Source: Crambe crambe (Eukaryota > Porifera > Demospongiae > Poecilosclerida > Crambeidae). Taken from it: 64,000 bases of DNA. Location: assembly GCA_963924555.1 (NCBI GenBank), contig OZ004589.1, positions 7,561,405-7,625,404 of the forward strand, given 5' to 3'. Position numbers and translations under genes: made by a program. How positions within the stretch are numbered: position 1 is the first letter of the stretch; each line of letters begins with the position of its first letter. The notes under the pieces were generated by a model, which worked only from the letters and a program-made list of their open reading frames with translations, ran no database searches and was not told where the DNA came from. Below are positions 1 through 64,000 of the stretch, piece by piece.

Positions 1-3000
1 CCCCACTGACCTGTCCAAGGAACTGCATTTACCACTTGAAGAAGAAGAGGAGGAGGAGGAGGAGGTGGTGGAGAAGAAACAAGAGAAAGGGGAAGAAAAT
101 GAAGAAAAAGATCAGGAAAATGATCTCATAGTAGTTCTGTCTGATACTGAATCCAGTGAAGGGGAATTGGGAATGGACCTGGTGCCTCTGCTGTCACCTG
201 CTCCAGGGGAGAGTGAGACGAGTGGACGTGAGATAAATGCTCCAGTCATACCTCTATTTCTCCAAGTCAAGTGTTCCTTGCGAGATAAAGATGGTGGTTG
301 GCTGCAAGATCTCTCTCTCATGGACTCAATGTACATTCCCACTTGTCTTGGTGAGTGGTGTTAAAATCATTTGGGAGGTGGTTGGGCATTTCTTGCTGAT
401 CCACTGTAGAGATGCTGGCTGAAGGTGTTACTGATGGAGATTCCTACACTGTGTCTGTCGACTTTGTCTTTAGTTCTCAACTTGAAAGCACCAAGGAAAA
501 GGGTCAAAGGTCAGGGTAATGCTTCTGTCACGTGTGTATAGTGAATATGTTTTTGTTGATATTCAGTGCCTTGTCTGCACTGCCTGGCTGCTACCACTCG
601 GTAGCCACCTCCCTCCAGTACTACCTTCAGTGGCTCATCTGTGACGAACTAGTATCTATGGGACGTCTGCTGGAGCCCATTAGCCCCGCCCTCCTGCAGT
701 CTGTTGCAACACATGTACAGACAAGTCACAACAGCTCTCACACATGCTATGCTCAACATGTACCACTCAAGTTCATCTTTGGAGAAATCAACTCCATGAC
801 ACATTTCGTGCACCAGCTGGAAGCTCTGGATATTCCTGGCCACTCTCTAGTGAAAATGGATGAGTATTACTACTTGGAGCCAAAGTCTTACCCATCCAAT
901 TCTGCTCACCATGGAGACCTAACCCCTGACCTCCTCAGCTCGCAGTCTGATGATCTGCTCTCCTTTAACCGTCCTCGGTGCTCCCAGTCTGTGGAACATG
1001 ATTTGGAGCGATCCAAGACGCCTCCTCCCCCTCAGTCCACACTGGGTGTTTTGCGCACCCACCATCGTCGCGCCCTCTCTTCTGGTTACCCTATTGGATA
1101 TGCCCCCGTGTCCAACATCACTGTGCCTCCAGCCAGCAACTGTGGAAGTGAGGTGGATGTGAGGACAGAAGTGGTCACTACAGAAGTCGGTAGTGGGTAT
1201 GAAGCAGGCCAGTCTGATGACACCAGTAGTACTTCAGAAGGTATGAAGGTCTCCATATCTAAAGTGCTGCAAGGAATGGAGACGCAGGCATGGATGGTTC
1301 TCAGAATACTGTCAAGCAAAGTGGACATCTACTTCCAGTTTCGCAGCTCCAAGGAAGTCAAGGAAGTTATTTTGTCAGACTTGAAGGGGATTTATGATCA
1401 AGTTTTGGGAGGAGTGAAGCGTACTTGTCACAGAACTAACCAGTGGTTCTTGTTGAAGGAGATGCTGGAGACCCACGCGTGTTCCCCCTACTTGTTGCTG
1501 GAGTCTGCCTCTGAGGCATGGGTGGAGGAGGTGGTGCGACAGCAAGGGAAAGCAGAGCCATTTGGAGCTCAGGAGTTCATGTGTGACCTTGTCCACAGCT
1601 TCTACATCACACCTCACTCAAGAGTCAAGGAAAGGAAAGGTGAAGCAGGCAGTCAGTCAAGTAGTGATATTTTGATTGATGTGTATTCTTTTTACATTTT
1701 CAGCCCAAGCAGGTCTGCAGACCACAAGGCATGCACTTGGAGCTTTTGCAGTCACCAACAGAAGAGACGTGTATGTGTTGCAAGACGTCAAAGCTACAGG
1801 AGAGGAGAGCATATTTTATGTCAAGTGAGCATCAAAACATTTGCACTGCATGTGAAAGTAATACGTGCATGTGTCTGTCTGTGTCTTAGTTACATGCATG
1901 TGTCTGTATACCATAGGATTTACGAGTCTCTGTGCAATGTGCAAGAGAGTATTACTGCAGACGTTGCTCCTTTCTTTGAGAGAAGTGACACCGGAGGGAC
2001 CAACGATGGTACATTAAGTCGTGCAGATAGCAAATATAACACAACTGACTGTTTTGTTGTGCAGGTATGGAGACATTGAGTACTTTGTCTCTGCAGCAGA
2101 GCATATCTGAAGTGGCAGATATGGAAAGGAAAGGTAGCGGTATGGAGATCCTTCCTTTCCACCGCTCACAGGGCAAGCCCCAGGAGAGTCTGGTCCTGCA
2201 GGTACATGGGATCACACAGCCCTCGCAGGAGTTCCAGGACCGCCTGAGGGGGATCATTCAGAGGAAACTGGATGCTACTGCACTAGACATCATATGCAAT
2301 CTCTATGCTAGAAACACACAAGTGAAGCTCACTCCAGAAGATGTGGAGTTTCTACAGCCAAGTCATAAACCGTCTCACACGTTATACCTGCCCCTTCCCA
2401 ACTGGCCAGGACAGGACTACCAGCAAACATTCTTTTTCTATTTTCTGCAGACGTTATCTACATTGGCACTGTATCCGACGTATGTTTCCAGTGAGAACAA
2501 AGAGCACTTTCAGTTTCAGGCCCATCAGGAGTTACAGAATGCCTACCTGGTGGAGAATCTATCCAATGAGATTCTTCAGGATCACCTGTTTCTCTACATC
2601 CGTCCCCAGACCAAGGGGCGGGGAATGGCTGTGGTCTGTGTCTCTCTGGTGGAGCCTTCGGGTAAAGTAACTGCTCCTGTGCCTGGAAGTGTCACCTCCC
2701 TGAAAGGCTCTCCCAGCCACTTGGACCAAAACAAGTTGGAGTGTGCAGTGAGTGAAGAGATTTCGGTGAGTGGAGGTTACTCTATTAAACTGCATATTTG
2801 GGAGAAAGGAAATATTGGTTTGGAGGAATTCATGCATAAGTTGTCTCTCTGCTTCAAGCACTCGATGCTAGACTACTACCTTGAGATCTACTTGCTTCCC
2901 AGTCCCGTGGCTCGCTATATTCCAGAGTTGGATGGTGGAGGGAGTGAGGGGTGTGGTCTTGTGGAGGGAGATGCGTCTTCCATCACATTGGAATCCTCGA

Positions 3001-6000
3001 CTGAAGACTCTCCCTCCAAGGAAATCTCGTCTCCATGGAGGAATCAATCAATGATCAATCCTCAGAGATCACTAAAGAGAGAGAGCGTCACGTCACTCAG
3101 GAGTCTCGACTCATCTCGTCGCGACTCGGACACTTTCTCCCGTCGTACATCTGAGAGCTTTTCTCGACGGAGCTCGGCCAAGGGTTCTGACTCTTCCAGA
3201 AAAGGCTCAGCCACTTATAGTGAGAGCAGAAGGTCGTCTGCAGAGAAGGGTGCAGTGAGTAACAGTGACAGAATTGTCCACTCTCTCTCACACATGGGAG
3301 CTGAAGAGTTCTCTCAGCCCTTCAGATTTACAGAACAGGTGATTGAGGAGAAGGATGAATTAGCTGAGAATTCATTAGAATCGTCCCTGTCTTCCATGGG
3401 GGGAAGAAGAGGTGGAGGCAATGGAGGGCATGAAGTGTATGAGGGAGAGACTTCATCTTCCCCGTGGCTGCAGAGAGAAAAGATACGAAGGATCGATGAG
3501 ACGAGAGAAGCATTGATCACGGATGCAGGCCTGGGAAAGACTGGTCAGTTGGACGTAGTTTTTGAGAACGTGGTTCCCCATCATCTGTCTCTGGGTCATG
3601 GGATGGGTGCACCTTCCCTCAAGCATATCAGGTTACCTCTGATGGGACAATATTCTGGGAAAATCTTTGTATCCAAGTTGGTGTCTGCCCTGAAATCAGC
3701 TTGTCCGGATTTGAGCACTGACGTATTCCAATTGGGTCCCAGTGGTTTCGTCCACTCCACTCCACAGGAGGACTACTCGAAACTCAAAAAGAAGCCGGCA
3801 GATATCGGCCTTCCAGAAACCGAGTTTGTTGTTATCAGCAGGAATCTTGTGCAGTGGGAGGATAGTCACTGTTCCACCAGGACCACACACGCTCAATTGC
3901 AATCACAAGACTTTAGCCACAGCCTTCAACTCTTCAACCCTTTGGACTCCAGAAAGCCACACTTAATAGTGCCCCTGCACATGACTGCCAAGATCAGGGA
4001 CATCTTTGTCCCACGAAGAAGACTGATCTTCATGAAATTCTCCCAGCTAAAGGTAAGCAGTGATCAGTGAACGGATTCACATGTACATGTGTGCATCAAT
4101 GCGATGATTAGGTGGACATCTGGCTGTATAATCTCTCTGATCAACTGGCCAAAAGAGTGTGTGATAGACTGACCACTGTGAGAGACTGGCAAGCAGCTCG
4201 CAGTGGCTTGCTTCAACACCTGCTGACACAGAAGATGGGACTGTTCAGACACTGCCAGGGCCAGGACCTCCAAGGCTATGTCAAGGTGAGTGGAACTCTA
4301 CTTCTCTGCCTTATTCACTTGTGATTTGCTTCAGCTGACCTCGAAGAAATGCTCCACCATGAAGGAGACCGTGGCACTCATTAAGAATAATATCATTCCT
4401 GTGGATGAGGTGCAGTAATGCAGGAGTGATTGATGTCGTGTAATTGGTCTTCTCTCTCTCTTTCTATAGCGTCAGAAGAGACCGATAATTCAACAGCTGC
4501 AGCGTCCTTTCTTGGTTCACGGTGACCACATTTCCATAGAGAGTGTGTACCTGGAGCAGATGCCATACTCTCCAGTAGAGACCACTGAGGACCCTGTCTT
4601 CAACCACGGCCAGCAGTTCAGGGACTGGCATGTTCACCAGCGGGACTTGTTTGAGCGACAGGGACTGCTGGGTAAGGTCTTTGCCTCGTGGGAGAGCAGA
4701 GGTGGGGAAGCCGGTGCTCCTGTCAGTTCTGCCATAATAGCTGATCTGAAGAAGGTAGCTCGTCTTCTTCATTACTGTACCTCTCCTCTCCTCATTTACG
4801 ACTGTACCAGCAACACTCAAACTCAGCCCTCTCCCGATGCCAAGTCTCAAGCCATCAGAGAAAGACTTTTCTCCCAGTACATCAAATACCTCAATAGTTT
4901 GGGATTTCAAGCCATCAACGAACGAACATCAACAAAGCCCAAGTCTTCATCACGTGTTGCCAGCAAGACCTTGACTTCCAGTCTGCCACACTCGTTTCCA
5001 CATTGGTACAAATGCCTACAGCGGTCGTGGCCTGGGGGGATCGTCATGGTGGAACTCATGTTCCAGGACAAGAACTTTCTGGTGAAGCTGTATACGTTGG
5101 AGCGATCTCGCCTTGGACAGCCATTGCTGAGTCCAGAAGACAATGCCGTGTTTGCCCAGGAGTGTGCTCGTTACAAGGACTTTATTCACGTCCACTCCTT
5201 CATGTGTGATTTCCATCTGAAACTGCTGTTAGATCTTCTTACTGGCACACAACCCTTTCCTGAGGGATTTCACCTCAGAAATTTTCTGAAACTCTGTCAC
5301 AAACACAGTTCACCACCCCCTAACTTTATCAGAAACCTTTTGAAGAGAGGTCAGTCCTTGTAATAAGCAAGGTAATGTACATGTATGCTCTCGTCCACAT
5401 TTTTAGGAAGTATTCGCGTTCCTGCATCAGTGGAGCCAGACCTTTTGTATAGTCACTTGGTATCCCACTGCGACAAGTTTCATGCCAAGACCTTGGCATT
5501 GCAAGGAGTCGGAGGAAGAGGAGATGTTCAGTCGTCTGCTAGAGAGATTGGCCTGCTCATAGATGTCTCCAAGCAGTCACTCGGACCAACAACTTCTCCT
5601 GAATTCTCGCGATTGATGGAAGAAACTGAAGTAAGTCCCTTTCCTGATTGCTTTTCAGTCGTGCATAATTCTATCGTGTGCAGGCCAATTACTCCATCAA
5701 GATTTTAGTGATGTACACAGATCCTGACAAGTCCACCGACAATGTCCGCTATTTAGAGCTCGTCTTCTATCTTTTACTGGTCAATAAAGAAGACATTTTT
5801 CCTCGCCTGACTTGTAGTGGTCCCCATTTGCGTGCTTCCTGCCACCCCCTGCCCCCAAACACTCCTCAGAGTGAACCAGGTGCAGAAGAGAGTGACCTCC
5901 ACCTCAAAGTCATGGAACACAGACGCAAGATGGGCTTTGGGTCACTGGCTACACCCTCAGCTGCATCACAGATTGTTCTGGACAGGGAAAGGGTGGATCA

Positions 6001-6755
6001 GCAGATGCATGGTGTACAAACACATCTGGAGGCAATGATTCAAAAAGCCCTTCACAATATGCGCAAAGATGAGCTGTGGAAGAGGATGGTTTATGGAATA
6101 CACGAAGGGAGATCTGTAAGTCCATCTACAAGAACGATCAGCTATAGCTGTCATGACCTGTGTATGCACGACTGGTTCAGCAGAGTTTTGAAAAGTTGAC
6201 ATATTCCGACTTTCGCGACCTGCTGTATATGGTGACTGAATGTCCTCTGGAGGAACTCGACCCCAACCTCAGTCAACTTAAGCGCCAGCCCCGAAAATGG
6301 TTCAGGAAACTGATCCAGTGAGTGTATCTTGTCTATGTACTATAATTATTCTACACTCTGTCCTTCCCTAGACCTCTAGAGGCCAGGTTCACTGAAGATA
6401 TCAGAGTATACACCTCAGACGATGGCACCCACACTTACGCAGTATGTAGTTACTAGTGTGTGTATGAGGGTCGGGTGACCCTTGCATTGGTTGCATGCAG
6501 GCCATTGTGAACCCAGGCTGGCACGACATGCTAGTGCTGGTTCAGTCAGGAGCCACCAGTCAGCAAGTCAGTGGCATATCGGCAGTCTATCGCAAGCCCA
6601 AGGAAGGGGGTGTGCCTCTCAAAGAAAGACCGATCACAGCTAACTTGGAGGCAGATCGCCAACACATAGAAACAGTCATCAACTTCTGCTGCTGCTTCAT
6701 GTGGGCTAGTATTCTTGACAGTGCCCCTCCCCTGCCAAGTCTTAACCTTCTATAG
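1..6755 (+). CDS. SZT2: KICSTOR complex protein SZT2, 3' portion
   Basis: Multi-exon gene entering from the left edge, so the start and N-terminal part are missing; the stop is TAG at 6753. SZT2 is the very large scaffold of the KICSTOR complex, which holds GATOR1 on the lysosome so that mTORC1 is switched off when amino acids are low. The call rests on recognisable stretches along the reading frame: the segment with LPLPNWPGQDYQQTFFFYF (~2380-2450), the block FIHVHSFMCDFHLKLLLDLL (~5180-5240), the block around YTDPDKSTDNVRYLELVFYL (~5710-5775) and the C-terminal NPGWHDMLVLVQSG (~6510). There is no catalytic motif, as usual for this family. A glutamate-rich stretch opens the window (~35-120) and a serine-rich linker lies at ~2990-3240. 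Introns are short with GT-AG ends (for example the donors after ~350 and ~4040). The gene ends 33 bp from the stop of the opposing ELMOD gene. Confidence 0.82.
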
Positions 6756-6788
6756 TCCTTTTGTAAGACAATGTCTCTTTTTCTTTTT

Positions 6789-8073
6789 TTAATCAGTATG
6801 CGTGTGCAATGACATGACAATGTTTCCAGCAGTGATGTCAGATGTTAATTGTTCCAAAAACTTGGCTTTCACTTTAGGGAAAGACATGATATCATCTGGC
6901 TTCTCCGCTCTCCAGAAAGAGTCAAACTTTGTAAAAACATAACCTATGTACATAATGATGTTAATTTTAGTGGAAACATTTGTCAGAACTCACAAAAAGT
7001 TTCCATAAAGTAAGTAGTAGGAGGTGGCCATTGAGTGCATTTGGAGTAAAAGTATGTGTGGAGCACACCTTCTTTCAGCAGGGAGTACATTTCACCTGTC
7101 AAGTCAATTCCCACCACAGCAAAGGGGTACCTAAACTCCGTCATATATAGCATAGTAACAGTCTTAGTTGGATAGTGCACCATGCACGTACCAGTATTGA
7201 GGGTGTTTGGAGTGAAGTAAGAGAGCTCTGGCTTTGTCTTGGTACTCTTCAGAGAAGTATCTGTCATTAGAAGCTGTTAGGGACCAAAAGAACTGTGACA
7301 GGGAAATCGAAAGGTCAGTGGTGAGGATACACAAGGCAATGGAGTCCTAGTAGACCCATTCCCCGGAAGTCAGTGGCTGGATTATTTCCTTGAAAACCAA
7401 TCTCTTGCCACTGTCCACCTATTCTGGCGGTTAGCTCGGTGCTTGGCATCAGATTATTCCACAACTGTAACATGACATAGCTTGGGGAATAATTGTGTGA
7501 GTTGTGATGGACATACTTTCATCAATATTTCTTCATGTGCATCGTTAGTCTGGTCAAATGCCTGCGATCGAATTTCCTCCACTGCTTTCCATAGCTTCTT
7601 CACACCACCTATTTTGGACAGACAAGGAACAAGTCGGTCCCTGAACCTGGGGAGATAGAATTCATTATATTATCATGTAAAGGGAGATGAGATGAAGTAC
7701 TAACTCGTGTTGTAGATATGGTTTGATACACTTCTCTTTGACGATAAGCTCAGCAGCAGCTGTAGCATTTAATTCCACACCCAATTCTTTCTCTATGTTA
7801 TTCAGAGCCTGCAGCAGATCAATTCTGTAAATATTTTCCCCCATTAATTATAATCTTCTCACTTTTATTCTGGACAGCTGCAGACATTGAACTACAATGA
7901 TGACAACCATAGCTAAAAATAATAGGCCAGGTGCTAAACTCACCTACAGCTCCAATTTTATTGGTAAGTGGCAAATTAGATAAACAAATTCTATATATTT
8001 CACAATTTCCCGTCAAGTAGTGTAGAAACCACTTCCACACACGCCAAATCACTAGCCTCAAAGCAGCCAGCAT
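6789..8073 (-). CDS. ELMO domain-containing protein (ELMOD1/2-like Arl GTPase-activating protein)
   Basis: Reverse-strand gene of at least six short exons. The family are GTPase-activating proteins for Arl2/Arl3 and related Arf-like GTPases. The exon at ~7370-7440 encodes GGQWQEIGFQGNNPATDFRG followed by MGLLG, the ELMO-domain signature; its arginine in DFRG is the catalytic residue in this family. Downstream come YPFAVVGIDLTGEMYSLLKE (~7070-7130), an aromatic stretch FDSFWRAEKPDDIMSF (~6870-6920) and a short tail ending at TAA (6789-6791). The first ATG in frame (8071-8073) starts with a hydrophobic, W-rich segment followed by LTGNCEIYRIC, matching the N-terminus of ELMOD1/2. The open frame continues upstream to a TTG but has no earlier ATG. 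One join can be read directly: exon end HPQYW at ~7190 to YPFAV at ~7130. The start lies only 47 bp after the stop of ATPAF1 on the same strand. I cannot separate ELMOD1 from ELMOD2. Confidence 0.88.
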
Positions 8074-8085
8074 CTTCTGCCTAGT

Positions 8086-8091
8086 TTTATT
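8086..8091 (-). terminator. Probable poly(A) signal of ATPAF1
   Basis: AATAAA on the reverse strand, 29 bp past the ATPAF1 stop and 12 bp before the ELMOD start codon. If used, cleavage 10-30 nt further on would fall inside the first ELMOD coding exon, so the two transcription units would overlap. Confidence 0.4.
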
Positions 8092-8120
8092 CAGACGGTA
8101 AAGGGTCGATAACAAGATAA

Positions 8121-9394
8121 TCAGCCAGTGCAGTGTGAATGATGTATGAGCATTTCATAGTCGAATTCTTGTGGGTTATGATTGAACTGTTGGACCATGG
8201 TGTAGTACTTGGGGTCATTGCTGGCATAATATAAGTGCATCTGATTGGTCATATTCTGTGCCTCAAGTGTGCTCTAGTTTGGAAGGTTAATCACACAATT
8301 GATCATGTACAAGGGCAGCTTACCAGTACTGTGGTATCCACTTCACCATGTACTAGCACAATTCCTATTTGGGATATAATTCTCATAAGCTTCTCATAGT
8401 CGAAATGTGTACCTTTGGACTCCATAAACTCTGTATAATGAGTGATGGTGAACGAAATGGGAGCATTGTCTTGAAACTTCTGTAAAGTGATGCCACACAT
8501 CAAGTATTAGCTACTGCTGCTATCATCAATCACCTGATAATTAACGAGTGAAGTGAAGTAGCACCTCTGGCCACTGAACTGGGAAAACCACATCTCATAG
8601 CCCTCTTCACGAGGAAGTGGATACACAAACTATAAGGGAAAGACGACTAATAAATGATGGGGCATGGAAGCGACTAAATAGTACCATGGGACAGTGCAGA
8701 GATTTAGTGTGTAACTGCAAGAATGAAGGAGACTGTATGGAAAGGATATGGATGGCATCGTAAGAGTATTGGTTGTGGTCATTAGCCACACTCACGGGCA
8801 TGACCGCACTGATGCAGTCTTTGGTTTTGTGGTGCTCCACCCAAATCTGTAGTCATAAAACAAACCATGAAGGAGGAAAAATGGTGAAGCCAAAGAAGGG
8901 AAGGGAACTAACTTTAGTAATCTCATCACTGCTCTTGTCTACAATAAGATCCACCTTCATCAGTATGTTTAAGTCCTGAATAACACACAGATTATATACA
9001 ATCAGTGGTGATTAACGTTGAGTGGCATATGATTTGGAGGTGTACGAGCATCTAGCATGCATGTGCTCGGGTTTGTTGGGATGTGGCTCACAGGTGGTCT
9101 GGAGAAAGAAGCTGCTCGAGTATTGGATGCAGAAGGCCTAGGGGACACTGCACTCTTCTTTGCATCATCTTTTGTCTCCACCAATGGAAGATCACTATGG
9201 AGGAACAGACATTAATTAATCCAGCGCAGAAAATGTGGCTCATAATCTCACCCTTGTGCCATTTCTAGTTTGCTTTTGTATTTATCATAAAATGGATTAT
9301 CTGCAACCTCTTTGCCCTTCAGTATGGCAGTGTAGAATGTCCTCCCACTCCAGGGTTGCACCAAGTGCCTCCTGAATAACCTGCTCATATTCAT
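8121..9394 (-). CDS. ATPAF1: ATP synthase mitochondrial F1 complex assembly factor 1
   Basis: Reverse-strand gene. ATPAF1 (yeast Atp11) is a mitochondrial matrix chaperone that binds the F1 beta subunit before alpha/beta hexamer assembly. The first ATG (9392-9394) opens an arginine-rich, presequence-like start (MNMSRLFRRHLVQPWSGR) that runs into NPFYDKYKSKLEMAQ at ~9260-9300, a family element. Further exons carry FVYPLPREEGYEMWFSQFSG (~8570-8635), SFTITHYTEFMESKG (~8410-8460), a segment with TTVL joined to TLEAQNMTNQMHLYYASNDP (~8215-8270), and a terminal part with FNHNPQEFDYEMLI ending at TGA (8121-8123). Order and spacing agree with the animal protein, and the C-terminus is slightly shorter than in human. 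It lies head-to-head with the CH/SAM gene (216 bp between start codons). Confidence 0.88.
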
Positions 9395-9610
9395 TTCCCT
9401 TCTTGACCTTTGGACTCTAGCTAATAACTTCGAGCAACGCCCCCCCCTAGTCTTTAGCTTGGCTGGAACATTAATTTTGGAGAAGATTCAGGAGCCTCAA
9501 CTTACATAGCTTGAAAGCCTTGGGGCCAGAGAGACTCTCTCAGATCGAGAAACTAAATTCCTGAGGGAATAATTTGTGCAAACTTCAAAGGCGTGGGCGG
9601 AGCTGGAGAG

Positions 9611-12600
9611 ATGTGGAGCCAACAATTTCAAGGGTCAAGGAGCGATATGGCGGTAGGTGTAGTGACTAGCACTAGCCTAGCTGATCATCTGTTCCTCCTG
9701 TAGGCCACAGTGAAGTGGACCAATCAGATGCTGAGTATGGGAGGGTATTCTGACCACTTGGTCACAGATTTAGCATCAGACATGGCTGATGGAACCACTC
9801 TCCTCAAATTAGTACAAACTGTTGGTGAGTCAGTCCCTCCTAGACGAACCCTTCCCCATAGTTTCAGGCTATATTATCTGTTGCAGCTAATGAGATATTG
9901 CCCTCACATTCCTCCACGCCTATCTTCCATGCTGACAAATTAAAAAACTTGCAAATATGTCTGGACTTTCTACATCAGCGCAGTATCCACTTTGAGGGTG
10001 TTCAAGCAGAAGGCAAGTAAAATACCTAGCATTTGTATATACTTTGATTATGTGGTTTCGTATTGGCAGATTTAGCAGCAGGAGATATCGAATCTATTCT
10101 TACTGTCTGTAATGCTCTGAGGAAGCATTATGCTGGTGAGAGTGTTTCTCAGACCAGTACCAAAGTTCAGAGGTCACTGGTCTATGCAGCTATAGAGAAG
10201 GAAGATGTGGCTTTGTTTACGTGGGTAGGGAACCTCCTACTACGCAAGGACATCAAGTCCTACTCCATGTATGTATCTGACTCTGGACATACAAAATTTC
10301 TGGCTGGAATTTTGAATTAAAAATGGATGCACTTTTTGTTATTCTAACAGTCAAAAGTGACTCTAGGCATCATACTGAACGTACATTTGAGTGTTATCAG
10401 ACTCAAAAAATTTGTGGCCATTTTTTGGAAATTTCCCAAGTGTATAAACCTCTGAAAAATATTAGCCTGAAAGTGACTCTAGGCAATTATGTTGGTCTTG
10501 TAGCCAATTAATTACTCTTCTATATCCAGATTTTATGATGGGACGATTCTTGCAAAACTTGTGAATATGCTTCACCAAGATGCAATCAAAGATGCAGTAA
10601 GTTTATCATGTAATACTAGATACGTTAGTATTTTACTTTTTTTTGAAAATGGAGGAATTGGAACGAGCAATGAGTGGAGTGGAACGACTGAAGCTGGTGG
10701 AGTCTGCAGCACAGAAACATCTCTTCATATCGCCATCATTTGATCCACTATTAGTTGAGAGTGGAGGACAGGATGGGAGACTTCAGTCCTTCCTCAGCCA
10801 TTGCAAGAGCATTTATCAGCAACAGACACACAGACGAGGGATCCTTGCTCACACATCCAGCAAAACCAGGCCACCCTCAAGTGAGAAGACGATGGGTGGG
10901 GGAGGAGGGGGGAGGGAGGCACGAGAGGCAGCACGCATTAGCGCCAGATCTTATGATGCCATTCACAAGAGAAAAACAGAAGGAGACAACCTTTCACAAC
11001 CCTCCAGGAAGAAGCATTCTGAGCTGTATGTCCAGGGAGCTTCTAGTGTCACTGATCTCACCACTAGAAGAGCTGAACACAAGACAATGGTTCATGGAAC
11101 AGGTCGAATGGGAGGCCTCAGCAAGCACTCCTCCACCGAGCACTTGGAGCACAAGAACAGGGGCCTAGAGTTTGGGGGAGGACTGGACAGAGTTCAGAGC
11201 ATGGAAAGTGGCATTGCACAGCAGGAGAGCAAACCATGGAGGATCCATCAAGATCCTCAACAAAATGCAACTCTTCCACGCAGTGCCAGTCAGGGGACTC
11301 TCCCGGTCAATCCTCACATTGCTTCTCCCTCCAGACCAGCCCCCTCCTTCTCCAAATCTCTCACTAGATCAACAGAAAATTTCCACACACACACATTTGG
11401 GTCGTTTCCGACACACCGAACTCCATCGTATATGCGACTGGACAGTTCTACTACCAGTGACGACCTCACCAACCAGTTGAGTGCTCTGGAAGAACGTGTC
11501 AAGGTCCTAGCCACACAGTTCCTCTACGAGAGACAGGACATGTTCAAACAGATTCTCCGTAAACGTGAGTCAGTGAGTAGCATTGAATTCACATGTCGAA
11601 TTGCTTTGATTTATCAGTGGGGAAGGAGAGAAAAAAGAGACAGTTAGCAGAGGAACGTATTGAGGCATTGGAGCGAGCATCGAGACAATTAGTGCAACAT
11701 TATGATTCCAGATTCATCTGCTTGGCCAAAGAGGTCAGATTGCAGTCTAATGTGTACCATGATTACTCTAGCTACTTAGCAATTGGGGAGATATTAGATA
11801 ATGGTTGCACAGACTGGATGTATTTAAATGTAATGACTGCTGTGGTCTTTGTTTCCATGGTGGCTCGTGGATGCTTGGAATTGGAGGGAGGAAGTGGATC
11901 CCCACAACATGGCAACTAGTTTAGGTAGTGTGGTATCGGGCAGACAAGACACCTTCTCTGTGGTCTCAGTCAAGTCTAGTGGTTCTCTCTCAGCTAACCT
12001 TTCTTACTTCCTGCTAACCAGCTGTTGATCTTACCACCCACTCATTCTACATGGCCTTTTCTCCTGTTCATACATGTTTGAGGGAACTGCCGCCCCCTCA
12101 ATTGGATGCTGGTGGCTACTGTGGCTGAGCTCTGGTGGGTGCAAGGTTGGCCAACCACTTGACTTAAACAAAAGTAGCAGGAGGTGTGCTGACCCCAGAC
12201 GCCCTCTCACCATTCTGACTCTGTCATTGATGTGTAACCATCTATAAGTAACTCTTCTCTAACTCACGAATATCTGCTTTCCTAACTGCATACATATGTA
12301 GGTGTCAAGCCTGAAGACCGATCGGACTCTTCAAAAGGGAGGTGCTCTTTCTAACACCATTACCATGGAAATCGAACAGCTCAAAGAACAGGTATTAACC
12401 ACACCCCCAAAACTACCAAATTTGCATTATGGGTGTGGATCACCACTGGATTCTCCACATTCTTTGCAGCAAAGAGGAATTAGTCCTTATAGGAATAATT
12501 AGGACATCTCTGATGTACTTTTCACAATGTCTGAACCCAATTAGGCTAAGTGTGGGGTAGGGTAGGGTAGGTTCCCACTGGCCACACCTTGCTTTGTGCC

Positions 12601-15600
12601 TGTGGTTTGTAGGTGAGCCCCCACCCTGACTCCATCACGTTCACTCGCTATTCATGCAGCCTCATTTTCTGGTTTGTCCCCAGCCCTGACTTGCTTTGTT
12701 AAGTTAGCTGCACCACCATGTGTGGGAGAGACCATGCAGCAAAACACACTTAATTGACCAACCTTCGTACATACCCAATGAAAGCAGGGCTGCCTTTATG
12801 AGTCCAAACTCTCTATTTCTGCAGCTTGCAAACCTGAACAAGATCCAGACATCTCCTACTCAGGTATACAACTTACATATCATTATGTATATATTTCTCC
12901 CATCACTGCATGCAAGGTAGAGACATGCATGACTTGTGCATGTGTTGATTCTGACCAGCTGCAATGTAGCATGAGGAGCATGGGAAAATGTATTGGATAG
13001 TATACAGTAGTTAGTCAGTGGCATAAACCCCTCACTGCTGCAAGCTGCTGCAGGTGCACAGTTACATAAATGGATTCATCTAGAGTATGTTTGGTCTACA
13101 ATAGACTCACTTAATAATCATGCATCCTATATTACTCCCTTTACTTCACATGCATGTATCATGCATGTATCTGTGGTGTACCTCCTCCAGATAATTAGCT
13201 AACTACAACTCTTACTCACTATGATATGCAGGTCCGCCTCACATCTCTGCCTGCACCGGCTTCCTTAGACCACACCGTGTTCCTTAGGAAGGTAATGTAT
13301 GTATGTATGTATGTATGTATGTATGTATGTATGTATGTATTGTTTTTGCATTTTGCATTATATGTGCCTTATGAGGTAGTGTGTGGCTCGTGTGAACTGT
13401 GGTTTTTGTTTAGTCTTGTTTGTGAAGGGATGTTGGAGTCAGAGTAAGGAGAAGGATGCTGTGTCTTCTTCTTCACAGGAAATCTCCAAGTTTGTTTATG
13501 AACTGCTTGCATTATCATGTGACCTAGCTTGCCTTCATTAATGATTTACAGTCAGCTAGTCCAAGCCCTCCCTGTGTGGAACCAGCACATATATAGTGTG
13601 ATGCCATCTGTTAACTTACATACTTGCACACATACATACATGCATACGTGCACAACACACATACACACTACAGACTGCAGTCAGTTGACTGCACAATTGG
13701 AAGAATTGTCTTTGCATGACATCATGAGAAATGGTGTCTCTAAATATCTTCTCAATGAGACGTAATTTCTGCTGCTCTTTTTAAGGTTGTGGTTATGTTG
13801 GACTAGTTACTGCCAATCAGTAAATTGTCTGAAGTCATTACCGCAAGTATTGATAGGTTAGTTAGCTCTACTTTTTACACTTTGCACCATATGCCTTGTG
13901 TACGGAAACTGTGTCACAGGGAACACAATTTCTTTAGCAACAGGGCAAGGTGAGGCTTTCACATGGTGTTGGCACAGACACACCTTACGCTACACAAAAG
14001 TGTTTATAATTAGATGCCTATCAATTAGCGGGCATGCCTGGAGGCTATGATGTCATGGTCTTCCCTTGTTTGACGTTGGACTGGGCAAGGTTGAGCCGAC
14101 CACACTGCTTTATGTGGAACATGGAAATGTGGTGGTATGCTAAAAAAAGACGCGTGTCATGGAGGCAGACATCACATTCCTTCAAGTATAGCAGTATATA
14201 AGAACAAGAATGATCTCTCTCTCTGTGGTCGACTAACTGCATTGTGGTAGATGGTCCCTCGCCACAGCACCCATTATGCTAATACTCTAATTACTCCATT
14301 GGAAAATTTGAATTCAAAGCTAATGAGGTGATGATGAGTGTGGAATAGGGAAAGACTTGTGGCTAATTGTGGTCCAGTCACCCACCTTACCGCATAAACT
14401 CAGTGTCTTGAGGCAAAGTTAAACGATAATTAGTAGTAAATTATTGAGCTTAAAGTGGCTAGATTTGAAATTGTTGTTGCTGGAGAAGGAGAGTCCCATC
14501 ATTGAGCTCTTGAAGGAGCTCTGTATGTACCACTAAACCCATTTACCTCAGGCCTAATCTACTTTGACCAGCTGGTCAAAAGAGAGTCTTTATATGTTCA
14601 TTGCTAATGATAGAGATTGTATACTTTTTAAGTATGTGGGAGCTGAGACCACTGAGGCCATATCCACAACTTTCTCAGGAAACAGCGAGTAAACAAAGTG
14701 CTTGATATCTCTCAGTGCATGACTTTGCGTCGTTTTGAAATAACCATATATAATACCCCTTTATTTTTTGACCACAAGCTCAAGGTATTATACAGAGACG
14801 TAGGCATGCCATTGTTTAGATGAAGAATTGTTTGGATGAAGGCATGTAGCAGTGAGCCTGTAAACATTGTTTAAATGTTTAGATGAGCATTGTTTAGATG
14901 AAGCTGCAGGGGCTATAGAATGTCCAAGGTCGCAGCAGAAATGTCAGCCATCTCTCTTGCTAGTACTTACATGTATTGCATTGTTATGTAAGAGCATGTA
15001 ACCTCAAAATGATAGCGAAGAGAGGTCAAAATGATTGGTCATTTGAGCTGGGGGTATTATTACTGTGTTGTTTTCTCTGGCCACAACTATTTGTCCCCAA
15101 CTCCGAGTGCATGTTTAGTTACACACATTGTGCAGGTAGCTCAGAGTAGAGACAAACTGCAACATGAGCAGCAGCAAATAATATCAAATGGCCGTATCAG
15201 TTACATGATAAATATTGTGCATGCTTTGCAGAGGACAGGATCTGAGTTGAAGCCTGCAGGCAGCACAGAAGTAGGTCTTCTGGGGCCACACTCCAAAGGT
15301 TCAGCTGCAAGTTTCAAGAAGCTCAGTCGTTTCTTTGGGGAAGATCCTCCTCGTGTGGAGACTCTCGAGAGTTTCTTGGAGGATTTGGGGTACATGCACC
15401 TGCTCCCAGTAAGATGTGGTAGTTAACTTGTGCACGAGTACATGGATTTTGCTGTGGGGTACGTGTTGTCAACAAGGCAACTAATTAGTGATATTGGGTT
15501 GGGCAAGAGATCTAATTGCATTGATTATGTATGTTATCCTGTTACGGAGTTTGTGGTCAACTTCTTATAGGCCATCTTGCACATAAATGGGTTCCCAGTG

Positions 15601-16113
15601 GGTTCCATGGATTGCATTCCACGGTGTATACAGCTCTGTAGCTTTGATCTCCTTGGAGATAGCGTTCATACAGCTATTATTTGTTGACAGTCGGTTAATT
15701 ATCCTTAACTCCTTTTAGAGAAGGTCTAACTATAGGTGTACATGGCCTCAGAGCCAAGCCCTGACCGACTTGAAAGCACCTGCGACACAAAAGATTCCTA
15801 CTCCACTTGATGATTAGGACTAATAGAACTGAGAGAACACTATCTCTATAGTTTGTTTCCTTTGGTAGTGTGCAAACATGTTTACCAAGAACCATGGGAG
15901 CTACTTACCAACAAATTCCATCACTCATTCACAGACTCATTACCTTCCTTTCCGCAGAAATTACGTGAACACAACATCTCATTGGCAGAACTCACTTCCC
16001 TCTCAGAGGCTCATCTGGAAGCCATAGGAGTGCCCCTGGGAGCACGCGTGCGTCTCATGGAAGGAGTGAAGAAACTGGAGCCCGTAGAAAATACTCGACT
16101 CAGACGAGTTTAA
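9611..16113 (+). CDS. Calponin-homology and SAM domain protein with central coiled coils
   Basis: Multi-exon gene with long introns after ~12000. The ATG at 9611 gives a short exon that splices (donor after 9652) to an exon starting near 9704. The first ~110 codons form one CH domain: KWTNQMLSMGGYSDHLVTDL, ADGTTLLKLVQTV, then LQICLDFLHQRSIHFEGVQA and DIESILTVCNALRKHY. This resembles the single CH domain of neuron navigators and implies binding to actin or microtubule-linked partners. A serine/basic linker follows (~10760-11450), then predicted coiled coil (LSALEERVKVLATQFLYERQ at ~11480-11540; RQLAEERIEALERASRQL at ~11640-11690). The last two exons form a SAM domain: ETLESFLEDLGYMHLLP (~15360-15408) joined to KLREHNISLAEL...GARVRLMEGVKKLE (~15959-16085). 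Stop at 16111-16113. I know no standard family with this exact order, and the exons between 12300 and 15200 are uncertain. Confidence 0.68.
13295..13341. repeat. (ATGT)n microsatellite
   Basis: About eleven tandem ATGT/TATG tetranucleotides inside an intron of the CH/SAM gene, next to an exon candidate at ~13226-13290. Confidence 0.95.
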
Positions 16114-16829
16114 GACAACACACAGTGTGTGTGGATGGGCTAGAACTGTTCCTTTAATTCTTTAATGCGCAAATTATTTTGCAATGATTTATTAATGATC
16201 AGTGCAGCCATAATAATTGATGCATCAGCCTTTATGGAATATTCTTTGGAGTTAAGATGATAATAATAAAATTAATAGACTGATAGATAGTGATTGGTAT
16301 GCCAAAAAATAATAATTCTGATTTGTACATTATAAGAGTGAGTGAGTGATTTTGAGTGATGCAGTATAAAAATACATGGAATGCACAATACATACATACC
16401 TGTATTGCAGATCATAAAAAAAAACAAAACATTATGTATGGTAGAGTGCTCTAGTGCTACATGTAGTAAATTAATGGATGTGGTTATACTAAATAGTCTA
16501 AGTAAAGACGCTACATAAAAATGATATCTGATTGGGTTAGTTCTAATACATAAAGGGACATAATCTGTTTAGCAACAAAACTACATGACAGTGACTGGGT
16601 TAGTGTGTCTGACCACAGGAGCACAAGACACATCATGTCAGCAGAGAAAGTTACTTGCAATTTTTGCATGATCTGCAGGTCTTTTTACTAAGGTTCAGTG
16701 GGTAGAAGGACTGGTTGATTGAATGAAGAGAAGACTAGCACTAGTTAGTAGCTATTCAAGAGATGTTTCCAGGTGCCTGCATTGAAAGGAGACAATGAAA
16801 TCATCCAGAGTCACGACGAGAGGAGGGTA
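16114..16829. other. Intergenic 3' ends of the CH/SAM and NFI genes
   Basis: AT-rich stretch with no coding signal, between two converging genes. A forward AATAAA at 16265-16270 could serve the CH/SAM gene, and a reverse AATAAA (TTTATT at 16188-16193) could serve NFI. Nothing else is recognised. Confidence 0.6.
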
Positions 16830-18826
16830 TTACTCACCCTGAGCTGATGTAAGTTGTGTTGAAACCGGAACATAACTGCTGCTCGAGTCTGATTCAGATC
16901 CTGTAAATAATGAACAAGTATGTCTCAATTGCTGTGCGTGTGGGATTGTCTCTAGCACAAACCTGGCAGTGGCAACCCTTCACTCAAGTCGCTCAATACA
17001 TGCAATGGTAGCTTTGGAATAACTTCTCCTTCAGTCAGCAAGTGGTCGGTCTGTGTAGTGGAGTCACAGTCTGGCTGCTCACAAGGACTGGTAGTGCGCG
17101 AGCGATAGTTGACAGCACTAACATCCTTCTCCTGGTAGACAGTGGTGTGAGGGACAGTAGGATTGGAGGGACTGCTGTGTGGAGGGGCTGGAGAATCACT
17201 GCCCACTTGCCTTTCTACTGAAGACACACTAAGAGGTGGCGTGAGGGGAGCAGTCATGTTCCCGTCTTCAACTCTGGAAGGTTGTGGAGGACTAAGTCCC
17301 TGATGGTTTCTAGCATTTGTTACTTGTGAAGGTGTGGTCGCATGATGAGCTGCTAAGTTGTATGCATTGCAGGAGTCAGTAGAGAGTGAGGTATAAGCCG
17401 CAGCAGCTGCAGCGGCAGCAGCAGCAGCAGCTGCCGTGGAGTAGCTGGCATATTGTGAAGGTGTGTAGTTGGCGAGTGAGCCAGAACTGAAGGTGGAGTG
17501 GACTTGGTTTTGTGCACTGACTGGGATATTGCTCTGATAGTGTTCTGCATCTTCTCCACCATAGTGATAGTAAGTGATTGGCTCTGGCTTCATGTACTTC
17601 ACCGAAGGAGGTTGTAAGTGATTGTAGTAAGCACAAGTGTCCATCATGCTGTATGCATCTAGTGCAGCTTGGTGTGCAGATCTTTTCCTGCAGGCGGCTT
17701 GAGGACGATCGTACCATAGCATTGGGTTGTAGAAAGCCTCTGACTCGGTGTAGCCTGAAGTTATCGGTACTGCGCGAATTAAAAGAAAGGGAGCAATATA
17801 ATTGTAGCCTTGTGATTGTAGCTGATATTTACCTCTGTGCTTGTCGTATAACTCTTGGGCACCAAACGCTCCTTTGATCTTGAGGTTTGTCAGTGCTTTT
17901 TCTCTCAATTTCATGTCCTCTTCTCTTCGAATACCTAAATTATGAAATATCTCAAGAGGTGAAGAAACATCCATTTCCTAAACTTACCAGTTGGAGAAAC
18001 AAAGTTGGATAAGTACAGATCCAATTCTTTGACTGTAACTTGAATGTGATTTGGTTGGACACAGAGTCCAGGATTGCGGCAATCTGGAGTTTTTCCAAGT
18101 CGTTCTCCATCAGTCGATTCCAAAGGAAAGGCATGGAATAAAATGGCCATTACTAGATCCAACCTCCAGACTTTATCTGCCTGACGTAAGCAGTCGATAC
18201 GCCTCATTTTCCCCTTCTGATCAGGAGTGGAGAGAACACAGCACGCTTGCATTTGACAAGTCACTGTTTTGAGGAGATATTCACGATGCTCTGGGCGAAT
18301 GTCTTTTCTTAATTTGGCAAGTAGCTGGGAAGCCCATTTTCTTTTGACCTCAGGCAATTCACTGTCCAGTTCCTGTTTGCAATGTCTCTCTTCTTCAGGT
18401 GTCATTCGACGATCATTTTCTAGTAGAACAATCATAAGTAAAGATGCAAGATGTGACGATGAGAAATTTCCATACCTTTGTAGAATTTTCTTTTTCTGGC
18501 TTGAAGATTCAGCCAAGTGTAAGCAAAAGATCGGACATGAGGGAGCAAGGTTTCAATGAATGTTCTCTGCTGATCCTACAGTGAATTAGTTTGCTGCTCA
18601 TGTGCAGTGAAGCATGCAATAGCTCATCAGCTGGCCTATTCTATCAATGTCTTACGGTTTTGTATTCATGTCCTTGCTGCTGGTCTTCAAGTGTAGCACT
18701 GGTTCCAGCAGATGGACTGCTCTGATGGGAAATCATAGTTGCTGATATCGTAGAAGCACAAGGCGAAGGAGCGAAATCTGTAGTTCTCTGTGCTACTGCT
18801 TGCCACGACTGACGGATCTCTGGCAT
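16830..18826 (-). CDS. NFI: Nuclear factor I transcription factor (CTF/NFI)
   Basis: Six exons can be read directly: 18656-18826, 18476-18575, 17988-18419, 17833-17934, 16964-17769 and 16830-16900. NFI proteins are sequence-specific transcription factors that bind palindromic TTGGC sites as dimers. The N-terminal DNA-binding domain (exons 2-3) is strongly conserved: [37 protein letters not shown], then [46 protein letters not shown] and [20 protein letters not shown]. The cysteines expected in the family are present ([17 protein letters not shown]). The long C-terminal exon is S/T/P-rich with a run of about 14 alanines (~17394-17437) and probably acts in activation or repression. The final small exon ends at TAA (16830-16832). 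Vertebrates have four paralogues (A, B, C, X), while invertebrates usually have one, so no letter is assigned. Confidence 0.95.
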
Positions 18827-19056
18827 ATTCTTACTTGCTCAATATAATTTTTCCTATGGAAACTTAGCTTGAAAGAGATAGCTTGCCAGGGTTAGCAGAA
18901 TTATTAGCAATGTACTTGCGAAAGCGTCCTTTTATACTGCACTAGGACTAATTATCATTATTACAGTGACCGCAGCGGTTCTTCCTGCGGAATAATTATT
19001 GCTAATTAATGTATGCGAATGCTTTTGATTCACTGAATTATAATTAAATAACCGGC

Positions 19057-21144
19057 CTAAACGATATTACTGCGGTCCTTCGGAGTAGAGTCTTGAATGG
19101 TTGCTGTTGTTGGTTTAGTGACTGGAGTGGGACTAGAGTTCTGTTCCTTAAATTTGAAGAAAGAGTAGACAATACTTGCTCCTACACTGCAACACACAAA
19201 ACGCAGAGTGATTATTCATCATTGTTGGAGGTCTCAGTGCTATAATTACATGAGGATTGCAGGCCCAAGGCTGCATAGAGACCCCAAGGGGAGGGGAAAC
19301 TTACCTGATATTAATACCAATAAAGTTGTATGGTTCAAATATGTAATCTCCACCAATGAACATACCAAAGTATGTTACCAACACATTCTGTAAGGAAAGT
19401 AAGCAGATATGAAACAAATGTTTCCAGTATTGGGAGGGGAGACACATTCTGTAAGAGGCAGATATTGGGAAGGAAGGATATGGTCAACATACCACAATTA
19501 TATACACGAACAGAAACAAAAGCCATGGAAAATGCATTGGTCAATTAGCAATAGGTGTGTATGAGTGAGAAGTGGGGGAGGAGAGAAGTCCCATAAGTTA
19601 CAAGGAGCATCTTATGGTAGTCACATGAAGGTGGGGTCACTGTTTGCTACTATATTTGGTAACCGACTTTCATGCATCCCACCACAGCGAGAGTGAGGGG
19701 AGACGTAAGTTGGTTTGCCAAAATTGTAGAATACATCAGAAAAAAACTGCATAAATGTAACATTAATTACGATGGTACGACTTTATAAGAACGAATGAAC
19801 ACACCCCATGACACAGGAAAGTAAGAAATTCAGCAAAAAGAATGGGTTAGTCCAGCCTTCATACATATAAGCCTGCGGGGGATTAATACAATCCCACAAA
19901 CAATCATTTCATATAAAGCTATAGACTCACTAGACGAAGTTCTCCAGAGAGAGCTGCTAGAAGAAGAGCAGGCAGAAATGAGAGCAAGGCATTGTAGAAT
20001 AGAATTTCTGATTTGCTCATCTAAAGGTATAGAGGAATCAAAGGTAAGGGTTAAAATGATTTCGAGTCTTGCCTCGGTATTGAGCTTCCGTTTGCTATAG
20101 ATGACTGCAGGGGAAGGAAAGAACAAGAATGCTTGGCAACCAGTCACAATGTAGTGAATGGATCACTACGGGCCATGCCCACTTGCCAAAACTACTGCCG
20201 CTAGGCAACTATTTAACCTCAAACATTAGAGCAGTGTCCCAAGCAACTAGGACGAGTGGGTGCATTGGATAGGTGGCACCTTTAGCTACAACTCTCCTAA
20301 TCCACATCAAACCACTTACTGTTAGCGGCTGTTGTAAAGTTATTCATTAGCACATAGACATAACCCATCAGATCAAAGGCCAAGTCATTCCTACAGTAAA
20401 ACGAAAGTGAGGGATGAGCAAGGGGCTTGGACAACACTTACAGAGCAGCTACCACTGCCCCTCCAACCATGAACAACAGAGTCAAGTTCACCCGTACGGA
20501 TTCATAGCGGCTGGAGAGCAAAGATTCGGTATAATAATGGAGACCAGTATAATGACTTACTCTAGTACATATATCTGTCCAACGGAGATGAAGATGAGAG
20601 AGAAGCGTCTCAAAACAGTGTACATTGGAAGACTGAAAGATATCGAAATGTAAGTTGATGGTTAAGTACGACTATATATTACTTGAGTTTCTTTGTGCTC
20701 CCTAGTCCAAAGATGAGATTCAGAACATAAAAGAGTGGAAGAGGCCACACCTACTTCAGGATACAAATTTAAAATTAGAAATGGACCACCAAGACACTGA
20801 CCTGTTTAGCCTGATTCACACTGGGGTTTGGAAATTGCACGACACGGAATAACTTTCCTACACTAATTACTAGAATAATTGCCAGGATCTAGGAAAAAAA
20901 AGTATCATAAAGGTTTAAAGTCAGGTCAATAAGGCTAACCTGACCCAAACCAAGAATTTGAAAGGACGGGAACCTGGACGAAGGTGGAAGGTCCAATATG
21001 CTTCAGGTCAGCATTGATTTAGACTAACCTATAAGTAGTCAAGACTGTTTTATTGACCACAACAATCAGCAAGGAGCTGAGTCCAAAGAAAAGGGAAGCT
21101 CCCACTTGTTTCAGCATATCCCTCATGTACTTGCTCTTACTCAT
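19057..21144 (-). CDS. SLC35D-type nucleotide-sugar transporter
   Basis: Reverse-strand, multi-exon membrane protein. SLC35D proteins exchange UDP-sugars (UDP-GlcNAc, UDP-glucuronate and others) for UMP across Golgi or ER membranes. The start (ATG at 21142-21144) leads into LFFGLSSLLIVVVNKTVLTT; the next exons give FPSFQILGLGQILAIILVIS, FPNPSVNQAKQVWPLPLFYV, and LNLPMYTVLRRFSI at ~20630-20590, all family signatures. The penultimate exon (~19290-19390) encodes VTYFGMFIGGDYIFEPYNF followed by IGINI, the conserved last helices. The final exon has a polar Lys/Ser/Thr tail ending at TAG (19057-19059). Several middle exons (~19400-20580) are short and I did not resolve every splice site. The D1/D2/D3 subtype and the substrate cannot be told from sequence alone. 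Confidence 0.82.
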
Positions 21145-21329
21145 TCCTCTAATCCCTCACTCCTTTAAACGTCGCTTTACTGCTTCTTGACAACTTTTCC
21201 CTTGCTAAGAACGCGCACAGCCTTACAAGTCACCCTGGATCCACAGGCCATAGTCATAGATGCTTTGTCAATAGTCAAAACCCCACCCCCATTCATGATC
21301 GATCTGGAACTTGTTAAAATTGCTCCGAG

Positions 21330-23334
21330 ATGTATCAGTACAGGAGCAGATGGTTTGTTAAAAAGATTTGCCAGTTGGATTGCAGCAAGTTGAGGTCCTG
21401 TCTTGGCAGCAGTTGGACACACCCTCTACCTAACACCCCCTTTCCAGTTATCAAAAGTGAGGGTCAGCCTTCTTTTTCAACTGAGCAAAGAGCAGCACAG
21501 GAAAAGAACTTGGCACTTTATGGAGAGATTGTTGCAAGGAGGCAAGAGATTTATGACATGCCTGTTAGGAGGGAGGGTTCCAGTGTACCTAAACTGACAG
21601 TTCGGGAGAGATTGTCTCTTCTTGCAGACGAGGGGTCGGAGATGCTAGAGATTGGTTTACTGGCAGGAACGAGGCTTCCGTATGGAGATGTGCCATGTGG
21701 TGGAAATGTTGTGTGTGTGATAGAAGTGTGTGGGGAAAAGTGTTTGGTGTCTGCCAATGATTGGAGTGTGAAAGGTGGTTGTTCCTTCCCCATCACTCTC
21801 AAAAAGCAGCTACGAGCTCAGGAAATAGCACTCCAGAATAGACTTCCTAGCATTTACCTGGTAGATTCGGGTGGTGCCTTCCTCCCATTACAAGTAAGCC
21901 TGCACCCGAATTTGTAATAGTTCACTTTGACTTTGTAAAAATAATAATAGAGTGAAATCTATCCTGACAAGGAGCATGGAGGGAGGGTGTTTCGTAACGA
22001 AGCTGTTCTATCTTCTTTGGGTGTCCCTCAGGTAGGCTGGTATCACAAAATTACAGTTCTTGTGGAACGGTAAAGGGTTGACATCTGTACAAATCTAGAT
22101 TGCTGTGGTGATGGGTTCATGTACTGCTGGCGGTGCTTATGTGCCCACCATGTGTGATGAAGCCGTGATGGTTGAAAATGCAGGCTCGCTCTATCTTGGA
22201 GGGCCACCTCTGGTCAGGGTAGCGACAGGGGAAGTGCTGACCTCAGAGGAGCTGGGTGGAGCCCACGTTCATTGTGCTATTAGTGGATGCACAGATCACT
22301 TTGCTACCTCTGAGCAAGAAGCCATTGAAATTACACGCAGTATAGTGGCTTCTCTGAACTGTTCTTTGAACGAGGGGGTAAGGGGAGTTCCCGAAGAACC
22401 ACCCCTCCACACTCCATCCAACGAAAACTTTGCTTCCTTGATTCCAAACAAACTGAATCAGCAGTGGCCAATGCTAGAAGTAAGATTACACGCTGCTCTT
22501 GTTTTCGTAATAGAATAACTAAAAGTCTATCGTAGCTTATAGCTCGGTTGGTGGATGGAAGCAAGCTGCACCAATTTAAGGAGAAATTTGGCAGCAACCT
22601 GATCACAGGGTTTGCTCGATTAGGAGGGTAAGTCACTGGTTGGACCAGCATCCCATCTCGTCTCCTTCTTTCACTGCAGGTATTTGATAGGATTAGTGGC
22701 AAACCGGGGGAATCTGGATGCCTCGAGTGCCCTCAAGGGTGCTCATTTTGTCCGACTCTGTTCATCAAGACGAGTGCCACTTTTATTTCTAGTGAACACA
22801 CCTTCTGACCCAGATTTTCTGGCTCCGAATGGAAGTGAAGGATCGATGGCAAAGGCTCGAGCACAGATGATGACTGCTGTTGCCACCTCTTCAACACCCA
22901 AGATTACTCTAGTTCTTGGAGGAAGTTTTGGGCCCAGTGCTTATGCCATGGTATGTCGAGTCACACCACTGACTAGCTAAATTATTGGACGTCATTTTGC
23001 CAAGTGTGGCAGAGCCATGCAGCCTCGTTTCATGTTCTGCTGGCCACATGCTGAAATGGGTGTGGCCAGTTCAGATGATCTCGTCGACATGATGGCTGGC
23101 GTGAACAAAGAAGATTTGGAGCAGATGGAATCACTCTATCCTACTTCTGCCTTACTTCATGATGGGGTCATTCTACCTGGTGAAACCAGAAAAGTAAATG
23201 GCTATAATTATAGTAGAATACAGAATGAAGGTTGTTATTCTCTACAGGTCATTAAACAATGCCTGGACATTACTAGCAAGTACTCCCCTACTAGTTACCT
23301 TTCTCAGACTTGTACAGGAGTTTTGCGTATGTAA
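21330..23334 (+). CDS. Divergent MCCC2-like acyl-CoA carboxyltransferase
   Basis: About seven exons. The fold is the carboxyltransferase (beta) subunit of biotin-dependent acyl-CoA carboxylases, closest to methylcrotonoyl-CoA carboxylase beta (leucine breakdown, mitochondrial matrix). Support in order: [20 protein letters not shown] with [20 protein letters not shown] (~21755-21870), [14 protein letters not shown] (~22105-22150), [16 protein letters not shown] (~22190-22240), [10 protein letters not shown] (~22600-22630), [18 protein letters not shown] across a splice (~22900-22990), [20 protein letters not shown], and the C-terminal GVLRM. Odd points: the usual GSYGAG loop in the second lobe reads GSFGPS, and the FMVG-type motif after LLFL is replaced by a D/P-rich stretch. 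The ATG at 21330 gives a basic Ser/Arg-rich N-terminus that could be a mitochondrial presequence, but the exact start is uncertain. It may be a paralogue with a changed or lost activity rather than MCCC2 itself. Confidence 0.72.
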
Positions 23335-23380
23335 TTAATTGTTCAAAACTGATAATAAAAGAACACAAGTCTTATTACAG

Positions 23381-25690
23381 CTAGTCCTTCAATCCTTGTA
23401 CTTGACGCATGATAGCATCTAGTTTCTTGCTTTTCTGTTGAAATATTTCTTGCTCTTTGGCAAGTTCTGAGCTTGCCTTTTCAGCTGCCGCTCTTTCCTC
23501 TGCCAAACTCCGCCTGTCATTATCCAACTCTTGACGAATGCGAGACACCCAAGAATCATTTTGTTCCTGGTGGTTATTGATCATCTCTTTCAATTCCTGA
23601 TGGAAATGATTAGATGAGACCCGAGCGATGGTGCACGTCTATCTTTACCTGTTGCTGTCTTTCATACAACTCGTAGTGGGCTTTCTTTTCGGCTTCAAAA
23701 GCAGCTCTCTCTGACTCCATAGTAGCAGTGGCTCTGTACCAGAAAAGTAGCAGATTATCTCGCATGTAACAGAGCCCGGCAGGGACTTACACATCAAGTT
23801 GATGGAATCTCTCAGAAAGAGTGTCAAACATCTCATTGATTTTCTTGATGTAAGTACTGCGCAACTCTTCAAAGTCACGAGGTTTTGGAGTCTTGGGAGG
23901 AGCTGGAGTGATGACCTTTCGTGGAGCTGGAATGGGTGTGGAAGTGCTATAGCGAACCCTGGGGACTGGAGTAGGCTCAAACTTGACAGACGGCACTGGA
24001 ACGATAACGGCCACTTTGAATACACCATAGCTAAGTGCTGGTAATAAAAGACAAAAACAAAGCAAACGAAACAACACCTGTAATAGAGATGGACCAAACA
24101 TCATTGAACTCGTCCTCTGTATTCTGACCAGCCAATATATAGAGCTATTAAAAAGAAGAAGAAGTCAATTTGTAGGCCAGTCTCATTATGTGTTACCTTA
24201 TCTCTGTAGAGAATAGCAGAGTGGGCATAACGTGCAGGTGGCAATGAGTCTCCCGACACATTTGCAGACTGCCACTCAATAGCACCTAACAAAGTGTGTA
24301 GTCTAAAACTAAATGACGAGAGTGAGAAATATGGCCTCACTCTGTGACAAATCTACACAATGAAGGTCTGCAAAACACTCCTCTCCTCCTCTGGTTCCAC
24401 TAAATCCTCCAAACTGGACAAGGTACTGTGGAGTGCAGTCATCTATAATCGATCCAATTATAAGCTGTTATCAAGACTTACTGTGTCAGTAATGCAGTTG
24501 ATGGTGGCATAGTCCCTAGGCACGGGAACCACATCTCCATTGGGTTGAAGCTGACTCCAGTTGTAACTGGCCAGATCCAGAGCATGGATATCATTAAACC
24601 ATAACTCCTCACTGCCACTACCAGTCAAGACAAACATCTTTCCCATGGCCACAGCTGCCACATGATCACATCTTATCACAAGGCAAAAAAGAGAGTACAG
24701 TTTAGGATTGGGATCAGTACATCTCTACCTGGGAGGTGGAACTGTCCCCGAGGACGTGATCTCTTCCCACTCCAGTGAACCTGGGATCGATCATATATAC
24801 CTGTTACCAAGTAGTTTCTGCTCTGATAACTTACTGAAATCGAAAGAATGAAGGGTGTTTTGAGCTTTTCCATTCAATATCCCTCCAAATATAATTAGTT
24901 TATTCTCATATACCACAGTAGACGAACTCTGGGCTTTAGGGGCAGGGCCTGAAGTGGACAGTCTTTCCCATGTTGCACCAGCTGCAAGCAAAGTACATTG
25001 CGTAGGATACTGTTAAGTCTCGGGGGGATACTAATGACACTGACACGTGATATATACTTTACCTGGCGTAAGAAGAAAGACACCTTCCGCACAAATCAAA
25101 GAGCCTTCTTCATCAACTCCACCAAACAAGCACAGTTTATCATCTAGAGGACTTTTATGAAATGTTTATTATAACTGCATTATCAATAATAAGTATTGTT
25201 ATCATTATCATTAGCAAGTTCTATAGCCATCAAGTTTCAGTGTCCAATACAGTATTTAACAAACACACACCTGATGGTGGCTCCTTCTCGAGCTGAAGGC
25301 ACATTTCCTGTCTGTTGTATACACTGCCACTCCAGGGGGATCTTTTCCACTGACGAAATAGTTATGGCCATCAGCAGTTAGCTAGCTAATACAATCATTC
25401 AAACTGGTCTGCTTACAGTTGAGGGAAAATAAATCACCATGATAAGTCGTCGTCGCCTCTTCACTGCTGCTTGCTCCTCCAAATAGATAAATAGTCTCAC
25501 CGAGGAGTGTTGCAGCTTGGCTGTATCTAAAATGACAATGGCTGTATCTCAAATTACTAACAACCACATCAAGAGCGCCAATTACTTTTTTAGCCGCTAC
25601 ATACCTGGTGGAGGGAGGCGTGCCTCCGAATTTCAATCCTTCCCACTGCCCAAATTCTACTTTACTGACTGTATGTTCTGCTGTAGCCAT
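23381..25690 (-). CDS. Kelch-repeat protein with proline-rich linker and C-terminal coiled coil
   Basis: Reverse-strand, multi-exon gene starting at ATG 25688-25690. The N-terminal ~350 residues show about five or six kelch blades, each with a PxxR/GG pattern: TPPSTRYVAAKKV, RYSQAATLLGETIYLFGGAS (~25460-25510), KAQSSSTVVYENKLIIFGGI (~24870-24930), DHVAAVAMGKMFVLTGSGSE (~24615-24670) and PPARYAHSAILYRDKL (~24200-24240). A proline-rich linker follows (~23880-23990, repeated PTP/PAP), then a long charged coiled coil ending at 23381 (SWVSRIRQELDNDRRSLAEE). The kelch propeller would bind a partner and the coiled coil would give dimerisation. It resembles Rab9-effector/tip-elongation-type kelch proteins in layout, but I do not recognise an orthologue. 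It converges on the MCCC2-like gene with 46 bp between stops. Confidence 0.7.
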
Positions 25691-26406
25691 TCTATCTACT
25701 TCTCTCTCGAATTAGCTGCAGTGCAGTAGTTTCACAAGCCACACCCATTCTTCCATGCACATCACACCCGGCAATGGGTGTAGCTAAGATTCGACCCTTT
25801 CCATTTTGAAACTCCACTCGCTGTTTACTGAATCAACTTAATGCCTGGGCAGCCTGGAAGGTTGATTTGCTGGTTCAGAAATTTTCTCCTTGGGGTATGC
25901 TCATATCAATACATACTTTAGTCTATGAAGTCGACCTCTCGTGGCAAAAAAGAAAACTTGTTGCTACATGTATTCTATTAGAGGCCTTTGGAGTCCTCAC
26001 CATGGCTCAGGACGACAGGATCTGTATCTGTACGTTCACCTCCTCCTCCAAACCTCCCTCACGGACCTGCACACAAGTTAGCCAATAACTATTACTGCAC
26101 TCGTGATTTGCGTCGAGCTGTAACACAACCCACTTTGGCAAGTACTCACAAGCAACTTCCAGCAGCGCCTGATCAAATCTCAAGGTCAAATTATCATTGC
26201 ATGTATGTACTCATATAAACCTTACTTATTTCCTATAATGTAGTGAGGAGGTGAGTTACCCTCAGATCACTACTCCACCTACTCCTGGTCGTGCATACCA
26301 TTAATCTAACAGGTCAATAGCTACTACTTCAACAATAATTTATCATTGACTTATATATATATGAAATAAAACAAACAAACTAAAGTTTCTGTGGTCGACA
26401 GGACTA
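25691..26406. other. Intergenic region between the kelch gene and HMG-CoA synthase
   Basis: Holds the kelch gene promoter and the HMG-CoA synthase 3' end. Short open frames exist on both strands at ~25990-26190, bounded by possible splice sites, but none matches a family I know. Confidence 0.4.
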
Positions 26407-28048
26407 TCAGTGTACACCATTAGTAAGTGTTTGTGAGAGTGGAGACTTTAAAGACGACTCGGTGGTCTTCTCTCCAGCACTAGGGGCCACTCTACTGTAG
26501 GATCTGCGGTGCTTCTCATCAACTGAAGTGATATAAAAAGTGCCAGGGAAGAGGTCAGCAATGTCACCCCGAGGTGTGTAAGGGGCCTTGTGGTGAGTTT
26601 CCTCCCTCAGCTTCATAATCTGCTCAAATTCACCAGGTGGCATAAATTTACGAGAAGCCAAGCGGTCAGGGATGTCATTAATAGTAGCAACCACTGAAGA
26701 CAAACTTGGTTCACAAGTCGAGTCAGTTGAAACTCTGATTGAGTACATACAAGACGCGAGCCCAGAGCCATAAGAAAATAAAACGATTCTCTTTCCGAGC
26801 AGCTCTTTGGGACTCTTGCTGTAGAATAATGTTATTTCATAGAATGTGTATAACATGCACACATGTATATACCTGACAAGCAGTGATGCAAGCCCTCCAT
26901 ACAGAGATGCTGTATACATGTTGCCAACTTCGGTTCCTAGAAGAACAGACGGTTGAGTTTTTTCTCTGAACTCTGACCCGCTACTTTTTAACAGTAGTTT
27001 TTCTACATCCCTGTCTCCTAGAGTGCTTTCCAAACTTCTTCCAGTAAGTGCTTCCAGTCCGGCAAAAGGTCCCTTCTCACTGGTGTCAGGTGATGCTGTT
27101 CTCAGCAAATCATTCAGCTTCAGGCGGGCCAAACTCTTTGCTACCAGCTTGGTAAAGGGAGAGTGGAAAATGAAAAAGCGAGCAGCTTCTAAACTGAAAA
27201 TATGCCCATCTTTCACACTGGCCTTATCGGCATACTGTTGATAGCACTTATCCAAAGCCGACAGGTAGCACTGGATAGAGAGTTTGCCATCGACGACTGG
27301 GTACTCGGAGCTTAAATCTGGCTTATAAAAGTCGTATGCATGTTCCATATGCACACCACGCAAGCCTACAATTAATCATGTTGAATAAGGCACAGAGAGG
27401 ACAGCCAATCTCACCTTTCTCCAATACCAGTGGAGCATTTGGACCAATCAACATAGCTACTGCTCCAGCACCTCCGGTTGGGCGAGCATTACCACTAGCA
27501 TAAACAGCAATGTCTGCAGCAACTACCACCGCAAAACGTCCTAAATAGGAGCAAAATAGTCGTGATTCCACAAGGTGTAAAACATCTGCTTGTATCGACA
27601 TACCATCCCAGGCACTACTCTCTACCCAAGAGACTGCATTGAAGAGTGCTTGTGTACCGCCATAGCAAGCATTTGTCGTATCAATCCCTTCCACGCTGTT
27701 GTTACCACTTGCTATAAAGAGTTGCATCAGAACAGTCTTGACACTCTTTGACTTGTCGAGAATGGTTTCAGTACCCACTTCAAGACGACCAATGTCAGTG
27801 TAGCTCAATCCATTTTTTTCGACCAGCCCTTGCAGTACAGTCAGGCACAGTGAATTGATGTCTTCCAGGTCACCACAAAATCCCATGTTTGTCTGGCCAA
27901 GACCTATGGTGTACTTGCCAGTACCAACTCCATCAAATTGCTCCAGTTGCGTGTGATTGACACAGGTTTTGGGGAAATACACCTCAAGGGCTAAGACACC
28001 AACATTAACTGGCCATTTGCCTTCTTGCAAGGAAGTTATCTTGGACAT
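26407..28048 (-). CDS. HMGCS1: Hydroxymethylglutaryl-CoA synthase (cytosolic type)
   Basis: Reverse-strand gene with short introns; ATG at 28046-28048, stop at 26407. The enzyme condenses acetyl-CoA with acetoacetyl-CoA to HMG-CoA, the committed entry to the mevalonate/sterol pathway. The catalytic triad can be seen: Glu in [16 protein letters not shown] (~27770), the acyl-accepting Cys in [12 protein letters not shown] (~27665) and His in [16 protein letters not shown] (~27150). Other family stretches are [15 protein letters not shown] near the start, [14 protein letters not shown] (~27880-27920), [20 protein letters not shown] (~27500) and [18 protein letters not shown] (~26750-26800). No presequence precedes the catalytic domain, so the protein is probably cytosolic and biosynthetic rather than the mitochondrial ketogenic form. 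It shares a 236-bp divergent promoter with SPTLC1. Confidence 0.95.
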
Positions 28049-28264
28049 GTTTACTGCTTACAAGTAAGACACCCAGATGGTATGTTTACCTAACGTTCAT
28101 GCCTTTATAACTGGATCCAGCACGAGCTGTCAGCAAGCTAGTCCATCATGATAACGCGCGATTTACATCAGCAGATCCTCACTGCTCAGCAAGCATGAAA
28201 TGGGTGGGGCAATCAGGCGATGATGGTTCTTTGTTGATGAATACTATACTAGACTGTAAGTAAA

Positions 28265-28272
28265 CACGTGAT
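28265..28272 (+). promoter_or_regulatory. E-box CACGTGAT in the HMGCS1/SPTLC1 divergent promoter
   Basis: CACGTG core followed by AT, 12 bp before the SPTLC1 start codon. The reverse strand reads ATCACGTG, close to the E-box form bound by SREBP-type bHLH factors, but USF or MITF-type factors would also fit. A GGTGGGGC element lies nearby at ~28203-28211. No binding is shown. Confidence 0.3.
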
Positions 28273-28284
28273 CCAGTAGCCAGT

Positions 28285-30313
28285 ATGACTTCCCTGGACT
28301 CAAACCCTCCAGCTACTGTGTTTGATGCCATCAAGGCTTACCTGTCCGAGGTGAGACAGTAAGATAGTGCTGGCTTGCTTCGATGACTATTGTATTTGCT
28401 TAAGGCTCCAGCTTACCATATAGCTCTGGAGGCAATTCTAGTGTCTTGGATAGTGTATTTAACTTTCTTCTCCAAGCAATATCGGCCAGAATCCAAGCAC
28501 GATAAACTCAGCAAAGAGGTTGTATCCATGTTCTCAGTTTATACCTTCATTTGAACAAATTGTAACACAGGAGGAAGATCAGTTAATAGCAGAATGGCAA
28601 CCTGACCCTTTAGTGCCTGACGACTTTCCAAATGATGGCGAGGTTGATCCATCTCCTATAGTCAGTGGGTAAGCATATGTCCTAACCTTCCACAGTCCAT
28701 TAACCTTCTCCTTGATTTGCACATAGAACAGCAGGATCTCACATTACGGTGGACGGGAGAGAGTGCATTAACCTGGCTACGTTCAACTTTCTTGGACTAC
28801 TTGAGAACTCTTCTGTTAAGGTGTAGCCCCGTGATTGCTAATTCCACATGAAAGATAGTAGAGTTTATGTTTATGCAGGAAGTAGCTGCTAAGAGCATTG
28901 GGAAGTATGGAGTTGGTTCCTGTGGGCCAAGAGGTTTTTATGGCACTGTTGGTGAGCAGATGTATATTCTGTTTAAGGTGATAATCTTTATTTGTCACTT
29001 AGATGTTCACCTGGAGCTGGAGAACAGACTGGCCAAGTTCACTGGAAGGGAAGAAGCTATTCTCTATTCATATGGATTTGCAGCTATATCCAGTGCCATT
29101 CCTGCTTACTCAAAAAGGAGAGATATAATATTCTGGTATTGATAACGGTGCATGTAGTAGAAGTATTATGGAGTTGAATCAAAACGTACTTGCAGTGATG
29201 AAGGAGTGTGCTTTCCTATTCAAAAGGGTTTGACAGCTTCTCGCAGTAAATTGAAATTTTTCAGGCATAATGACATGGATCATTTAGAGCAGTTATTGGA
29301 AGAGCAGAGGATGTTGGATGAAAAGGTTACATTTTCATCGCATGCGTGGTTCATAATTGTATCAATTTTATAGAATCCTGCTAAAGCAAAAGTTACTCGC
29401 AAGTTTCTAGTAGCAGAGGCCATTTATTACAACTCTGGCGACATGGCTCCCCTTCCTCGCCTGGTGTGTTGTTACCAATGATTTTGTGCGCACTAATCAT
29501 AACTGTACGAGTAGGTGGAGTTTCGTAACAAGTACCGGATACCAATTTTCTTGGAAGAGAGCCTGTCATTTGGTGTATTGGGTCGTACAGGGAAGGGAGC
29601 AACTGAACACTTTAATCTCTCTGTGAGACGTGTACAAATTTTTTTGTTCCACAACAGGTGACTCCTTATTTGCAGGCCGATGAAGTGGATATAATCTGTG
29701 TATCTCTCGACATGGCAATGGCTAGTGTGGGAGGCTTCTGTGCCGGCAAGAGAGCAATAATTGACCACCAGCGCCTGTCTGGCCTTGGATATTGCTTCTC
29801 AGCATCAGTACCTCCCATGATGGCTTCTGCTGCTATAGAAGCACTAAATATAATGGACTCGTCAGCAGAGATGTTTTCAAAACTCCAAGGCAAAATTCTT
29901 CAAATGCGCAAGCTCCTTCAACAACAGTTAGTCAAAGAAAATACATTGTTACTATCTCTCAATAACAATATTTTAGGTGCAAAGGTGTGGTTTTATGTGG
30001 CGACAAACTCTCTCCTGTAATACATTTACGGTTAGCCACACCCTCTTCTAGTCGTGAAGAAGTCGAGAGGCAGTTAGATGAAGTTGCAAGCTATTGTCGT
30101 GAGAAAGGAGTGGCCGTGGTCACAGCCAAATACCTTTCCGATGAAACATTCCTTCCTCCACCTAGGTAAAGTAATTGTATTGACCAGCTCCCGTTACCCC
30201 AACACACGTGTATGCTCTACAGCCTTCGCTTGACAGTGTGTTCAAACTTGTCAGAGCAAGATATGGAAAAAGCTGCAACAATCATCACTGAAGCACTGGA
30301 GAACTGTCTCTAG
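28285..30313 (+). CDS. SPTLC1: Serine palmitoyltransferase long-chain base subunit 1
   Basis: Many short exons, ATG at 28285-28287, stop TAG at 30311-30313. With SPTLC2/3 it forms the ER enzyme that joins serine and palmitoyl-CoA, the first step of sphingolipid synthesis. An N-terminal membrane helix ([16 protein letters not shown], ~28425-28475) is followed by the aminotransferase-fold core: [19 protein letters not shown] (~28770-28815), [16 protein letters not shown] (~28900-28950), [20 protein letters not shown] (~29028-29090), [21 protein letters not shown] (first 20 residues at ~29540-29600), then [20 protein letters not shown] (~29757-29816). The Cys in GSCGPRG corresponds to the residue mutated in human hereditary sensory neuropathy. 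The segment [15 protein letters not shown] lacks the PLP-binding lysine, as expected for this non-catalytic subunit. It ends 93 bp from the opposing RPL37 stop. Confidence 0.95.
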
Positions 30314-30406
30314 TTATTAATTAGCAAATTAGACATGTTTCAAGACAATAACCATATAATAACTATTACCCATATCAACGCAAAATGAGACTTGCATCAG
30401 ATGAGT

Positions 30407-30855
30407 TTAAGACTGATCAGACTTGGATTGTCTAGGTGTCCGGATCTTTGCTTGAGTGCCTTCACGGAAACCATTCTTGAACCTTCTGTGCACAAGCTTC
30501 AAGTGTTGCATGCGACCAGTACCAGAAGTGCGCCTACGTTTCGCTTTCTCACTCCAGTTGTCTAAAACAATGCACGGAATCATCTAATAAAACACATGGC
30601 ATGGCTGAAACGTACATCTCCTCTTGCGTGCAGCAGGATATGCACAGCTGGCACACCTCTTTTTCTGAATGTGGTACGCCTTCCTGTGGCACCTGACACA
30701 GAGGGTATGTGACCTATTGTGCCTCTTCCCAAAGCTAGATGTCCCTTTTGTCTACGTGGAATGAAAAAAAAAGGACAGTAGCTGCACTCTTACTACACAA
30801 CCACACGGATTCAGCTACATAACTATTATATCTGATAGATAAATGTACTCACCAT
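30407..30855 (-). CDS. RPL37: Ribosomal protein eL37
   Basis: Three coding exons. The first contributes only the ATG (30853-30855) before a GTGAGT donor. The second, from 30751, reads [20 protein letters not shown] then [23 protein letters not shown]. The third carries [11 protein letters not shown] (codon split by the intron) through [20 protein letters not shown] to TAA at 30407-30409. Two CxxC pairs form the zinc-binding ribbon of this 60S subunit protein. An intron directly after the start codon is a common ribosomal-protein arrangement in animals. A pyrimidine tract upstream could be the 5' TOP start site. Confidence 0.96.
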
Positions 30856-30886
30856 CCTCTCCCTCGTGTACGTAAAGTTGCACCAC

Positions 30887-30895
30887 CAAAAGAAG
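30887..30895 (-). promoter_or_regulatory. Candidate 5' TOP motif of RPL37
   Basis: Reverse-strand CTTCTTTTG, 31 bp before the ATG, is a C-initiated pyrimidine tract as found at the transcription start of ribosomal-protein genes, where it gives mTORC1-dependent translation. The transcription start itself is inferred. Confidence 0.45.
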
Positions 30896-30901
30896 GTGCT
30901 G

Positions 30902-30913
30902 TGCGCATGCGCA
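30902..30913. promoter_or_regulatory. NRF1-type palindrome TGCGCATGCGCA
   Basis: A perfect 12-bp palindrome in the 210-bp head-to-head interval between RPL37 and FBXO4. It matches the core of the metazoan NRF1 (alpha-PAL) site, typical of bidirectional housekeeping promoters. Confidence 0.6.
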
Positions 30914-31065
30914 ATATATATGAATGACCTAATAGTTCTTACGGGTCGACATCTACGAAAGCACTATAAACGGTATCATAGTGACGTGGCAGCTCTGACG
31001 AATAGGTACTGCAAATCGATATAAAAAACTGCCTTCACTCTGAAGACAGAGTAAGTTGTTTCACC

Positions 31066-32435
31066 ATGTTGTCCGTTGATCCGTCCTTTAATCATCTATT
31101 ATCCCGTCCACTTAAATTTGCAGCCTTGTGGACTGCTTCGTCCATTTCATATGCTAGTGGTCAGAACACTTCTCTGTTGCCAGTTTCTGGAAGAGCTTCC
31201 ATTAGTGGAAAAACTCGCCCGAACAAATCACCCTTCCTCCATCTTCCTGTAAGTAGGTGGAACTATTTTTTTTTTGTAAGTGTGAGCTGTGAAACAATAA
31301 CTTTTAGGTCGAAGTTCATCTTCGCATTTGTTCTTACCTCGACAGTCGATCTCTGTGTCGTCTTGCCAAGACTTGTTCCTACCTGGATAAAGTCAGCTCA
31401 GACCCACTTCTCTGGCACAGATTGTTACTAGGTGACATATCAAGGTGGTCAGTAGTCGGTCATCTCTCACATCCTCGAGTTTATCAGGATGCCTCTTCGG
31501 ACCTCCACCCCAAGCACATGTAAGTGAAGAGAAGGAACCATATGTTTAAAGTCGAGGAATCGAAATTGTATCGAATAGTTACAGCCAGTGCTACCTGAAC
31601 TGTGGGAGCCTACCCAAGAGTTCTTTCTCTCATTCCGTCATGACTAGAATTAGGTGGCTGGTTCGTCATCTGCACAGTCGTGTGCCTAAAGTATTGATGT
31701 TTGGTTCCGGCCTAGAGTGTCTTCCTTTTGTCCGCATGTTACTATGGGAAGAGTCTTCACCTTTCAAACCTGTCGGACTGTACCCAGGAAAGGATGGTAA
31801 TGTCAATTAAAAAATCATCTTCAGGATGATAATGATGCACGGATAATTGTAGGTATTGGGAGTGGAGTGCAGATTGACTGTGATGGTTCTCTTATTAACT
31901 TGGTGACACTTTATACCAGCATAAAGGCAGAGAGACAGTCCTCAATACCACCGTCTGGGCGCGTTAATAGGCTAAAAACTTCAAGTAATCACATGGAACT
32001 CACCCAGGCAGTTAGCGACCTCTGTCGTCAGGCCGATGCATACATATTGATTTTGGATGCAACCTCTGGACCAAGTCAGTTGATTATGCACCTTTTATTG
32101 CTTACGTGATGGCCGAATAAATGTTTTAGATGACGATTTGGACAAGAGTGTATTGACCGGTATGTTGCAGTCTGGAGAGTCTCAAACACCTCTACTTGTG
32201 GTCAGTGTTGTGCACTCTGATGATGTCGTCCACAGTCCTGTTCAGGTTGCCGATAAACTAGAATTGTGCCAACTAGCGCATCACCCTTGGCAGGCAAGCT
32301 GAACTACTATAGATTCTACAGCTTCTTCATGATAATTATTTTGTGTGATGCATGCAGGTTAGGTCACTGGGATTAGGAACATTTTCAGGTTTACAGGAAG
32401 GCTTCAATTGGCTTTTAAGAATGACAAACTCATGA
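31066..32435 (+). CDS. FBXO4: F-box only protein 4
   Basis: Multi-exon gene, ATG at 31066, TGA at 32433-32435. FBXO4 is the substrate receptor of an SCF ubiquitin ligase (targets in mammals include cyclin D1 and the telomere protein TRF1). After a Ser/Lys-rich N-terminus, the second exon gives an F-box (RSLCRLAKTCSYLDKVSSDP, then LLWHRLLLGDISRW; ~31330-31445). The C-terminal half is the atypical small-GTPase-like fold seen in FBXO4: VPKVLMFGSGLECLPFVRML (~31685-31740), GIGSGVQIDCDGSLINLVTL (~31852-31911), ADAYILILDATSG (~32035-32073), PLLVVSVVHSDDV (~32193-32230) and LAHHPWQVRSLGLGTFSGLQ with EGFNWLL (~32275-32415). The order and the typical GIGSGV motif fit well. It converges on the DOCK gene with 89 bp between stops. 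Given the telomere at this chromosome end, the TRF1 link is a curiosity only. Confidence 0.87.
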
Positions 32436-32524
32436 ATCTTAAAATTAGCATCATTATAATGCTTAACTAGTAACGAATAATTACGGTTCCATTGTTATAT
32501 TATTGTTGATGGTATAAAATGAAA

Positions 32525-35500
32525 TCAGGCCTCACCACTGCTATACAGTCTGGAACTTCTGGAACTAGCAATATTATGCAGTGCTCTGTCACTACAAAGA
32601 AAGAAAAAACAAAAACAACTTAATTCCATCCAGTGAATGGACAATACAAGCATTACCGAGAGCGCTTGTGCTTTTTCTTGGTAGAAACCATAGGTTCCAG
32701 TTTATCACGAAAATCTTTGAAGTTTCTGACTAATTCTTTTTGGTAGTCAACTTGTTCTTCTGAAATGAGGAGTTTATTCAGTTCGAGTGCCTCTTCACAC
32801 CTGGATTGATTGAAGAGCTGGATGGCTCATGTGAATGCAAAATAAATGAATACCGTCGAGTGAATTCCTTGAAGCACACCAGTAGTCGGCGATGCAGATG
32901 CGTATGCTGTGCTTTGGGTATATCCAAAAATGATTGCGCTATGTGGAAAGGGCCCTAGAAAAACCAACAAAACAGGTGCTAACACTAACTCGTGGAGAGT
33001 TACCGAGATACGTATATACTTGGTTAACAGCTGTTGCAATCCCCCCCTGGAGCTGCATTTGAAGTAATTTCATATCTGGAGGATCTTGTTCCAATGATGC
33101 ACGAAGGCTCTGTATCTTGTCTTGCATACCCAAGATAGCAACTTCCAGCGGAGTCAAGTTGATCTATGATAGATAACAAATATCACTCTTACAACTTCAG
33201 ACGATGCTATGAATTTACTTTGACAGATTTCACGACTTTGCTACGTCTTTTGACATATGGAAAAGACTTGGCAGAAGTGAGTATTGTTTTGAGCATGTAT
33301 TGTTGGTCGACTTCTCCGTGGGCTTTACCACTGGAGGTGTATGGCGTACTGAACACAAAGCGACCTAAAAAAAAAAAAAGATGTGAGTATCAAGACCAAC
33401 ATAACCTACTATTATTACGAATATTGAAAGATTTGTCAAATACAGTCTTCCGATGATCAAGTTCCCAGTCATCAAAGAACGGTTCAACAAAGGTGACCTG
33501 AATGTAGCCCTGGGTAAATGGAGTTCAAAAGTAGCCAACTACTTCCCAAGTAAGTCCACAAGAAAATAATACCTTGTGCGGAAGGAAAGAAGAAGTGTCG
33601 ACATCACCAGAACCCTTAACCAGTTCAATCAAGTCAAGGGCTTTAAGTTTTTCTTCATAAAGTTTCTGTGTGGGTGGAAGAGCATTCATTCACGGAAGAT
33701 GCAGAAAATTGACCCTTAATCACGAATCTACCTGCAATTTGAAGGAGAATTCACCCAGCCTAGTCAGAGCTGCTTCCTTGTATATGAACTCTTGATGATC
33801 CATGTCCCCAAAAATGAGCCCATAAAATCCGACTCGAAAGTAAGAGCCGAGGAAACGATTCTCTGCACGATGAACCAATTCCTTGTAGCACTCAGATAAT
33901 CTATTATAAGCCTTTTCCAACTCCAAATGGTTGCGGTGAGATTCATAGATGGGAAGAATTATCTTGTATACTTCACTGACAGCTTCATACAAGTGTGCCT
34001 CTCTGAATAATTCCGAAGCTTCTTCTAATAATCCAATCATTCCTTGTTCCGTAAAGAGCTTGCTAGTACAAATGCCTTCGTCCTCCTGTAGAAAGAGGTC
34101 ATTTCAAAGTCACAGAAACAGAGACTCTTACGGGGTTGATGGCGTCATCCGATATAGCACTCTCCTCCAGAACATTGGGGGAGAGTTTCTGAAATGCCAC
34201 ACAACCAACTGGAAGATATGGTTTTCCTTCAAGTAAAAAGAGATACTCGGCAACAAGAGCTGCCCCATGGATTAAGCACATGGCAGCCTCAGTATAGCAT
34301 TGGCGCTGAAGTCGAGAACAAATCACTAGTAATGCCGAGCTCAATGAAAAAGAAACAACCCACTTCTGTATGCTTCTCTGCCATGTGCTGCAGCCAAGTC
34401 AGTCTCAGGTCTGGTGAATTTTGATAGCTGCATTTCAATGATACGTATGACGATCAGTCACAGAGAATCAAAATGCGCTACATTACCCCTTGGAAATCCT
34501 GTACATCAAATCCATCAGCATTTCGGGGTCCTAAATTTGAAGGCAGCAAAATCACAAGCAAACCAGCTACATAAATTTAATGCCTACGTCTTGGAATTCC
34601 TGCATCTTGACAGTGTCGAGGAGAATTCGATGCAAATTGAGAGAGAGTTCACGCACTTTCTCAGGAAAGGTGGACTCGCGCATTTCAGCATCCTCGCGAG
34701 CATAATTGATGAGCGTTTTAAGGGAGCGGCGAAGATGATGTTCACTGAAACTCTGGAAAGAATCACAAGTTAACAGTCGTAGTAACTCGTACAAAACTCA
34801 CAGATGTCCCAGCTACTATGGAAGATAGGGCTACCGTCACTTGAACCTTCACACGAGCAAAAGTCTGCAGTTTCAAGAGGTACAAACACACTTACAGTGA
34901 ATACGGACAGATAATTAGTGAGGGTGATTACACACATTTCCTTGGAGCTCAAAGTTTTGCCGCATGAGGAGATAGAGAGAAGCACAGGCCAGTGCTCTGA
35001 TTTCGGGAACTGACGAGGAGCAGTGTCGGAGGAGACGAGCACACAGCTCTGCACACTGCTCAGTCTCCTCGTAAAACACTAGTTCAGGGTACTTGCATAC
35101 GATTGCTCGTTGTGTGGCAAATATGCACCTCATAACTTCAGTACTTTGATTGGAGCCCATGAGGTGAAGCAAGGCCTCCAAAACTTTGCCCAACATGCTC
35201 TGTGCCTCCAGAGATAAGGACTGCACTAGCAACTCCAAGGTATCCAGGACAATCAAACTAGCCTCAGCAGCAAGACTGCCTTCAATCATGGCGTCAGCTT
35301 CGATGTCTACCTTGGGTCTGTCGGCATGCTCAGCTGCAGCCTGCCAGTAAGTCTTGCCCCATCGCAAAACTTCGGCTAAATGTAACCAAAGCAGTGAGGG
35401 AGAGAACAACAAGTACTCGGTCATACCTTGTGGTTGATCCCTCAAAACTTTTCGCTGACGAAGTCGCTCACTTGCAGTACCTTGTCCTCCTCGAATGAGA

Positions 35501-38500
35501 TTAGCCATCACGTTCTTGATGTCTGTGCCCTTGGAATTCCTTGATGAATTTGTAGTTGGCTGGCTCGATAAGTTGCGCTTTCCCTATATAGGATCAATGA
35601 CGTACGATACACTCTAACAGGTGAATCTGCACCTTATATTCAAAGCAAGAGATGCAGAGGTCGAGGACATCGATGAGAAGGTTAAGACGTGTGATAGAAA
35701 GGGAGTTCCACCACAAACTCAAGAGTTTACTATCGATGTTTTTCAAGACCCAGAGAAAACAAATGAGAAGATTGCGTGTAGAAACTGGACCAAGCAACTG
35801 CTCCAGGGAACTCTCAAGAGAAGCTGGATCCTAAAGGAATGCAATCCAGTGACATGAAAACGACAATTTATAAAGACAACCAGAACCTGTGATCCAACTG
35901 AGCCTGCATCCACCGTCTCGCGAATCACCACAGATCTGCGAACAGCAGAGTTGCGTTCGAAAGTAGTAGTCCAGTCTTCCCAACCATCAGTACCTTTGTA
36001 CAAATGCTGATAGTTGTCCATGACAACCGAGAGAAGGGGGAGATAAATGGAGGCAATACTAGCTCTAAATGCAGGGCTGTTGTAGCGAGAGTCGCTATCA
36101 TGACTAGCCAAGAGGTCACGAACAACTTGTATGGCTTGTTCCTTTAGCTTAGAGTTCCTACAAGTTTAAACATAGATTTCTTTATCACAGTATAAACCAT
36201 TGCAGGTTGGTTGTCAGGATATAATAATTGTGAAATCTACTTATACGTTCACCCCAATTACTCCCAGCAAGTTTTACTGTATTGCTCTGTTCCAGTACTT
36301 TCACTCGAAACTCACTTGCCATCCAGAACCTGAACCAGTTCGGACAGTAAAAGGCCAGAGAGATAATGATTGTGCCTGAATTCTGGTGAAAGGTCCCCCA
36401 TGGCCTCCACATTAGGCACGTCCAAGTTTTCAAAGGTCGAGCTAATAGAACCGGAGGGTGAAGACTGCTGACTACCAGCTCCCATGGGATAGAGCATTTC
36501 CCCTAGTGGAAGGTTCAGAGTAACATAATGCTCATGGCTACAAATTATTCTGTAAAAGTCCAGACGAAATTCTGTCAGATTGAAGTCCTTCACTGACAAA
36601 TTAAACTATACAGGGAGAGACAGAGGATATAAATCACATGGCATGGAGAATATCACAACATTAATACCTTCTTAAGGTAGGTCTTAACGAGAGTAAACAC
36701 AAACCCCCTATCCAACAGAGAAAATGCATCATGAATGAAAAAGGCCAAACTGGTGTTGAGTTTCCTAGCAAGGTTCCCTTCCTGTGAAAAAAACAGTCAT
36801 GAGTTTTACAGCCATTGCACGCTACCGACAGACCCACCTTGATGTGTCTCTGGCAAATTTCGACGGCAATTGCTCCAATGAGAGTTTCTAGATCCTCCAT
36901 AAACTTCACCGAGAAGCGTTCTTTACGCAACGACTGAATTTTGCTGGTGCGATGTAGGTACTGGGCCATGCTTTTAATCTGTTTGATAGTTAAAATAGTA
37001 AAGGAAATAATTTACAGTCGAAACTGACAAACTTACCATCATCTCAAAGAAGAACCACGAGTTATTGACAATGAGATTTTTAGTGGTATAGTCCATATGA
37101 GTGAATATCCATTGCAAAACCACTTCCTCATGGTAAATCTGAAACATTATAGCTAGCGAATGCAACACGAAACATGAAGTCCATCTCACCTTTTTGACCG
37201 ATACAGCAGAACTCGGGCGTGGTGGAGATCCCCTGAAATCTTCTGGGGCTGAAAAAGTACAGTCGGGGGTGACACGCTAGTAAACGAATGCTGGTAGTTA
37301 TGCACTCACTGTTGAAGGAAACGCCCTTCGTTCCTCTCACCGAGCCTCCCTTGCTACTGAACTTGGCTGCGACCGACATGTAATCTTCTTCGGAAGTACC
37401 GAAACTGGAGGTGCGGCCCTTGGTCAGTGTAGCCGTTTTGGAGTCAAAAGCTCCGGCCGAGTGCTGACCTTGAGGGGAATTGAAGACATACTGCAGGTAC
37501 GAAGAGAGAATGACGTTTCTTTCGTGTTTATCGTGTGGCAGATACAAACTTTGGACAGTGTGCACGATATTAGCCATTGCACCAAAAGCATAGCTGGAGA
37601 CTTTTGCAGACTCTTCAGTGACAGATGGACGCACGAGTAGAGTGGCCAGATTGTTAAGAGTTATGTGGAGAAATTGAACGAGAGGTTCTGGATTAGCTTT
37701 GCTCAAGCTTTGCACAGAATTGGCCAATGCCTTTTCTTCTTGGTCTGCGCCGAGGCGTGGATTGAATTCATAAAAGAACTTCATGAAGTCTAGGAGATGC
37801 TCGTCCTGTCAGAGAGAAGACAGATGATACGTGGAACGGGAAGAGTATACTGTCAACGTACCTTGGGGTGGATGGAAGACACCATGGAAAGAGTGACTTT
37901 GAACAAAGGCTTATGGCCATCAATCCACTTCAGGTTAGGTAAGGCAACATCAGACGAAAGCTGACTGTAAGCAGGAGGAGGATGGTCAGCAGTAACACTC
38001 AAGTTGAATTCTCCAATTTGAGGTTTGCCATCGCGTAACAAAGGAATCCACTGAGTTGGTGTCAAGTAGTAAATGGGATATAATACATAGAAAGACTCAC
38101 AGTACAACCAAGGAAATGTGGCTCTTGGACGAAGGCCTCTCCAGGTTTAGGCTTCTGACAGCTGATTTGGTAGAAAGAGAACAACAGGTGATGCTTATCA
38201 GTAAGCTTGGCTGGCAGTTCGACCTTGACTTCCTCATAAAATTCCGGTTGCCTAAGTACATTGAAACAGCATCGAAATCTCTTGGCCGCGATACAATTTA
38301 TACGCACCTATTGTGATAAAGGATGGGACACCAGGATTCACGCAAGAATTGAGGAGAACAAGATTTTCCGTATATACACGGACAGGCATCTTCCTTTTCT
38401 TCGCCACTCATAAACTGAACTTTGACACCGACATTACGCCCTTTACCACTCCTAAAGTCCAGTGCTTCGGGGTACACATAGAGCATGTTCCTACACGTGA

Positions 38501-40937
38501 CATACAAATCATTACAAGGCGAGACTATACGATACCGATCACGCACTTGTAAGTGGTCAAGGGAGAATACACTTCCGAGGGAGGAAATTCTTCAATTTCA
38601 CGAGTAGGTCGACGAGAACGGTTATCAGGGAACGGCTCCACTTCCCAAAGGTTAGAGGTTAAACAACAAGGCATGTTATCGTGGGGTGCCGAAATATCTA
38701 ACTTCAAATTCCCTGGTATGCTCTTGAACTTTCGGCTGATTGCAAGAGAGGATTTCTTCATTTCTCCCAAATAACGGAACAAGTCTTCTTCACTGAGCCT
38801 GTCACTTTCCTGCAAGTGCAGTACATTGAAGTCTCACACACGTCTCACACAAACATGCCGCACGTACCTGCTTGAAGAAGACATTGACCGTAAGGGTGAC
38901 GGGGCAGAAATTCTGAGTCAGTGCTGCGAGGGGATCTTGCTTTTTCGTATCTCTCTGATCACCAGCAGAATAGCTGTCCTCCAGGCCACTATGGCTTGTC
39001 TGCGAGGTCATGCTTCCCGTCCGAGTTTCACGGCGGCGGTTGGGTTCGGGAGTATTTCCTCTCCTGTCGGCAGAGTCTTTCTCCTTATCATGAGAATTTA
39101 CTCGTCGAATGTCACTACTAGAGGTGGATGCCGTTGAAGTTGCCGGAGTCTAAGTACGAGAGACATTCACAAAAACACATACTAGTGCGTGACTACTGGA
39201 CTACCTGATTTCCTGCGAGTAACTCCAAGACGTTGATGGCCGTCCAAGCAAATGGCATGCGATACTTACCCAACTGCTGGCAGAAATAGTTTGCACTGAC
39301 TTTGTACTTCTCTATAGCTTTCTTATCCAAGTCCTTGGCCTTAAGGTAAGGTTCAGCTGCATCGCTGATGTCACCTTGTTGCAGAACCTTCTCGATCTGC
39401 ATCGTGAAAGTACAGTTGGGTTAATTCGCAAATGAAAGATTGGCCTTGAAAATTTACTTTGATGATGAGGAAGACATCACTACTCGGGTAAGTGACATTG
39501 AAGATGCCCGAGCGAGATAAACTGGCCATACTTCTCTCATCGAAATGGTCATCCAACATATGCTGAATATCTGAAGGATTACAATCGAGGTGAAAACTCT
39601 CAGATATCTTGCGTTTCTCTTTAGCATCGTAGAGAGCAACGACAGCAAAGATAGGTTCGATGCTCAGGTCAAATCTAACAACAACGATAAGACGCAATTA
39701 ACGTACACATTAATTTGGCGAAACTCACTTCAACTCGGAGACTTTGATGTGAAGTCGAAGGCCTTGGGCTTCAGATGGCGGAGGGGCAGGAGTCCTATTT
39801 TCCCTGGCTCCTCTTCTATCGGGAAGGGGATACAAGCCAAAGAACGACGGGTGACGACTTTTTTCCCTTTCTGCCTTATTTTCCAGATCGACAGTAGCAT
39901 CGTCACGCATGACGAGAAGATCAAGTATAGTACTGTCCGATTCAGCTGCTTCCAAGTTGTAGTCGATCCTGTTTACACCAGTAATATCATAGTTAACCGA
40001 AATCCCGAAAACTCACGTGGACGTCATGCTAGCCCTGTATAGACGCTTATCTGCATCCTGGAAGACAATTAATATAAAAGACTGAGAGGAGGGTGGAGCG
40101 AGCAACTCACAGAAATGCCTTCTGTGGGAGGCATGTCTACTTCGTAATGGTGCTGTGGAAGTAGCTTTGAATAGCTCGGTGTACGCTTGCATACCGAAAA
40201 ACGACGCGAAAGAAAGTTCTCGTCTTGACCGTGAAAACTGCCAAACCTGGTTTTCAAAAGCAGACGAAACAAAACCTATTTCATCAGTTTTTTAAAGCTC
40301 ACTTTCTGTTCAGCACAGTCCAATCTTGGGTGAAAGACCGTACACAGTCTCGGACCAAGGGGTCGTCCGAACGCCTAAATGTTACGAGCTGTAATGTCAC
40401 GACGAAGGCAACACTAGAGAATTTACTTGGCAGGTCCTGGTACCGGAATTTCAACCGTCCTAAACTTGCGTGGCAAGGTAGCAACCGAAATATCGTCTTC
40501 GGGAAACAGCAACAGTTCTCTTAAAGGGGATGCATCTAACAGAGAACTGTTCTCCTTTATGAATTTTTCATAGTCAATGGGATCCACGACTTCAATGTTG
40601 ACCGAGGACGAGCTGATGCTAGTCGAATGGGACTGAACAGATCAGACAGTCATAAAATCACTAAAACTACTGTAACCAAATACTCACCAAAATTGGATTT
40701 AGTTGATTACGTAATCCCACTGCCACTAAACCCTGAGTAACGGATCCCGATACATGGCCACTTATCGGAAAAGCGGTCTTTCCTCCCGTTCCATCAACGG
40801 ACGAAAAAGCAGCTGACACTTGATTCCTAATTTGGGCCGCTGTACCGCTCCTACATACAAATGTACTGTATGAACATGTACAAAAGTCTTCATCCTTACT
40901 CGTTCAGTTCCCTTGCGAAAGACCTCTTCTTCTCCAT
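32525..40937 (-). CDS. DOCK6/7/8 (zizimin-related, DOCK-C) guanine nucleotide exchange factor
   Basis: Large reverse-strand gene of many short exons; ATG at 40935-40937 ([13 protein letters not shown]). DOCK-C proteins activate Rac/Cdc42 and control the actin cytoskeleton. In order: N-terminal DOCK-C region with [20 protein letters not shown] (~40460-40530); [20 protein letters not shown] (~39600-39670) and [20 protein letters not shown] (~39210-39275); the DHR-1/C2 domain ([20 protein letters not shown] at ~38430-38490, [20 protein letters not shown] at ~38160-38215); mid-region [15 protein letters not shown] (~36500-36550); [19 protein letters not shown] and [17 protein letters not shown] (~34930-35070); [20 protein letters not shown] (~34160-34225); and the DHR-2 exchange domain with [20 protein letters not shown] (~33785-33835). 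The last exon reads a basic KKKHKRSR. It may either stop at 32653 without splicing or splice through a strong pyrimidine-rich acceptor to a tail ending at 32525. It is head-to-head with the TM2-like gene. Confidence 0.93.
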
Positions 40938-41039
40938 TTTTATTTTCGGGTGGGGTTTTTAGACGCTCGCGCAGCATGCATAGTCTCGCTGGCCCCGCCC
41001 CTTCCGGAGCTCATTGATATAGATTTCATCTCTGTAGAC

Positions 41040-41618
41040 ATGATCATACAAGTTTTCTGGACTTCATTAATTTTATCGAGCACCTACTGCCTTGTAGGTT
41101 CGCTGACCATCAGTAATACCTCCTGTTCTATGAGACCCGAACCATCATGTAACGAAATGAATCTAACAATCGGTGAGTGCAATGTTACTACTGGAAAATG
41201 TCGTTGTAATTTGGGAGAGTGTTTTGTCTTGAATTCCAGTACTAACTACTGTGAAAAGACCTCCAAGTCCTGCTATATGTATCTAGAAAATGAAGGGATT
41301 TGTCGAAATGGAACTAGGTCGAGAACAGTGGCCATCTTGTTGAGTATTTTCCTCATAAATTTCGGTGCAGCCAACTTTTATATCGAAAGATATGACCTTG
41401 CTATTCCTCAAATTATATTGGGACTTGCACTGTGTCTATTTCAGTGTGGTTCGTGTGCTGTGGCTGGTTCGAGAGAGGGAGAAACCACTGTACCTTGTAT
41501 CGTTTGTTGCTCAATCAACTCTTTTCTGTCACTGCTCTTTTTGTCCTGGTGGATTGCCGATTTGATTCTCTTTTCTACTCGCATGCGATTGGACGAACAG
41601 GACTGTCCACTATATTGA
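41040..41618 (+). CDS. TM2-like multipass membrane protein with Cys-rich ectodomain
   Basis: Single-exon frame of 192 codons from the ATG at 41040. An upstream in-frame start at 40950 would overlap the divergent DOCK promoter and lacks a signal sequence. The N-terminus (IIQVFWTSLILSSTYCLVGS) is a good signal peptide. A ~75-residue extracellular part follows, with about 10 cysteines and several N-glycosylation sequons (NTS, NLT, NVT, NSS, NGT). Then come a TM2-like hairpin (AILLSIFLINFGAANFYIER and LAIPQIILGLALCLF; ~41330-41440) and a further hydrophobic helix (NSFLSLLFLSWWIADLILF, ~41519-41575). TM2 proteins usually have GxFGAHRFYLG here; the sponge-like sequence keeps FGAxxFYxxR. The role is unknown. 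It converges on POLR2E with 41 bp between stops. Confidence 0.72.
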   Translation: MIIQVFWTSLILSSTYCLVGSLTISNTSCSMRPEPSCNEMNLTIGECNVTTGKCRCNLGECFVLNSSTNYCEKTSKSCYMYLENEGICRNGTRSRTVAILLSIFLINFGAANFYIERYDLAIPQIILGLALCLFQCGSCAVAGSREGETTVPCIVCCSINSFLSLLFLSWWIADLILFSTRMRLDEQDCPLY

Positions 41619-41659
41619 AATATTTTAAAAAATTAATGTTTTGTTTGACGTGTGTCCAG

Positions 41660-42506
41660 TCATTGCACTAATCTGTATGTGACATATTTTCCAGCAGTTT
41701 CACTAGTCCTTATTATTCTCACGACCTACATTATGACATAACTATTTTTAAAAAATTGCACAATAAAAACATTGAAATACCTGTCCTCTCCGCAAACCAA
41801 AATAACGAGCAACCGGATCGCTTTGTTGAATTCGAGGTAGTTGGAGCTCCTTTAGCTTGTACCGTAGGAGTAGCTCCTTTTTCTCTTCAGCTGTCATGAC
41901 GACGTGCTGTGGAACCAATTCATGTTCTGTAATATTGATCATCAGTTCAGCTTCCCGGAATTGTTCCAACGAGTACTTTGGAGCCATGTCGATCAGTGCC
42001 TGCTTTGCCGATGGTGTCATTCCACTCTGCACTACAATGATGGCACGAGAGATATTCTCCTCTTGCATCCTCTGGCAATACCTATTATTATAATCATTAC
42101 GATCAGGTCAAGAATAACAAACTATTAGCTCTCACTGTTTGATTGTCTTGATGCCAACCTTGACCTCCTCTGGAAAGAATACGAACATCTGGTCTGCCCA
42201 AATTAATCGCAGTAGTTGGCTAGCTTTAGATATTATATGCTTAGCTTACCGGTAGGATCCTCATTATGAGCCACGAGAATAGATAGCTCAGCACGAGAGG
42301 GTTTTCGCTCACTGTAAGGTAACATCAAATCAGGTCATGCATTAGATTTAGCCATACTACCTCGGTCTGTCTCCAAATTGTTCTTTAAACTGTTCTAAAG
42401 TTTGATCTAGCTCATCTTGGGTCACTAAATACCCTCTGTCGTGACACATTTGCATCACAGTCTTCCTGATGCGCCATAAATTGTAAGTTTCAACTTCATC
42501 ATCCAT
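41660..42506 (-). CDS. POLR2E: DNA-directed RNA polymerase subunit RPABC1 (RPB5)
   Basis: Subunit shared by RNA polymerases I, II and III, located at the lower jaw facing downstream DNA. ATG at 42504-42506 ([20 protein letters not shown]). The exons give [78 protein letters not shown] and the conserved RpoH-like C-terminal domain ([33 protein letters not shown]). The main exon ends at the GTATTT donor (~41781). The true last exon (41660-41725) encodes [20 protein letters not shown] then Q and stop TGA, restoring the invariant C-terminus. Length and motif order match the full-length ~210-residue eukaryotic protein. Confidence 0.97.
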
Positions 42507-44280
42507 GCTAGCTCATCAGATCAACCTTTGACCTCGACGAGATCCTTCGCTATTCGCCCGCGCCCTCACAAAATTTTATTGTGTAATTATAGCTGTCAGT
42601 TCTCTCTCCCGCTCCTATTTGCCTGCTGCCCTGTTCCCTCGTCGGCTTGTTTCTGTTGTTGCTCTTTTCTTGGAAATGGACTATCTTAGAATCCTGAAAA
42701 TTGCTCCAGATATAATAATAGGTTATGTAGAACTAATGTGTGGAGAGAGTAATAAAAATATTGCATCTCGTAGATAGGAGTTATGATCTTACATAACATA
42801 CTCAGGAAGGTATTATGAGTCAAAGGTATGAATTATGAGTCGCTGGCTTGATTTTTGTCTCTAAAAATTGATAATGTAGTTGAGATTTCTACAAAATAAA
42901 AATAATAACCTTAGATTACTTTAAAACTCATTTTTTTACTCCATCTTGTGGCATCATTGCTTCCCTGCGCTTTTAAAATTCAGATTGGTTACGATTATAC
43001 CCATTTTAAAGTTCTCATTTAAGATTATGTTTATGCATGAATAAGGCATTTTCTGGATGATTTTATTTGATCAAAAGACCAAAAAAATGATTAAGTTTTC
43101 ATATCTAAAGTATCAACTCTTGTAGATTCTTATCAAGTGGTGAACCCATAATAGGGACTGACTCCTAATACCCACACCTACCCTACTCTTGAATCGAAAT
43201 ATTTTATTGTGTAATAGCTGCCAGTTCTCTCTTCCGCTCCTGTTTGCCTGCTGCCCGCTGTGAGACTGTTCCCTCGTCGGCTTGTTTCTGTTGTGGTCTC
43301 CTGACCCGTAAGTGTTCAAACGGTAGCTAGATAGAACAAGCTACACCACAATCAATGGTCACACTTGAGATTTATATTCTTGAATCTGAAATATTTTATT
43401 GTGTAACAACTGTCAAGTTCTCTCTTCTGTTTGCCTGTGAGACTGTTCCCTCGTTGGACAACCAACGGTCACACTTGAGATTTATTGCTAGCTACTCTTG
43501 AATCGAAATATTTTATTGTGTAACAGCTGTCAAGTTTTCTCTTCTGTTTGCCTGCTGCCCGCTGTGAGACTGTTCCCTCGTCTGCTTGTTTCTGTTGTCG
43601 GTAGCTAGATAGAATAAGCTACACAACTAACGGTCACATTTGAGAGCTACTCTTGAATTTTATTGTGTAATAGCTGTCAGTTCTCTCTCCCGCTCTCGTT
43701 CGCCTTCTACCCGCTTTTGGACTGTTCCCTCGGTGGCTTGTTTCTGTTGTCTGTCTCCTGACCCGCAAGTGTTCAACCGTAGCTAGACATTCAATTTAGG
43801 CAAAACCAGTCACATTTGTGTTAGATACTCTTGAATTGAAATATTTCATAGCTGTTCCTGCTCTGGGACTGTTCCCTCGTCGGCTTTTTCCTGTTGTCAG
43901 TCGTAAGTGTTCAAATTCTATAATTACATTTGAATGTCAGTCACTTTTGCAGAGTTAGATCAGTTTACTAACCACATGGTTTGCTAGAAGATTCCTTGCC
44001 TGCAGCAGAAAAGTAATTTTGCCTGCAGCCATCATGACCAACCACCAACTGGTCAGTTATTTTCACTCGATTACCCAAAGCTATTGGATACCAGGTACAT
44101 GCATGAGGGATGCTCAAATGTCCTCCAATACTTTCCTAGCCCTTAGGGAATGCTGGCTATTGCTGAGAGGTTAATTACAATTTTAGTTCATTCTATATAT
44201 AAAACGGGCGCCCTCAGTAGAATGTCTGGCATAAAATGTGACATGTCCTTTAGATATTATTGGACAGAGCTACCGAATGG
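42507..44280. repeat. Six dispersed copies of a ~90-bp repeat upstream of POLR2E
   Basis: Copies at about 42570-42664, 43200-43298, 43388-43460, 43508-43600, 43660-43755 and 43845-43905. Each begins near TTTTATTGTGTAA and CTGTCAGTTCTCTC, followed by CTGTTCCCTCGTCGGCTTG and TTTCTGTTG. Units share sequence but differ by small deletions, and spacing runs from ~120 to 630 bp. The first copy starts about 65 bp upstream of the POLR2E start codon. A second shared segment (GTAGCTAGATAGAA, TCACACTTGAGA) recurs between copies. No open frame of note. Confidence 0.8.
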
Positions 44281-44894
44281 TTAGCCTCATCCCCAGGCCT
44301 ATTTTTTTTTCGGGGGGAGGGGGGAAAAGCATTCCAGGGCCTCCACATACTACATCATAATATCATCCGTATACCTTTACTACTACGTATGAATAATGGG
44401 TGTGGTTAATTTCTTAAGATCGTTTTTGGAGCAGTTTGGTTCATTCTTGCTTTGAAACCATTTACGAGGGTAAAGATGTCTTTGTGTGTGTCTCCCCACA
44501 GGTAGTCTCGCTAACCAGATGTCGGGAAGAGTCTGTGCTACCAAGTGCTTCCCTTCCTGGCTGGCTGGCTGGCTTGCTTCCTGGCTGGCAGTTTGAAGAC
44601 CTAGTAGTGTCTCCACTGATGGTTGACAGGTTTAAACTCTTGGAAAGAGACTGAGAGGCGTGAAATCGGTGGCCATCTCATCTCAAAACAGTATCTCTTG
44701 CTTCAAACTCGAGCCTTTGCACTGACAGTATTTTCTTTTGTGATCCTGAAGCCCTGTTCACGTCTATAGTGAAGGGATGCTCTTGACAAGATTTCTACGT
44801 CATAATAATCACGTGCTGTCATGACGATTTAATCTTGCGCATGCGCAATCAGTGTATACCAGGCCCTATTTTAATGGGCCTGGGAACGAGGCTA
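44281..44894. mobile_element. Non-autonomous TIR (MITE-like) element, ~614 bp
   Basis: Imperfect terminal inverted repeats: left TTAGCCTCATCCCCAGGCC at 44281, right GGCCTGGGAACGAGGCTA ending at 44894. Flanks share GAATGG on both sides (44275-44280 and 44897-44902), a possible but imperfect target duplication. No transposase frame is present. An internal palindrome TTGCGCATGCGCAA (44835-44848) lies near the right end. Confidence 0.65.
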
Positions 44895-46159
44895 CTGAAT
44901 GGTCTGTATTGTGGACTCGAGTAGTATTATAGCACGAAAGTGTACAGCTCCTGTTAATTAGCATTCCAGAAATGATTTGATTCCAGAATAGCCTTGCTAT
45001 AGTATAGCGTAATCACAGAGTTAGCAAGATCACTTTGTTCTTCTGGCCTCATTTTATAGGTCTGACATCAAAGTGCACAAAGTCATGCTGTCCAAGCGCA
45101 CCATCAAAGTGCACGAGCCATGGTAGTCGTCTGTACTTACTGGCCCCGACCACATCTCTGAAAGAAGTGATGACTTCCCAAGTCACATTGGCCTGTGCTA
45201 ACCACATTTGCTTTTAGCTGAAACAAGTCAAACATTTATTTAAACATCTTCCAAGATAGACACCCTCTGACACGGGTAGGTGGGTTTGTGTCGCCACATA
45301 CCAACCAGACTTGCAAAAAGGTTTAGTCTAATCTCTACTTTAATTTGTCACACCTCCTACACCAGTCGTTCTACTGGAGGTATATATATATAATTAGGAC
45401 ATTAAAGGCACCCTTTATATAATATATTATATACAAAGGTAAAAGGGTCACCTGTGTCAAAAGTAGCTTTCAATCTGCCCGGCAGAAAACAAGGACAATG
45501 AAGAGGAAGAAAAAGGAAGAACCACCACAACTGACAAGGGAAGCTCCCCCCCCCCCCCCCCCCCCCCACGAAAAAGTAAGGGCAAAAATTTAATAAAAGT
45601 AGGGATGGCTTGTGAACTGTTTGGGGTTGGCCTGTGCCTTCTAACAGACATTCCCTCACCGACCAGAGTCTTTCTATTTACTATATTCATTATTGGCTGG
45701 ACTAATGGTTACCCCACCCACAAACTGGTCAGGTTGTCCCTAGGCCCTAGGGGCCTCAGTATCCTGTAGGTCCCTCATAATCAGAGGCCAAAACAGGAGT
45801 TTGGCCATCTAGGCCTGTGATGTGCCCTGCGAGAAGGTGGAGAACATAAATTGGGGTGTGGACCATCTAGTCCAGAAAATAATCTTTCATGGCTTTGAGG
45901 GCTCAATATGAATACATGTTCTCTTGGTGCACACACATTCAGTTTGTGATGTCTGTCATCTGACAAGTTTTACCAATCCCATTATATAGAGCTAAAGGAA
46001 GGAGACAGCAAAGAACCTGTATCTGTTACATCCACTTCAGCCCCATCCAATTCAAGTGAGTAGGTACTTCAGTGTCCTAGCTGTAACGAAATCACTCAAA
46101 AGTTATGGCTGTGTTCTAGTAGTGATGCGACTACTACTATGTTCCCTGTGACATGCAGG
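44895..46159. other. Non-coding region with C tract
   Basis: No supported gene. Contains TA-rich runs (~45379-45432) and a 22-nt C run. Short open frames here (for example ~45035-45217) show no family resemblance. Confidence 0.5.
45546..45567. repeat. Homopolymer C tract (22 nt)
   Basis: Uninterrupted C run; length may be unreliable in sequencing. The reverse strand is a G run that could form a quadruplex-like structure. Confidence 0.95.
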
Positions 46160-47188
46160 AGGCAACCAAGAACCATGGGCCAACACAATGAAAGGAAACA
46201 CAGCGATATGCAATGCTGCCTACAGTTTCAGTTGGAATTCTTGCGACACAATCGAACTCGATGGTGGAAAGAAATGTGTGGCAAAGAAGTGACATCGTTG
46301 AAATGAGTGTAAATATGGCAACAAACGAGGTTTCCATTGATGGAGATGTATTGCCACACAGTCTAAATATCGAGGACATTCATTTTTCAGGACAGCTTGT
46401 TAGTGTTCTTTCCAAGCTTCGTAGCAGTGGAGACAGTCCAATAAAACAATTTCAGCGGAGAACTCCTCTCACAGCAGGGAGCGGACGAACAAAGTATCGA
46501 TCCCGTCGAATATCCTGCATTTAACGAAGAATATTGGAATCTTGTAATCGTACCACAATTCCGTGCATTGAAAATGTATTACCGACAAGCAGTAAGAAAG
46601 AATTTCGACAACGCTAGCAGAAGATATTTTATTACGAATTTAATGAGATATGCTTCTTCAGCGAAGCAGGAGTATATGGATTTTGTAAGTATGGGAACGA
46701 GTCGCTCTGGGGAGAGTCAGCCAGGTTCTTCCATTCTTACAAAGAAGGTAGCAAAATATAGGAACGAAAGGACTCCAACTCCGTCGTCGACATCGTCATG
46801 ATCTTCTACTCCAACAACTGACAATTACAGTGTAACTATCAGCAATAGCTACTCAGATTGCGTTGGTTGGGATCCCAGGGGTAAAGTTCAGTCTAATCGC
46901 CAGCGTGCATCCGGTTGTATTTACGCAATACAATTTCATTTACATGCTCATCACGCGGAATATACGGACACTAGGATACTAGGAAATTTTTATGACCTTG
47001 TATCTCTAGATTCTGTCAACATAAATCAACAAGACTTGGGCGGCAGTTTTAGGCCGGCACAGATGACCTTTAGTGTGAATTTGGTACACGTAGCTATTAC
47101 CACTAGAGAGTTATCAAGCCATGTCTCAATTTCAAGTGTATTGTTGGATTATAGGGCCATTTCCTGTAAACAAGTTATTTCATTTTGA
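46160..47188 (+). pseudogene. Unidentified decayed coding region
   Basis: Protein-like sequence spread over forward frames. The frame from 46443 stays open to the TGA at 46799-46801 (~119 codons) and then, in the same frame, for another 128 codons to the TGA at 47186-47188. One in-frame stop thus interrupts about 248 codons. Upstream, a second frame (46213-46524, start MLPTVSVGILATQSNSMVER) and a third (46159-46300, containing FLRHNRTRWWKEMCGKEV) suggest one or two frameshifts or missed introns. The 3' half reads like a folded domain (FYDLVSLDSVNINQQDLGGS; MTFSVNLVHVAITTRELSSH). An AG at 46159 could be a splice acceptor. I do not recognise the family. It may be an old transposon or host gene fragment, or a real gene whose intron removes the TGA. 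Confidence 0.45.
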
Positions 47189-49325
47189 TACAGGTACATT
47201 CTATAGAGGAATACTTACTGCATGTATAAATCCAACAATCATTTCTGTTCAAACATAATAACATAGTATAAATGACACCACATCTTTGCCACAAATAAAT
47301 CACAATACACACTATAATGACTACAGTCTTGACAGCTTTGTTTCTTGAATTTCTACTTCAGTGCCTGCAGTGATCAATGACAAGTAAAGTACATCAGAGT
47401 AAACGTGGCCCCTGCTACATTTGTGTCATAAGGAGAGCGTGCAGTATACACATCCAGAGAATATGGAACAAATGTTAATTTTGGACCCAATGTCAAGCTT
47501 GCTATAACCGAGTAGCAGGAAATGTAAATTTTCACCCAGGACCGAAGGCCTAAACCAGTAACTACTGGCATATTAAACTGCAATGCAAAACAGGGTCTAT
47601 AGGCATACTAACATAGCCACACCTTCTAACAGGGAAATAACTGGTGGCGTTCACTGTGAATAACACAGTAAACACACTTTCAAGGAACACTACATTCAGG
47701 TTTACAGTACCTTGCAACTTGCAAGCTCATAGGGAGTGAATGATCCAACACAGAGAACAGTACTCTAAATATTGCCCATCACCCGACATATCAACCCTTA
47801 TTTGAGCCAGATCAGTAATGAACAGTCTACCCTATCAGAGTAGACATGAAAATTATTTGAGACAGATGAAAAATTCTAACTTGAGAATGATTCTAACACT
47901 GCTATGATTATATTAAACATACACTTATATATACAAACATGGGCCATTTGCTGTAAAACGTAAGTATCAACCTAAAGTATGGACATACATGTTAGAATAC
48001 ATACTGACTATATGTTTGTAGTAAGATAACTTCTGTTCATCTCTCTGAAGGGCCCTTAAGAGCCATCTAAACTTCCATGACTCTCAACCACCATGGCTAT
48101 TCTATGTTAAAAAGAGTTACTGTTTACTTACATAGCGGATAGTACGGTAGAATAAGCCTATCACCATCTGTTGAGAATAAACCTACCATCTATAAGGTAT
48201 CTAGTCTGATGAAAAGCCGAGCTCAAGAGATGTACCTCAGCGGCCATTTTCTCAAAAATTATGACGTCATCGTGTAATACAAAAAGTATTGTAAATGTAC
48301 GCTGGCGTGTAGACTGAGTTTACACGATTGATGTTGAAGTCAAATCTGCCGACCACCAAGCATCAGACACTCAGATTATCGATCAGATGGTGGAACTATT
48401 CAGGCCTAACCAAAAAAAAAACAACAAAAAACATGTTGGGGTGTGTCATAAAGCCAGGATACGTCGACTTCTACATTTTACGAAAGTTGGAAAAAAGAAT
48501 ACAATTGCTGCTATACGAAAAGAGAAATCTCGGGGAGTTGGAAACGATACGAGAAATGTGTGAACTTTTCATAGCTTTTATTTTCTTTGTACAGTGCACA
48601 TGATTATAAGGCATTGCACAAAATCCTGTGATTATCACTCTTAATTGTGTCTAATATTTATAGCACAAAAGGTGCTCGGGCTAGCTCTCTAGGTTCTGTG
48701 CAGGATAGATAAAAGTAATCCTAGATGGATCTGATTTTCTGCTACCGACACTTCCACGCAAACTGCTGGGCCACGAAGGACTTGAGACGCTTCTATGCAA
48801 TGTGCCGAGTGCCGAAGGAGCTGCAGAGGTGGGTGCAGTCTCGCTACAAAGGACGTGCTTTAAAGTGACAGCACTGTTGCCTGAAGACGTCGAAAGCGTT
48901 GTCGTCGCAAATCCCTAAACAAACACAGTTTTCAGTAAATATTGCTATTCGTCTTAATCGTAATTACGTCCTTACCTTGTTTGAAGAGGCATAGGAAAAA
49001 TTTGTTATTTACGACGGGATGGTCAATTTGGATAATCTGTCGATGGTAACTGGTTTGCTGGGGTTATAATACATCCAAGTTGTAGCCAATCGTGTTCTAT
49101 GCCGTGGAAATGGGGTTCAGATCTGTACATTACGCTATTAAACATTCTTATGCATAGCCCGGTCAAGGTCTATCAAGACAGGCTGATAGTTTTCGTTAAA
49201 ACAAATGTCAAGTCTCAAATCCAAATGAACCAAACCGACTTGACGTAGGGACTTGATATTTTCAAAAAATAGAGAGACGAAATCACCCAAACATGGCCGT
49301 ACAGTGAAACCTAGAGACCACCCTT
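47189..49325. other. Gene-poor AT-rich transition zone
   Basis: No supported gene. An island of higher GC at ~48725-48915 contains a 47-codon forward frame (MDLIFCYRHFHANCWATKDL...) of unknown meaning. The rest is low-complexity AT-rich DNA leading into the satellites. Confidence 0.5.
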
Positions 49326-49860
49326 AGGACTTGTATAGGTATCTTCCAATGATGACAAATGGTTATAACTCCTTAATAACAAAAGGGATTTCTATGAAAT
49401 TGCATATATATGACATACTAGTAATTTCATACAACATATTTGAAATTCTTTGAATTCCGTTAAGTCATTAAGGGGTTATTACCGTAATACCACATCTCCA
49501 AAACCATCAGGGGGAATTCTATGAAATTGCATATGTATAATATACTGGTAATTCCCCACAACATATTTGAAATTCTTCAAGTCATTAAGGGGTTATTACT
49601 GCAATACCATATCTCAAAAACCATCAGGGGGATTTCTATGAAATTGCATATGTATAACATGCTGGTAATTCACCAGGACATATTTGAAATTCTTTGAATT
49701 CCCTCAAGTCATTAAGGGGTTATTACTGTTATACCATATCTGTGAAGTCAGACATAGTAACCGCGTGGTCACAAAGGAATGTAATTACTAACCATAAATT
49801 TCCAGTGTGATACATAGTAGTGTCTTAGTCATGTGGATTTTCACATTAGCAGTTTTGGAG
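49326..49860. repeat. Satellite A, block 1 (~126-bp family)
   Basis: Starts at ACTTGTATAGGTATCT and contains tandem units marked by AAAACCATCAGGGGG, ATTCTATGAAATTGCATATG, ACATATTTGAAATTCTT and AAGTCATTAAGGGGTTATTA. Its closing segment (AGTCAGACATAGTAACC ... CCAGTGTGATACAT, ~49746-49816) recurs at the end of block 3. Confidence 0.85.
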
Positions 49861-50099
49861 ACTGCAACTATGTATGGGTGGTATGTCTGATTACCCTTAA
49901 AAGGTTTATTATATCTCGAAAATCAGGGGATTTTTATAATTATTTCAAAAACATGTTTGAATTTGTAGAATTCTGTCAAGTTATTGAGTGATCATCAAAA
50001 ACCATCAGGGATACGTACTAAGGCAATGTGAAACATTTGACAGCCAGCGAGCAAGTACTCTTGTGCTTCAAGTCTTTAGAAAATTTGCTGTGTTAAGTG

Positions 50100-51065
50100 G
50101 CAGGCATAAAACATGTACATAAAACACAATCCCTCCAAATTCCCTCTTGTGTGGAAGGATCTCTTGAAGTTTGAACGTTTCGATCAATCCATTGCACTGA
50201 AGTCAATCTCCTCGGCCGCAGCTTTAACCTCTTGGCTCCTTAATCGATACATACTTTAACCTCAACCTAGTCTACATAATAACACAATCCTCTTGTTTGA
50301 AATGATCTCTTGCAGTTTAAAACTTTCGCTGCAGCTATAACCCCTTGGCTTGTAAATTGATACATACTTTACCCTCAACCTAGTGTACATAAGAACACAA
50401 TCCCTCCAAATTCCCTCTTGTATGTTGCAGTTTGAACACTTTGATCAATGAAATCAATCTCCTTGGCAGCAGCTTTAACTCCTTGGCTCCTTAATTGATA
50501 CATAGCTTTCTCTCAACCTAGTGAACACAAGAACACAATCCCTCCAAATTCCCTCTTGTATGAAAGGATCTCTTGAAGTTTGAACATTTCGCTCAACCCA
50601 TTTGCACTGAAATCAATTTTCTTGGCCGCAGCTTTAACACCTCGTTCCTAAATTGATATGTACCTTTCTCTCTTCTAAGAACACAATTCCTCAAAATTCC
50701 CTCTTGTATGAAAGGATCTCTTGAAGTTTGAAAGTTTCGATCAATCCATTGAACTTAAAACAAGCAGCTTTAACCTCTTGGCTCCTAAATCGATACATAC
50801 CTTTCTCTCACCCTAGTGTACATAAGAACACAATCCCTCTTGTATGAAAGGATCTCTTGCAGTTTGAACGTTTGGATCAATCCATTGCACTGAAATCAAT
50901 CTCCTCGGCTGCACCCTTGGCTCCTAAATTGATACATACCTTTCTCTGACCCTAGTGTACACAAGAACACAATCCATCCAAATTCCATCTTGTATGAAGG
51001 ATCTCTGAAGTTTGAACGTTTCGATCAATCCATTGCACTGAAATCAATCTCTGCAGCTTCCCTCT
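50100..51065. repeat. Satellite B, block 1 (~140-160-bp family)
   Basis: About six or seven degenerate tandem units containing CACAATCCCTCCAAATTCC, TCTTGTATGAAAGGATCTC, TTGAAGTTTGAACGTTTCGA, GCACTGAAATCAATCTCCT and CTTGGCTCCTTAATTGATAC. Unit lengths vary through internal deletions. Confidence 0.85.
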
Positions 51066-51828
51066 TGTATGATTTCCGTCAGTCATTAATCTCAAAAACC
51101 ATCAGGGGGAATTCTATGAAATCGCATAATGCATAACATGCTGGTGAATTCTAGTCATTAAGGCGTAATACCATATCTCAAAAACCATCAGGGGGATTTG
51201 TATGAAATCACTCATGCATAACATGTCTGCACGACATATTTGAAATTCTTCCAATTCCCTCGTCATTAAGTACCATATCTCAAAAACCATCAGGAATTGC
51301 ATATGCATAACATGCTGATAATTCCCCACGACCTAATTATTTGAAATTCTTCCAATTCCCTCAAGTCATTAAGTACAATATCTCGAAAACCATCAGGGGG
51401 AATTCTATGGAATTGCATATGCATAACATGCCCACGACATATTTGAAATTCTTCCAATTTCCATAAGTCATTAAGGGGTTAATACATATCTTATAAGGGG
51501 AATTCTATGAAATTGCCTATGAATAACATGCTGGTAATTCCCCACGACATATTTGAAATTCTTCCAATTCCTTCAAGTCATTAAGGGGTTATTACCGTAA
51601 TACCATATCTCGAAAACTATCAGGGGGATTTGTATGAAATCACACAAGCATAACATGCTGATTATACCCCACGACATATTTGAAATTCGTCAAATTCCCT
51701 CAAGTCATTAAGGTGTTATTACTGCAATACCTATCTCAAAAACCATCGGGGGAATTCTATGAAATCATGTATGCATAATATGCTGGTAATCCCCCATGTC
51801 ACATTTGAAATTCTTCCAATTCCCTGAA
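51066..51828. repeat. Satellite A, block 2
   Basis: Further CCATCAGGGGG/AAGTCATTAAGG units, shorter and more deleted than block 3, running straight into the AT-rich block C copy 1. Confidence 0.85.
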
Positions 51829-52846
51829 ATATAAAGAGAATGCAAAAGATTTCTATATAATAGCATTGCCACTTGTATATGCTTACTTTGGCCATAACGA
51901 TAATTTTGAAAATATTCCACAAGGGCTGCATCATAGGAGTTCCTAGCTACATCATAAAATACAAAAAACATTGGAAACTTGCCTTGCGATTGGGTGGAAA
52001 AAGATACTTCCTGCATTGTCGGAGTTCCTTAGCCAAGGACGGTACTTTGCCCCAGTCTGCATTGGTCGTAACCCCCGTAGCCGGTTGCAAGCGATTAATT
52101 TCATACCTCAAACCGAGCCAGTCATGCCATTTCTACTAACTTTAAAAGAAATTTTCCTTTCGCTCATGTTTTTATTATAAATTTATACAGATAATTCTGA
52201 TATCCTCTCTGTGTGTATTTCACACATTTAATTTGTGGATATCGATACCCACCTATAACGCAATACTTTCATTCGCTCAAAACTTTTGAAATTTAAAGAA
52301 AATACAAAAGATTTCTATATAACAGCATTGCCTTCTGTTTAAGCTATCTATTAATATGCTTAGTTTGGCCATACCTATAATTTCGAAAATATATCATAAT
52401 AGGTCTTCAAAGTAACGGATGACGAATTCATACTATCATAATTTTTGAAACATCAATCATATACAGATAATTTCTATAGCATAGCATTGGTCTTTATGTA
52501 AGCTTTCTGTTCATATACTTACTTTGTCCATTCAGACAATTTTCAAAACACATGGTAAAGGGTCGTCGAATTTCTAACCTACAGATAACTGATGGTGACT
52601 TCTGGCTATCATAACTTTTGAAATATCAAGTGTATACATATAATTTTGATATCATAGCATTGCTCTCTGTGTAAGCTTTCTGCTAATATGCATATTTTGT
52701 CCATATCAACAAAGTTCAACTATTCAGAACAGTCTCTTCACTATTAACTTTCGAAATATTCACCCACATTTTGTTAAATTTTTCTTAACACACATAGTTA
52801 AGACAATTGCGCATATTAATTGCTAACTACGCATATTTGTCTAATT
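51829..52846. repeat. AT-rich block C, copy 1
   Basis: About 1 kb shared with 56565-57617: for example AATGCAAAAGATTTCTATAT, TCGTAACCCCCGTAGC, CCGAGCCAGTCATGCCATTT and AACTATTCAGAACAGTCTCT occur in both in the same order. It is itself made of degenerate units around ATTTCTATATAACAGCATTG. Followed directly by a 20-bp array. Confidence 0.88.
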
Positions 52847-53102
52847 GATGCCCACCATGTCTAATTGGCGCCCACCATGTCTAATTGGCGCCCACCATGT
52901 CTAATTGGCGCCCACCATGTCTAATTGGCGCCCACCATGTCTAATTGGCGCCCACCATGTCTAATTGGCGCCCACCATGTCTAATTGGCGCCCACCATGT
53001 CTAATTGGCGCCCACCATGTCTAATTGGCGCCCACCATGTCTAATTGGCGCCCACCATGTCTAATTGGCGCCCACCATGTCTAATTGGCGCCCACCATGT
53101 CT
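52847..53102. repeat. 20-bp minisatellite, array 1 (~13 units)
   Basis: Unit TCTAATTGGCGCCCACCATG, repeated head-to-tail with no differences after the first unit, which carries GATG in place of GGCG. Ends in TCTAGG at the junction with satellite A block 3. Confidence 0.97.
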
Positions 53103-53880
53103 AGGACTTGTATAGGTATCTCCCAATGATGACAAATGGTTACAACTCCTTAATAACAAAAGAGATTTCTATGAAATTACATATATATGACATACTAGTA
53201 ATTCCATACAACATATTTGAAATTCTTTGAATTCCGTTAAGTCATTAAGGGGTTATTACCGTAATACCATATCTCAAAAACCATCTGGGGGAATTCTATG
53301 AAATTGCATATATATAACATACTGGTAATTCCCCACAACATATTTGAAATTCTTCCAATTCCCTCAAGTCATTAAGGGGTTATTACCATAATATCATATC
53401 TCGAAAACCATCAGGGGAATTCTATGAAATTACATCCGTATAACATCCTGGTAATTCCCCACAACATATTTGAAATTCTTCCAATTCTGTCAAGTCATTA
53501 AGGGGTTGTTACCATAATACCACATCTCAAAAACCATCAGGGGGATATCTATGAAATTACATATGTATAACATACTGGTAATTCCCTAAAACATATTTGA
53601 AATTCTTCGAATTCCGTCAAGTCATTAAGGGGTTCTTACCGTAATACCATATCTCAAAAACCATCAGGGGGATTTCTTTAAAATTATATATGTATGACAT
53701 ACTGGTAATTCCCTATAACATACGAAATTCTTCGAATTCAGTTAAGTCATTAAGGGGTTATTACCGTAATGCCATATCTCAAGAACCATCAGTGGAAAGT
53801 TGTGTGGTCAGACATAGTAACCACGTGGTCATAAAAGAATGTAATTACTAACCATAAATTTCCAGTGTGATACATCTGTA
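53103..53880. repeat. Satellite A, block 3
   Basis: Most regular block: CCATC marks at 53281, 53408, 53534, 53661 and 53786 give a period of 125-127 bp. The first and last segments match block 1, so this is a second copy of the same cassette. Confidence 0.92.
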
Positions 53881-54649
53881 TGAAATGCATTGTTTCTCTG
53901 GAATGAAGTATAGCATTGGCCTAAAATTTGCATATAGTTATTATCTGAATAGGTGGACAAATCAACATTTGGATTTATCGACACCTATTCTAGAATTTCA
54001 TTTAGCAAGCCATGTAATGTTGCAATAGCAGAGTTTCAAGTCCTTAGCATTAGAGATTGACAGAGTCATGCAAGTGGTTGCTCCCTCCATACATAGAAAG
54101 CTATAAAACCAACAGGGGGAATTCTATGAAAGCCCTCAGAATAACCAAACCCTCTGGCAGCCTTAGCCAAACCCATAGATATATGCTGGTTCAAGGTCTG
54201 AAAAAAAAAACAACAAAAAAAAACAAGAGGCCCTATACACCTAAAAATCCGAATAATGGACACCTAGAGGCCCTGTACACCTAGCAATATGAATAACGGA
54301 CAATTAGCCCTCAGAATAACCCTTACAGATATATGCTGGTTCTAGGTCCGAAAAAACAACAAGAGGCCCTATACACCTAGCAATCCGAATAATGGACACC
54401 TAGACCCAAAATCTCAAATCATTAATCAAACACGAAGTTAACAAACTTGAACTCCAAGTTCCAGTGGGCAGAATGCACTTAAGATCTTGGATTGTGGGGT
54501 TAACACTTCTAGAATACGAGGGTGAACTAGGATATGATAGCTGTAACCCCCCTCCCAAAGGCTTGTGATGTGCAAGTTACTTGCCTTCTGTCTATTAAAT
54601 GACAGGTCCCTAGAACTTTGCTCATTGTCCCCCCAGCTGTATCCCTGAA
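53881..54649. repeat. Spacer with short tandem motif
   Basis: Mostly unique AT-rich sequence. From ~54140 to 54410 there are three to four copies of a ~45-70-bp motif containing GAGGCCCTATACACCTA, CAATCCGAATAATGGACACC and AGATATATGCTGGTTC. No gene is supported. Confidence 0.6.
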
Positions 54650-55550
54650 AGTAGTTTGAACATTTCGATCAATCCATCAATCTCTTTGGCTGCAGCTTTA
54701 ACCCCTCGGTTCCTTAATTGATACATACCTTTCTCTCACCCTAGTGTACATAAAAACACAGTCTCTCCAAATTCCCTATCGTATGAAAGGATCTCTTGAA
54801 GTTTGAAAGTTTAGATCTATCCATTGCACTAAAATCAATCTCCTCAGCAGCAGCTTTAACCCCTTGGCTCCAAAATAGATACATACCTTTTTCTCGACCT
54901 AGTGTACATAAGAACGTAATCCTTCCAAATTCCCTCTCGTATCTTGTAGTTTAAACGTCTCGATGAATCGAAAACAATCTCCTGTGAAGCATATTTAACC
55001 CCTTGGGTCCTAAATTGATAATTACTTTTTTTCAACCTAGTTTACATATTAACATAATCCCTCCAAATTCCCTCTTGTATGAAAGGATCTCTTATAGTTT
55101 AAACGTTTTGATGAATCCATTACACTAAAATCAATCTCCTTTGCCACAGCTTTAACTCCATGGTTCCTAAATTGATATATACAAACTAGTTTACATAAGA
55201 ACACAATCCCTTCAAATTCCCTCTTGTATGGAAGGATCTCTTGCAGTTTAAACGTTTCGATGAATCCATTGCACTGAAATCAATCTCCTCAGCCGCAGCA
55301 TTAACCCCTTGGCTCCTTAATTAATACATACCTTTTCTCTCACCCAAGTTTACATGAGAACACAAATTCCCTCATGTATGAAAGGATCTGTTGCAGTTTG
55401 AATGTTTCGATCAGTCCATTGGACTGAAATCAATCTCCTCGGCTTGAGATTTAACCCCAATCGATACATACTTTCCTCTAAATCTATAGTTTGCATAAGA
55501 ACACAATCCCTCCTAATTTCATCTTGTATTTAAAGATCTCTTGTAGTTTA
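54650..55550. repeat. Satellite B, block 2
   Basis: Six or so units of the same family as 50100-51065. CTAGTGTACAT/CTAGTTTACAT marks at about 54741, 54899 and 55037 give spacings near 158 and 138 bp. Confidence 0.85.
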
Positions 55551-56160
55551 AACCATAAATAACCAAAACATGCATAACCATGAATAACCTTCAATAACCA
55601 AGGATAACCATTGATAACCAACCATGAATAACAGTGGCGTATCTAGAGTTTGAGCTAGGAGGGTGCTTGCATAATGCGCGGCGAAATTTTTGCGAACCAC
55701 GCCCACTTTTGATTAACCATACCCTCTTTATCATACCCAGATGATGGCCTAAGTATTAGCTACCCTACTTTACCAGCGTACAGGATCAGAAGTGAGAAGA
55801 CACTGGTGCAGACTGAATAAAGAAGCACAGAAATTTTAGATCGAGATGTGCATTATTTAGGGTAAAAACGTGCCGGGCGCATGCGCCTCGCCGATGTGAT
55901 TATTGAACTCTGACCCAATGCTGCTCTTTCTGTGAGTGTAATATTAAACTGCTTGCTAGATGATCAGCTTTAAATAATTGGATAGATAACTATAGAAGCG
56001 AGCCTACTGAAAAAGCTAGCTAGCAGCGGGGGTGCTCGAGCACCCTGAGCACCTCGCTAGATACGCCACGCACCTCGCTAGATACGCCACTGAATAACCA
56101 TGAATAACCATGAATAACCATGAATAACCAGCAGCAGCATAACCATGAATAACCATGGAT
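55551..56160. repeat. TAACCATGAA minisatellite, split by an insertion
   Basis: Degenerate 10-bp units (ATAACCATGA) at 55551-55631 and 56093-56160, separated by the TIR element at 55632-56092. Confidence 0.85.
55632..56092. mobile_element. Short TIR element inserted in the minisatellite
   Basis: Perfect 15-bp terminal inverted repeats, CAGTGGCGTATCTAG at 55632 and CTAGATACGCCACTG ending at 56092. AATAA flanks both sides, a likely 5-bp target duplication, although the host repeat makes this ambiguous. The right end is tandemly duplicated (GCACCTCGCTAGATACGCCAC appears twice within ~56050-56090, core of 20 bases). It is non-coding, 461 bp, so a MITE. Internal GGCGCATGCGCC palindrome at 55876-55887. 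Confidence 0.82.
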
Positions 56161-56564
56161 ACCAATTAAATGGCTATAACCATTAACAATCTAGCTATAG
56201 TAATTAACAAACTTGCTATAGCCAATGTGCCTACGCTTGGACCATCAAAAAAGGAAACATCAGCCCATTTAGACTGCCATTCGGTACTTACAGCACGGTA
56301 GGACCATCAGAAATGTAAAATATTGGCTATGGAAAGATATCAGCTATAGCTACCGTAGCTACTGTTGGACGAAATAAGCCACGATATAAATAGATAAACC
56401 TACAGTTGGGGTCTTGAAGAGGTTTTCTCCACTCGAGGCTGCTCTCCAGGCGCTTCCATCTTCCCGAATGAAAGTTTCACTCAGGTAGGGATAATCTCAT
56501 GGCACTTGTGGGGCTCGACTAACTTTAACATAGACATAGAGGGTAAAAGGGATAGTTGTACCTG
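56161..56564. other. Unique spacer before block C copy 2
   Basis: About 400 bp with no repeat or gene that I can recognise; contains a few short CTATAG-rich stretches (~56170-56350). Confidence 0.4.
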
Positions 56565-57617
56565 TATAATATAGAAATTCTCTTTTCGCTCATAACGTCC
56601 TTGTTATTATGTCTACACAGATTTTTTTATATCAATACATTGTTCTCTGTATGTACTTTCTGATCATATGTGATATCAATAATTTTTAAAAATATATCCA
56701 CCTATAACATATTCTTTCGATCAAAACTTTTGAAATATAAAGAGAATGCAAAAGATTTCTATATAATAGCATTGCCACTTATGTATGCTTACTTTGGCCA
56801 TAACGATAATTTTCAAAATATATGGTAATGGGTCCAACCTATCTATAACTGATGAATTACCAATTAGTACTCTGCCCCAGTCTGCATTGGTCGTAACCCC
56901 CGTAGCTGGTTACAAGCGATTAATTTCATACCTCAAACCGAGCCAGTCATGCCATTTCTACTAACTTTAAAAGAAATTTTCCTTTCGCTCATAATGTTTT
57001 TATTATAAATTTATACAAATAATTCCGATATCCTCTCTGTGTGTATTTCACACGTTTAATTTGTGGATATCGATATCCACCTATAACACAATACATTCAT
57101 TCGCTCAAAACTTTTGAAATATACAGAAATTCCAAAAGATTTCTATATAACAGCATTGCCCTCTGTTTAAACTATCTATTGATATGCTTAGTTTGGCCAT
57201 ACCAATAATTTCGAAAATATATCATAATAGGTCTTCAAAGTAACTGATGACGAATTCATACTATCATAACTTTTGAAACATCAATCGTATACAGATAATT
57301 ACTATAGCATATCATTGCTCTTTATGCAAGCTTTCTGTTCATATACTTACTTTGTCCATTCCGACAATTTTCAAAATACATGGTAAAGGGTCGTCAAATT
57401 TCTAACCTACTGATAACTGATTGTGACTTCTGGCTATCATAACTTTTGAAATATCAAGTGTATTCATATAATATTAATATCATAGCATTGCTCTTTGTGT
57501 AAACTTTCTGCTAATATGAATATTTTGTCCATATCAACAAAGTTCAACTATTCAGAACAGTCTCTTCACTATTAACTTTAAAAACAATTGCGCATGTCAA
57601 TTGCCAACTACGCATAT
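56565..57617. repeat. AT-rich block C, copy 2
   Basis: Second copy of the 51829-52846 block, diverged by scattered substitutions and small indels, again ending in AACTATTCAGAACAGTCTCT and a 20-bp array. It lacks the ~100-bp stretch around 51930-52020 of copy 1. Confidence 0.88.
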
Positions 57618-58161
57618 TTTTCCTATTGATGCCCACCACTTCTAATTGATGCCCACCACTTCTAATTGATGCCCACCACTTCTAATTGATGCCCACCACT
57701 TCTAATTGATGCCCACCACTTCTAATTGATGCCCACCACTTCTAATTGATGCCCACCACTTCTAATTGATGCCCACCACTTCTAATTGATGCCCACCACT
57801 TCTAATTGATGCCCACCACTTCTAATTGATGCCCACCACTTCTAATTGATGCCCACCACTTCTAATTGATGCCCACCACTTCTAATTGATGCCCACCACT
57901 TCTAATTGATGCCCACCACTTCTAATTGATGCCCACCACTTCTAATTGATGCCCACCACTTCTAATTGATGCCCACCACTTCTAATTGATGCCCACCACT
58001 TCTAATTGATGCCCACCACTTCTAATTGATGCCCACCACTTCTAATTGATGCCCACCACTTCTAATTGATGCCCACCACTTCTAATTGATGCCCACCACT
58101 TCTAATTGATGCCCACCACTTCTAATTGATGCCCACCACTTCTAATTGATGCCCACCACTT
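57618..58161. repeat. 20-bp minisatellite, array 2 (~27 units)
   Basis: Unit TCTAATTGATGCCCACCACT, identical in every copy. It differs from array 1 at four positions (GA for GC after TTG... and CT for TG at the end). Its last unit runs into the telomere-like array through TCTAGGGG. Confidence 0.97.
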
Positions 58162-61100
58162 CTAGGGGCTAGGGCTAGGGCTAGGGCTAGGGCTAGGGCT
58201 AGGGCTAGGGCTAGGGCTAGGGCTAGGGCTAGGGCTAGGGCTAGGGCTAGGGCTAGGGCTAGGGCTAGGGCTAGGGCTAGGGCTAGGGCTAGGGCTAGGG
58301 CTAGGGCTAGGGCTAGGGCTAGGGCTAGGGCTAGGGCTAGGGCTAGGGCTAGGGCTAGGGCTAGGGCTAGGGCTAGGGCTAGGGCTAGGGCTAGGGCTAG
58401 GGCTAGGGCTAGGGCTAGGGCTAGGGCTAGGGCTAGGGCTAGGGCTAGGGCTAGGGCTAGGGCTAGGGCTAGGGCTAGGGCTAGGGCTAGGGCTAGGGCT
58501 AGGGCTAGGGCTAGGGCTAGGGCTAGGGCTAGGGCTAGGGCTAGGGCTAGGGCTAGGGCTAGGGCTAGGGCTAGGGCTAGGGCTAGGGCTAGGGCTAGGG
58601 CTAGGGCTAGGGCTAGGGCTAGGGCTAGGGCTAGGGCTAGGGCTAGGGCTAGGGCTAGGGCTAGGGCTAGGGCTAGGGCTAGGGCTAGGGCTAGGGCTAG
58701 GGCTAGGGCTAGGGCTAGGGCTAGGGCTAGGGCTAGGGCTAGGGCTAGGGCTAGGGCTAGGGCTAGGGCTAGGGCTAGGGCTAGGGCTAGGGCTAGGGCT
58801 AGGGCTAGGGCTAGGGCTAGGGCTAGGGCTAGGGCTAGGGCTAGGGCTAGGGCTAGGGCTAGGGCTAGGGCTAGGGCTAGGGCTAGGGCTAGGGCTAGGG
58901 CTAGGGCTAGGGCTAGGGCTAGGGCTAGGGCTAGGGCTAGGGCTAGGGCTAGGGCTAGGGCTAGGGCTAGGGCTAGGGCTAGGGCTAGGGCTAGGGCTAG
59001 GGCTAGGGCTAGGGCTAGGGCTAGGGCTAGGGCTAGGGCTAGGGCTAGGGCTAGGGCTAGGGCTAGGGCTAGGGCTAGGGCTAGGGCTAGGGCTAGGGCT
59101 AGGGCTAGGGCTAGGGCTAGGGCTAGGGCTAGGGCTAGGGCTAGGGCTAGGGCTAGGGCTAGGGCTAGGGCTAGGGCTAGGGCTAGGGCTAGGGCTAGGG
59201 CTAGGGCTAGGGCTAGGGCTAGGGCTAGGGCTAGGGCTAGGGCTAGGGCTAGGGCTAGGGCTAGGGCTAGGGCTAGGGCTAGGGCTAGGGCTAGGGCTAG
59301 GGCTAGGGCTAGGGCTAGGGCTAGGGCTAGGGCTAGGGCTAGGGCTAGGGCTAGGGCTAGGGCTAGGGCTAGGGCTAGGGCTAGGGCTAGGGCTAGGGCT
59401 AGGGCTAGGGCTAGGGCTAGGGCTAGGGCTAGGGCTAGGGCTAGGGCTAGGGCTAGGGCTAGGGCTAGGGCTAGGGCTAGGGCTAGGGCTAGGGCTAGGG
59501 CTAGGGCTAGGGCTAGGGCTAGGGCTAGGGCTAGGGCTAGGGCTAGGGCTAGGGCTAGGGCTAGGGCTAGGGCTAGGGCTAGGGCTAGGGCTAGGGCTAG
59601 GGCTAGGGCTAGGGCTAGGGCTAGGGCTAGGGCTAGGGCTAGGGCTAGGGCTAGGGCTAGGGCTAGGGCTAGGGCTAGGGCTAGGGCTAGGGCTAGGGCT
59701 AGGGCTAGGGCTAGGGCTAGGGCTAGGGCTAGGGCTAGGGCTAGGGCTAGGGCTAGGGCTAGGGCTAGGGCTAGGGCTAGGGCTAGGGCTAGGGCTAGGG
59801 CTAGGGCTAGGGCTAGGGCTAGGGCTAGGGCTAGGGCTAGGGCTAGGGCTAGGGCTAGGGCTAGGGCTAGGGCTAGGGCTAGGGCTAGGGCTAGGGCTAG
59901 GGCTAGGGCTAGGGCTAGGGCTAGGGCTAGGGCTAGGGCTAGGGCTAGGGCTAGGGCTAGGGCTAGGGCTAGGGCTAGGGCTAGGGCTAGGGCTAGGGCT
60001 AGGGCTAGGGCTAGGGCTAGGGCTAGGGCTAGGGCTAGGGCTAGGGCTAGGGCTAGGGCTAGGGCTAGGGCTAGGGCTAGGGCTAGGGCTAGGGCTAGGG
60101 CTAGGGCTAGGGCTAGGGCTAGGGCTAGGGCTAGGGCTAGGGCTAGGGCTAGGGCTAGGGCTAGGGCTAGGGCTAGGGCTAGGGCTAGGGCTAGGGCTAG
60201 GGCTAGGGCTAGGGCTAGGGCTAGGGCTAGGGCTAGGGCTAGGGCTAGGGCTAGGGCTAGGGCTAGGGCTAGGGCTAGGGCTAGGGCTAGGGCTAGGGCT
60301 AGGGCTAGGGCTAGGGCTAGGGCTAGGGCTAGGGCTAGGGCTAGGGCTAGGGCTAGGGCTAGGGCTAGGGCTAGGGCTAGGGCTAGGGCTAGGGCTAGGG
60401 CTAGGGCTAGGGCTAGGGCTAGGGCTAGGGCTAGGGCTAGGGCTAGGGCTAGGGCTAGGGCTAGGGCTAGGGCTAGGGCTAGGGCTAGGGCTAGGGCTAG
60501 GGCTAGGGCTAGGGCTAGGGCTAGGGCTAGGGCTAGGGCTAGGGCTAGGGCTAGGGCTAGGGCTAGGGCTAGGGCTAGGGCTAGGGCTAGGGCTAGGGCT
60601 AGGGCTAGGGCTAGGGCTAGGGCTAGGGCTAGGGCTAGGGCTAGGGCTAGGGCTAGGGCTAGGGCTAGGGCTAGGGCTAGGGCTAGGGCTAGGGCTAGGG
60701 CTAGGGCTAGGGCTAGGGCTAGGGCTAGGGCTAGGGCTAGGGCTAGGGCTAGGGCTAGGGCTAGGGCTAGGGCTAGGGCTAGGGCTAGGGCTAGGGCTAG
60801 GGCTAGGGCTAGGGCTAGGGCTAGGGCTAGGGCTAGGGCTAGGGCTAGGGCTAGGGCTAGGGCTAGGGCTAGGGCTAGGGCTAGGGCTAGGGCTAGGGCT
60901 AGGGCTAGGGCTAGGGCTAGGGCTAGGGCTAGGGCTAGGGCTAGGGCTAGGGCTAGGGCTAGGGCTAGGGCTAGGGCTAGGGCTAGGGCTAGGGCTAGGG
61001 CTAGGGCTAGGGCTAGGGCTAGGGCTAGGGCTAGGGCTAGGGCTAGGGCTAGGGCTAGGGCTAGGGCTAGGGCTAGGGCTAGGGCTAGGGCTAGGGCTAG

Positions 61101-64000
61101 GGCTAGGGCTAGGGCTAGGGCTAGGGCTAGGGCTAGGGCTAGGGCTAGGGCTAGGGCTAGGGCTAGGGCTAGGGCTAGGGCTAGGGCTAGGGCTAGGGCT
61201 AGGGCTAGGGCTAGGGCTAGGGCTAGGGCTAGGGCTAGGGCTAGGGCTAGGGCTAGGGCTAGGGCTAGGGCTAGGGCTAGGGCTAGGGCTAGGGCTAGGG
61301 CTAGGGCTAGGGCTAGGGCTAGGGCTAGGGCTAGGGCTAGGGCTAGGGCTAGGGCTAGGGCTAGGGCTAGGGCTAGGGCTAGGGCTAGGGCTAGGGCTAG
61401 GGCTAGGGCTAGGGCTAGGGCTAGGGCTAGGGCTAGGGCTAGGGCTAGGGCTAGGGCTAGGGCTAGGGCTAGGGCTAGGGCTAGGGCTAGGGCTAGGGCT
61501 AGGGCTAGGGCTAGGGCTAGGGCTAGGGCTAGGGCTAGGGCTAGGGCTAGGGCTAGGGCTAGGGCTAGGGCTAGGGCTAGGGCTAGGGCTAGGGCTAGGG
61601 CTAGGGCTAGGGCTAGGGCTAGGGCTAGGGCTAGGGCTAGGGCTAGGGCTAGGGCTAGGGCTAGGGCTAGGGCTAGGGCTAGGGCTAGGGCTAGGGCTAG
61701 GGCTAGGGCTAGGGCTAGGGCTAGGGCTAGGGCTAGGGCTAGGGCTAGGGCTAGGGCTAGGGCTAGGGCTAGGGCTAGGGCTAGGGCTAGGGCTAGGGCT
61801 AGGGCTAGGGCTAGGGCTAGGGCTAGGGCTAGGGCTAGGGCTAGGGCTAGGGCTAGGGCTAGGGCTAGGGCTAGGGCTAGGGCTAGGGCTAGGGCTAGGG
61901 CTAGGGCTAGGGCTAGGGCTAGGGCTAGGGCTAGGGCTAGGGCTAGGGCTAGGGCTAGGGCTAGGGCTAGGGCTAGGGCTAGGGCTAGGGCTAGGGCTAG
62001 GGCTAGGGCTAGGGCTAGGGCTAGGGCTAGGGCTAGGGCTAGGGCTAGGGCTAGGGCTAGGGCTAGGGCTAGGGCTAGGGCTAGGGCTAGGGCTAGGGCT
62101 AGGGCTAGGGCTAGGGCTAGGGCTAGGGCTAGGGCTAGGGCTAGGGCTAGGGCTAGGGCTAGGGCTAGGGCTAGGGCTAGGGCTAGGGCTAGGGCTAGGG
62201 CTAGGGCTAGGGCTAGGGCTAGGGCTAGGGCTAGGGCTAGGGCTAGGGCTAGGGCTAGGGCTAGGGCTAGGGCTAGGGCTAGGGCTAGGGCTAGGGCTAG
62301 GGCTAGGGCTAGGGCTAGGGCTAGGGCTAGGGCTAGGGCTAGGGCTAGGGCTAGGGCTAGGGCTAGGGCTAGGGCTAGGGCTAGGGCTAGGGCTAGGGCT
62401 AGGGCTAGGGCTAGGGCTAGGGCTAGGGCTAGGGCTAGGGCTAGGGCTAGGGCTAGGGCTAGGGCTAGGGCTAGGGCTAGGGCTAGGGCTAGGGCTAGGG
62501 CTAGGGCTAGGGCTAGGGCTAGGGCTAGGGCTAGGGCTAGGGCTAGGGCTAGGGCTAGGGCTAGGGCTAGGGCTAGGGCTAGGGCTAGGGCTAGGGCTAG
62601 GGCTAGGGCTAGGGCTAGGGCTAGGGCTAGGGCTAGGGCTAGGGCTAGGGCTAGGGCTAGGGCTCGGCTCTAGGGCTAGGGCTAGGGCTAGGGCTAGGGC
62701 TAGGGCTAGGGCTAGGGCTAGGGCTAGGGCTAGGGCTAGGGCTAGGGCTAGGGCTAGGGCTAGGGCTAGGGCTAGGGCTAGGGCTAGGGCTAGGGCTAGG
62801 GCTAGGGCTAGGGCTAGGGCTAGGGCTAGGGCTAGGGCTAGGGCTAGGGCTAGGGCTAGGGCTAGGGCTAGGGCTAGGGCTAGGGCTAGGGCTAGGGCTA
62901 GGGCTAGGGCTAGGGCTAGGGCTAGGGCTAGGGCTAGGGCTAGGGCTAGGGCTAGGGCTAGGGCTAGGGCTAGGGCTAGGGCTAGGGCTAGGGCTAGGGC
63001 TAGGGCTAGGGCTAGGGCTAGGGCTAGGGCTAGGGCTAGGGCTAGGGCTAGGGCTAGGGCTAGGGCTAGGGCTAGGGCTAGGGCTAGGGCTAGGGCTAGG
63101 GCTAGGGCTAGGGCTAGGGCTAGGGCTAGGGCTAGGGCTAGGGCTAGGGCTAGGGCTAGGGCTAGGGCTAGGGCTAGGGCTAGGGCTAGGGCTAGGGCTA
63201 GGGCTAGGGCTAGGGCTAGGGCTAGGGCTAGGGCTAGGGCTAGGGCTAGGGCTAGGGCTAGGGCTAGGGCTAGGGCTAGGGCTAGGGCTAGGGCTAGGGC
63301 TAGGGCTAGGGCTAGGGCTAGGGCTAGGGCTAGGGCTAGGGCTAGGGATAGGGCTAGGGCTAGGGCTAGGGCTAGGGCTAGGGCTAGGGCTAGGGCTAGG
63401 GCTAGGGCTAGGGCTAGGGCTAGGGCTAGGGCTAGGGCTAGGGCTAGGGCTAGGGCTAGGGCTAGGGCTAGGGCTAGGGCTAGGGCTAGGGCTAGGGCTA
63501 GGGCTAGGGCTAGGGCTAGGGCTAGGGCTAGGGCTAGGGCTAGGGCTAGGGCTAGGGCTAGGGCTAGGGCTAGGGCTAGGGCTAGGGCTAGGGCTAGGGC
63601 TAGGGCTAGGGCTAGGGCTAGGGCTAGGGCTAGGGCTAGGGCTAGGGCTAGGGCTAGGGCTAGGGCTAGGGCTAGGGCTAGGGCTAGGGCTAGGGCTAGG
63701 GCTAGGGCTAGGGCTAGGGCTAGGGCTAGGGCTAGGGCTAGGGCTAGGGCTAGGGCTAGGGCTAGGGCTAGGGCTAGGGCTAGGGCTAGGGCTAGGGCTA
63801 GGGCTAGGGCTAGGGCTAGGGCTAGGGCTAGGGCTAGGGCTAGGGCTAGGGCTAGGGCTAGGGCTAGGGCTAGGGCTAGGGCTAGGGCTAGGGCTAGGGC
63901 TAGGGCTAGGGCTAGGGCTAGGGCTAGGGCTAGGGCTAGGGCTAGGGCTAGGGCTAGGGCTAGGGCTAGGGCTAGGGCTAGGGCTAGGGCTAGGGCTAGG
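58162..64000 (+). repeat. Telomere-like (CTAGGG)n array
   Basis: About 5.84 kb, roughly 970 hexamers, reaching the right edge of the window. The first unit is CTAGGGG; all others read CTAGGG except one disturbed spot at ~62661-62672 (CTCGGCT inserted in place of a unit) and one single-base variant ATAGGG at ~63348. The G-rich strand runs 5' to 3' toward the right end, the orientation of a true telomere. The canonical animal repeat is TTAGGG, and I see none of it here. The sequence would still form G-quadruplexes, with CTA loops. Confidence 0.93.

Follow-up and report, generated by a model that had tools for sequence, protein, structure and literature searches.

Do the chromosomes of a sponge end in CTAGGG instead of TTAGGG? 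Among animals, TTAGGG is considered the ancestral telomere repeat. The telomeres of three sponge species that had been analysed consisted exclusively of TTAGGG (PMC5793068). The question is raised by the window, that is, the whole stretch of 64,000 nucleotides of Crambe crambe DNA that was analysed (C12:7561405-7625404), which closes with a long CTAGGG array. The assembly used comprises 143,139,886 bases in 119 contigs, and the published assembly odCraCram1 was reported to have 143.20 Mb in 124 scaffolds (PMC12166358). Scaffold C12 is 7,625,404 bases long, and thus base 64,000 of the window is its last base; the window is the right end of Crambe crambe chromosome 9. The following features were located in it:

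49462..55553, no strand assigned: subtelomeric stretch containing tandem repeats of longer period, about 102-284 bp (TRF)
52838..53103, + strand: related 20-bp satellite, unit TGTCTAATTGGCGCCCACCA, 13.3 copies (TRF)
57625..58164, + strand: subtelomeric 20-bp satellite, unit ATTGATGCCCACCACTTCTA, 27 perfect copies (TRF)
58162..64000, + strand: terminal CTAGGG telomere array, outward G-strand, 969 perfect units in 3 runs with 2 interruptions

The array consists of long perfect runs at positions 58169-62662 (749 units), 62670-63347 (113 units), and 63354-63995 (107 units), which are separated by interruptions at 62663-62669 and 63348-63353. In a copy count the window contained 973 CTAGGG hexamers, 970 of which start at or after position 58162, and TRF described positions 58166-64000 as a repeat of period 6 with 972.3 copies and 99% matches. 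The first-pass annotation had claimed about 970 nearly perfect units with an outward G-strand, an absence of TTAGGG, and an ordered subtelomere in front of the array, and all of these claims were verified. The G-rich strand is directed toward the end of the window, which is the end of the scaffold. A motif count revealed no TTAGGG inside the array (58162-64000), and the five copies present in the window are isolated, far apart, and all located before position 58162. The 27-copy satellite directly abuts the array, its CTA merging with the first G run of the telomere, and the related satellite lies further inside. A continuation of the array into unique DNA, which had been named as a sign of an internal satellite, was not seen, as C12 stops inside the array. 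Contamination was considered as a source of the array and was ruled out by the presence of animal-type genes on the same scaffold, namely SZT2 (E 8e-20), a DOCK protein gene (E 5e-7), and an MH1-domain protein gene, and of an HMG-CoA synthase gene. The array of the window is very probably a genuine Crambe crambe telomere.

The 18 large contigs that represent chromosome scaffolds have 36 ends, and all of them were examined. For the left ends, the first 10 kb were inspected for 15 of the 18 chromosomes and the first 90 bases for the other three; for the right ends, the last 90 bases were inspected for 17 chromosomes, while the eighteenth is the window. A terminal CTAGGG array was present at 28 of the 36 ends and no end terminated in TTAGGG, and thus the exchange of the repeat proposed from a single end was found at others as well. 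All 28 arrays have telomere orientation, with C-strand repeats, (CCCTAG)n, at 15 of the 18 left ends and G-strand repeats, (CTAGGG)n, at 13 of the 18 right ends. Irregular tips were seen in the first 12 bases of C6 left, the first 30 bases of C10 left, and the last ~40 bases of C6 right (degenerate). Correctly oriented arrays with an internal start were found at C12 left and C10 right, 7.8 and 14.4 kb from the end, respectively, and 18.8 kb inside the left end of C1, the only one of the 18 chromosomes that does not have at least one terminal array; those at C1 and C12 left sit behind a fragment with a G-strand array of its own. No array was detected in the first 10 kb of C15 left, in the last 90 bases of C1, C13, C17, and C21 right, or in the first 10 kb of the small contigs C2, C4, and C7.

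The genome-wide counts were similarly one-sided. The 24-mer (CTAGGG)4 yielded 40,889 overlapping matches (19,099 forward and 21,790 reverse), compared to none for a reversed-letter control and to an arithmetic expectation of about a millionth for a given 24-mer in 143 Mb, which excludes chance. The corresponding (TTAGGG)4 was found only twice, once on each strand, at C12:294,537 and C17:5,345,193. Both sites are internal (0.29 and 1.45 Mb away from the closest scaffold end), and none is at any end, where isolated TTAGGG copies occur at 0-9 per 10 kb examined. The repeat unit of the Crambe crambe ends is therefore not the TTAGGG that defines the canonical animal telomere.

To describe array length and purity, 13 arrays were measured, 12 from left ends and that of the window, and runs of at least 4 perfect units less than 60 bases apart were joined. 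The arrays are 4.8-8.6 kb long with 801-1,428 units each, and their 12,991 units are 99.8% pure, with 28 interruptions, a count that leaves aside irregular bases at the C6 and C10 tips and in the initial units of C13 and C14. The interruptions comprised 14 single extra G, 6 missing G, and 3 ATAGGG; of the remaining five, one, in the C13 array, contains two TTAGGG and is the sole TTAGGG place in the 13 arrays. The mean HiFi read length was 6.9 kb (67.94 Gb in 9.82 million reads, from a table in PMC12166358). As the arrays are about as long as the reads, their lengths are lower bounds, and the real tip may be unassembled. With the outermost DNA possibly absent, CTAGGG could form a thick tract of variant repeats on the proximal side, and the true telomere, of TTAGGG, could lie distally, beyond the assembled bases, all the more as short CTAGGG blocks occur within human telomeres (PMC8492063). 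However, (TTAGGG)4 is at no end, the outermost assembled bases at the 28 ends consist of CTAGGG units, in some cases degenerate ones, and arrays of this purity, with TTAGGG at one place only, are unlike an interspersed variant zone. A hidden TTAGGG tip is therefore very unlikely.

It was also considered whether a sequencing or assembly artefact had converted TTAGGG to CTAGGG. Some base callers are known to have difficulties with telomere repeats, and the arrays have confused the assembler or the scaffolding: head-to-head joins of (CTAGGG)n followed by (CCCTAG)n, without N gaps, are present near the starts of C1 (within 10,001-20,000, covering 215-9998 of that segment) and of C12 (within 1-10,000, covering 765-9999). 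Against a conversion, the left and the right ends agree in opposite orientation, and TTAGGG is still called as such in the two internal (TTAGGG)4 tracts, showing that it was not converted everywhere. Furthermore, 20 of the 28 interruptions are one-base changes of G-run length, and such changes resemble HiFi errors. The data are PacBio HiFi reads with 459-fold coverage and a QV of 58.1 (PMC12166358; the word "telomere" is absent from the main text of that paper). An artefact was the least probable of all readings that were weighed, and is very unlikely.

The head-to-head joins themselves probably result from misjoining, to which the palindromic CTAG core of the repeat would be conducive; a real fusion is less likely. 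At the joint of C12, degenerate units of the CTAGGCCTAGGCC type are present, as might result from a merger of reads from both strands. A third peculiar start was observed at C3:1-53,300, where an apparent leading segment of ~44 kb has telomere arrays on both sides and is followed by the chromosome proper (C-strand array at 1-5392, G-strand array starting at 36.4-43.0 kb, and C-strand array from 44.2 kb or earlier). This segment was likely misjoined; the stranger reading would be a tiny element with telomeres at both of its ends.

The proximal junctions can indicate how the arrays arose, and 16 array starts were compared. The same 20-bp satellite was found to be cut at 8 of the 16 starts, in five phases of its unit: after ...CTA at C5 left, C11 left, C14 left, and C12 right, after ...CCATA at C17 left, after ...GATGCC at C18 left, after ...TTGA at C10 left, and after ...AATTG in the fragment at C12 left. 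A script detected an overlap of 1-3 bases that fits both the satellite and the repeat at four of the eight junctions (C5, C11, C17, and C18 left). At C12 right and C14 left the same CTA overlap is visible by eye, as irregular first units defeat the script, while at C10 left and C12 left at most one base fits both. A further case is a truncated element: the subtelomeres of C3 left and C10 right are identical over the 60 bases shown, through ...GACCGCTTCTAGGTG (which ends in CTAGGTG), after which C3 left switches to CTAGGG, while the element of C10 right continues. Several phases of the satellite together with a truncated element argue for templated addition, since a spreading satellite would have kept one junction. 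We infer from these few ends that the array starts reflect broken subtelomeres that were capped by templated addition, as in telomerase healing; some of the ends compared may share ancestry via subtelomere exchange. C6 left and C8 left, and likewise C10 right and C13 left, were seen to share subtelomeric blocks beside the array, with few differences.

The genome was searched for components of a telomerase system. The TERT RNA-binding domain PF12009 matched at C6:7,555,175-7,555,665 (E 1.0e-13 and 1.9e-6); the first of these matches runs across a single in-frame TAG, which is perhaps intronic. Two pieces matched TERT structures in the PDB (E 1.2e-4 and 0.012). Judged by these similarities, a TERT gene is present in the genome, as fragments. 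The TERT_C profile gave no match, the control genomes being also empty, and in the RVT_1 search, in which 150 of 801 candidates were scored, TERT could not be made out among the many other reverse transcriptases. The POT1PC domain (PF16686) was found above the cut-off at C20:502,520-502,873 on the plus strand and at C21:151,424-151,825 on the minus strand, within open frames of 623 and 491 amino acids, respectively, which suggests that Crambe crambe has two POT1-like genes. The three best PDB matches of the C20 domain were POT1, at weak E values of 0.13-0.14, and the C21 domain had no useful PDB match. The TRF homology domain PF08558 matched neither in Crambe crambe nor in the control genomes. 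A telomerase RNA was searched for with the vertebrate model RF00024, which gave no match here or in the controls (27 of 286 first-look candidates scored), and with an isolated 11-nt template in the human register, which matched at 74 places (38 + 36) and yielded no single candidate. These places mostly have a T next and include a local tandem repeat on C12, and the reversed-letter control of the pattern matched at 8 + 4 places. A local tandem repeat at C12:247,631-247,980 has 13 copies of CTAGCCCTAGC on the minus strand at a spacing of ~28 bp.

These results bear on another explanation, according to which CTAGGG is a terminal satellite that is maintained by recombination, without telomerase. 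In its favour, other satellites adjoin the arrays, subtelomeric blocks recur at some of the ends, and a telomerase RNA was not found with RF00024 or the 11-nt pattern. On the other hand, TERT fragments are present, albeit with the possibly intronic TAG, the arrays have a near-perfect 6-bp homogeneity, and the five-phase satellite starts together with the CTAGGG-capped truncated element resemble template-directed addition. Maintenance by recombination is regarded as even less likely than an unassembled TTAGGG tip, and ranks above an artefact. With high confidence, CTAGGG is the bulk telomere repeat of the Crambe crambe genome, and it is probably made by telomerase via a CTAGGG-coding RNA template.

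For such a telomerase-made repeat the following mechanism can be proposed. CTAGGG would be added by a telomerase RNA whose template is a permutation of CCCUAG, e.g., 5'-CUAGCCCUA-3', in place of CCCUAA. Compared with the ancestral CUAACCC, this would be one A-to-G change per template repeat. In a short template, a single mutation could convert all newly added repeats, and the new repeats would then have displaced the old ones from the tip inward. A template of 8 nt has been reported for a snail, compared to 11 nt in human (PMC8480181). It is probably the POT1-like proteins that bind the overhang, since (CTAGGG)n has been described to bind POT1 efficiently in vitro (PMC8492063). Hence the protein that binds the single strand may have stayed as it was, whereas duplex binding and replication probably had to change. 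TRF-type Myb domains see the T at the exchanged position, and a duplex-binding protein would have to tolerate a C instead.

The exchanged base also makes the CTAG core of the repeat self-complementary. In a folding prediction, which does not cover quadruplexes, single-stranded (CTAGGG)8 formed a 12-pair CTAG-CTAG fold of -5.2 kcal/mol, compared to none for (TTAGGG)8; the centroid structure of (CTAGGG)8 was unpaired, and 200 of 200 dinucleotide shuffles folded at least as well. The oligonucleotide d[AGGG(CTAGGG)3] has been described to form a two-layer chair-type quadruplex (PMC6330691).

Internal CTAGGG tracts were used to ask how old the change might be. The array-start pattern, which misses starts with a C six bases upstream, had 241 matches, 100 of which were listed, and tracts of at least 4 units were tallied on the fully listed chromosomes C1, C3, C5, C6, and C8 (47.0 Mb). 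More than 100 kb from either end, 35 tract starts were found, 18 on the plus and 17 on the minus strand. Within the 100-kb ends of the same chromosomes, the right ends had 18 plus and no minus starts, and the left ends 27 minus and 6 plus starts; the 6 plus starts belong to the C1 and C3 head-to-head segments. There was no (TTAGGG)4 on these five chromosomes. If such internal tracts are formed at breaks, by telomerase or from telomeric DNA, this would be suggestive of CTAGGG having been in use for longer than they last. A more extended scenario, namely that a one-letter template change swapped the telomere of a sponge lineage for a repeat that is unstable in human cells, that this lies far enough back for internal telomeric tracts to have become CTAGGG as well, and that duplex-binding proteins and the replication machinery adapted, stands at about an even chance.

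Shifts of telomere motifs are usually explained by a change of the telomerase RNA template. Lineage-specific motifs have been described, e.g., TTAGG in arthropods, TTAGGC in nematodes, and compound repeats in Bombus (PMC10767889, PMC11814493). Crambe shares a changed end motif with these cases and differs from them in the letter that has changed and in being a sponge. With the TTAGGG telomeres of sponges and other animals it has in common a six-base G-rich repeat, outward orientation, kilobase arrays, and TERT and POT1-like genes; in contrast, its repeat starts with C and not with T. The same repeat unit is known from (CTAGGG)n blocks of human telomeres and from the pvT1 region of HHV-6B. However, there it is a short block inside TTAGGG or a viral repeat, while in Crambe it is the bulk repeat. 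The short human blocks were described as highly unstable in somatic and germline cells (PMC8492063). For three sponges, Amphimedon and Oscarella among them, telomerase RNAs have been reported that possess the template-pseudoknot, CR4/5, and H/ACA domains (PMC8480181), whereas the putative Crambe template is derived from the repeat. CTAGGG is absent from the main text of the TeloBase paper (PMC10767889), and the parts of the tidk paper considered do not name it (PMC11814493). Among the literature matches listed, judged by titles and the beginnings of abstracts, CTAGGG was nowhere described as the bulk telomere repeat of an animal; it may nevertheless already be listed as such in sources beyond this search, for instance in subscription papers, on preprint servers, or in public telomere tables.

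A sponge with CTAGGG telomeres would be a natural experiment on how a telomerase RNA template can change without killing the lineage. It would also make it possible to test how duplex- and single-strand-binding proteins follow a change of the template, and what allows a repeat with unstable behaviour in human telomeres to serve a whole genome as telomere. As a practical warning, FISH probes, TRAP primers, and telomere counters based on TTAGGG would miss CTAGGG telomeres.

In collections of viral and prokaryotic sequences, CTAGGG tracts were found in 1 + 8 stretches, all of them short, with 8-15 units. The metagenome-assembled contig CAJWOB010000372.1 starts with (CCCTAG)8 followed by a mix of CCCTAC, CCCTAG, and CCCTAA in telomere-like orientation (positions 1-100). 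It was considered as a second case of a CTAGGG telomere and was rejected, because its reading frames look bacterial.
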